A stretch of 38,187 bases of DNA, from positions 1 to 38,187 of the IMG/VR virus record IMGVR_UViG_3300025120_000184. One strand, given 5' to 3'. This DNA is from a virus. Of this stretch, positions 1 through 38,187 are shown one piece after another. Position 1 is the first letter of the stretch; each line of letters begins with the position of its first letter. The notes under the pieces were generated by a model. It saw only the letters and a list, made by a program, of their open reading frames with translations, was not told the DNA's origin and did no database searches. A program made the position numbers and the translations under genes.

Positions 1-1
1 A

Positions 2-325
2 CCTAAACCTGTAGGTTATCGCGTACTAATAGCCCTACCACAGCCTGAAGAAACTGTATCAGGTACTTCTATTTTAAAAACAGATACCGCCAAAACACAA
101 GACCACCTAATGTCCATTATCGGTTTGGTTGTTGATATGGGCGCTCAAGCCTACTACGACTCTGACCGTTTCCCTACTGGCGCATGGTGTGAAGTGGGGG
201 ATTATGTGATGTTTCGTATGAACTCTGGCACTCGTTTTACTATTGGGGGCGTAGAGTATCGGCTTATGAACGATGACAACATTGAAGCCGTTGTTAGTGA
301 TCCAACCGGAATTACGAGGGCATAA
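2..325 (+). CDS. Co-chaperonin GroES-like protein, 5' end cut by window
   Basis: The frame is open from the first bases of the window, with no start visible, so the N-terminus lies outside. An internal ATG at 110 is not the true start. The readable part begins PKPVGYRVLIAL, which matches the first strand of GroES-type 10 kDa chaperonins. A segment equivalent to the mobile loop follows (EETVSGTSILK), then the core GLVVDMGAQAYYD, GAWCEVGDYVMF and a C-terminal YRLMNDDNIEAVV. About 108 residues are visible, close to the full GroES length. Phage GroES-like proteins (T4 gp31 is the model) replace or assist host GroES in folding the capsid protein, which fits its position just before scaffold and capsid genes. 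The family call is from the pattern of conserved Gly and hydrophobic positions. The role in capsid folding is inferred. Confidence 0.8.
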   Translation, partial: PKPVGYRVLIALPQPEETVSGTSILKTDTAKTQDHLMSIIGLVVDMGAQAYYDSDRFPTGAWCEVGDYVMFRMNSGTRFTIGGVEYRLMNDDNIEAVVSDPTGITRA

Positions 326-327
326 TC

Positions 328-1353
328 ATGGCATTTCAAAAAGTAGAGTTTGAGTTTCCCGACGATGAAGATACTAAATTAGAGGTAGAAGATTCTAGTG
401 CAGTTGAAATTGATATCTCCGGTAAAAAAACTAAAGAAGATTTTATATCAGATGGAGCTACAGAAGATAAGCCTGAACGTAGAGTTGATCCTGTTGAAGA
501 TGACTTTGAAATTGAAGTTGTTGATGATACGCCAAAGGCTGACCGCAACCGCAAAGCTTCTGATCCACCGACTGAAGTTACAGATGAAGAGTTAGAGGAC
601 TATTCTGATAAAGTCCGAAAACGAATTCAGCATTTTAGTAAAGGTTACCATGACGAACGTAGAGCTAAAGAAGAAGCTCTTAGAGAACGTCAAGAGCTTG
701 AGCGTGTTACCCAACAACTTATACACGAAAACAAAACTCTAAAAGGTAACGTTAACAAAAATCAAACAGCCCTTCTAGATCAGGCGAGAAAAAATTCTCA
801 AGCTGAGACAGAAGATGCTAAACGTGAGTACAAGACAGCTTATGAAGCTGGTGATTCTGACGCTTTGTTAGATGCGCAAGAAAAGCTAACATCTGCTAAG
901 TTAAAAGCCGATAAGCTAGCAAACTTCAAAGTACCCCCTTTACAGGAGGAGAAACCGCTTGTACAACCACGGCAAGAGTCCGCCCCTACCGCAAACGTCG
1001 ATGAACGAGCCCAAGAATGGCAAAAGGCTAATACTTGGTTCAACGTAGACGATGAGATGACAAGTTTAGCATTGGGGTTGCACAATAAACTTGTCAAACA
1101 GGGCGTAAGCCCACAAAGTGAAGAATACTACGAGACAATAGACACTCGTATGCGTCAAGTATTCCCGACTAATTTCGAGGATACAGAGCCGAAACGGAGA
1201 AAGACTAATGTAGTTGCCCCCGCAACGCGGAGCACGGCCCCTAAAAAGGTAACATTGAGCAGAACACAAGTCCAACTCGCAAAACGGCTGGGACTGACAC
1301 CCCAACAATACGCCAAACAGGTTGCATTAGATATGAGGAATAACGATGGCTGA
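328..1353 (+). CDS. Probable head scaffolding protein
   Basis: 341 residues. The first ~100 residues are strongly acidic and low in complexity (runs of Asp/Glu such as PDDEDTKLEVED). A long charged helical segment at about residues 90-200 looks like a coiled coil (ERRAKEEALRERQELERV). The C-terminal ~50 residues are basic (RRKTNVV, KKVTLSRTQ) and end in a small helix-rich segment. An acidic, coiled-coil body with a basic C-terminal tail upstream of the capsid gene is the usual make-up of phage scaffolding proteins, whose basic tail binds the coat protein. The start ATG has GAGGG seven bases upstream, inside the end of the GroES-like gene. There is no protease signature in it. A tail assembly role is less likely given the position. 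Confidence 0.65.
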   Translation: MAFQKVEFEFPDDEDTKLEVEDSSAVEIDISGKKTKEDFISDGATEDKPERRVDPVEDDFEIEVVDDTPKADRNRKASDPPTEVTDEELEDYSDKVRKRIQHFSKGYHDERRAKEEALRERQELERVTQQLIHENKTLKGNVNKNQTALLDQARKNSQAETEDAKREYKTAYEAGDSDALLDAQEKLTSAKLKADKLANFKVPPLQEEKPLVQPRQESAPTANVDERAQEWQKANTWFNVDDEMTSLALGLHNKLVKQGVSPQSEEYYETIDTRMRQVFPTNFEDTEPKRRKTNVVAPATRSTAPKKVTLSRTQVQLAKRLGLTPQQYAKQVALDMRNNDG

Positions 1354-1795
1354 AAATCGCTTAGATCGTGAGCTTGATGCTCATTCAAAAACTGCCCGTA
1401 GGAAATCGTGGGAGCGTCCAGAGGTTCTACCTTCCCCCACACCAGAGGCCGGTTATGATTTTCATTGGGTACGTGTAAGTACTCAGGGCTTGGTTGATGC
1501 CACTAACGTGTCCTCAAAACTACGAGAAGGTTGGGAGCCTTGCAAGGCTGAAGACCACCCAGAAATTACTATGGTTACTGTAGAGCAGGAACGCTTTAGA
1601 GACAACGTGGTTATCGGTGGTTTGATGTTATGTAAAGCTCCAAAAGAGATGATTCAGGAGCGAAATACCTACTATAGTACGCAGGCACAGTCGCAAATGC
1701 AATCAGTCGATAACAACCTTATGAGAGAAAATGACCCTCGTATGCCGCTATTTAATGAGCGAAAAACGAAGGTTACTTTCGGTAAAGGAACTTAA
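1346..1795 (+). CDS. Small head-module protein of unknown function
   Basis: 149 residues, overlapping the end of the scaffold gene by 8 bases, with GAGGA upstream of the ATG. The N-terminal part is charged (MAENRLDRELDAHSKTARRK). The centre holds a compact segment (FHWVRVSTQGLVDATNV, then REGWEPCKAEDHPE) and a helix ends the protein (CKAPKEMIQERNTYYSTQAQ). No transmembrane segment or catalytic motif is seen. I recognise this as a type of protein that often sits between scaffold and capsid genes in marine phages but know no function for it. A minor capsid or scaffold-associated role is an inference from position only. Confidence 0.7.
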   Translation: MAENRLDRELDAHSKTARRKSWERPEVLPSPTPEAGYDFHWVRVSTQGLVDATNVSSKLREGWEPCKAEDHPEITMVTVEQERFRDNVVIGGLMLCKAPKEMIQERNTYYSTQAQSQMQSVDNNLMRENDPRMPLFNERKTKVTFGKGT

Positions 1796-1809
1796 CTTAG
1801 GAGCTAAAA

Positions 1810-2442
1810 ATGGCGTTTCCTACCGTTTCTGGCCCATACGGGCTACGACCACTAAATCTGGTCGGCGGAACCCCCTTCGCAGGGGCAACCCGTCATATGC
1901 CCATCGCTTCTGGCTATGCTACTGCTATTTATAATGGTGACGTAGTACAGTATAAAAACGATGGTACACTGATAATTACTACCCTACAAAACAACGCTAC
2001 ACCTGTTGCAGGTGTTGTTGGTGTGTTCTTGGGTTGTACTTACACCGACCCTAATCTCGGGTATACTCTCTTTAGCCAATCTTACCCCGGTAATATCGCG
2101 GCTACAGACATTCGCGCATACGTGTGCGATGATCCTAATGCCCTGTTTAAGGTCGTTAGCTGTACGTCTGCAGTAGCAAACGGCGCAGCGGGTGGGTTGC
2201 TTCCAGCGTTTAAAGCTCGTACCAATTCAATCTCTAAGAACGCAGAGCTTGTATTGAATACAGGTGTAACCGCTTCTGGAAACAGTCGTATGGGTGTCTT
2301 TATCAACAACGTGGCAACCGCATTGCCAATGACCGTTGTAGATATGGTTGAAGGCACAGATAACGCTGCAGGGGAATCAGTAGAATTTATTGTTAAATTC
2401 ACCGCTGGCTACCACCGTTATACTCATACTGTTGGTGTTTAA
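1810..2442 (+). CDS. Probable head decoration or capsid-associated protein
   Basis: 210 residues, with a strong TTAGGAG site before the ATG. The protein is rich in Ala, Gly, Thr, Val and Asn with alternating beta-type sequence (YATAIYNGDVVQYKN, GVVGVFLGCTYTD, TAVFKV-type strands) and has few charged residues. This composition fits a beta-barrel or jelly-roll virion surface protein. It lies directly upstream of the major capsid gene with only 14 bases between them, so the two are surely co-expressed. Capsid decoration or stabilisation is inferred from the composition and position. I cannot match it to a named family with certainty. Confidence 0.6.
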   Translation: MAFPTVSGPYGLRPLNLVGGTPFAGATRHMPIASGYATAIYNGDVVQYKNDGTLIITTLQNNATPVAGVVGVFLGCTYTDPNLGYTLFSQSYPGNIAATDIRAYVCDDPNALFKVVSCTSAVANGAAGGLLPAFKARTNSISKNAELVLNTGVTASGNSRMGVFINNVATALPMTVVDMVEGTDNAAGESVEFIVKFTAGYHRYTHTVGV

Positions 2443-2456
2443 GGAGTTAACATAAC

Positions 2457-3365
2457 ATGGCAATTTCACGCGCCCAGCTACTAAAAGAGCTGCTTCCGGG
2501 CCTAAACGCACTGTTTGGGTTGGAATATGCAAAGTACGGTGAAGAACACACCGAAATCTTTGAAAACGAGTCCTCAGATAGAAGTTTTGAGGAAGAAACG
2601 AAATTGAGTGGATTTTCCGCTGCACCTGTCAAAAACGAAGGTTCTGCCATCGAATATGACAATGCACAGGAAGCATGGTCTGCTCGTTATACGCACGAGA
2701 CTGTGGCAATGGGTTTCTCAATCACTGAGGAAGCTATTGAGGATAACCTGTACGATTCTCTATCGGCTCGTTATACTAAAGCACTAGCTCGCGCTATGGC
2801 ATACACCAAGCAAGTTAAAGCTGCGTCTATCATCAACAATGCGTTTGCCGCAGGAGTCACTTATGGTGACGGGCAACCTCTTTGTTCGACAGCGCACCCG
2901 CTTGTTTCTGGTGGCACTAACTCAAACCGTCCTACAGTTGCGGCTGACCTGAATGAAACTTCGCTAGAAGCGGCTATTATTCAGATTGCAGGCTGGACTG
3001 ACGAACGTAGTTTGTTGATTGCTGCACGCCCACGTAAACTGGTCATTCCACCTGCCCTGCAATTCGTTGCAACACGGCTTCTGGACACTGATGGTCGCGT
3101 AGGCACCGCAGATAACGATATCAACGCTCTGCGTAACAACGGTTCGATCCCAGAAGGTTATGCTGTCAATCACTACCTGACAGACATTAACGCATGGTTC
3201 CTGATGACAGACGTTCCTAACGGGTTGAAGCACTTCACCCGTACCCCAATGTCTACATCTATGGATGCGGATTTTGATACTGGAAACAGTCGTTATAAAG
3301 CTCGTGAGCGTTATAGCTTCGGTGTATCTGATCCACTGGGTATCTTCGGTTCTCCCGGCGCATAA
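2457..3365 (+). CDS. Major capsid protein, HK97-fold type
   Basis: 302 residues, preceded by AAGGAG. The N-terminal helix (LLKELLPGLNALFGLEYAKY) is followed by the extended-loop-like acidic region (FENESSDRSFEEETK) and EAWSARYTHETVAMGFSITE. The centre carries NNAFAAG, GDGQPLCSTAHPLVSGG and later a strand-rich C-terminal half (RKLVIPPALQFVATRLL, WFLMTDV). The 'dG..L....HPL..G' block and length are like the Mu gpT-type branch of HK97-fold capsid proteins. It has no N-terminal delta domain of HK97 length, consistent with a separate scaffold gene upstream. It is the last gene before a strong terminator, the usual set-up for high coat-protein expression. The family is recognised by motif; the exact capsid subfamily is not certain. 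Confidence 0.85.
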   Translation: MAISRAQLLKELLPGLNALFGLEYAKYGEEHTEIFENESSDRSFEEETKLSGFSAAPVKNEGSAIEYDNAQEAWSARYTHETVAMGFSITEEAIEDNLYDSLSARYTKALARAMAYTKQVKAASIINNAFAAGVTYGDGQPLCSTAHPLVSGGTNSNRPTVAADLNETSLEAAIIQIAGWTDERSLLIAARPRKLVIPPALQFVATRLLDTDGRVGTADNDINALRNNGSIPEGYAVNHYLTDINAWFLMTDVPNGLKHFTRTPMSTSMDADFDTGNSRYKARERYSFGVSDPLGIFGSPGA

Positions 3366-3388
3366 GCTGAGGGAAACTTGTTACAGGA

Positions 3389-3422
3389 GGGGCAGCTTCG
3401 GTTGCCCCTTTTCTTTTGTTTT
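3389..3422 (+). terminator. Rho-independent terminator after the major capsid gene
   Basis: An 8-pair stem GGGGCAGC / GTTGCCCC (one G-U pair) is closed by a UUCG tetraloop at 3397-3400. It is followed directly by the T-rich tract TTTTCTTTTGTTTT. A C(UUCG)G loop is the most stable tetraloop and typical of strong intrinsic terminators. It starts 24 bases after the capsid stop codon and separates the head genes from the next block. Confidence 0.9.
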
Positions 3423-3430
3423 ATTGTGTG

Positions 3431-3494
3431 TATACTCTAGGCACCCCTGACAGCCGTAATATGCGGCTGACACTTGCCACGACAGGAGATATTC
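3431..3494 (+). promoter_or_regulatory. Possible promoter -10 and leader hairpin before gene at 3495
   Basis: Between the terminator and the next gene lies TATACT (3431-3436), a good -10 hexamer. No convincing -35 sits 16-18 bases upstream, where the terminator T-tract occurs. Downstream is a perfect 6-pair hairpin CAGCCG / CGGCTG (3451-3456 and 3464-3469) with a 7-base loop and no T-run, so it is not a terminator. A clear ribosome site AGGAG follows at 3485-3489. The arrangement suggests that a new transcript with a structured leader starts here. It could instead be an RNA processing or stability element on read-through mRNA. Confidence 0.35.
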
Positions 3495-3977
3495 ATGGCT
3501 AATACAACTTTTTCAGGCCCAATTCGGGCTGGCACTATCCGCGATACAACTGGAACAACTGTAGGAACTAACGTAGCTAACGTTGGTCAAGTTGTTATGT
3601 CGCAATCAATTATGATTGATGCTGAAGTAGGAGCGGGTACACTCGCATTTAATGTTGGTGTAATTCCTAAAAATTCACAACTACTAACCGCTACAATTAG
3701 AGTTAGTATAGTTAGCAATGCTGGCGGCGCGGCTACTGTTTCAGTGGGTAAAACCGGTTCGGCGCAGTATTTGATCGCAAACACTAGTATTAAAGCTCTT
3801 GGGGAAACTTCATCCATCGCTAATGGTGCTTTGGACGAAGCAGACCGTTTTGATTCTGACACTCAGATTACAGCAACACTAATTTCTGCTGGAGCTACTG
3901 CAACGACAGGTCAGGTTACGGTTACATTTACTTATGTGCAAGCCAACAACCTACAAGACGGGTTAGTAATAGCTTAA
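3495..3977 (+). CDS. Small beta-rich virion protein
   Basis: 160 residues starting MANTTFSGPIRAGTI. The ATG at 3495 is chosen because AGGAG lies 6 bases before it; an in-frame TTG at 3474 would add seven residues but has no ribosome site. The sequence is almost all short beta strands with Gly, Thr, Ala and Val (VSIVSNAGGAATVSVGK, TQITATLISAGATATTGQ) and has no cysteine or catalytic pattern. The 'FSGPIRAGTIRDTTGTT' start is a style I know from small structural proteins next to marine phage capsid genes. Decoration or head-fibre function is possible but unproven. It is the first gene after the capsid terminator. Confidence 0.7.
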   Translation: MANTTFSGPIRAGTIRDTTGTTVGTNVANVGQVVMSQSIMIDAEVGAGTLAFNVGVIPKNSQLLTATIRVSIVSNAGGAATVSVGKTGSAQYLIANTSIKALGETSSIANGALDEADRFDSDTQITATLISAGATATTGQVTVTFTYVQANNLQDGLVIA

Positions 3978-3997
3978 TAGGGCTAAGGAGTAAGTAG

Positions 3998-4282
3998 ATG
4001 GCTGCTAATTTAGTACGAGCGTTTAACTTTGCCACAGGCGATACTGCGGCCCTTGTTGGACCTAACCGCGCCCGGATTCTTGGTGTGTTGGTTAACGCCG
4101 CCGCCGCTTGCACGTTTCAGTTACGTAATGGCACCGCCACTGGGGATATACTGTTAGACCTTACACTGCCTACAGGTTGGAACGATGTATATATCCCTGC
4201 TGACGGTATCCTAGCCACAGACGGTTGTTTTGTAGCTGCTTTAACTGGAGCAGGAAATAAAATAACCGTAATACTGGAGTAA
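3998..4282 (+). CDS. Small beta-rich protein, possible head or neck component
   Basis: 94 residues with AAGGAG before the ATG. It begins MAANLVRAFNFATGDTAALVG and continues as a series of beta strands (RILGVLVNAAAACTFQL, GDILLDLTLP, DVYIPADGILAT) ending ITVILE. Size and strand pattern suggest a single small beta sandwich. No membrane segment or known motif is visible. It shares composition and order with the gene at 3495, so the two may form one virion substructure. This is inference from context; the family is not identified. Confidence 0.65.
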   Translation: MAANLVRAFNFATGDTAALVGPNRARILGVLVNAAAACTFQLRNGTATGDILLDLTLPTGWNDVYIPADGILATDGCFVAALTGAGNKITVILE

Positions 4283-4286
4283 TCTT

Positions 4287-4595
4287 GTGCGGTCATATTT
4301 TAAAAAAGGTGGGGGAGTAAAATCCCCCGCTTGGACACGCAAAGCAGGCAAGAGTGAGTCCGGTGGACTCAATGCAGAAGGCGTTGCCAGTTACCGAAAA
4401 GCTAACCCCGGCAGTAAGTTAAAAACTGCGGTTACTACCAAACCCAGCAAACTTAAAAAAGGGTCTAAGGCCGCAAATCGGCGTAAGTCTTTCTGCGCCC
4501 GTATGTCGGGTATGAAGAAACGCAATACAAGTTCTAAGACGGCTAACGATCCAGATAGCCGTATTAACAAAAGTTTACGTAAATGGAATTGTTAG
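4287..4595 (+). CDS. Small basic protein, DUF6321-like
   Basis: 102 residues from a GTG start, with CTGGAG seven bases upstream inside the preceding gene. About 27% of residues are Lys or Arg and only four are acidic. Visible blocks are AWTRKAGKSESGGLNAEGV, KPSKLKKGSKAANRRKSFC and a C-terminal LRKWNC. This 'AWxRKxGKxxxGGLNxxG...RRKSFCARM...LRKWNC' pattern is one I associate with the DUF6321 family, common in marine phages and of unknown function. The two invariant-looking Cys could bind metal or form a disulfide. It is the first of four consecutive basic proteins, so nucleic-acid binding or head-interior charge neutralisation is possible. The family name is from memory and should be confirmed. 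Confidence 0.7.
   Translation: MRSYFKKGGGVKSPAWTRKAGKSESGGLNAEGVASYRKANPGSKLKTAVTTKPSKLKKGSKAANRRKSFCARMSGMKKRNTSSKTANDPDSRINKSLRKWNC
4311..4328. other. Perfect 6-pair hairpin just inside the gene at 4287
   Basis: GGGGGA (4311-4316) and TCCCCC (4323-4328) form a perfect stem with the loop GTAAAA, 24 bases after the GTG start. On the minus strand the stem is followed by ACC and six T residues, which looks like an intrinsic terminator for antisense transcripts. On the plus strand it could slow initiation of the basic protein gene. Either role is inference; the coding constraint of Gly-Gly-Gly and Ser-Pro codons may explain it. Confidence 0.35.
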
Positions 4596-4605
4596 GAGCT
4601 ACACT

Positions 4606-4914
4606 ATGGACAAGATGAAAAAATACAAGTCCGGTATGGATGTACAAGGAGGTATTGACTCTGCTGCTAGAGCCGAGGCTGGGAGTGTTATGGAAGGTCA
4701 ACGTATCTCTTCAGAAATGCCCGGAGTAGCAACGTCGTTGCGTCCGAAGATGCGGCCTAAGTCAGTAGAACAAAAAGCAAAGATGCGTAAAGTAAAACCA
4801 AAAATGCGCCCTGAAGGTATGAACATGGGCGGCAAAGTACCCGGATATTCTCAGGGTAAAATGGTTCGCGGTTACGGTAAAGCCCGTGGTGGCAAAGCCT
4901 GTAAGATGCGTTAA
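4606..4914 (+). CDS. Small Met- and Lys-rich basic protein
   Basis: 102 residues with TAGGAG before the ATG. About a quarter of residues are Lys or Arg. Two copies of the block PKMRP occur near residues 46-70, in SLRPKMRPKS and KPKMRPEG. The tail is Gly/Lys-rich (MNMGGKVPGY, VRGYGKARGGKACKMR). The 'GGKVxGYxxGKxVRGYGxARGGKACKxR' tail is a recurring ending of small basic proteins in marine phages; no biochemical function is known to me. The protein probably lacks a folded core and may bind DNA or serve as a packaged basic peptide. The stop codon overlaps the next start (TAATG). Confidence 0.7.
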   Translation: MDKMKKYKSGMDVQGGIDSAARAEAGSVMEGQRISSEMPGVATSLRPKMRPKSVEQKAKMRKVKPKMRPEGMNMGGKVPGYSQGKMVRGYGKARGGKACKMR

Positions 4915-5096
4915 TGCGTAGGTATTACAAATCCGGTGGGTGTGGGTGTTCTTCTTGTAGCGGTAAAGGCTACAAGAAGGGTGGCACAGTCAAGGATGAT
5001 TGCTACCGTAAAGTAAAAGCCTCGTATAAGGTTTTTCCTAGCGCGTATGCAAGTGGTGCCATAGCAAAGTGTAGGAAGAAGAAAGGCGGTAAATAA
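4914..5096 (+). CDS. 60-residue Cys-rich basic protein
   Basis: The start overlaps the previous stop by one base. The first half is a Gly/Cys/Lys cluster (GGCGCSSCSGKGYKKGG) with four Cys or near-Cys positions in a row. The second half is a conserved block KVKASYKVFPSAYASGAIA followed by KCRKKKGGK. The 'KVKxSYKVFPSAYASGAxxKCRKKG' block is one I know from small proteins of phages and some large DNA viruses, with no established function. The Cys cluster could bind zinc. It lies within the basic-protein run 4287-5374, and a role in virion DNA organisation is only a guess. Confidence 0.7.
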   Translation: MRRYYKSGGCGCSSCSGKGYKKGGTVKDDCYRKVKASYKVFPSAYASGAIAKCRKKKGGK

Positions 5097-5374
5097 TGGC
5101 TGTTCGTAAGACAGCAAAGGGAGCCGCCTTAAAACGTTGGTTTAAAGAGGATTGGAAAGACGTCCGCACAGGTAAAGAGTGTGGTCGGCAGGAGGGCGAG
5201 AAACGCGGTACACCGTACTGCAGGCCGTCTAAGCGCGTATCTAGCAAGACTCCTAAAACTAGCAGTGAAATGACGAAAACAGAGAAAAGTAAACGTATAG
5301 CGCAGAAAAAACGTTTAGGTCAGCCTGCGGGAAAACCTAAGCGTGTAGCCCCTGCAAAAAGGCGTAAGACATGA
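5096..5374 (+). CDS. Small basic protein, DUF5872-like
   Basis: 92 residues, start overlapping the preceding stop. The N-terminal half has KGAALKRWFKEDWKDV, then GKECGRQEGEKR and PYCRPSKRVSSKTPKT, with two Cys about 17 residues apart. The C-terminal ~35 residues are almost wholly Lys, Arg, Pro and Ala (GKPKRVAPAKRRKT), like a histone tail. The 'WFKExW.D...CGR...Y..CRPSKRVSSKTPKT' pattern is what I remember for DUF5872, found in phages and giant viruses. Function is unknown. Its stop overlaps the ATG of the adaptor gene by 4 bases, so it is translated together with head-completion proteins. Confidence 0.7.
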   Translation: MAVRKTAKGAALKRWFKEDWKDVRTGKECGRQEGEKRGTPYCRPSKRVSSKTPKTSSEMTKTEKSKRIAQKKRLGQPAGKPKRVAPAKRRKT

Positions 5375-6060
5375 CAACATCAGGAACCACCGCGTTCAAT
5401 ATGGACTTCACGGAAATTGCTGAAGAAGCATGGGAACGTGCGGGGCGTGAGCTTCGCAGTGGTTATGATTTACGCACCGCGCGGCGATCCATGAATCTAA
5501 TGACAATTGAGTGGCAGAACCGCGGCATAAATATGTGGACTATTGATTCTGGCACTGTAAATTTAGTGAAAGGTACTTCTAGGTACTCCTTACCACTAGA
5601 TACTATTGATTTAATGGAACATCAAATACGTACTAATTCTGGTAGCGCCAGCACACAATCGGACTTAACCATAAGTAGGATTAGTGTATCCACGTATTCT
5701 TCTATACCTAACAAGTTAACAGAAGGGCGACCTATACAGTTATATATAGAACGCTTGCGTGCCGAACCACATGTTAACTTGTGGCCTGTACCAGACAATA
5801 ACAACTATGTGTTATACTACTGGCGTATGCGCCGTATCCAAGATGCGGGAGCTGGAGCGGAAACTGCAGATATGCCGTTTCGGTTCCTACCATGTCTTGT
5901 GTCGGGGTTAGCGTATCATATAGCCGCAAAGGTTCCTGAGTTAGCTCAACGCGTCCCTATGCTAAAAGAAATGTATGACGAACAGTTTAACCTCGCCGCA
6001 GGGGAAGATCGGGAAAAAACAAATGCTCGCTTTGTGCCTAGAATAGGTAGGATCGGGTAA
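5371..6060 (+). CDS. Probable head-tail adaptor (P22 gp4 / T7 gp11-like role)
   Basis: 229 residues, ATGA overlap with the preceding gene. The N-terminal helix (FTEIAEEAWERAGRELRSGYDL) is followed by RTARRSMNLMTIEWQNRGINMW, a YSLP strand and a central beta region (PIQLYIERLR, VNLWPVPDNNNYVLYYWRMR). C-terminal helices end the protein (FRFLPCLVSGLAYHIAAKVPE). This order, with helical ends flanking a beta insert ending 'W.P.p.....l.yw..r', is that of proteins called tail tubular A, adaptor or gp4-like in podoviruses, which close the portal and seat the nozzle. The assignment rests on this pattern and on the companion gene at 6688. The exact homologue is not certain. Confidence 0.65.
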   Translation: MTTSGTTAFNMDFTEIAEEAWERAGRELRSGYDLRTARRSMNLMTIEWQNRGINMWTIDSGTVNLVKGTSRYSLPLDTIDLMEHQIRTNSGSASTQSDLTISRISVSTYSSIPNKLTEGRPIQLYIERLRAEPHVNLWPVPDNNNYVLYYWRMRRIQDAGAGAETADMPFRFLPCLVSGLAYHIAAKVPELAQRVPMLKEMYDEQFNLAAGEDREKTNARFVPRIGRIG

Positions 6061-6428
6061 TGGGCGCTAGGTTTGCTTCTTCTAAAAACGCGTTAGGTAT
6101 GTGCGATGTGTGTGGGTTTCAATACAGGCTACGTGAATTACGCGCGTTGTTTGTTAAAACTCGTAATACAAACCTGCGCGCTTGTAGAGAATGTTGGAAC
6201 CCCAGCCACCCTCAACTTATGCTTGGGGATAAACCTGTTAACGATCCTCAAGCTATTCGTGACCCTAGACCAGATACAAGTTTAGGCCTTACAGGTACAA
6301 ACAGTAGCAGAAATGTGCAGTGGGGGTGGAATCCCGTAGGTTTTTCTACATCGCCCTATTTTCTACTACCTAATAATTTACTGTGTACTACTGCACTTGG
6401 ACAGGTTACCATAACTACTAATACTTAG
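6060..6428 (+). CDS. Cys-pair (zinc-ribbon-like) small protein
   Basis: 122 residues, start overlapping the previous stop by one base. The N-terminal 50 residues hold two Cys pairs, CDVCGFQY and CRECWNPSHP, about 30 residues apart. Both have the CxxC geometry of a zinc ribbon, and the His after the second pair could be an extra ligand. The rest (GWNPVGFSTSPYFLLPNN) is beta-like and shows no motif. Similar 'CDVCGfqY...LR...R.C..CwD..HPQ' proteins are frequent in marine phage head-tail joining regions; their job is unknown to me. A structural zinc site in a connector protein is a reasonable inference. Confidence 0.7.
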   Translation: MGARFASSKNALGMCDVCGFQYRLRELRALFVKTRNTNLRACRECWNPSHPQLMLGDKPVNDPQAIRDPRPDTSLGLTGTNSSRNVQWGWNPVGFSTSPYFLLPNNLLCTTALGQVTITTNT

Positions 6429-6437
6429 GAGTTTACT

Positions 6438-6623
6438 ATGAAAGCTAATAAAGATTCAAATGTCTTTGGGATGAAGGCGGTCAAAGTACACAAAGATAAA
6501 GGTGTATACCCCTGTCCTGAAGCGCCAAAGCCAAATATGAGCGGTGTAAAGACCAGCGGAATTAAAGTTCGTGGTACAGGCGCAGCTACAAAAGGTTTAA
6601 TGGCTCGCGGTCCTATGGGGTAA
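6438..6623 (+). CDS. 61-residue basic protein of unknown function
   Basis: Preceded by TAGGAG and an ATG at 6438. The sequence is Lys-, Gly- and Val-rich (MKANKDSNVFGMKAVKVHKDKG) with one Cys and a central Pro stretch (PCPEAPKPNM). It ends KGLMARGPMG. No known domain is visible and it is probably unfolded on its own. The ending resembles that of other small basic proteins in the head region. It sits between the Cys-pair protein and the second adaptor gene, so it is probably co-expressed with head-completion proteins. Confidence 0.6.
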   Translation: MKANKDSNVFGMKAVKVHKDKGVYPCPEAPKPNMSGVKTSGIKVRGTGAATKGLMARGPMG

Positions 6624-6626
6624 GCT

Positions 6627-6686
6627 ATGCGTAAGGGTAAGACGTTTACAGAGGCGCATAAAAAAGCGAAAAAGATAGGTACGTGA
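6627..6686 (+). CDS. Possible 19-residue basic peptide
   Basis: ATG at 6627, three bases after the previous stop, reads MRKGKTFTEAHKKAKKIGT and stops one base before the ATG of the next gene. It fills the gap between two genes exactly. About 40% of the residues are Lys or Arg. The start resembles the beginning of longer small proteins in marine phages ('KGKxxTFxEAFxxARKxG'), so it may be a shortened relative. It could also be spacer sequence with a chance start; the ribosome site is weak. Confidence 0.3.
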   Translation: MRKGKTFTEAHKKAKKIGT

Positions 6687-6687
6687 T

Positions 6688-7317
6688 ATGAACTATACCG
6701 ATCTAACGCAAAACATCGAAGCCATCTGCGCGATGAATTTTTCAGACGCGCAGCTAGCGTTGTTCGTACAACAAGCAGAGCAAAACATATATAATTATGT
6801 TCAAATACCTGCGCTGCGTAAAAATGTTACTGGTTTATTAACAATTGACAGTAAATATCTTACTGTGCCCAGTGATTTTTTATGGAGTTATAGTATTGCG
6901 ATAGAAACCGCAACGGACACATGGGCGTTTTTAATTAACAAAGATGTTAATTTTATGCGTGAGGCTTACCCAAATTCTTCTGTAACTGGTGTACCAAAAC
7001 ACTACGCTTATTTTGACGCTACTAATTTTATATTAGCACCTACGCCTAGCGCAGCCTACAGTGTGGAGCTGCATTATGGATATTATCCAGAATCTATTGT
7101 AACTGCGGGAAATACGTGGCTTGGTGACGAGTTTGATTCTGCGTTGTTAAATGGGGCGCTAGTTGAAGCTATACGCTTTATGAAGGGCGAAGAAGATATG
7201 GTTGTTATGTATGATAAATTGTTTAGTCAATCAATGGCCCTGCTAAAACAACTTGGCGATGGAAAACTACGCGAAGACGCGTATCGTTCAGGGCAACCTC
7301 GCGTGCCAGTGAAGTAG
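6688..7317 (+). CDS. Probable second head-tail adaptor or neck protein
   Basis: 209 residues. It opens MNYTDLTQNIEAICAMNFSD and has helices (LALFVQQAEQNIYNYVQIPA), then a beta region (GLLTIDSKYLTVPSDFLWSY, NFILAPTPSAAYSVELHYGY), then C-terminal helices (SALLNGALVEAIRFMKGEED). The plan 'aEq.i...v..p..r......t..g...l..P.dfl' followed by '.i...P.P' is the same as the gene at 5371 and typical of phage adaptor and neck proteins. It probably forms a ring between portal and tail. The start ATG directly follows the tiny ORF, and the ribosome site is weak (AAAGATAGG). Confidence 0.6.
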   Translation: MNYTDLTQNIEAICAMNFSDAQLALFVQQAEQNIYNYVQIPALRKNVTGLLTIDSKYLTVPSDFLWSYSIAIETATDTWAFLINKDVNFMREAYPNSSVTGVPKHYAYFDATNFILAPTPSAAYSVELHYGYYPESIVTAGNTWLGDEFDSALLNGALVEAIRFMKGEEDMVVMYDKLFSQSMALLKQLGDGKLREDAYRSGQPRVPVK

Positions 7318-7326
7318 GAAAATACT

Positions 7327-7758
7327 ATGTCCATAACTCAATCCATGTGTACCTCGTTCAAGAAAGCACTTCTTGATGGAGAGATGGACTTTAGTTCCAA
7401 CACAACGCAAACGTTTTATATTGCTCTCTACACTGAAGACGCAGAGTTAGATGCCGATACTCAAGTGTACACAAATACTAATGAAGTAGTTGGTACAGCA
7501 TACGTAGCGGGAGGAAAACTATTAACCATATCGCAAACACCTATTACTAGCGGCACTACGGCGTACATAAACTTTGGCGATGTTACGTGGTTTTCTTCAA
7601 CAATTACTGCCCGAGGAGCCCTAATATATAGAAACGCGCCGTCAAATGCTGCTGTCGCGGTACTCGATTTTGGTTCTAATAAATCAACTGCAGGCGCTAA
7701 TTTTGTTATAGATTTTCCAACTACCGGAGTTAATACTGCATTAGTGAGAGTGCTGTAA
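7327..7758 (+). CDS. Small tail-associated beta protein
   Basis: 143 residues with GGAAAATACT before the ATG. It begins MSITQSMCTSFKKALLDGEMDF, followed by TFYIALYTEDAELD, then strands with Gly/Thr turns (TYVA-type, TAYINFGDVTWFSS, RGALIYRN) and a final FVIDFPTTG. The 'C.sFK.alL.G.h.f....fkiALYt..A.l...t..Y' opening is common to a family of phage proteins usually found beside tail-fibre genes. I do not know its biochemical role. Its stop overlaps the fibre gene start (TAATG), so a fibre-attachment or tip role is likely. Confidence 0.65.
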   Translation: MSITQSMCTSFKKALLDGEMDFSSNTTQTFYIALYTEDAELDADTQVYTNTNEVVGTAYVAGGKLLTISQTPITSGTTAYINFGDVTWFSSTITARGALIYRNAPSNAAVAVLDFGSNKSTAGANFVIDFPTTGVNTALVRVL

Positions 7759-10052
7759 TGACTGTATTTGGGAACAGAGTAAAACAATATACCACTACAG
7801 TCGGTAACTCTAGCCCATTAACTTTGACCATTGCGGTAGAAGCGTATCAAACCATAGCCTCTGCAGGTATAACTGATACCAGTATTGTAAATTATGTTAT
7901 AGAAGACGGACTTACGTGGGAGATAGGTACTGGGGTTGTAGGGTCTAGTGGTACTACTCTAACTAGAAACTTAATACAGTCTAGCACTGGATCGTTATTA
8001 GTTTTAACTGGAAGTGCTTATATTTTTCTCAGTACTGTAGCCAGTGATTTTGATAATATCCCTAACCAACAAGTTAATACGACTAGTAGCCCGAATTTTG
8101 CGGGGTTAACTGTTGGAACCGCCGCACTTGCGGGCAATACGCAACTTTGGGGAAACTTAACTGTTGGGTCAGCCTCCGTTCCATATGATGTAACTTTTAG
8201 TGGCTCTAATTTAAGTTTAGTGTGGGAGGGCGCTGCTAGTAGACTCAAATTTGCTAATAATGTTGAAGCTCGTTTTGGTGCTAACACTAATTTACGTGTA
8301 TACTATGACAACGCATCGTCGGGTACTAGTTACATTAGGTCAGGTGCCGCTACTGATTTAGTTATTATGGGTGGTTCTAATGTAGACGTTGCTATAAAGG
8401 GTGACAACGGGGTCAACACGGGCAAAGTTAATTATTTCTTGGCTGAGGGGTCTACTGGCGAAGCAAGCCTGCATTTTTACGGAAATGAAAAGCTTGCTAC
8501 AAAAACCACGGGCGTAGATATTACAGGGAATATAACAGTAAGTGGAACTGTTGACGGTGTAGACGTTGCAACTATAGGTCCGCTAGCGCAGAACGCGCTA
8601 CAGAAAGACGGTACTGTAACTCCTACAGCCGACCTACCTATGGGAGGTTTTAAGCTTACAGGGTTAGGTACACCCACAGCAAACACGGACGCTGTTACCA
8701 AGACATACGTAGATAACCTTGTAGCCGCGGGGATTGCCTATCACGCTCCTGTTAGATTAGCGTCTACTGTTAACTTATCCGCAGCGTATGCTAACGGCAG
8801 TTCTGGGGTAGGTGCCACACTTACAAACAACGGTACTCAAGCTGCACTTTTGCTTGATGGTATTGCGGTGGTTCAAGGTGATCGCGTTCTTATAGATGCA
8901 CAATCTAACGCTGCCCATAACGGGGTATACACCGTTACGAACATTGGTTCTGCGAGTATTAACTGGGTACTAACACGTGCTACGGACGCAGATACTTATG
9001 CTAACGTAGGAGCTGATGGGCTTGGAGAAGGCTCTGCTTTTTTTGTTACTGAAGGTGTTGCTGAAGCAGGACACCTTAAAGTTTGCAACACATCGGGGGT
9101 TATAGAATTTGGTACAACAAACATTACGTTTGTTCTAGCCGCTGATTCTACTATCTATACTGCGGGTACGGGCGTAGCAATAACCGGGACAGAAATAAGT
9201 ATTGGTCAGGCCGTAGCAACTACTAATACACCTTCATTTAGTGGCGCGGATTTTACAGCTAATGTAGACTTTTTAGACAATATTCAGGCTAGGTTTGGCG
9301 ATAATTCTGACCTTGTTATACATGCTCAAACTGGCGTTACCGGTAGTCGGATTCAACATACGACAACGGGCGGAGCCCTTAATATACAATCAGCTTCAAC
9401 TATTCAGTTATATGATACGACAAACAGTCGATTGTGGGCGAATTTTGAATCTAGTGATATTACTTTTTATCGGGGTGGAATCGAATCGTTAACGCTAGAG
9501 TTTGGTAAGACCGTAATAAACGGGTCAGTTGAGATAGGAAGTGCGCTACAACACGCGGGAAATACATCAAATAAAATATCTTTTGGTCCCGATATTCAAT
9601 GGTTTACTACTGGCGGCACCGAGCGTTTTAGGATTGACAACAACAAGGTGGCTTCTAGGTCGCCATTTTATGCCGCTAACGTTAGTTTTATAAGTAATAC
9701 CGCGGGGGCTGCAACCGGTGACGTTTCGTTAACTAGACCTGCCGCGGAACAAATGTCGTTATTTACTGGAACTCTAGGTAGCGGTACAGAACGAGTTAAC
9801 TTTAGTGCAAATGGAATAGAAATAAAGACGGGACGTCTGGCGGTAAAAGATGCTTCTACGGCAGGTACAGTCCGGTTTCATGAGTCCGCTGCAGGGGCAA
9901 ATTATGTAGACGTTGTTGGTCCTACAACATTAGCTGCAGATTTTACATTAACTTTACCCGCAGCATCGGGTACTGTTGCATTAACTGCAGATATACCCGC
10001 AGCCGGAGTAAGCACAGGCAAAGCTATTGCGATGGCTATAGTTTTTGGATAG
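7758..10052 (+). CDS. Tail fibre / tail spike-type protein
   Basis: 764 residues. The N-terminal domain (~95 residues) is a beta-rich anchor containing YVIEDGLTWEIGTGVV. A long repetitive shaft follows, with two copies of an ARFG block: VEARFGANTNL and IQARFGDNSDL, about 330 residues apart. At ~290-320 is the fibre signature DLPMGGFKLTGLGTPTANTD then KTYVDN, known from many phage fibres. After it comes a domain with RVLIDAQSNAAHNGVYTVTN. The C-terminus has FRIDNN and TLTLPAASGTVALTADIP, also typical of marine phage fibres. No chaperone (intramolecular peptidase S74) motif is seen. It is expected to extend from the tail and bind the host surface. Host-binding is inferred; the fibre architecture is clear. 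Confidence 0.85.
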   Translation: MTVFGNRVKQYTTTVGNSSPLTLTIAVEAYQTIASAGITDTSIVNYVIEDGLTWEIGTGVVGSSGTTLTRNLIQSSTGSLLVLTGSAYIFLSTVASDFDNIPNQQVNTTSSPNFAGLTVGTAALAGNTQLWGNLTVGSASVPYDVTFSGSNLSLVWEGAASRLKFANNVEARFGANTNLRVYYDNASSGTSYIRSGAATDLVIMGGSNVDVAIKGDNGVNTGKVNYFLAEGSTGEASLHFYGNEKLATKTTGVDITGNITVSGTVDGVDVATIGPLAQNALQKDGTVTPTADLPMGGFKLTGLGTPTANTDAVTKTYVDNLVAAGIAYHAPVRLASTVNLSAAYANGSSGVGATLTNNGTQAALLLDGIAVVQGDRVLIDAQSNAAHNGVYTVTNIGSASINWVLTRATDADTYANVGADGLGEGSAFFVTEGVAEAGHLKVCNTSGVIEFGTTNITFVLAADSTIYTAGTGVAITGTEISIGQAVATTNTPSFSGADFTANVDFLDNIQARFGDNSDLVIHAQTGVTGSRIQHTTTGGALNIQSASTIQLYDTTNSRLWANFESSDITFYRGGIESLTLEFGKTVINGSVEIGSALQHAGNTSNKISFGPDIQWFTTGGTERFRIDNNKVASRSPFYAANVSFISNTAGAATGDVSLTRPAAEQMSLFTGTLGSGTERVNFSANGIEIKTGRLAVKDASTAGTVRFHESAAGANYVDVVGPTTLAADFTLTLPAASGTVALTADIPAAGVSTGKAIAMAIVFG

Positions 10053-10061
10053 GAATAAATT

Positions 10062-10421
10062 ATGGCTAACCCTAATATAGTAAACGTTACGCAGATATAC
10101 GGTAACACATTATACTATGCTCTAGGCACCACAATAACGTCTCTCAAAGCTGGGTCAGCTAACAACGTACTTAAAATGAACACTATTATTGTAGCAAATA
10201 TAGATGGCACAAACGATGCTACTTGCGATATTGGTGTATTACGATCAAGTGTCCTCTATTACTTCGCTAAAGGAATTAATGTTCCAGCAAATAGTAGTTT
10301 AATTGTGTCATCCAAAGACACTGCATTTTATTTGGAAGAATCTGATGTTCTACAGGGGCTGGCTTCAGCAGCATCAGATTTACAAGTATCTCTCTCTTAT
10401 GAAGTTATTACTGATACGTAG
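10062..10421 (+). CDS. Small tail-tip structural protein
   Basis: 119 residues with AGGAATAAATT before the ATG. It starts MANPNIVNVTQIYGNTLYYAL and is a run of beta strands (NTIIVANIDGTNDATCDIGVL, SSLIVSSKDTAFYLEESDVL, LQVSLSYEVI). The pattern 'in..n......c.i.v.......... i.vp......v......y..egd.l...a' matches small virion proteins often found in T4-like and other marine phage tail regions. The protein at 18352 has the same plan. It lies directly after the fibre gene, so a fibre- or baseplate-associated role is likely, though the function is not known. Confidence 0.65.
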   Translation: MANPNIVNVTQIYGNTLYYALGTTITSLKAGSANNVLKMNTIIVANIDGTNDATCDIGVLRSSVLYYFAKGINVPANSSLIVSSKDTAFYLEESDVLQGLASAASDLQVSLSYEVITDT

Positions 10422-10429
10422 GGGGGAGT

Positions 10430-11389
10430 ATGGTACATCCTTGGCGTAGGACAGGAAGTGTTTTTGGAAAAAAGGGAGCGGCTGGCTACCCCGAACAAAG
10501 TGGGGTATACGATTTAAGAAGCCCCTATATAAATTTAAATTTCGCCAATCCAATTGGGGAAATTCAATATCTTACTACGGGAGCGCACGTTTTTACCGTA
10601 CCCCCAAGTGTGACTAATGTTAGCGTTGTGTGTATTGGCGGCGGTGGTGGCGGTCTGTATTATAATAACAGTAGCTCAACCTATACATATAGAATGAATG
10701 GTGGTGGTGGCGGCGGTCTTGTGTATGTACCTTCTTTTGGAGTAATCCCCGGAGCCACGATCAATGTAGCTGTGGGAGCGGCTGGTCAAAGTGGAGCATA
10801 CAGCCAAGGTAGCACGGTGGGGGGTAATTCTTCCTTTGGTCTTTTAACTGCCACAGGTGGAAACCCCGGAAGATACAATGCTAATATAACAGGAGGTGGA
10901 GGTTCAACGGGGGGTTATGCTGGTGCAGTTATTAATGTAGGCGGTCAAAGTCAGGGTACGGGTTCTAATGGTAATGGCCCAGCAGGAGGTGGGGGAGCCG
11001 CAGGATACACCTCAGTCGGCGGCATAGGTTGGAACCGCGCTTCTGGTCAACCCACGTATAGCGGAGATGGCGGTGGCGGCGGGGGCTGGCGCACTGCTAA
11101 TTACAGCAGCCTTGGCGGCGGTGGTGTAGGTATATTTGGCGCAGGTTCTAACGGAACTCAAGGCGGTCCGAATACTCAAGCGGGTAGTGGTTCAGGCGGC
11201 ACTAACCCCACATCCAACCAAGTGGGAGGACTATATGGTGGCGGTGGCGGCGGCAATTCAAGTGTTTTTTCCGGTACTGGTGGCGATGGCGGACAGGGGG
11301 CTGTTAGAGTAATATGGGGCGCGGGGCGCGCATATCCTTCTACTAATACCGCGCAATCTTATAGCGACGGCAACGTCACTATTGTGTAG
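10430..11389 (+). CDS. Glycine-rich tail adhesin-like protein, copy 1
   Basis: 319 residues, preceded by GGGGGGAG. After a head region (GVYDLRSPYINLNF) comes a domain opening FTVPPSVTNVSVVCIGGGGGG and then many Gly-Gly-Gly-x runs. The C-terminus closes GAVRVIWGAGRAYPSTNT. Glycine-rich domains of this type form polyglycine-II sandwiches in phage tip adhesins such as gp38 of phage S16, where variable loops bind the receptor. Here the loops between Gly runs differ strongly from copy 2, while the N- and C-terminal frames are conserved. Receptor binding is thus a fair inference. The Gly runs are coded by varied GGN codons, so they are not simple DNA slippage repeats. Confidence 0.75.
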   Translation: MVHPWRRTGSVFGKKGAAGYPEQSGVYDLRSPYINLNFANPIGEIQYLTTGAHVFTVPPSVTNVSVVCIGGGGGGLYYNNSSSTYTYRMNGGGGGGLVYVPSFGVIPGATINVAVGAAGQSGAYSQGSTVGGNSSFGLLTATGGNPGRYNANITGGGGSTGGYAGAVINVGGQSQGTGSNGNGPAGGGGAAGYTSVGGIGWNRASGQPTYSGDGGGGGGWRTANYSSLGGGGVGIFGAGSNGTQGGPNTQAGSGSGGTNPTSNQVGGLYGGGGGGNSSVFSGTGGDGGQGAVRVIWGAGRAYPSTNTAQSYSDGNVTIV

Positions 11390-11398
11390 GAGTCAAAT

Positions 11399-12382
11399 AT
11401 GAGTTGGCGAATAAATGGGGGACAGATAGGAGTCAAAAGAACATATAATGTCGTTAGCGATGACGGCATATGGGACTTATCCGCACCTTATGACCGTTTA
11501 AATGTTCTCCCTACAGGGGAAGCAGTGTTTTCAGGAACAACAACAGGAACTAGTAGAGTTCTTGCGTGGACTGTACCCGCGGGGGTAACCAATGTGTCCG
11601 TTGTAGTTGTTTCAGGTGGCGGAGGATCAAGCGGTTGTCCCGGTACTAGTAATCTTAGTGCCGCAGGTGGCGGCGGAGGTGCCCTTGCGTATGCAAACAA
11701 TGTAACTGTTACTCCCGGGTCAAATTGTAGAGTAGAGGTAGGTGGGCGTGGAACTAGAGGTACAAATGCTTTTGATATTCCCGGCGGCAATGGAACTCAA
11801 TCACAATTTTATACTAGCGCCACAGCTATACCAGCTAATCTAGCTGTATCCTGTTTTGGCGGCACTGGTGGTAGCCGCGTTGCTGGTGGCGGCGGAGCAG
11901 GAGGCGTAGTTGTTCAAGGTACGGGGGGAACAGGAGGCGTAGGAGGCGATCCGTTAAGTAATAACGGCGGTGGCGGCGGAGGAGGAGCTGGTGGCTATTC
12001 CGGTGCAGGCGGCGATGGAGGCGAAGGTAATAATGGTGTAGGCGGAATCGGAAGTGGTGGCGGTGGCGGAGGGGGAGGAGGGCGTAGCCTCGCAGGCACC
12101 CTTCCTAATACTGGAGGAGGGGCAGTAGGCGTTTATGGTGCAAGCGGCGATGGAGTTGGTGGAGCCACAAACAATCCGGGGGGCGGGGGGTCTGGTGGCT
12201 CTATTGGTACTTCAGAAGGAGGTACTCCGGGGGGAGGTGGCGGTGGAGTAGAAGATGATACGGCTTCGGATGGTCAATTTGGTGGGTATGGCGTAGTTAG
12301 AGTGATATGGGGTCCGGCGCGAACTTTCCCCACTACTAATGTTTCGCTGGCCGCTAGCAATGGCAATGTAACTACTTATTGA
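11399..12382 (+). CDS. Glycine-rich tail adhesin-like protein, copy 2
   Basis: 327 residues, 9 bases after copy 1. It shares with copy 1 the frame GIWDLSAPYDRLN near the N-terminus, WTVPAGVTNVSVVVVSGGG at the start of the Gly domain, and VVRVIWGPARTFPTTN at the C-terminus. The Gly-rich centre has runs of up to nine Gly and is more extreme than in copy 1. Duplicated adhesins with the same frame and different loops suggest either two receptors or a heteromeric tip. There is no reverse transcriptase in the window, so a diversity-generating retroelement is not indicated. Family assignment is by composition and flanking motifs. Confidence 0.75.
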   Translation: MSWRINGGQIGVKRTYNVVSDDGIWDLSAPYDRLNVLPTGEAVFSGTTTGTSRVLAWTVPAGVTNVSVVVVSGGGGSSGCPGTSNLSAAGGGGGALAYANNVTVTPGSNCRVEVGGRGTRGTNAFDIPGGNGTQSQFYTSATAIPANLAVSCFGGTGGSRVAGGGGAGGVVVQGTGGTGGVGGDPLSNNGGGGGGGAGGYSGAGGDGGEGNNGVGGIGSGGGGGGGGGRSLAGTLPNTGGGAVGVYGASGDGVGGATNNPGGGGSGGSIGTSEGGTPGGGGGGVEDDTASDGQFGGYGVVRVIWGPARTFPTTNVSLAASNGNVTTY

Positions 12383-12390
12383 GGTGAGTA

Positions 12391-12969
12391 ATGTTAGGTT
12401 TTGATCCTGTAGCAGCTAGTCCCACGGCAGGACTTGGAACATTTAATGTACTCTTTTCTGTAAATGGGGTAACTTGTACAGTTGTATTAGGGCGTTTAAA
12501 TATTTGGAACCCAATTTCTCCGGTTCCAAATGGTACTTGGGTTCCTATTTCTCCCCCAACAGGAAATCAATGGGGTGAAATAATACCTGTTGATTACCTT
12601 ATCGTAGCTACTGATATTTTACGTATTGCTGTAGGGTTAACTGATGGTGAGTATTATACATTTTTAACTACTGCTATTCCTGAACGCCCTGCAGGTCGCG
12701 GTGATATTGACGGCAATGGCACAATAACTGTTTTTGATTCCCTAAATCTTGCCAGATACGGAGAAGGAATCCCTATAGATACTGTGCCTCCTGCTCCACC
12801 ACCAGCGGAAGTGTACATTTATTTAAATGATGTGTTTGTACCGCAACTTCGCGCGTATGTAGAATCCGCGGCACGCGCTACATATCAGCCGATTGCAATT
12901 AATACTGGAACTACCTATACTGCCATAAATCCTAACACTACGACCACGTGGACTGAGATTAAACCGTAG
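12391..12969 (+). CDS. Tail protein with dockerin-like calcium-binding motif
   Basis: 192 residues, preceded by GAGGTGAG. The N-terminal ~95 residues are beta-rich. Then comes GRGDIDGNGTITVFDSLNLARY at ~102-123, where D105, D107, N109, T111, T113 and D116 occupy the positions of an EF-hand or dockerin type I calcium loop. A Pro stretch (TVPPAPPPAE) leads to a helix (VPQLRAYVESAARATYQ) and a C-terminal INPNTTTTWTEIKP, an ending typical of phage tip proteins. One dockerin-type loop is visible rather than the usual two. Calcium binding, perhaps for stability in seawater, is inferred. A cohesin partner is not seen. Confidence 0.65.
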   Translation: MLGFDPVAASPTAGLGTFNVLFSVNGVTCTVVLGRLNIWNPISPVPNGTWVPISPPTGNQWGEIIPVDYLIVATDILRIAVGLTDGEYYTFLTTAIPERPAGRGDIDGNGTITVFDSLNLARYGEGIPIDTVPPAPPPAEVYIYLNDVFVPQLRAYVESAARATYQPIAINTGTTYTAINPNTTTTWTEIKP

Positions 12970-12978
12970 GAAAATACT

Positions 12979-13932
12979 ATGAGTACTTACACCGATAATA
13001 ACGGCATAGAAAAAATTACCCCGGGGCAGCAAGATGGTGCGTGGGGGGTAACTACAAACAATAATTTTGATTTTATAGACGCTTCCTTAGATGGTCATGT
13101 CACAGTAACACTTTCGTCCGCGGGTAGTTCAGCTTCTCCTAATTTAATACCAATAACTGACGCCGTTACCTCAAACGGCAGAAATAGGGTTATAATTATT
13201 ACTGATGGAGGCGACTTAAACGGCACAGTATACGTAAAATTAACTCCTGATAATGCAAAAAAAGTTATTTTTATACAGAATAAATTAACCGGTAATCGGG
13301 ATTTAATCATATCACAACGATCTATATATTCTTACTTAGATGCTTTTGTGTTATCCCCAAACAATAGCGGGTATCTACCTGCCTCTCCGTATCCTGCCGC
13401 GGTAGTATCTTTTGATGGACAAGGCTCTAGCGCAAAAGTTACTGGGGTTCTAGATAATCTGCAGACTAGCGGTGTATATGCTAATGATCTAGGTTTTAGG
13501 TTAACTTCGGACCCTTTATCAGACCGTTCAGGTTCTATTACTGGGGTAAGTGTAACCGGAGGGTGTTTACGACAAACCCGGACTAGAATGGAGGGATTGC
13601 TTGAACGCGTCCTTACTATTAGTAGTGCAACTGGAACTATAGCCGCTTTTGATACAAAAACATACAATACGTTTGTACTTAATCAAACGGGGAATATTAC
13701 AGGCCTTAGTTTTTCAAACCTAGACGCTTCAAGTTCGGTTTACAAATGTGACCTTATTTTTATACAGTTTGGAGCGGGTAATTTTACTGTTGCTTTTCCT
13801 GCTAATTTTAAGTGGATTAACAATACTGTACCTTCCGCCGCGTACCCTGCTGGAAGAATTCAAAAAGTTAGCTTACTTACTTATGATGGGGGCACTACCT
13901 TTTTAGCTGAACAAGCCTTTAATATGTATTAA
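12979..13932 (+). CDS. Tail tip/fibre structural protein
   Basis: 317 residues. It begins MSTYTDNNGIEKITPGQQDG then AWGVTTNNNFDFIDASLDG, an opening widely seen in marine phage tail proteins ('nGle.i..GeqsGtWG..tN.nf..id..i.G'). Beta strands follow. The C-terminal third (AAFDTKTYNTFVLNQTGNI to NFKWINNTVPSAAYPAG) is a beta domain of the 'W..G..P.......d.l.f' type found in phage tip proteins. A linker region around residues 130-200 (PASPYPAAVVSFDGQGSSA) connects them. It probably lies on the fibre or tail tip, and its exact place in the particle is not known. Confidence 0.65.
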   Translation: MSTYTDNNGIEKITPGQQDGAWGVTTNNNFDFIDASLDGHVTVTLSSAGSSASPNLIPITDAVTSNGRNRVIIITDGGDLNGTVYVKLTPDNAKKVIFIQNKLTGNRDLIISQRSIYSYLDAFVLSPNNSGYLPASPYPAAVVSFDGQGSSAKVTGVLDNLQTSGVYANDLGFRLTSDPLSDRSGSITGVSVTGGCLRQTRTRMEGLLERVLTISSATGTIAAFDTKTYNTFVLNQTGNITGLSFSNLDASSSVYKCDLIFIQFGAGNFTVAFPANFKWINNTVPSAAYPAGRIQKVSLLTYDGGTTFLAEQAFNMY

Positions 13933-13934
13933 AT

Positions 13935-14168
13935 ATGGATGTAGATACACTCATTAACACCTTCTTTACTGCTTCTATTGCAGGGATAGGGTGGTGGTTA
14001 AAAGCGCAGCATGACGAATTAAAACGCGTGCAGATTCTTGTCAATCGTACCCGCGAGGAACTTGCTAAAGAGTATTCTACAAAAGTCGAGAGCAACACGT
14101 CCATAGACCGAGTTATAACTAGGTTAGATGCTCTCGACAGTAAGATGGACAGAATGTTAGAACGGTGA
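13935..14168 (+). CDS. Small membrane-anchored coiled-coil protein, lysis module
   Basis: 77 residues, two bases after the preceding stop. Residues ~5-23 (TLINTFFTASIAGIGWWL) form a likely membrane segment. A charged helix with heptad-type spacing follows (HDELKRVQILVNRTREELAKEY, then RVITRLDALDSKMDRMLER). Small proteins with one N-terminal anchor and a coiled coil are common just before phage holin and endolysin genes. They may be spanin- or holin-like, but this one has no lipobox. Function is not established; lysis timing or envelope disruption is inferred from the neighbours. Confidence 0.6.
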   Translation: MDVDTLINTFFTASIAGIGWWLKAQHDELKRVQILVNRTREELAKEYSTKVESNTSIDRVITRLDALDSKMDRMLER

Positions 14169-14241
14169 TATACTAAAAACACTTCCACGTATTCGTGCGC
14201 TTTTATTGTAGTTATAACACTAAATAAAAAGGCACAGGGGT

Positions 14242-14718
14242 ATGATTGATCCAGTTACTGCGTTTGCCGCTGCTAATGCCGCTTTCAAAGGCGTTAAGAT
14301 GTTGGTCGGTGCAGGGCGTGAGATTGAAGACGTTAGCAAACAACTTGGTGCATGGTACGGCGCAGTCGCAGACATAAATAAGGCTGAGTCTCAACGTAAA
14401 AAGCCTACGTTTTTAGAGAAACAATCTCATTCTGGTAACATAGAGCAAGAGGCTATGGACATTGTTGTCCGTAAAAAGACTCTACTAGAGCGGGAAAAAG
14501 AGATTAAGTTTATGCTTAATATGCGATTTGGCCCATCAACATATGACGAAATGTTGGGTATGCGTAGACAGATACGTAAAGAAAGAGAAGAAACTGTGTA
14601 CGCAGCGATGGAAGCCAAGAGACAAATAGCTAATAATGCGGCAATAGGTGGGTTATCTATAGGTATTATTAGTATGCTTGGTGGTGGTATTTATTTAATT
14701 GTATTGGCTACGCAATGA
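14242..14718 (+). CDS. Membrane-anchored helical protein, possible lysis or virion role
   Basis: 158 residues, with CAGGGG before the ATG. It begins MIDPVTAFAAANAAFKGVKML, followed by a long charged helical region (EREKEIKFMLNMRFG, MRRQIRKEREETVYAAMEAK). A single C-terminal membrane segment (IGGLSIGIISMLGGGIYLIVL) ends at residue ~155. The 'MIDPiTAfa.A.aa.kGi..l...GkdI' start occurs in many marine phage proteins, some near lysis genes and some in virions. The ATGA overlap with the next gene ties it to the holin operon. An inner-membrane C-tail anchor is likely; the function remains open. Confidence 0.6.
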   Translation: MIDPVTAFAAANAAFKGVKMLVGAGREIEDVSKQLGAWYGAVADINKAESQRKKPTFLEKQSHSGNIEQEAMDIVVRKKTLLEREKEIKFMLNMRFGPSTYDEMLGMRRQIRKEREETVYAAMEAKRQIANNAAIGGLSIGIISMLGGGIYLIVLATQ

Positions 14719-15029
14719 TTTTGCTCGCTCCTTATACTAAGTCTGTGGTTACATGTGCTTTTGCTATAACCCCAGTTCTCGCTGGGGCTATTCTTTATGT
14801 TAGTTTGGTTAATCCTGAATATGTAACGTGTCATTTGGCTAAACGAGCCACAATACAAGGCGAAAAGGTCTGTATTTACAAAGGACCAAATAATACGGTA
14901 GGGTATCACTACCCAAGTTTTAATTTTAAAGAGTGTCCATCTACGTTTCAGTGCCGCTATTCTCCAAACACTAAGCGGCGTCCTACGGTTAAAGAGATAA
15001 TGAAAGGCTTGCAAGGAGGCTTTGAATGA
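14715..15029 (+). CDS. Small single-pass membrane protein with periplasmic cysteines
   Basis: 104 residues, ATGA overlaps at both ends. Residues ~10-32 (SVVTCAFAITPVLAGAILYV) form one membrane segment or signal anchor. The remaining ~70 residues are polar and contain four Cys (about positions 39, 53, 74 and 80) and GYHYPSFNFKECPSTFQC. A signal-anchored, Cys-bearing domain next to the holin suggests a periplasmic function with disulfides, for example an antiholin-, spanin- or superinfection-exclusion-like protein. No family is recognised. The call rests on topology and position. Confidence 0.6.
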   Translation: MILLAPYTKSVVTCAFAITPVLAGAILYVSLVNPEYVTCHLAKRATIQGEKVCIYKGPNNTVGYHYPSFNFKECPSTFQCRYSPNTKRRPTVKEIMKGLQGGFE

Positions 15030-15409
15030 TAACACTACTTAATACATTAGTTGGTCCTGTTAGTAACTTGCTAGATAAATTCGTTGCGGACAAAGATCAA
15101 AAGGCCATTTTAGCGCACCAAATAGCCACTATGTCTGAAAAACATGCGCAGGAAGTTATGCTTGCGCAAATTGAAGTTTTAAAAGCTGATGCACGTGGTA
15201 ATTGGTTTCAGGCGTCATGGAGACCGTTAGTTGGTTGGATTTGTGGTCTATCTTTGGGTATTAACTTTATGGTTAGCCCCATATGCGCAGGGTTTGGAGT
15301 TAATATACCCCAAGCAGATATGTCAGTTATGATGCCTCTTTTACTTGGTATGTTAGGCATTTCAGGTATGCGCAGTTTTGATAAACTAAAATCTACGGAC
15401 TCAAAATGA
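15026..15409 (+). CDS. Holin, 3-TM gene-transfer-release type
   Basis: 127 residues, ATGA overlaps with both neighbours. The N-terminal half is a charged helix (DKDQKAILAHQIATMSEKHAQ), then the signature GNWFQASWRPLVGWICGLSLG. Membrane segments follow at ~74-97 and ~103-119 (MMPLLLGMLGISGMRSFDKL). This is the layout of the holin family 'Holin of 3TMs, for gene-transfer release' (PF11351), with its conserved 'S.F..gWRP.vGWvc' and 'lgmLGi.g.RsfeK'. It would form holes in the inner membrane at the end of infection and let out the endolysin encoded directly downstream. The family match is strong by motif. Confidence 0.8.
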   Translation: MITLLNTLVGPVSNLLDKFVADKDQKAILAHQIATMSEKHAQEVMLAQIEVLKADARGNWFQASWRPLVGWICGLSLGINFMVSPICAGFGVNIPQADMSVMMPLLLGMLGISGMRSFDKLKSTDSK

Positions 15410-16023
15410 CCAGTGCTATGCAATGCCTCCAAGAAAAAATTGGTAGTACGCCAGACGGATCGTTTGGCCCTAATACTGCAAAAGCAATTGCTAAGCATTA
15501 CGACTTATCTCCGTATAGAGCCGCGCATCTTCTTGGGCAAGCTTCACATGAAAGTGGGGGGTTTAAACGTACTCGTGAAAATTTAAACTACAGTTGGTCT
15601 GGGTTAATGAAAACATGGCCCACAAGATTTAAAACAGAAGAAGAAGCTAAAAAATACCACAGGCAACCAAGTAAAATTGCGGGTAAAGTTTACCTACGTA
15701 AATCTCTTGGGAATGAATCAGTAGATGACGCTAGGAATTTTATAGGTAGAGGCTTTGTGCAGTTAACAGGGCGCGCAAACTACAAAGCTTTTGCCACAGA
15801 TATGAATGTTCCTGAAGTGTTAATAGACCCTAACTTAGTTGAGGGTAAATATGCTTTTGAAACAGCGTTATGGTTTTTTAACAAGAATGATTTGTTTACT
15901 GTTGCAGACCGCGGTATAAACGAAAACACTATTACGCAAATAACTAAACGTGTAAACGGTGGTCATCATGGGTTAGACGATAGAATTGCGCAGACAAATA
16001 AAATATACCGCTGGTTATCCTAG
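15406..16023 (+). CDS. Endolysin, GH19 chitinase/lysozyme-type
   Basis: 205 residues. The first ~35 residues (MQCLQEKIGSTPDGSFGPNT) look like a short peptidoglycan-binding segment of the 'lQ..lg...DG.fGp.T' type. The catalytic domain starts at ~36: AAHLLGQASHESGGF carries the proposed catalytic Glu49, followed by RENLNYSWSGL, NFIGRGFVQLTGRANYKAF and a C-terminal VNGGHHGLDDRI. These are the GH19 signatures (HExGgf, ENLnY, GRGfiQLTGR.NY, vNGG..Gl..R) shared by many phage lysozymes. It cleaves the peptidoglycan glycan chain after holin opening. There is no signal peptide, so it depends on the holin. ATGA overlap with the holin gene. Confidence 0.9.
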   Translation: MTSAMQCLQEKIGSTPDGSFGPNTAKAIAKHYDLSPYRAAHLLGQASHESGGFKRTRENLNYSWSGLMKTWPTRFKTEEEAKKYHRQPSKIAGKVYLRKSLGNESVDDARNFIGRGFVQLTGRANYKAFATDMNVPEVLIDPNLVEGKYAFETALWFFNKNDLFTVADRGINENTITQITKRVNGGHHGLDDRIAQTNKIYRWLS

Positions 16024-16044
16024 TGGTCAATACGGAGTAATTTT

Positions 16045-18174
16045 ATGGTTGTTCGGCGGTTAGAATTTGTACCCGGAATTAATACGAGCAAAACAAATTA
16101 TTCGCGGCCCGGCGGTTGGTTTTACTCTAATTCAGTGCGTTTTGTGCAGGGGCAACCAGAAAAAATTGGTGGTTCTAGCACGTTAATAACGGGCCAAGGT
16201 AGTACTGCTTTTTTAGGTATAGCTCGCTCTATATGGGATTGGAGTAACTTATCGGGAATACAATATATTGGAGTCGGCACTAATCTTAAATATTATATTG
16301 CAAGAAACAATAGATACTATGATGTAACTCCTATTGACTCTACAGAAACATTAGCGGCTAACCCGTTTTACTCCGTTGCCGGTTCAACACTCGTACAAGT
16401 CACTGTGGCGGATAATTCGTCTCTCAATGTTGGTGATTATATAGGATTTAGTCCCGCGTCTATAACGGGTAATGGTGTTACGATAACCGAATTTGCTGTT
16501 TCCCCTGCGTCAAATGACTACGATTTTTTGTATAAAATTACTGAAGTTCCCGCAGGGTCTACAACTACTTTTGTTTTTGACAGTTTTGACACGGCAAGTT
16601 CTACTGGAACTTTTGGGGGTTCTGGAGTTATAGTATCGTATTTATTACCTTCAGCATCAGCAACAGATACGGTTCTATCTGGGTGGGGAACTGGTCTTTG
16701 GGGACTTGGTAATTGGGGCCATACTCCTGCGGGATCGGTTGAAAATCCTCAACTTATGCGTTTATGGAGCCAAGATAATTTTGGAGAAGATTTAGTATTT
16801 GGTCCTCGTGGAGGAGAATTGTATTATTGGGATACTTCTTCTGGAATGGGTGTTCGGGCAGTTAAATTAAATACTAGGCCCGGAGCGTCCGATGTTCCAG
16901 TGATACAAAACCTTATGCTTGTATCAGACTCGCAACGGTTTACTTTTTGTTTTGGGACTAATCCTGTAGGGTCAACGGATCAAGACCCTTTGTTAGTGCG
17001 GTGGTCTGACCAAGATAGTGCTACAAATTGGACCCCTAGTGCTATTTCTCAAGCAGGAGGGATAGCGTTATCTAACGGAAATAGAATTGTAGCCGCGCAA
17101 CAAGCTAGACAAGAAATACTTGTTTGGACCGATACTGCGTTATTTTCATTGCAATATGTTGGTGTTGACAGTGGCGTATGGGGATTAAATATTGTAGGAG
17201 AAAACATCTCCATAATGTCTCAAAACTCAATTGCGTATTCTAATGGCATTGCGTATTGGATGGGTAATGGGGAGTTTTTTAAGTACGACGGCAGAACACA
17301 GGTCTTGCGGTGCGATGTAAAAAATTGGGTGTTTGACACCCTTAACTCTATTAACCTTCGTAATGGGCTTAATCGTACTCAAAAAGATCAAGTATGTTGT
17401 GGCACTAACGAAAATTTTGGTGAAATTTGGTGGTTTTTTAAAGGCCTAGGCGGTGTAAACAGCAGCGGGGACCCAACCAATTACACCCGCTACAATGATC
17501 GGTATGTGGTATATAATTACGAACAAGATATTTGGTATTTTGGTACTTTTTCTACACCCGGGTCGCTTGTAGACGGGACTAGGACTGCGTGGATAGATTC
17601 TAGAACGTCAAATAGCCCAATTGCCGCCACCGCACCAAATGAAGTATCAATAAGCTTACGTAATGCCGCTGGACTGTCGCAAATCGGGCGTCTAGTACAA
17701 CAGGAAATAGGGAACGACATTGTACAGATTGTAGATGATAACGGAGTTTCTCTTTTTTCGTCGCCAGTTACAGCTACTCAGGTTTTACCCGCAGCTATAG
17801 AATCTACTATGTTTGATTTAGACGGAGGGGACCGGTTTATGTTTGTAGATCGTATTTTGCCCGACATATCTTTTGACGAAAGTAGTCAGAGTACTGCCTC
17901 CGCTACTATAATTGTATCTGCGCATGACACTGCTGGAACAGGAACGCACCCCCCAGTAGGCGGCACGAACGGCGGTATTAGTGCGGTGGTGCAAGTAAAT
18001 AGTCAGGGGTGGGAGTTTACTAATAGTGAATACTCAGTTCGTATGCGGGGGCGTGCCATGACTTTTAGAATATATTCTGATTCTGGTAATTCACTGGGTG
18101 TAAAATGGCATTTAGGAGTTCCTAGAATTAACATACGTGCTGATGGACGAAGGGGAAAAAACGTTGTCGGGTAA
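16045..18174 (+). CDS. Tail nozzle / packaged-DNA stabilisation protein
   Basis: 709 residues, with CGGAG before the ATG. The N-terminus reads LEFVPGINTSKTNYSRPGGW, then SNSVRFVQGQPEKIGG and SIWDWSNLSGIQYIGVGTN. This opening marks a large group of podovirus and marine phage proteins described as phage stabilisation proteins (P22 gp10-like) or tail tubular B/nozzle (T7 gp12-like), with a beta-propeller body. The body has blade-like repeats (FGEDLVFGPRGGELYYWD, RFTFCFGTNP, EILVWTDTALFSLQYVG, GIAYWMGNGEFFKYDG). The C-terminus ends in an arginine-rich stretch (RINIRADGRRGKNVVG). It should plug and extend the head-tail channel. Its order after lysis genes and before ejection proteins is unusual compared with T7 but seen in marine phages. 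Confidence 0.75.
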   Translation: MVVRRLEFVPGINTSKTNYSRPGGWFYSNSVRFVQGQPEKIGGSSTLITGQGSTAFLGIARSIWDWSNLSGIQYIGVGTNLKYYIARNNRYYDVTPIDSTETLAANPFYSVAGSTLVQVTVADNSSLNVGDYIGFSPASITGNGVTITEFAVSPASNDYDFLYKITEVPAGSTTTFVFDSFDTASSTGTFGGSGVIVSYLLPSASATDTVLSGWGTGLWGLGNWGHTPAGSVENPQLMRLWSQDNFGEDLVFGPRGGELYYWDTSSGMGVRAVKLNTRPGASDVPVIQNLMLVSDSQRFTFCFGTNPVGSTDQDPLLVRWSDQDSATNWTPSAISQAGGIALSNGNRIVAAQQARQEILVWTDTALFSLQYVGVDSGVWGLNIVGENISIMSQNSIAYSNGIAYWMGNGEFFKYDGRTQVLRCDVKNWVFDTLNSINLRNGLNRTQKDQVCCGTNENFGEIWWFFKGLGGVNSSGDPTNYTRYNDRYVVYNYEQDIWYFGTFSTPGSLVDGTRTAWIDSRTSNSPIAATAPNEVSISLRNAAGLSQIGRLVQQEIGNDIVQIVDDNGVSLFSSPVTATQVLPAAIESTMFDLDGGDRFMFVDRILPDISFDESSQSTASATIIVSAHDTAGTGTHPPVGGTNGGISAVVQVNSQGWEFTNSEYSVRMRGRAMTFRIYSDSGNSLGVKWHLGVPRINIRADGRRGKNVVG

Positions 18175-18352
18175 TGATTTAATAGTAGAGTTTCGCGCTC
18201 CTGCGTTGGGGGTAGCCGCTAAAGAGTATAATCAACAGTTGGAAGAACAACAGTTAAACATCTTGCGTCTCTACTACACTAGGATAGATAATGCGCTGCG
18301 AAATAACAGTCAGGCGTTACAATCGCAAGCTATGGGATGGTATATGAGCTAA
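18164..18352 (+). CDS. Small coiled-coil protein after the nozzle gene
   Basis: 62 residues from a TTG start that has AGGGG eight bases upstream and overlaps the nozzle gene by 11 bases. An ATG at 18143 or a GTG at 18137 in the same frame would add 7 or 9 residues but have no ribosome site. The sequence is SGNDLIVEFRAPALGVAAKEY, then a helix EQQLNILRLYYTRIDNALRN with heptad character. Small proteins of this plan ('lp..p.eYd.q....l.r.l...f..i') accompany tail nozzle or fibre genes in several marine phages. It may be a short adaptor or trimerisation helix. The function is unknown. Confidence 0.55.
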   Translation: MSGNDLIVEFRAPALGVAAKEYNQQLEEQQLNILRLYYTRIDNALRNNSQALQSQAMGWYMS

Positions 18353-18663
18353 TGTCTAATAGATACGTAAATGCAAAATTAAAACTAGACACAACAGGTA
18401 CTAGAGATTTGTATACATGCGCAGAACAAACCACCGCGATAATAAAATCTATTAGCGTGTGTGATTTTTCTGGCAGCGGAGATACTATTTCAATATTTAT
18501 AAAAAATGGAACGCCCGTCTACGTTCTCTTTGTTAAGGCAATTACCGGTACATTAGAGTTGTTAACAGCTCCGTTAGTGCTAAACACCGGAGATATACTA
18601 CAAGTCACCGCTGCAACTGCAAATAGATTAGATGTAGTCGCTAGTGTTTTAGAAATTACTTAG
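18352..18663 (+). CDS. Small beta-rich virion protein
   Basis: 103 residues. The ATG at 18352 overlaps the preceding TAA by one base; an in-frame ATG at 18337 lies further inside the upstream gene and is less likely. The protein is nearly all beta strand (AKLKLDTTGTRDLYTCAEQT, AIIKSISVCDFSGSGDTISI, GTLELLTAPLVLNTGDILQV). Its plan of strands and length are like those of the protein at 10062, though sequence identity is low. Both resemble small tail-associated proteins of marine phages. The two Cys (about residues 22 and 35) could pair. No function is known. Confidence 0.6.
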   Translation: MSNRYVNAKLKLDTTGTRDLYTCAEQTTAIIKSISVCDFSGSGDTISIFIKNGTPVYVLFVKAITGTLELLTAPLVLNTGDILQVTAATANRLDVVASVLEIT

Positions 18664-18670
18664 TATACTA
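18661..18670. promoter_or_regulatory. Perfect 10-base palindrome before the ACP gene
   Basis: TAGTATACTA reads the same on both strands. It lies on the stop codon of the previous gene and 28 bases before the ACP start. It contains TATACT, a possible -10 hexamer, with no good -35 upstream. It may be a promoter or operator for the ACP-KAS block. A 10-base palindrome of A/T-rich sequence can also arise by chance. Confidence 0.2.
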
Positions 18671-18698
18671 TACGTACCCTTAACAAATAGGTGCGTAA

Positions 18699-18986
18699 AT
18701 GAACTTTTTAGACCTCTTCGATGCTTGTGTAATCGAAACCAACCCGCGTCCAGACAAATATACAAAACCAACATCTTTAAATATAGGCCTTAGTGAAGAA
18801 GACATTGGGCTAGACAGTCTAGACGTTACACTTGTCCTTGTACTTTTGTTTGAAATCTATGGGATACCAGAGACAGAAGATTTTGCTGTACCTACTACAA
18901 GCTTAGGCGCGGTTTGCGATTTTATGCACAACAACAAAACTAAAGATTTTGACACAGTATCCGCGGCTATGGAGGCTGTAACATGA
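18699..18986 (+). CDS. Acyl carrier protein
   Basis: 95 residues, with AGGTG before the ATG. The signature is EEDIGLDSLDVTLVLVLLFE: Ser40 in the DSL motif is the site for the 4'-phosphopantetheine arm, and the following helix (ValThrLeuValLeu) matches helix II of type II ACPs. IYGIPE, PTTSLGAVCDFM then match the end of helix III and the 'T.g...d.i' helix. The N-terminal ~30 residues are less typical, with a Cys and Pro-rich turn. The arm would have to be added by a host holo-ACP synthase, since none is seen in the window. The stop overlaps the next gene's ATG (ATGA). The neighbour is a ketosynthase, so the pair should carry and extend an acyl chain. Alternative: an ACP-like domain used only for protein-protein binding. 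Confidence 0.85.
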   Translation: MNFLDLFDACVIETNPRPDKYTKPTSLNIGLSEEDIGLDSLDVTLVLVLLFEIYGIPETEDFAVPTTSLGAVCDFMHNNKTKDFDTVSAAMEAVT

Positions 18987-20098
18987 TATACTTATCTAAA
19001 CTTTTTAGTACCTCAACAACCGCAACCACACTTGTAAATGATGTACCGTTTCCGCAACATGCGCATATCATACCTAGTACTTTTAGGCGCGCTAAATCGG
19101 GATTAAAATATCCTCCGCATACATTATTAGAAACTGTAGTTACAAACGAAGCAGTAGAGTATGTGTTAAATAATCCAGTAAAAGGCAAAACAGGATTTAT
19201 ATTTGCCGCAGGTAATCAAGGCTGGATGGGTAATAATGGTCGATATGATAAAGATGATACTACTGAACTGCACTACAAAGTAAAACTGCCCTTTATTGTG
19301 CTTACCAATATATACGCAGGTCGTATTGCAAGTATATTTCATGTCCACGATCATGTATCTACAGACGCTAGCGCCTGCGCTTCAAGTTTAAAAGTTATGA
19401 TGGACGTGCAAAATCTAATGAATAATTTTGATTTTGACCGCGTTATTGTGCTTACTGGAGAAGACTCAGTTAACAATCTTACATTAGAATTTTTTGGCGA
19501 GGCTGGGGCTAGTTTACAATACAAAGACGAAGAACACACACGCCCGTCTGCTTTCGATAGTAGCAACCAAGGATTTTTTCTAGGGCAAGGTGCAGCTTTG
19601 TGTATATTTGAAAAGGATCACAGGGGACTAGACAATCCCGAGGCCGCGTTTCTTGGGGCGTACACGTCTGCAGAAAACAACACAAATCCCCTTGGACAAC
19701 GACCTGATGGCGAAGGTTATTCTAAAGCTATTGAAGGCTCCTTACGTGTGGCAGGGGTACGTAAGGAAGATATACAGGTGGTAAAAAGTCATGGGACAGG
19801 CACAGAGGTAAACAACAGGGCAGAAAAAACGGCGCTACAACGTAGTTTAGGAGAGTTTATGGCTACATCTTACAAACAACGTATAGGTCATACTATGGGG
19901 GCTAGCGGGTTATTAGAAACGGGGCTGTTGCTTAATGATTTAAAACGAGGTATTGTTCCGAAAATCCTCAATAGAACTGAACACGATGATGTGTTTTTGT
20001 CCTATGATGCGTCTGCTCCAAATAAAGGAGCGTTTATAAGTTTAGCTGCAGGTATGGGTAACGTCTATTCAGCAGCTATATTTTCGACAGGGATGTAG
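18983..20098 (+). CDS. Beta-ketoacyl-ACP synthase (thiolase fold)
   Basis: 371 residues, ATGA overlap with the ACP gene. The thiolase-fold ketosynthase triad is complete. Cys132 lies in VSTDASACASSLKV (family 'D.aCaSs..a'). His270 lies in VVKSHGTGTEVN ('.aHGTgT'), with Glu281 nearby in AEKTAL. Lys298 and His303 lie in KQRIGHTMGASGLLE ('K...GH..gAsG'). GQGAALCIFE and GAFISLAAGMGNV match the late beta strands, and GMGN replaces the usual 'NsFGFGGtNa' loop. It is about 40 residues shorter than FabF, with a shorter and divergent N-terminus (residues 1-70). It should condense an acyl or malonyl unit on ACP and extend a fatty or polyketide chain. Codon use and gene packing look like its phage neighbours, so it is a settled phage gene. 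FabF, FabB or PKS-like subtype cannot be decided by eye; an intact triad argues against a decayed copy. Confidence 0.88.
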   Translation: MIYLSKLFSTSTTATTLVNDVPFPQHAHIIPSTFRRAKSGLKYPPHTLLETVVTNEAVEYVLNNPVKGKTGFIFAAGNQGWMGNNGRYDKDDTTELHYKVKLPFIVLTNIYAGRIASIFHVHDHVSTDASACASSLKVMMDVQNLMNNFDFDRVIVLTGEDSVNNLTLEFFGEAGASLQYKDEEHTRPSAFDSSNQGFFLGQGAALCIFEKDHRGLDNPEAAFLGAYTSAENNTNPLGQRPDGEGYSKAIEGSLRVAGVRKEDIQVVKSHGTGTEVNNRAEKTALQRSLGEFMATSYKQRIGHTMGASGLLETGLLLNDLKRGIVPKILNRTEHDDVFLSYDASAPNKGAFISLAAGMGNVYSAAIFSTGM

Positions 20099-20101
20099 AT
20101 T

Positions 20102-20566
20102 TTGGAAGTAATTGATAGTAACGAAAGAAAATTATCTCCCCCCGAAATAATTATAGCTGCGTTAAGTAATCTTGGGTCGGGAGACTACACTCCGCAAGAA
20201 GGATTAACTTCTATAGCGGTAGAAATAGATCAACCAAACACAGATTTATTAGAGATAGGTAATACTGTTTTTATTGGTCACAGAGGTACGGGTAAAAGCA
20301 AACATAAAATGTGGGGTAGAGGACTTACCGTAGATACAGCTCAAAATTTTATATCCGCGGGGTTGAAATATTTTACCCATCTGCAAGAGTTGGGCATTAC
20401 CCAATACATTACTGAATACGATGGCGCGGTGTATGATAGCGCGTTTAAAACGTGGAAACGTTACGGAGATCGTGCAGATACTAAGATAGCCGTAGGTAGA
20501 TTATCTGACGGAAATTCAAAAGCTTTTGTTGAATTAGGTGTAATTCCTTTATCTGAGGTAATGTAA
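20102..20566 (+). CDS. Unassigned protein with weak GNAT acyltransferase-like pattern
   Basis: 154 residues from a TTG start, with CAGGGA eight bases upstream; no nearby ATG is in frame. The likely order is beta strands (LTSIAVEID, LEIGNTVFIG), then a strand leading to a helix (MWGRGLTVDTAQNFISAGLK), a strand after LQELGITQYITEYD, a helix (VYDSAFKTWKRYGD), and finally GRLSDGNSKAFVELGVIP. The last part resembles the 'N..A...yeklGF' end of GNAT enzymes, but the P-loop-like RGxGxA motif is missing. The position between nozzle and large internal proteins is that of T7 gp13 (internal virion protein A), often annotated as GNAT-like. It could therefore be an acyltransferase using the ACP, or simply an internal virion protein. 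It overlaps neither neighbour but sits 3 and 1 bases from them. Confidence 0.45.
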   Translation: MEVIDSNERKLSPPEIIIAALSNLGSGDYTPQEGLTSIAVEIDQPNTDLLEIGNTVFIGHRGTGKSKHKMWGRGLTVDTAQNFISAGLKYFTHLQELGITQYITEYDGAVYDSAFKTWKRYGDRADTKIAVGRLSDGNSKAFVELGVIPLSEVM

Positions 20567-20567
20567 T

Positions 20568-23500
20568 ATGTCGGCAGCAATAAAAATAGTTAAAAAAGTA
20601 TTTAACAAAGCTGTTGATCTTGTCCAAGATGTAGTGGGCGCTGTTGGAGACATGGCTGATTGGGTCATGGATGAAATAGTCGATCCGGTTTTTGACGCGA
20701 TACAAGACGTTGATTTATGGGACGTAGTTAAAGTTGCCGCCGCTGTATACGCACCATGGGCTATACCCCTTATTTCAGGGGCAGAAGCAATAGATCAAGG
20801 TGGTGATCTTGGAGACGCTTTTAAAGCCGCTGCAATTTCTTACGTATCGGCTGAAGCTGGCGCTATGGCTGGGGATTATGTGGGGACTGCTGTAGGGGAG
20901 GCTACGGGCAGTCAAATAGCTGAAACAATAACAACCGCGGCAATTTCAGGGGGTACTAGAGAATCTATAGGCGCAATAGCTTACGGAGAAGACCCTTTTG
21001 AGGCCTTTATTGCAGGAGGTGTAAGTGCGGGATTGTCCGCGGCAATGGGTGAGGTTGATACACTTACTGGAGCCAAACTTGAAGGAGTAGTAGACGAAGT
21101 TACTGGGAAAACTATTGTTCAACAAGTAGGCGGCGCTTTCTCTAAGCTTCCTCCTACAGCGCAAAATATTATAAAAGATTCTCTTGCGGCAGTTGCTACA
21201 GGACAAGATGTTGATGCAGGAGTTCTCGCTGGGGCTATAGCAAGAGCACATGTAACCACAGACTTAGTAAGCGCCTTTATTGGGGATAACGTAGACTTAG
21301 AAGCCGCTGAAATTGCGGCAATTACTTTAGCCGTTCAACGTTCTGCCGCCGCCGCTGCATCTGGCGGTTCTATATCTGATGCAGTAATGCAAACAGTAAC
21401 TCAATATGGGCAAAATGAGTTTAATAAAGTTGCAGGAGAAACAGTTAGAACTGGAATTAATAAGGTATCAGGGGCGTATCAAAATTTAACGGAAGCGGTT
21501 GATAATATAGACGCCACGGGCGCAGAACGTATGGCTGTTGCGGAAAAATACAACACGTTAAAATTTGAATATGATGCTGCTTACGAAGTAAGAAGGGCAG
21601 CTAAAGAAGATTTTGATGATGCCAAAGCTAACTTTGAAGCAAACCCCACATTTTTAAATCAAGAAATTGCAATGGCCGCTAATGCGGTTCAAAAAGAAGC
21701 GGATAACGCTTTTTCTAAAGTATATGACGAGATACTGCCACAACTTGAACCGCTTGAACTTGAATATGATCGCCTAAATGATTTAATTCAGACGTATGAA
21801 GTAGACCTTTCCGCTGCACAAGACGAGCTAGTATCAGGCACTTCGTTAATGAGCGAAGAGTTTGTTCCCCTGTTTGGTGCTATAGACAAGGCTTTTGTCT
21901 TAGGTATGGTTCCTGATTTTGATGAGGAAAGTTATAGAAAATTTAACAGTATTCCTGAAGGTGAAGACGCTTATTTTCATTGGTTAACTATTGGTAAAGA
22001 TGAAAATTTACCTACAAACGAAACTGAATACGAAAACGCATTTAATCGTAGACGCACGCAGTTAATAAATCAAACATTAGGTAGTCAGTTTCCGGGTTTA
22101 ACTATTGCTAGTATTTCAGAAAATGAAGTTAAGCGTGTTATTAGTAATATAGATGAAAAGTACTCAACTTTAGCCGAACTTAACGATGCTTCATATGTAG
22201 ATATTGCTCAGCTAATGTTGCAAGACGCTGGAGAAGCGTTTGTACAAAAATGGAACCACACAGCATATAATACTTGGGCTGAAAACAACCCTGAGCTTGT
22301 TCCAACTGGCGGGGGTGTAGATAAAAAATTAGACGAAGATGGTAGAGTAATAGTAGAGTTTGCCGCTAACACCACTCTTACCCCAGAAATAATGGACCTT
22401 TTGGGGCGCTTAGACCCTACTTATATACCTGACGGTATGGAAGGCGAACAATTAACTGACGCCGAATTATCAATTTTAAACTCCGCTATGAAACCGCCGA
22501 CTGCAGCACAAGAGTTTGTGATAGATAGTTTGTCTCTTGATCAAGAGACAGCCGCAATGGCGATAGCAAGTAATCAAGCAAGTGTTCAATTAAGCCCTAA
22601 CGGACTTAAAAAATGGGGCGAAACAGTATATAAATCTCCTGAGTGGAGCGAAAAATACGGGCAAATGGTGTACCGTTACGAATACACTCGGGTAACTGGT
22701 GGTGTTTTACAAAGCCAAAGCGAGGAGTATGCAGGTACCGGTATAGGAATTTATAAAGACGGAGAAGATACAGGTCAGGTAGGAGTACTGTATAAAACTC
22801 TTGATAACGCTACATGGTTAAACGCAGGTAATCCTGATCTTATAGATTTTGAAGACAGTTCACTTGCCGATGCAGGACTAACGCTAAAAGAAATTAAAGA
22901 CGCTGACCCTACTCAATTTTCTACTATAGCGGCGGGATTAATAGATTTTAATGACGCTGTTGGACAGGCTGGAGCAGATGTAAAAAATGCCCTAGTAGAA
23001 AATTATGGGGATGCAGTTTACGAAGGTTTAAGAAACGTTAAGGTTTGGACTGAATCAGAGCACAACCAAGAAGATGACAGCAAGAATTGGTATTTAGACG
23101 CCGTAGGGTCTGCAACTAAAGGCGTTGGGGGTATACTTGAATTTACCAACGATGCTGTAAGTTTAATGTTAGGGTATGACCCTAATTCTGGTTCCGCTAT
23201 TAAAATGGCAAACGCTATTTCTAATTTTGGTGGGGACATAACGTCACAAGCGTTTAAGGATCAAGTAAAAGTATCATCTGCTAATGTAGCAAACGCGGAA
23301 GGGGCTTATGCTACTTTATTAGCGTTTGGCACAGAAATTACCGATACTAACGGTTCGTATTTAACTGCTATTGTTTTTGAAGAGTTATCTCAAGAATTAT
23401 TACCTGCGTTAGTTACTCGCGGTACATCCCTTTTTACTCGGGGACTTGCTAAAGAAAGTCTTGAGCAGTTAGGGCAAGAAGTAGCAACTAAATGGGCTGA

Positions 23501-25598
23501 TGATCTTGCGCTAGGGGCAGGCGCAGCTACTGATATTATAGAGTCGTTTGGTGGTTCTGCTGGGGGTATGTATGATGAATCTTATGATTACCTTATTGCA
23601 GCGGGTTACAGCGAAGATGAAGCTGAACTTTTAGCTTATGATAGAGCTATAGCGTCTGGTACTGCCGCATCAGTATTTACGTTGGGGTCTTTTGGTGTTG
23701 GTGGATTAGACTACGATAAATATATACTTGGTAGAACAACTAAAAGCGCCGAGGGAAATGTACCTTGGACTGAGTTTACTCAACGTGTAAGTAATAACGC
23801 GTCTATAGTAATAGGTGAAGCTGGGTCTGAAGCTTTAGAAGAAGGCGCGTCTACCTATGTTGACGAACTTATACTGCATGACCTTGATCCTGATAGAGAT
23901 ATTTGGGGTAATGTAGCTGCGGGAGCGGCAATAGGTGCTGTAGCAGGAGCGGGTACTGTCGGCGGTGCTATGGCTGTCGGGAGTATTTTATCTAAAACAA
24001 ACTCTACAATACATAACATTGTTGCAAATGCCCCTCCTACCCCAGAGGGAGCTATCGCCGCTGGAGAGCAATTAGCTGCGGCAGGCTTAACAGATTCTGT
24101 AATAACTAATAATATATTAAACGAAATAGCCCCTGATTCATATACTTCTACCGCGGATGTACAATATTTATTTAAAGAAATTAACCCTGATTACGTAGGG
24201 TCTATGGAAGAGTTTGAATCTTTTGTTGCTTCAGGTTCTCCTACTGATAGTAACCAAATAGACCCCATTAAAGAATATATAGACGAAAATTATATTGATA
24301 TAGACGAAGTTAAACTTGCGGCAAAAGCACAAGGTATAACTTTAGACGATGAACAAGCGTTAGCGTATGTACAACAGATAAATCAAAAAGAAGCCGAAGC
24401 TGCAATTACTGCCGAGTATAATCCGCAAGGCACTACAGAAGCTGAACTTATGGCTGCTTTTGAACGCCTCGGGTATACAGACGAAGAAAGAGATCAGTTT
24501 ACCTACAGCGCAAAAAATATCTACATGGACAACACCACGCCCAGCCCAAGAACTCTTTTGCGTAGAGAGCGGCAGCGGGACGTTGAGAGATTAGAAAAAC
24601 TCAAACAACTAGAAATTGACCAGTTTACGGGGGCAATACGTGATGATGAGTTAGACGAGCTATTGTTTGGGTATGTAGACCCACGCCAGTTTACGCAAGA
24701 AGAAAAAGATGCTTATATAAAAGAATTAGGGTATACCCCTGAAGGTGATGAGTTAGACGAGCTACTGTCACCGTCTAATTTTGATATGGGTCTAAATGTA
24801 GAATACGAAAAACTTGCCAAACGAGAGCTTAAGCAGTTTATAGACCCTTTTGTAGTTGATGCTAATGAAGCTAAAAAAGCTTATGAAGACCTTGGACTTT
24901 TTGATGTACAACAAGGTGATATTGACAAACTTACTGGGCAATATTCTGAATCTGAAGTTGCGGGAAGGGCAAAAGATAACCTTACAACGGCGCAACTAAA
25001 CAGTGTATCAGCATTATTAGGTAAACCTGAACGGTTTATTACTGACGCTGATATTAATTTTATAAGTGATTTGCTCGCACAGGATGCCGCGATTAGTGAG
25101 ATACAAACATCAAAATATGATGTAACTGGGGATTCTTTAGTGGATCAAGCGGATATTACTGCAATGCAAGGTGTAATAGATTCTGATGCAGACGCACAAA
25201 CTGAATTCTATAATACCCTAAATACAACTAATCCAAATAGTGTGTTTGGGGCAGCAACAGGCATAAACGCGGCTTTAAATACGCAAACAGATTTAAATAC
25301 TGATTTAAATACGCAAATAAATACATTAATAGACACAAATATTACGCAAAGACAGCAAGAAAAAGAAGCGGAAAAAGAAGAAGAAATATTTGATATGGTA
25401 TCTCAAAAGGGACGTGGGTCTGCATCAGAAGGCGAAATAGCCAAAATAGATTACATTTACGACTTTGAAGATATGCTAGCTAACCCCGAACAACGTAGTA
25501 AATATGCGTTTAGTAGCAACAAAAAACCTACTTTTTCTACGGGTGGACAAGTTATGGGTGAAAATGATATACTATTAAAGTTAATTGGAGAGAATTAA
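20568..25598 (+). CDS. Large internal virion / DNA-ejection protein
   Basis: 1676 residues. The first ~250 residues are Ala/Gly-rich helices with membrane-like character (VAAAVYAPWAIPLISGAEAI, FIAGGVSAGLSAAMGEV). A charged helical part (~300-430) resembles a coiled coil. At ~450-490 is FDEESYRKFNSIPEGEDAYF, then WLTIGKDE, similar to 'YL..NPDV......a..Hy...G..E' repeats. A Glu/Gly-zipper helix pair is at ~1080-1150 (GSEALEEGASTYVDE, AAGAAIGAVAGAGTVGG). At 1518-1529 is a dockerin-like loop, DVTGDSLVDQAD. The C-terminus ends KPTFSTGGQVMGENDILL. It has the size and composition of ejection proteins that enter the envelope on infection. No transglycosylase Glu motif could be assigned with confidence. 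The position fits T7 gp14-16-type genes. Confidence 0.6.
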   Translation: MSAAIKIVKKVFNKAVDLVQDVVGAVGDMADWVMDEIVDPVFDAIQDVDLWDVVKVAAAVYAPWAIPLISGAEAIDQGGDLGDAFKAAAISYVSAEAGAMAGDYVGTAVGEATGSQIAETITTAAISGGTRESIGAIAYGEDPFEAFIAGGVSAGLSAAMGEVDTLTGAKLEGVVDEVTGKTIVQQVGGAFSKLPPTAQNIIKDSLAAVATGQDVDAGVLAGAIARAHVTTDLVSAFIGDNVDLEAAEIAAITLAVQRSAAAAASGGSISDAVMQTVTQYGQNEFNKVAGETVRTGINKVSGAYQNLTEAVDNIDATGAERMAVAEKYNTLKFEYDAAYEVRRAAKEDFDDAKANFEANPTFLNQEIAMAANAVQKEADNAFSKVYDEILPQLEPLELEYDRLNDLIQTYEVDLSAAQDELVSGTSLMSEEFVPLFGAIDKAFVLGMVPDFDEESYRKFNSIPEGEDAYFHWLTIGKDENLPTNETEYENAFNRRRTQLINQTLGSQFPGLTIASISENEVKRVISNIDEKYSTLAELNDASYVDIAQLMLQDAGEAFVQKWNHTAYNTWAENNPELVPTGGGVDKKLDEDGRVIVEFAANTTLTPEIMDLLGRLDPTYIPDGMEGEQLTDAELSILNSAMKPPTAAQEFVIDSLSLDQETAAMAIASNQASVQLSPNGLKKWGETVYKSPEWSEKYGQMVYRYEYTRVTGGVLQSQSEEYAGTGIGIYKDGEDTGQVGVLYKTLDNATWLNAGNPDLIDFEDSSLADAGLTLKEIKDADPTQFSTIAAGLIDFNDAVGQAGADVKNALVENYGDAVYEGLRNVKVWTESEHNQEDDSKNWYLDAVGSATKGVGGILEFTNDAVSLMLGYDPNSGSAIKMANAISNFGGDITSQAFKDQVKVSSANVANAEGAYATLLAFGTEITDTNGSYLTAIVFEELSQELLPALVTRGTSLFTRGLAKESLEQLGQEVATKWADDLALGAGAATDIIESFGGSAGGMYDESYDYLIAAGYSEDEAELLAYDRAIASGTAASVFTLGSFGVGGLDYDKYILGRTTKSAEGNVPWTEFTQRVSNNASIVIGEAGSEALEEGASTYVDELILHDLDPDRDIWGNVAAGAAIGAVAGAGTVGGAMAVGSILSKTNSTIHNIVANAPPTPEGAIAAGEQLAAAGLTDSVITNNILNEIAPDSYTSTADVQYLFKEINPDYVGSMEEFESFVASGSPTDSNQIDPIKEYIDENYIDIDEVKLAAKAQGITLDDEQALAYVQQINQKEAEAAITAEYNPQGTTEAELMAAFERLGYTDEERDQFTYSAKNIYMDNTTPSPRTLLRRERQRDVERLEKLKQLEIDQFTGAIRDDELDELLFGYVDPRQFTQEEKDAYIKELGYTPEGDELDELLSPSNFDMGLNVEYEKLAKRELKQFIDPFVVDANEAKKAYEDLGLFDVQQGDIDKLTGQYSESEVAGRAKDNLTTAQLNSVSALLGKPERFITDADINFISDLLAQDAAISEIQTSKYDVTGDSLVDQADITAMQGVIDSDADAQTEFYNTLNTTNPNSVFGAATGINAALNTQTDLNTDLNTQINTLIDTNITQRQQEKEAEKEEEIFDMVSQKGRGSASEGEIAKIDYIYDFEDMLANPEQRSKYAFSSNKKPTFSTGGQVMGENDILLKLIGEN
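24644..24764 (+). repeat. Direct repeat coding for DELDELL
   Basis: The 19-base sequence tgatgagttagacgagcta occurs exactly at 24644-24662 and 24746-24764 in the same frame of the 1676-residue gene. Both copies encode the acidic helix DELDELL, followed by FGYVDPRQF in the first and SPSN in the second. It suggests a small internal duplication of a helix-turn unit. Confidence 0.7.
25274..25317 (+). repeat. Short Asn/Thr-Leu tandem repeats
   Basis: tttaaatacgcaaa occurs exactly at 25274-25287 and 25304-25317, with a shorter third copy tttaaatac at 25292-25300. In protein this gives LNTQTDLNTDLNTQ near the C-terminus of the 1676-residue protein. It is a small repeat likely made by slippage or duplication and is continuous with a Glu/Lys-rich helix. 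Confidence 0.65.
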
Positions 25599-26677
25599 TG
25601 AGCGAATATTGGGATGACTTTCAAGATAACTACAAAAATGACGATGGCTCATGGAATTTTGGTAAAGTAGCTAATACCGCGGGTATGTTAGCCTCATTAA
25701 CGGGGATAACAAACATAGGTAATTCTACAAGGCCTCAAACAGGATATCAAGGTGGCATTGATAACCTAGTACGCCAACGACAAAGAGTAGAAGGCACTAA
25801 TGACCCAAGCCGTAGACCCGGAGGTGCTGGGCAGCGTTATTTTACTAAATCTCGATATGTAGCAGCTCCAGAAACTGCCGAAACACTTCCATCACTTGCA
25901 GAAGAAGCAGCGGGTCTTAAAGCCGCAAACGCGGCAAATGTAGCTAAACAAGTTACTATTCCGGTAGTAGACGAACCCGCAACACAAAGCGGTACAAGTG
26001 AGTTTGGTATAAACGCGCAAGGGGGTATAACTCAACTTGTTGATAACTCTAATTTATCTTCTACTGATGCCGATTATACTATAACTCCCCGGCCCGAACT
26101 TTACACAAACCCGTCGCTGGAGAAAGATCGGCCTAACTTTGATCCTAATTCCGCGCCACCTACGGTGGCAACACCTGATCCGTTCTTTAACACATCTGAT
26201 CCGATTACAACAACATCATCTGTTGTAGACGAGGCCGCATACGCTCATTTAGACCGACCCGGTGTAGATGGAATTAGAAATGATATGGAAGATTCTATTG
26301 CGGGAAATATTGAAAACGAACTTCAAAATCGAGAAAACGCTGATAGAAACGCATCTTACGCCGCAGGCGGTCTTGCGGGTTTAAAAACCGAAGCGCGAGG
26401 AAATAGACAACCACAACCTAGTAGATATCTTAACGGTTCTACGGATGGCATGGCTGATAAAATACCCGCTTCTATAGACGGTATGCAAGAAGCACGTTTA
26501 AGCGATGGGGAATTTGTTATTCCTGCAGATGTAGTTAGTCACCTTGGTAATGGTAATTCTAACGCAGGCGCAAAAATATTGGAAAATATGATGGGTCGTA
26601 TTAGAAAACAACGTACAGGCACTACAGAACAAGCAAAACAAATAGAGCCTAAAAAATTCTTACCGGTAAGGAGTTAA
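25598..26677 (+). CDS. Internal virion or ejection-associated protein
   Basis: 359 residues, TAATG overlap with the previous gene. The first 100 residues have WNFGKVANTAGMLASLTGI and a Gly/Arg/Pro-rich stretch. The middle is polar and probably unstructured (many Asp, Pro, Thr). At ~250-262 is SYAAGGLAGL, and at ~290-331 the block TDGMADKIPASIDGMQEARL, then SDGEFVIPADVVSHLGNGN. The block 'DGM.D.IpA.IdG.qeArLSDGEFViPAdVVShLGnG' is a well-known conserved signature of marine phage virion proteins near the tail ejection genes; its function is unknown to me. Neighbours on both sides are large ejection-like proteins, so it is probably carried in the particle with them. Confidence 0.65.
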   Translation: MSEYWDDFQDNYKNDDGSWNFGKVANTAGMLASLTGITNIGNSTRPQTGYQGGIDNLVRQRQRVEGTNDPSRRPGGAGQRYFTKSRYVAAPETAETLPSLAEEAAGLKAANAANVAKQVTIPVVDEPATQSGTSEFGINAQGGITQLVDNSNLSSTDADYTITPRPELYTNPSLEKDRPNFDPNSAPPTVATPDPFFNTSDPITTTSSVVDEAAYAHLDRPGVDGIRNDMEDSIAGNIENELQNRENADRNASYAAGGLAGLKTEARGNRQPQPSRYLNGSTDGMADKIPASIDGMQEARLSDGEFVIPADVVSHLGNGNSNAGAKILENMMGRIRKQRTGTTEQAKQIEPKKFLPVRS

Positions 26678-26680
26678 ATT

Positions 26681-27556
26681 ATGGCTGTAGAATTAGATGA
26701 CAAAGGCAATCCGATTGACACCGGAAGTTCTGAAGTATTAGCTGATTGGGTTGGTGATTACGCTACCGACATGTTGGCTGAAGGTAAAGCGGCGGTTGAC
26801 GCTGGTTATGAAGCCTATACGGGGCCGTTAACCGCAGGGGTAAGTGATACTCAAACAGCAGCATTTGAAGGTGTTGCTGGATTAACGATGCCAACAGACA
26901 CTGAAATGGGCGCGTTTAACCCCCAAACTTTTACAGCAGATAACGCGCAACAATATATGAACCCCTATCTTGACGCTGCCTTACAGCCGCAGATAGACGC
27001 GGCAGTTAGAGATTCAGAAATACAACGGTTAAAAAACAATAGCAGGTTAACTCAAGCAGGCGCATATGGCGGGTCTAGACAAGCTATTATGGAATCTGAA
27101 GGTAATCGTAATTTATACGATAGGGTTGGTGCTTTACGCTCTACGGGCTACGCCGATGCTTACGATAAAGCTATGAGTCAATTTAATACTGAACAATCAG
27201 CCGGACAAGCTGCTAACACTGCTAATAATGTTTACGGGCTAGATGCTTTACGTCTGCAAGGAGATTTGGGCGCAGAAGAACGAGCTATTACTGCAGAAGG
27301 TGTAGCCGCGGATAAAGCGCAGTTTGAAGAAGAACGGGATTATGATTTTCTTACTACTCAGTTTTTGTCCTCCTTGTTACAAGGCTTGCCTACATCTGCC
27401 TCACAGACAGATTTTGAAATTCCTAGTCAATTGGATTTAGCTACAATGACCGCTAGTGATTTTGAAGCATGGGCAAAGAATTTTACCGGTGACCAAGTTG
27501 GTGAAATTATTGAGGATGTTACAAGTGGCGAAACTAGCGCAGGAGTAACCTCATGA
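26681..27556 (+). CDS. Internal virion / ejection helper protein
   Basis: 291 residues, with AAGGAG before the ATG. After an acidic start, residues ~85-165 read NAQQYMNPYLDAALQPQIDA and later RLTQAGAYGGSRQAIMESE. This 'YMnPYl...l.pq...a.r........qaGayGGSRqaimeae' module is one of the most common in marine podo- and siphovirus structural regions, usually labelled DNA transfer or internal virion protein. The rest is helical (YADAYDKAMSQFNTEQ, LGAEERAITAEGVAADKAQF). No membrane segment or enzyme motif is visible. It probably forms part of the head-interior ejection complex with the proteins on each side. ATGA-type overlap with the following gene. Confidence 0.7.
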   Translation: MAVELDDKGNPIDTGSSEVLADWVGDYATDMLAEGKAAVDAGYEAYTGPLTAGVSDTQTAAFEGVAGLTMPTDTEMGAFNPQTFTADNAQQYMNPYLDAALQPQIDAAVRDSEIQRLKNNSRLTQAGAYGGSRQAIMESEGNRNLYDRVGALRSTGYADAYDKAMSQFNTEQSAGQAANTANNVYGLDALRLQGDLGAEERAITAEGVAADKAQFEEERDYDFLTTQFLSSLLQGLPTSASQTDFEIPSQLDLATMTASDFEAWAKNFTGDQVGEIIEDVTSGETSAGVTS

Positions 27557-30027
27557 TTAATTCTGGAGGCCTTGACGCTCAAGTTGAACAGCGTATGGAT
27601 GCGTATAGAAACAATCCGCAACAACTAAAACAAAAATACGGGCAAAATAAAGAACTGCTAGATTTGCTAGCGTTACAAAAACTTACGTCTGAAAAACAAG
27701 CTGTTGCACGCGATATGCAGTTAAAGATGGAACAGCAGCCCGGTACAATAGCACAGCAACGCGAACAAGAAGCGTTACAGTTAACAAAACAAGAAATGGG
27801 TGGTTCGTTAAACGAATTAGCTGGACGTACAAATAGTACTCTCGGCCAAAAAAATGCTATGCAGAAAAAAAATATGCAGCGTATGGCTCAAGGAAAACCT
27901 CCACAACCAAACCAAGGCGGTCTTTCTACTTTAGCTAACCCTGCGCAGCCACCAGCACGTCCTCCAATGCAGCCCCCTGCAAGGGGTGGCGGTATTGCAT
28001 CTATAAACCCACAACAACCTCGGCGTATGGCTAGTGGGGGTATAGTATCGTTTGTTGGAGGCCGGTTAGTAAAACTGAGTGACGATCAAAAGAAAAATTT
28101 GACGGACCAAGGGTTAGCAAGTCAAATTGATATTATCGAACGTATGCAAGATAATAGTCCAGAATACCAAGCGATGTTAGAACTTATTGGTCCTAAAGCA
28201 CAATCTAGTGGTTTTGGTAGACTTGTAGACAATTTTTTAGGTGGTGGTACTTACGCAGAACAGCAAAGACAAAAATTAATTAACCAAGTTTACGAAAAGT
28301 ATCGGCGGCTAGGTTCCCCTGTTGGTGCATTGGATACCGCAACACCTGAATCTCGTGAGTACTCGAAAAAAGTTCTTGAACAGTTTACAGGGCTTGATAA
28401 AGGTAATACCAATCTAACCAATGAAGAACTTCAGGCGCTTCTTGATCAAGATTTTAGTCCACAAGATGATGAGTTTGATTTTGATGTTCCTGCACCGGAA
28501 ACTACAACTGCAGAAACGATTGATGCGGAAGCTGAAACTTCCTCTCCACCGCCAGCGCAATCTGAAGCTTTAGTTGATGTTTTAAACCCACCTAGTATAG
28601 AATTACCGGCAGCGCCAGAGGTAGTAACCCCAGATCAAACTGACGTAAATGCTTCTTTCAATGACCTTAAACGCCTTCAAGGGGAGGTACAAACAACACA
28701 TACTAATTTAGGGGAGGCGGTAGGTAAGGGTTACGATACTGTAACCGCTGGCGTAGTTAAACCTGAGACTATAGTAGGAAAACTGCCTACTATGGAACCT
28801 GCTGATACTAACACATTTTTAAATGACCAAGACCAAGAAATAGAAACGGCGTTACTAGAACGTTCTGCGGAAGCCCTAGACTTTAATCCTGAAGAGTATG
28901 GCATAGCAGCAAGAAATGAAGCTGCCAGTTTTCAAAATCGCGGTGAATTTAGAGACAGGCGGCAAGCTTCTCTTGATAAAGCACAAGCAGAATACGATGC
29001 AATGTATAGCCCACGAAGACGTCAAGATATGCTTCGTATGCAATCAGCATCAGGAGCAGGTAGACCCGGAGGTGTAGGAGCAGCTTACGCCGATGCTTTA
29101 CAGCAGCAAAATAAAGACGTAACCGCCGGTCTTAAATCGTTGCGTGATATTGATACAGATTTAATAAATACTGACACTTTGATATCTGGTAGGTCAATAG
29201 AGCAAGGGAATAATGTTGCTGCACGTACATCAACTGCAAAAAATAACGCCCTAGCATATGCAGCCGATACAGTAAAAAGAAATACAGACATTTCAAAATT
29301 AATTTTTGGACATTCCGCAGAGTTATCAAGGACTAATGCAACCAACGCGCAAAATGCAGCTATTCAAAGTGCCACCAACCAACAAAGCGCGGAGAATATA
29401 AATGCAATGTCGAAAACTGAGTTAAACAAGATAATATACGAAGGCGGATTAGAAGTAATAGGCGCAAGACTTGATACTCTTAGCGAAGATATGGCTACTG
29501 TTAGGGCTAGAGCTGCGCAACAAGGTGATATTGCTCTTGCTGATGCTAAGGCAATAAATGAATTGGCAATAAAAACGTATGAACAACAGTTTCAGTTAAA
29601 TCTAGAAAACGCTAAACTTATAACTAAAAATGCGGCTGATGCTACTACTGCATTACAAGCGCATAGAACATTACAACAAGAAGCGGTAAAGTTATACCAA
29701 GCGGCTATAACTGAGTTTCTTTCTACTGATAGTAACTATCAGCGATTGCAAGAATTGTATGACGAGGCACTGCAAGATAATTTAAGCGAAGCTGAGTTAC
29801 TTAATATACAAAGGCAAATAGACGCTAGAAGAACTAGCGCCGGAGAAATGCTTATGACCAGCCCTGAAATTACGGGTATCTTAGGCATAATACAAGCATA
29901 TAACGAAGAAATTAAAATTCTTCAGGTACGTGCGGGTATGGAAGTTCAAGAGGTAAATGAAGGCAATTCTACTATTGAGCAGCCAGTGCAATCTGAAAAT
30001 CCACCCGTACAAGGTGATACTCGTTAA
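27553..30027 (+). CDS. Helical internal virion / ejection protein
   Basis: 824 residues. The N-terminal ~130 residues are Gln/Lys/Met-rich helices (KQKYGQNKELLDLLALQKLT). A Pro-rich linker follows (NPAQPPARPPMQPPARGGG), then RRMASGGIVSFVGGRLVKLS at ~155-175, a motif frequent in marine phage internal proteins. A second linker with Pro/Glu/Thr occupies ~310-390. The last ~400 residues are long Ala/Gln/Asn-rich helices (NATNAQNAAIQSATNQQSAE), likely coiled-coil. No enzymatic motif is seen. The composition and place in the gene order fit an ejection protein like those that form a channel through the cell envelope. Its function is inferred from context. Confidence 0.65.
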   Translation: MINSGGLDAQVEQRMDAYRNNPQQLKQKYGQNKELLDLLALQKLTSEKQAVARDMQLKMEQQPGTIAQQREQEALQLTKQEMGGSLNELAGRTNSTLGQKNAMQKKNMQRMAQGKPPQPNQGGLSTLANPAQPPARPPMQPPARGGGIASINPQQPRRMASGGIVSFVGGRLVKLSDDQKKNLTDQGLASQIDIIERMQDNSPEYQAMLELIGPKAQSSGFGRLVDNFLGGGTYAEQQRQKLINQVYEKYRRLGSPVGALDTATPESREYSKKVLEQFTGLDKGNTNLTNEELQALLDQDFSPQDDEFDFDVPAPETTTAETIDAEAETSSPPPAQSEALVDVLNPPSIELPAAPEVVTPDQTDVNASFNDLKRLQGEVQTTHTNLGEAVGKGYDTVTAGVVKPETIVGKLPTMEPADTNTFLNDQDQEIETALLERSAEALDFNPEEYGIAARNEAASFQNRGEFRDRRQASLDKAQAEYDAMYSPRRRQDMLRMQSASGAGRPGGVGAAYADALQQQNKDVTAGLKSLRDIDTDLINTDTLISGRSIEQGNNVAARTSTAKNNALAYAADTVKRNTDISKLIFGHSAELSRTNATNAQNAAIQSATNQQSAENINAMSKTELNKIIYEGGLEVIGARLDTLSEDMATVRARAAQQGDIALADAKAINELAIKTYEQQFQLNLENAKLITKNAADATTALQAHRTLQQEAVKLYQAAITEFLSTDSNYQRLQELYDEALQDNLSEAELLNIQRQIDARRTSAGEMLMTSPEITGILGIIQAYNEEIKILQVRAGMEVQEVNEGNSTIEQPVQSENPPVQGDTR

Positions 30028-30044
30028 TATAAAAGGTTTATCTA

Positions 30045-33000
30045 GTGGCAATTTACACATTAACTGACAAACGCACTGGTAATTCTTACGAAGTAAACGC
30101 CCCGATGGGGTCTAGTAATGCTGAAGTGCGAGAAATATACAATAGTAGTATTCGTGCTGCGCAATCGGCTAAAGAAAAAGCGCCTATAAACAATATTCGT
30201 GCTGCTATGCAATCGCAATCTGAAGATGTGCTTGAGCGTGCAAGAGTATCTAAAGCAGGGGCATTAGATTACCTTGGTGAAATTCCAAAAGGACTTGCTA
30301 GTGGCGCAGCAGGTTTTGTAGAATCTAGTGCATTAGGTTTAGCCGCGCTTATGCCCGATGGCTTTGAAGATTCTATAGTTCGTCCCGCAATAAAAGCAGG
30401 TGGTAAAGCAGTACAAGATTATCTTTCCCCCGATGTTGGGATTGGTAATAGTATTCCTAGAAAAGTTAGTGAAGCCACAGGTTCTTTTTTAGCTCTTGGA
30501 GGAGCGTCTTTACTCCCGGGAGTTGGTACAGCGGCTGCGGCTACTATGGCTGTATCTGCGGGAGCAGGGGAAGCAAGTGAACGCGCAAGAGCGGATAATG
30601 CTAATCCTGATGATCGTTTTTTAGCGTCTGTATTAGGAACTATTCCCGGTGCATTAGAACTACTCCCTATTAAATTTGTTAAAGTCATTAGCGCGGGAGA
30701 AAAAAGAGAATTAGGAAAAAGTTTAATACGTATTACAGAATCTGCTGGAGTAGAAGCCGCACAAGAAGCGGTAGCGGCTGTAGGTCAAAACCTTATTGCG
30801 CAACAAGTCTACAAACCAGATCAAAAATTAATCGAAGGGGTAGGAGAACAAGCGGCGTTAGGCGCTTCTGTCGGTGCGATTATACAATCTACTATAGAAG
30901 CTTTTCTGCCTAGAACACGTGGTGGGGCTGATAATACTACGAATACTCCGCTACAAATTACTGATCAAAGAGGTGGGATAGCAGGATTACTTCCTTCCCC
31001 AGCAATGAACGCTGAATCTGATGCAAAAACAAAAGCGGCAGGTGGTAGGCGACAAGCCACCGCAGATATAAGTAGAATATTAAACACAGAAGACGAAGTA
31101 ACTCTTGGAGAAATGCAAGACATTGTATCCCGTACTGGAATAACATTACCAGAACTTGATACTATTGTTTCGGCTGAAATGGGCAAACGTGGAAGTAGGT
31201 TTGCGGCAAACGCACAGGCCGTGGCTGAAGATGAAGCAACTACACCAGATATTGTACCTACTTCAACGCGCTTGTCTCAAGCAGTACAAGACGCCCTAGG
31301 AGGCGGTTCCGCGGTGCAGGGCGCTGCACGTAGGCGGCAAGAACAAAACGCGTTAGAACAAGATAATGTAGCCGCGTTTGAACAACCTGATTTGTTTGCT
31401 GCAGAATTAGAAGCCGCGCAAAAAACAAACCCTGAAGCGGCTGCAAAAGACGCTAGACAAACTCCCGAACCTACACCTGATATGTTAGGACCAATAGATT
31501 CAGGTAGGGGGTTTAACCCTGAAACTGATTTAGTTGACCGTATCGCTGCGCTTAAAGCGCAAGAAGATAACGCAACTGTACGCCGCAATAATGCTAATGC
31601 ACGCGAAAAAGAACAAAGTTTTACAGATGCAAAACCGCTTATGGATGCAGCGGCGGCAGCTCCCCGTGAACAAGCTCAAGCTCGACGTGATGCAGTAGTA
31701 AATAAATTATTAGCCGCATCTAACACCACTAGCTATACTAACACAGAAAAAAGTTTACTCCGTGGGTTGCAGACTGCAGGTATGCCTCAACCACTTACAG
31801 ATAAAGAAAAAGAAGCCGCAAAAATGCGGGTGAAAGAAATTAAACAGGGGCGAGTAGTACCCGATAATACTAAAGCTGTATTTACGCCGCCAAATAAAAT
31901 TGGGCCAAGTATTCCTTCTGCAAATGAAGAGCAGTTTGTTTATGAAAGCGAGAACAATGATTCAATTGACCCCGCAACAGGTAGAGGCCGCGTTTCAGAT
32001 TCTGCACAAAATGGCGCTCGGACAAGACCCAGCAGTGATCAAGAAACAAATCCCGTCAACCCTGTTCCACCTAGAAAGGAAGGATTGGGACCACCTGTGT
32101 CTGGCGCTGGAAGCCCTCCTACAGGAGCAAAGCCAAAGCCAGATTCATTAGGTCAATTCTCGTTTAATTTAGGCGATACTCCTACAAAACCACGACAAAG
32201 CCCACAGCAACCTTTAGTTACGCCAAATACAAACGAAGGAAATCAACAATCGTTTGTTTTTCCTGAAGGAAAACTTGATCCACGCGCCCCTGACACAATA
32301 AACAAAGCCGCGGTGTTAAAAAATATTTTAGCGACAGGCGGTGTTGATGGGGCTGTTTTGTTTGATGTTAACCAACGTAAAACGAATAAATCTACTCCTC
32401 CCCCTAAACCTAAAAAACCTAGAACGAGTAAATCTTCTGGGTTGTCTCCTTACGACAAACAAAAAATAGAGCAAGCGGCAGCACGAAAAAAAGCGGCGTC
32501 TTCTCCTGCTGTACCTACCCCTGCAGTAAAACCTGCTCCTCCCCCTAAACCTGAAAAAACTACCGACGAAAAAATACGTACTCTATACGCAGAAGAAACT
32601 CCTAAAGCGGTTAAAGAGGAATTTGGAGGAGGAAACGTAGAAAAAACTACTAACCCGTTTAGCGAAGCGGATAACAAAAAAATATTAGAGAAAATATTAT
32701 CTGGCTTTAACAAAAGCGACAAAGGCAAAAGAGATGTTGCCCCTATTATTGCGTATTTACAAGCTTACGAAAATCCTTTTGACGGTATAAAAATGGCATT
32801 AACTGATTTAGCCGTTAGCACACCTATAACAGAAAACTCCCGTATAAACGATCCTATTGCGGCTAGAACCGCCGAAGCGCGTAAATATATGGGGGGAAAA
32901 CCAGCAAATAAAAGAAATACAGCTCCTGCGCAAAAAGTAATTGATTGGGCAAGAGCCACACTAAGTAAAGATGCAAACGAAAAAATAAACCGAGCACAAA

Positions 33001-36000
33001 AAGATATAGCTAATAACGCAAAAAGACTTGTGTTTGATAATCGTGGCCCAGATAGAGTTGTTGTTGCATCCGAAAAGAAATTACTTAACGATAGGCTGCA
33101 ATTAGAAGCTGCAGTTCTTTCAAGCGCAGTCAACCCACAAGAATTAGTAGACAAATACCCAAAACTATACCCTAATGTAGAAGCTGTAGAAAAAGCTATG
33201 GCAGAAGAAATGGAAACTTTTGGGATACGTGCGCTTGAACTTGAAACAGACGCAGTTGGTTTGGATATTTTAATTCACCCAGAAATAGAGCAATCCATTC
33301 GCGGAAGCGATTTGGGCAATACGCTATCGAAAATTTCGACATTTCATCCCAGCAAAATTATTCGTGGTTTGGCTGAAGTTTACCTAAAATTAAAAGGTAC
33401 AACCAAGCTCGTCATAAAGAAAAACCTCAAAACAAAAGACGGGCGTCGGGTAGCAGGGATGTTTGATCCCACTGATAACATAATATACTTAGATGCTGAC
33501 ACTGGTATCAATTACCACACGGTAATGCACGAAATGACCCACGCGGTTACAAGTGCCGAAATATCTAACCCTAAAAATGTAGCTGCTAAACAGTTACAGG
33601 AACTACTAGATAACATCCAAGACAGTTTAGGTACAGCTTACGGGGCCAAAAACATTAATGAGTTTGTAGCTGAGGCTATGAGCAACCAAAAATTCAGGGA
33701 AGAACTCTCTTCTATAAATACTAATGGTGAGCCTATAACCGCTATGCAGCGGTTTATGAATATCGTTAACAATTTCTTAGCTAAGATCACCCAAAAAATA
33801 CCGTTTATAAAAATAGCCCCTAAATCATTATCGTCTTTAAATGAAGTGGATAATCTAGTTACAGGGTTACTCGCAGTCGCGCCAGAAAGCAGACATGCGG
33901 AACAACTTCTTATGGACAGCACCGCGGGGGGCGTAAAGAAATTCTACGACACCGCAATCCTAAAGACTAAAAAAACTATAGACAAAACTAGCCGAGAGGA
34001 TTTTAAAAACAACGCTAGTGAGTTTTTAACTTGGGCGGGAGAAGGTTCTAGAAGTATGTTTTTGCGGTTGTTGGGATCGCAGAGCCTCGCGGATGTAGCA
34101 GATAAGGCGGGGTTTAAGCGTCTTGGTTATGTACTAGACGAAATAATGGGGAAACAACGTGGTGAAATCGCGCTTGAACACGCAAGCGTAAACAATGCGA
34201 TTACCAAAATGCTGAAAAAATTGGGTGCGGGTACGGCAGAAACCGCGTTTAAACGCAGGGAAATGTTAGACGATATTATATATAGTTCTGATTACGGGGC
34301 TACAATATTCCAAGTGGACCCTAGCAAACCCAAAACCGCGTACACTAAAAAAACAGGTAAAGGCAAAGGTAAGTCTTTACTAGACAAAGACGGTAACGAG
34401 TTACTGCCTATATGGGAAGCACAACAAAAAATATGGAACGATCCTGCCTTTGGCAAAGAAGGTAGAGAAGTATTCAATGAAATGCGTGCAGTTTACAAAG
34501 ATCAGTTTAGAAAGCTACGTAAAGTTATCTTAGGGCAAATAGACGAATTAGTGACGGACAAAAAACAAGCCGATAAACTCAAAAACCAAATATTTGCTAA
34601 ACTCTTTGACCGCGCAGAGTTAGACGTTTACTTCCCCCTTCTGCGTGAGGGCGAGTATGTATTACGTTATGAGGCTAAAAATCCTAAGAAGCCAAGCCAA
34701 GCACTGATACTGCAGACGTTCGCTACTAAACGTGAAATGGAAAAAGCAAAAGAATTCTTAGCGGGTACGAACTTATATAAGAACATAAACGAGGCAACTG
34801 ATTTAACAAACAAGAACACTTGGAAAAAGAGTAGCTCTGCGGCAAATGTAGACCCCAGTTTTGCCCTTCAAACACTAGAAATACTGGATAGGGCGCGGAT
34901 GAAAGACCCCGCTGACCCAAACAACACCACAAAAATACCGCAAGATGTTAAAGAACAAGTTATGAAGTTGTTTGTAAACTCCTTGCCTGAAACTTCTTTT
35001 GCTAAGTCTATTCAGAAACGAAAAGGCACCCCCGGATACATGCGTGATTCTGTGTTTGCTGTAAAATCTAAGGGGTACGGATTAGCAAGCCAAACAACTA
35101 AATTTAAATACGGGGCTATACTCCGCAATTACGAAGCTACGGTGCGCGATGAAGCTAAAAAACTTAAAGATGTAGATAATAAGAGCGGCAGAGTTTTCGG
35201 GCGTGGCAAAGAGAAATTTCGCACGGCGCGTTTTTTGGAAAACAACTTAACCGCCCCCATTAACGATATAAGAGATGAGTTAATCGGGCGTGCAAAATTT
35301 GCGCGTGTAGGAGCATCTAATAAAAACTTTGAGGCTTGGGGTAGAAGAATTAACCAGATGGGCTTTATCTGGACAATCGGGTTTAACACCTCCTCCGCAC
35401 TGGTTAACCTATCGCAAATACCACTATTCGTTGCCCCTTTCCTCGCGGGAAAATACGGACTGTCTAAAACTAACGCCGCCATACAAAAAGCTTACGGTAA
35501 TGTATTACTAGGTGGTACAAGAGGTGGAAGTATAAACACCATCACTAATTTCTACGATGTTGTCCTAAAAAAGGATAAAGATGGTAACGTGGTTGAAAGG
35601 GAATTTGTACTCCGCAAGGACTTAAAAAACCTACCTGAAGGCCGTGAAGCAGAACTAAAACGCATGGCATTATTAGTAAAAACTGCTTCGGATCGTGGGT
35701 TGTTAGGTACTAGTATGTTAGCGGAAGCTATGGGGCTTGATGAAGGCGCTATGGTAAGTAAAAACTCTACATGGTTTCAAAAAGCAGGGAACGTGGCAGA
35801 CAAAACCGCGGTGTTCTCTGCATTTATATTTAACCACGCGGAACAGGCTAACCGTCAAGTAACGCTAATGTCTTCGTTTGAACTAGCTTTAGACGCCATA
35901 ACAAAAGGCAAACCCGCTAACGCAACGGACGCTCAAATAGAGGAAGCGGTTAAACGGGCTATCCACGATACTCAGGAAACAAACGGGGGTACTTTTCTGG

Positions 36001-37004
36001 AAACTGCGCCCAGTATATCACGTGAAGGTGTGGGCCGCATCGCAATGATGTACAAAAACTACGGTCTGCAGATGTACTACACTATGTGGAAGACAGCTAA
36101 GATCGCTATTGATAGTGACTTAGGGCCATTTAAAACTTCTACGGAACGCCGGACAGCGGCTAAACAATTAGCAATGCTACACGGAACCGCAGTATTTTTT
36201 GCGGGTGTGCAAGGTCTACCTCTCTATGGCGCGTTTCGTTTACTACACAGTATCTTCTTTGAGGAGGAAGACGAGGAAGACTTCAACACTCAAGTTCGTA
36301 CTGCGGTAGGCGAGGGTTGGTACAAAGGCGCGATCACTTCTGCTACGGGGCTAGATGTTGCAGGACGAATGGCTTTGACAGGTTTGTTGATCCAAGAAAA
36401 CCGTTATAATAATGATCCATCGCTAGAAGAACAGTTAGCGTTTCATTTTGGCGGTGTAGGGTTCAGCGTAGCGAACCGCATGTACCGAGGCTATAATGAT
36501 TTAACCTCTCCAGAAGGAGACATGCAACGCGCGGTAGAAAGCATTTTACCTGCAGGGTTGAGCAACATACTACGTGCCTCCCCCATTGGGCGTTACGGGC
36601 AAGAGGGTGGAGTATTTACAAGGCGACAAGACCCTATCTATGATGATTTATCAGCAACACAACTAGGTTCGTGGATGTTAGGTTTTGCTCCTGCAGAATA
36701 TACAAAGCGTCAAGAGCAGAATTCTATGAGCAAGGGTATAGATATCGCAGTGGGTAAAACCCGCACCTTACTTCACAAACAATATTATTTGGCTAAACGT
36801 ATGCGAGATTACAGTGAGTTAGCTGAAGTCAGAAAAAGAATAAAAAAATTCAACGCAAAGCATCGTGAAGCACGGATAACGCAAGACAGCATTGAAAACT
36901 CTATAGCGCAACACAAACGAACTTCACAGGATATGTATAACGGCATAACTTTAAGTAAGTTGTACAGAGAAAGCATTGAAGAACTTAGAGATAAGTGGGA
37001 ATAA
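30045..37004 (+). CDS. Giant ejection/polyvalent-type protein with zinc-protease motif
   Basis: 2319 residues from a GTG start (AAAAGG upstream). Domains in order are as follows. An N-terminal beta start is YTLTDKRTGNSYEVNAP. An Ala/Gly-rich helical region at ~80-290 contains TESAGVEAAQEAVAAVGQN, a polyvalent-protein-like zipper. A long Pro/Lys/Glu-rich disordered linker runs from ~400 to ~880. A metalloprotease region has HEMTH at 1162-1166, where His1162, Glu1163 and His1166 are the zinc site; the Glu in NEFVAEAMSN at ~1210 is a candidate third ligand. A long helical C-terminal region (1240-2319) includes MMYKNYGLQMYYTMWKTAK and resembles the large polyvalent protein domain LPD38. Such proteins are carried in the head and injected. 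The protease may act on host proteins or on the virion itself. It is the last gene of the plus-strand block. Confidence 0.65.
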   Translation: MAIYTLTDKRTGNSYEVNAPMGSSNAEVREIYNSSIRAAQSAKEKAPINNIRAAMQSQSEDVLERARVSKAGALDYLGEIPKGLASGAAGFVESSALGLAALMPDGFEDSIVRPAIKAGGKAVQDYLSPDVGIGNSIPRKVSEATGSFLALGGASLLPGVGTAAAATMAVSAGAGEASERARADNANPDDRFLASVLGTIPGALELLPIKFVKVISAGEKRELGKSLIRITESAGVEAAQEAVAAVGQNLIAQQVYKPDQKLIEGVGEQAALGASVGAIIQSTIEAFLPRTRGGADNTTNTPLQITDQRGGIAGLLPSPAMNAESDAKTKAAGGRRQATADISRILNTEDEVTLGEMQDIVSRTGITLPELDTIVSAEMGKRGSRFAANAQAVAEDEATTPDIVPTSTRLSQAVQDALGGGSAVQGAARRRQEQNALEQDNVAAFEQPDLFAAELEAAQKTNPEAAAKDARQTPEPTPDMLGPIDSGRGFNPETDLVDRIAALKAQEDNATVRRNNANAREKEQSFTDAKPLMDAAAAAPREQAQARRDAVVNKLLAASNTTSYTNTEKSLLRGLQTAGMPQPLTDKEKEAAKMRVKEIKQGRVVPDNTKAVFTPPNKIGPSIPSANEEQFVYESENNDSIDPATGRGRVSDSAQNGARTRPSSDQETNPVNPVPPRKEGLGPPVSGAGSPPTGAKPKPDSLGQFSFNLGDTPTKPRQSPQQPLVTPNTNEGNQQSFVFPEGKLDPRAPDTINKAAVLKNILATGGVDGAVLFDVNQRKTNKSTPPPKPKKPRTSKSSGLSPYDKQKIEQAAARKKAASSPAVPTPAVKPAPPPKPEKTTDEKIRTLYAEETPKAVKEEFGGGNVEKTTNPFSEADNKKILEKILSGFNKSDKGKRDVAPIIAYLQAYENPFDGIKMALTDLAVSTPITENSRINDPIAARTAEARKYMGGKPANKRNTAPAQKVIDWARATLSKDANEKINRAQKDIANNAKRLVFDNRGPDRVVVASEKKLLNDRLQLEAAVLSSAVNPQELVDKYPKLYPNVEAVEKAMAEEMETFGIRALELETDAVGLDILIHPEIEQSIRGSDLGNTLSKISTFHPSKIIRGLAEVYLKLKGTTKLVIKKNLKTKDGRRVAGMFDPTDNIIYLDADTGINYHTVMHEMTHAVTSAEISNPKNVAAKQLQELLDNIQDSLGTAYGAKNINEFVAEAMSNQKFREELSSINTNGEPITAMQRFMNIVNNFLAKITQKIPFIKIAPKSLSSLNEVDNLVTGLLAVAPESRHAEQLLMDSTAGGVKKFYDTAILKTKKTIDKTSREDFKNNASEFLTWAGEGSRSMFLRLLGSQSLADVADKAGFKRLGYVLDEIMGKQRGEIALEHASVNNAITKMLKKLGAGTAETAFKRREMLDDIIYSSDYGATIFQVDPSKPKTAYTKKTGKGKGKSLLDKDGNELLPIWEAQQKIWNDPAFGKEGREVFNEMRAVYKDQFRKLRKVILGQIDELVTDKKQADKLKNQIFAKLFDRAELDVYFPLLREGEYVLRYEAKNPKKPSQALILQTFATKREMEKAKEFLAGTNLYKNINEATDLTNKNTWKKSSSAANVDPSFALQTLEILDRARMKDPADPNNTTKIPQDVKEQVMKLFVNSLPETSFAKSIQKRKGTPGYMRDSVFAVKSKGYGLASQTTKFKYGAILRNYEATVRDEAKKLKDVDNKSGRVFGRGKEKFRTARFLENNLTAPINDIRDELIGRAKFARVGASNKNFEAWGRRINQMGFIWTIGFNTSSALVNLSQIPLFVAPFLAGKYGLSKTNAAIQKAYGNVLLGGTRGGSINTITNFYDVVLKKDKDGNVVEREFVLRKDLKNLPEGREAELKRMALLVKTASDRGLLGTSMLAEAMGLDEGAMVSKNSTWFQKAGNVADKTAVFSAFIFNHAEQANRQVTLMSSFELALDAITKGKPANATDAQIEEAVKRAIHDTQETNGGTFLETAPSISREGVGRIAMMYKNYGLQMYYTMWKTAKIAIDSDLGPFKTSTERRTAAKQLAMLHGTAVFFAGVQGLPLYGAFRLLHSIFFEEEDEEDFNTQVRTAVGEGWYKGAITSATGLDVAGRMALTGLLIQENRYNNDPSLEEQLAFHFGGVGFSVANRMYRGYNDLTSPEGDMQRAVESILPAGLSNILRASPIGRYGQEGGVFTRRQDPIYDDLSATQLGSWMLGFAPAEYTKRQEQNSMSKGIDIAVGKTRTLLHKQYYLAKRMRDYSELAEVRKRIKKFNAKHREARITQDSIENSIAQHKRTSQDMYNGITLSKLYRESIEELRDKWE
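31957..32151 (+). CDS. Possible overprinted 64-residue gene inside the 2319-residue gene
   Basis: A reading frame shifted by one base relative to the giant gene starts at ATG 31957 and ends at TAG 32149-32151. In-frame ATGs at 31924 and 31942 and a TTG at 31900 are alternative starts. It reads MIQLTPQQVEAAFQILHKMA, then LFHLERKDWDHLCLALEALL and a C-terminal QSQSQIH. This is a compact, amphipathic two-helix pattern with Trp and well-spaced Leu, much more protein-like than the host frame here, which is a Pro/Gly/Ser linker. I associate the pattern 'L...QV..AF..L..MA.GQ.......L....W..L...LE.LL.E.sqS.vH' with small proteins of marine phages, from memory. Ribosome sites are weak (GCGAG). It could be a chance ORF, since it is only 64 codons. 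Confidence 0.45.
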   Translation: MIQLTPQQVEAAFQILHKMALGQDPAVIKKQIPSTLFHLERKDWDHLCLALEALLQEQSQSQIH

Positions 37005-37035
37005 AAAACCCCCCACACTTGGGTAATGTGGGGGG
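37003..37035 (-). terminator. Intrinsic terminator for the minus-strand genes
   Basis: A perfect 9-pair stem, CCCCCCACA (37009-37017) and TGTGGGGGG (37027-37035), has a 9-base loop. On the minus strand it is followed by TTTTTT (37003-37008 read in reverse), giving a classic terminator for the leftward genes. On the plus strand there is no T-run after the stem, only CAAGGGGAGG, so the plus-strand block may end here by another mechanism or by transcription collision. It overlaps the stop codon of the giant gene. Confidence 0.85.
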
Positions 37036-37108
37036 CAAGGGGAGGTAACAGACTACCGGAAGGCGAACCCTCTGTATGGGCATACAATAGTCCGTTACAC
37101 ACCCTCTA

Positions 37109-37354
37109 TCATGTGGTTCTCCATATGCGAAGCCCAAAAACGTTGCGTGAACGCATTTTTTCTACTGCTACGCGGGTTTTTATAGTCCAACACCGCTTTA
37201 CCGCCATAGTTTGCACCTGCGCTTTTGCTTTCGTAGTATTTATACATGGTATAAACACCGAAGAACCTACTCCCATAGCGTCCCAATCTACAGCAATCCT
37301 AACTTCATCGGGGGTTAGATCACTAACCCTAAGCGGTTTCTGATGTACTGCCAA
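37109..37354 (-). CDS. Small phage protein downstream of the helicase gene
   Basis: 81 residues. The start is the TTG at 37354-37352, with GAGG ten bases upstream; an in-frame stop lies two codons further upstream, so no longer start exists. It overlaps the helicase stop by 26 bases. It reads SDLTPDEVRIAVDWDAMGVG, then SSVFIPCINTTKAKAQVQTM and a C-terminal VFGLRIWRTT. The plan 'vdWd.m.vG.SvFiPc.nT.ka..q......r.w......v.e.....GvRiWRt' matches small proteins found beside phage replication genes, of unknown function. The terminator 74 bases on ends this transcript. A plus-strand ORF covers the same bases but has no supporting features. Confidence 0.65.
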   Translation of the reverse strand: MAVHQKPLRVSDLTPDEVRIAVDWDAMGVGSSVFIPCINTTKAKAQVQTMAVKRCWTIKTRVAVEKMRSRNVFGLRIWRTT

Positions 37355-38187
37355 ACCCGTTTAACCTCACACAGATTGTCCACGTAGGAGGTAAGTCAAA
37401 GGTAGTGCCTTTACTCAAACGCATTTTTACGCGTGTAGCACCCATCTCCTTCATCATACCCTCTACCGTACTAGTGTAATCAATTTTCTGTTCCCCCAAC
37501 CACGCTTTTAGTTCTCTTGGCTTTATAAAAAACAAACACGTATCTGTTTCAAAACGAGCGACAAACTTACCCCTAGGATCGTTTTCGGGTATAACTAACG
37601 CGGCTTCCGCACGCCCATCGTCCGTGCTTTTTAATTTGAGTATACTCCCCCAATGCTCTGTAGCGAACTCAGTAACTAAAGTCTGAACAGACGAACTACT
37701 ATCATCAACAAACGCCTTAACCCGTTGTAGAGTTTTTACCACCCATTTATACAAACGCTTCAGGTCGTAATTTATTATACCACACTCTTTAGCCGCTAAC
37801 GCTCCAGTTAATATTACTGCACAACCACCAGACCAGAAGCGGTTTTTGTTATCTAGCCCCGCTGCTTTATCTAGCTTCGCTTTGATACGAGCGTAATTAG
37901 CGGCTAATGCTTCCCTATTTCTTATAATGTACTGCACAAACTCAGGACCAAAATGCCCGTAATTTGTTTGCACGTCCTTCAGTAAATTCTCAGACGTCAA
38001 CGGGTCCACATCTAACAGGGGCATTTCATCCACCCGCAACTCCAACAACCGCTGCATCTCGGCTTTTGTATCACCCTTAACCATAGCCATCTGCGCGTAC
38101 ATACTAACATTACCTGATGAGTACGCTAGTAATCGCCAAGGCTTGCCCCTAACGCGCTCCATATTACCCCCACCCGCCATACGGTTT
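37329..38187 (-). CDS. DUF927-type phage helicase/primase, C-terminal part
   Basis: Runs off the window: the frame is open to the edge (Asn-Arg before the first visible Met), so the ATPase/primase N-terminal part is missing. Visible parts are GGGNMERVRGKPWRLLAYSSG, DTKAEMQRLLELRVDEMPLL, TNYGHFGPEFVQYIIRNREA, then KNRFWSGGCAVILTGALAAK and YDLKRLYKWVV. The closing part is RGKFVARFETDTCLFFIKP and MRLSKGTTFDLPPTWTI. This is the C-terminal half of the DUF927 helicase family of phage and plasmid replication proteins: the region after the P-loop with 'R..e' and the helical 'fWsAg.a..l.ga..a..lgi..yd..r...wv' segment. It probably unwinds phage DNA at replication forks. It lies on the opposite strand to the virion genes, which marks the start of the replication module. 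Confidence 0.8.
   Translation of the reverse strand, partial: NRMAGGGNMERVRGKPWRLLAYSSGNVSMYAQMAMVKGDTKAEMQRLLELRVDEMPLLDVDPLTSENLLKDVQTNYGHFGPEFVQYIIRNREALAANYARIKAKLDKAAGLDNKNRFWSGGCAVILTGALAAKECGIINYDLKRLYKWVVKTLQRVKAFVDDSSSSVQTLVTEFATEHWGSILKLKSTDDGRAEAALVIPENDPRGKFVARFETDTCLFFIKPRELKAWLGEQKIDYTSTVEGMMKEMGATRVKMRLSKGTTFDLPPTWTICVRLNGFGSTSETA

Follow-up and report, generated by a model that had tools for sequence, protein, structure and literature searches.

Hundreds of uncultured genome fragments, mostly from tailed phages, carry intact genes for an acyl carrier protein (ACP) and a β-ketoacyl-ACP synthase (KS) between their tail and DNA-ejection genes. We analyzed this pair in a 38,187-base IMG/VR virus record (hereafter the window, meaning the whole of this stretch) and in its relatives, where it is commonly followed by a third gene encoding a protein with a predicted GNAT-like fold. 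The protein families involved were already known, whereas the ACP-KS-GNAT arrangement appears to be new: a search of the open literature, with subscription papers and preprints outside its scope, found no description of this gene set in a phage virion block. The result is a widespread and strongly conserved phage family with known enzyme chemistry, encoded among ejection genes, for which the searchable literature describes no role. The analysis suggests that viruses possessing these genes make and attach a fatty-acyl group of their own during infection.

The upstream gene of the pair (18699-18986, plus strand) encodes a 95-aa ACP, with the phosphopantetheine serine, Ser40, located in an LDSLD motif. 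This assignment is based on the DSL serine and on profile homology, as the window protein alone is too divergent to match any Pfam family in a single-sequence search. The PP-binding family PF00550 was weakly matched by 11 of 30 ACP relatives (best E-value 0.0032), the NCBIfam ACP equivalog scores the window protein at 20 bits against a cut-off of 70, and no match to it was found in the phage collection. The ACP family profile retrieved exclusively ACPs among the 60 PDB matches listed (best 1.7e-5), and it matched a small set of bacterial ACPs in a profile-to-profile comparison by hhalign (probability 96.4, E-value 1e-9). Ser40 is retained in all 174 ACPs of the family alignment.

The downstream gene (18983-20098, plus strand) shares an ATGA stop/start overlap with the ACP gene (18983-18986, plus strand) and encodes a 371-aa FabF-type ketosynthase, a member of the β-ketoacyl synthase superfamily. 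The protein matches the N- and C-terminal ketoacyl-synthase families PF00109 and PF02801 with 44.9 and 69.1 bits, respectively (gathering score 20.8). It also matches the NCBIfam fabF model TIGR03150 (4e-32), with a score of 111 bits that is under the curated cut-off of 493.75 and would place it outside the FabF equivalog. A further NCBIfam match, to the AmcF acyltransferase subunit (6.8e-25), is likewise under its cut-off. A sequence search of PDB retrieved FabF structures, and the structure model (pLDDT 88, pTM 0.91) adopts the FabF fold, with TM-scores of 0.77-0.82 to the best FabF structures. In an alignment to E. coli FabF, the residues Cys132, His270, Lys298 and His303 correspond to the active site Cys163, His303, Lys335 and His340 (mature numbering); Met358 stands at the position of the gate residue Phe400, and the phage protein lacks a portion of the N-terminal region of FabF. 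The first-pass annotation had given exactly the outer boundaries of the pair and its ATGA overlap, had named Ser40 in the DSL motif, and had proposed a Cys132-His270-His303 triad accompanied by Lys298. It had allowed that the Cys and His sites might fail to align in a structure prediction; they hold up both in the FabF-fold model and in the alignment.

Relatives of the pair were collected by a viral-contig scan (80 loci), a profile scan of IMG/VR (at least 546 KS relatives) and a third scan that added more; conservation was counted in 174 loci plus the window. The four catalytic residues of the KS are invariant in every locus whose contig extends over them. The ACP gene lies directly upstream of the KS gene in 173 of 173 testable loci, the contig end cutting the site in the remaining one (L206), and the two genes overlap by four bases (ATGA or GTGA) in 171 of these 173. 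Pairwise dN/dS values are mostly 0.03-0.1 for the KS, with one pair at 0.15, and mostly 0.04-0.18 for the ACP; those of the large protein encoded downstream are 0.1-0.5. Together, the conservation and the dN/dS values indicate that the ACP-KS pair is not a chance association. In some pairs the dS of the KS is lower than that of its neighbors (0.42 for the KS and 2.16 for the GNAT gene between the window and L004), which suggests recombination. The pair thus proved to be the intact type II set that had been postulated, free of decay, and the anticipated co-occurrence in other phages was borne out, mostly at the same position. The further expectation that homologues at this locus are not degraded holds in general, with the exception of a single KS, in L298, described below; degraded copies are therefore not the general state.

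The first-pass annotation had called for a tree, and one of 84 rows groups the phage KSs into a single clade (support 100/99) that a long stem sets far apart from bacterial KSs. Because its bacterial rows were chosen by pattern and it contains long branches, it leaves the nearest bacterial sister unplaced. One bacterial contig inside the phage clade (L113) was discarded, as it looks like a chromosomal fragment and a long-branch artefact. In a scan of genome contigs only L083 reached 50 percent among the matches listed, the others being at or below 34 percent. A relative in a Balneolaceae MAG contig was set aside as an indication of a bacterial host, since it may be a binned phage contig. GenBank contains one good relative (MW202545, 51.6 percent), without a described function, and PHROGs 35856 and 14581 include relatives whose function is also undescribed. 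The pair, whose novelty the first-pass annotation had left pending a database search, was thus already represented in databases.

The first-pass annotation overlooked the third gene (20102-20566, plus strand). Its start is usually 1-2 bases past the KS stop, and it is present in 73 of the 81 first loci. The gene encodes a 154-aa putative acyltransferase that matched no Pfam family. Its AlphaFold2 model (pLDDT 92.5) retrieved GNAT acyltransferases as the Foldseek list in PDB (probability 0.99-1.00, best E-value 3e-4, TM-scores of about 0.4-0.6), and the order of its structural elements agrees with the GNAT core. The model therefore supports a GNAT-like fold well and does not extend to a family assignment. 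The CoA-loop motif [QR]xxGx[GA] is missing from the window protein, and a pattern search detected it in 4 of 155 GNAT-fold proteins. The invariant residues are E41, G53, N54, T55, D78 and F115, with no histidine among them. One of the BFVD fold matches bears the name internal virion protein A.

The genes around the cassette point to the late structural block. Upstream is a homologue of the tail nozzle, or packaged-DNA stabilisation, protein (16045-18174, plus strand; phrog_3287, virion structural protein, 2.6e-50), whose relative in MW202545 is annotated as a phage stabilization protein; a nozzle gene precedes the pair in 80 of the 81 first related loci. Between them lies a gene for a 108-aa protein (18337-18663, plus strand). 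In many phages that possess the GNAT gene without ACP or KS, the gene just 5' of it resembles this one by eye, and thus the 108-aa protein gene would mark the insertion point. Downstream, adjoining the GNAT gene, is a gene for a 1676-aa protein (20568-25598, plus strand), a candidate acylation target or ejection protein without a Pfam match. Its N-terminus looks hydrophobic or amphipathic, and similar valine-rich, amphipathic-looking N-termini were seen by eye in many relatives. The same inspection by eye of these N-termini revealed no evident invariant lysine, uniform N-terminal residue or any other fully fixed residue, and the idea of a conserved target lysine was dropped. A putative DNA ejection protein follows (26681-27556, plus strand; weak match to phrog_4287, DNA ejection protein, E-value 0.0011). 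The late-gene position proposed earlier is therefore supported in most loci, and it fails in L078 and L214, where the pair lies beside an SNF2-type helicase gene; these two loci rule out a strict virion-only linkage.

A scan with the GNAT-fold protein revealed three gene states: GNAT alone, ACP-GNAT and ACP-KS-GNAT. The 165 distinct GNAT proteins are distributed among them as 31, 12 and 122, respectively, with nine state changes on a FastTree tree. No KS without an ACP was found among the GNAT-scan loci, save L206 at its contig end. In L298 (3970-4395) a large internal deletion leaves a 42-residue KS remnant, with the ACP and GNAT ORFs intact. L289 and L302 encode close GNATs, the former with an ACP gene and the latter with none, so the ACP gene was recently either gained or lost.

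Loci with ACP and KS and no detected GNAT gene are mostly cut by contig ends; the contig continues in L078, L210, L214, L215 and L220. These contigs are short, so that a GNAT gene may lie elsewhere in the same genomes. In L214 (8009-11038) and L078 (1907-4982) the helicase gene is upstream of the ACP gene and a gene for a protein of about 100 aa is downstream of the KS gene; the nearby genes include a primase in L214, and an exonuclease and ribonucleotide reductase in L078. The protein of about 100 aa is also encoded downstream of the KS in L210, L215 and L220 (upstream genes were annotated for L214 and L078 alone). A search for larger contigs of the helicase-block type found none. The pair beside a helicase gene without GNAT argues that ACP-KS is a unit of its own, and that the partnership with GNAT is common and not obligatory at this site.

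Several known systems share parts of this gene set. The KS and ACP have in common with bacterial FabF/KAS II (TIGR03150) and AcpP the fold, the Cys-His-Lys-His residues, the ACP partner and the DSL serine; they differ in scoring 111 of 494 bits (KS) and 20 of 70 bits (ACP), in the missing N-terminal part of FabF and in the Phe400 to Met358 replacement. The bacterial systems also include functions for which no genes were detected in 19 phage contigs ranging from 42 to 66 kb, as PF01648 (AcpS), PF00698 (FabD type) and PF13561 (FabG type) had no matches there; the same search gave matches in a Balneolaceae genome and in controls. A phage-encoded full fatty-acid synthase is therefore unsupported in these contigs. 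The third protein can be compared with the acyl-ACP-dependent protein lysine acyltransferases HlyC/RtxC. RtxC enzymes are GNAT-fold proteins that use acyl-ACP, and ApxIC is devoid of CoA-contact elements (PMC8339906), so that a GNAT-like fold without the CoA loop and an association with ACP are shared. However, the catalytic histidine (His23 in HlyC) has no evident counterpart among the invariant residues of the phage protein, and RtxC relies on the host ACP, whereas the phage genes bring their own. T7 gp13 (PF11090, internal virion protein) is likewise small, and its gene lies between those for the nozzle and the ejection proteins, but sequence homology to the phage GNAT was undetectable (hhalign probability 0.1, no Pfam match), and it was rejected as a homologue. 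In Rhodobacteraceae prophages fabG-acpP-fabF were called and a lipid role proposed (PMC8224337); that set follows the E. coli fab operon order and includes FabG, in contrast to the ACP-KS order in a virion block observed here. Lone phage-encoded ACPs are reported for R22Y (PMC11705849), vB_EliS-R6L (PMC5463345) and R16F (PMC10152775), with no KS mentioned in the parts of these sources consulted.

We tentatively favor the explanation that these genes form an acyl-transfer cassette acting late in infection, in which the GNAT-fold protein would deliver a chain, condensed by the KS with host-made holo-ACP, to a late or virion target, similarly to HlyC-type acylation. The phage ACP would receive its phosphopantetheine from the AcpS of the host. 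An acyl group taken from the host would be loaded onto the KS and joined there to malonyl carried by this ACP, both reaction and substrate being presumed, and the β-keto group of the product would stay unless reduced by host enzymes. The GNAT-fold protein might then pass the acyl chain to an amine on some late or virion protein, possibly the 1676-aa protein encoded next, with its membrane-active-looking N-terminus. Such a chain could promote membrane engagement by the ejection machinery or by a different late protein, as HlyC/RtxC do for protoxins. The intact and selected enzyme and carrier, the coupling of ACP to KS with the GNAT start close behind, and the nozzle gene upstream are all in line with this explanation. 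A GNAT-like fold makes the third gene the obvious candidate for the acyl-transfer step, particularly in view of the shared features with RtxC, including the shortage of CoA-contact features in both the phage protein and ApxIC. ACP-GNAT pairs without KS point to a GNAT that uses ACP; the nested gene states and the locus that lost most of its KS and kept ACP and GNAT also agree with the cassette, and the lack of AcpS, FabD-type and FabG-type genes in the 19 contigs speaks for something other than a full synthase. Against the cassette stand the few phages with ACP-KS and no GNAT gene in the contig, where GNAT is not always the partner, and the at least 31 distinct GNATs without ACP or KS, which must have a function independent of the pair. 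By TM-score the fold match is moderate, the invariant residues include no counterpart of the HlyC catalytic His, and no fixed acceptor residue is evident by eye in the next protein. The stricter claim that ACP, KS and an ACP-using GNAT are complete for lipidating a virion or ejection protein, a tail or ejection function needing the acyl group, is possible and rather doubtful.

A metabolic role is a strong rival because of the helicase-adjacent pairs without GNAT, although we consider it, too, doubtful. The KS and ACP would divert or lengthen host acyl chains through host FabG, FabZ and FabI and alter membrane lipids during infection, the late-block position reflecting timing only. Both proteins are parts of fatty-acid synthesis, they also adjoin replication genes, and phage or prophage acpP and fabF have been proposed as lipid auxiliary metabolic genes (PMC8224337; PMC11705849). 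However, the very long stem between phage and bacterial KSs is unlike a recent capture of a host gene, the altered gate and shortened N-terminal region depart from FabF, and the strict pairing with its own ACP and usual coupling to the GNAT gene fit a metabolic role poorly. LuxI and FeeM are GNAT-fold enzymes that form N-acyl molecules from acyl-ACP, and the KS resembles AmcF; by analogy, ACP and KS, with or without GNAT, could yield an N-acyl or β-keto product acting on the host, on a superinfecting phage or as a signal. Such small-molecule synthesis is unlikely, as no further biosynthetic genes were recognized beside the pair and most loci lie in the late structural block. That same block, and the Pfam name "probable scaffold protein" of the position-equivalent T7 gp13, would suit ACP and KS as assembly factors without catalysis, but a scaffold needs none of the catalytic residues that are all invariant here, the nucleophilic Cys and the Lys among them, and we regard this role as very improbable.

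If a virion protein is indeed lipidated by the cassette, the finding would bear on how ejection proteins of short-tailed phages enter and cross membranes; if the role is metabolic, it would represent a phage-specific branch of lipid synthesis that split from bacterial KSs long ago. Under either reading AcpS, ACP, KS and GNAT make up a directly testable set of enzymes.

Several other genes of the window were also matched. A truncated ORF at 2-325 matches the co-chaperonin Cpn10/GroES (PF00166, 2.9e-9), and a gene for chaperonin 10 also lies upstream of the capsid gene in MW202545. Two neighboring ORFs (10430-11389 and 11399-12382) both match phrog_4474, with weaker matches to tail fiber assembly, and are likely tandem paralogues. 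A 2319-aa ORF (30045-37004) weakly matches Large polyvalent protein associated domain 39, scoring 26.2 bits against a cut-off of 27, and an ORF on the minus strand (37329-38186) matches phrog_25314 and, more weakly, DNA primase/helicase.
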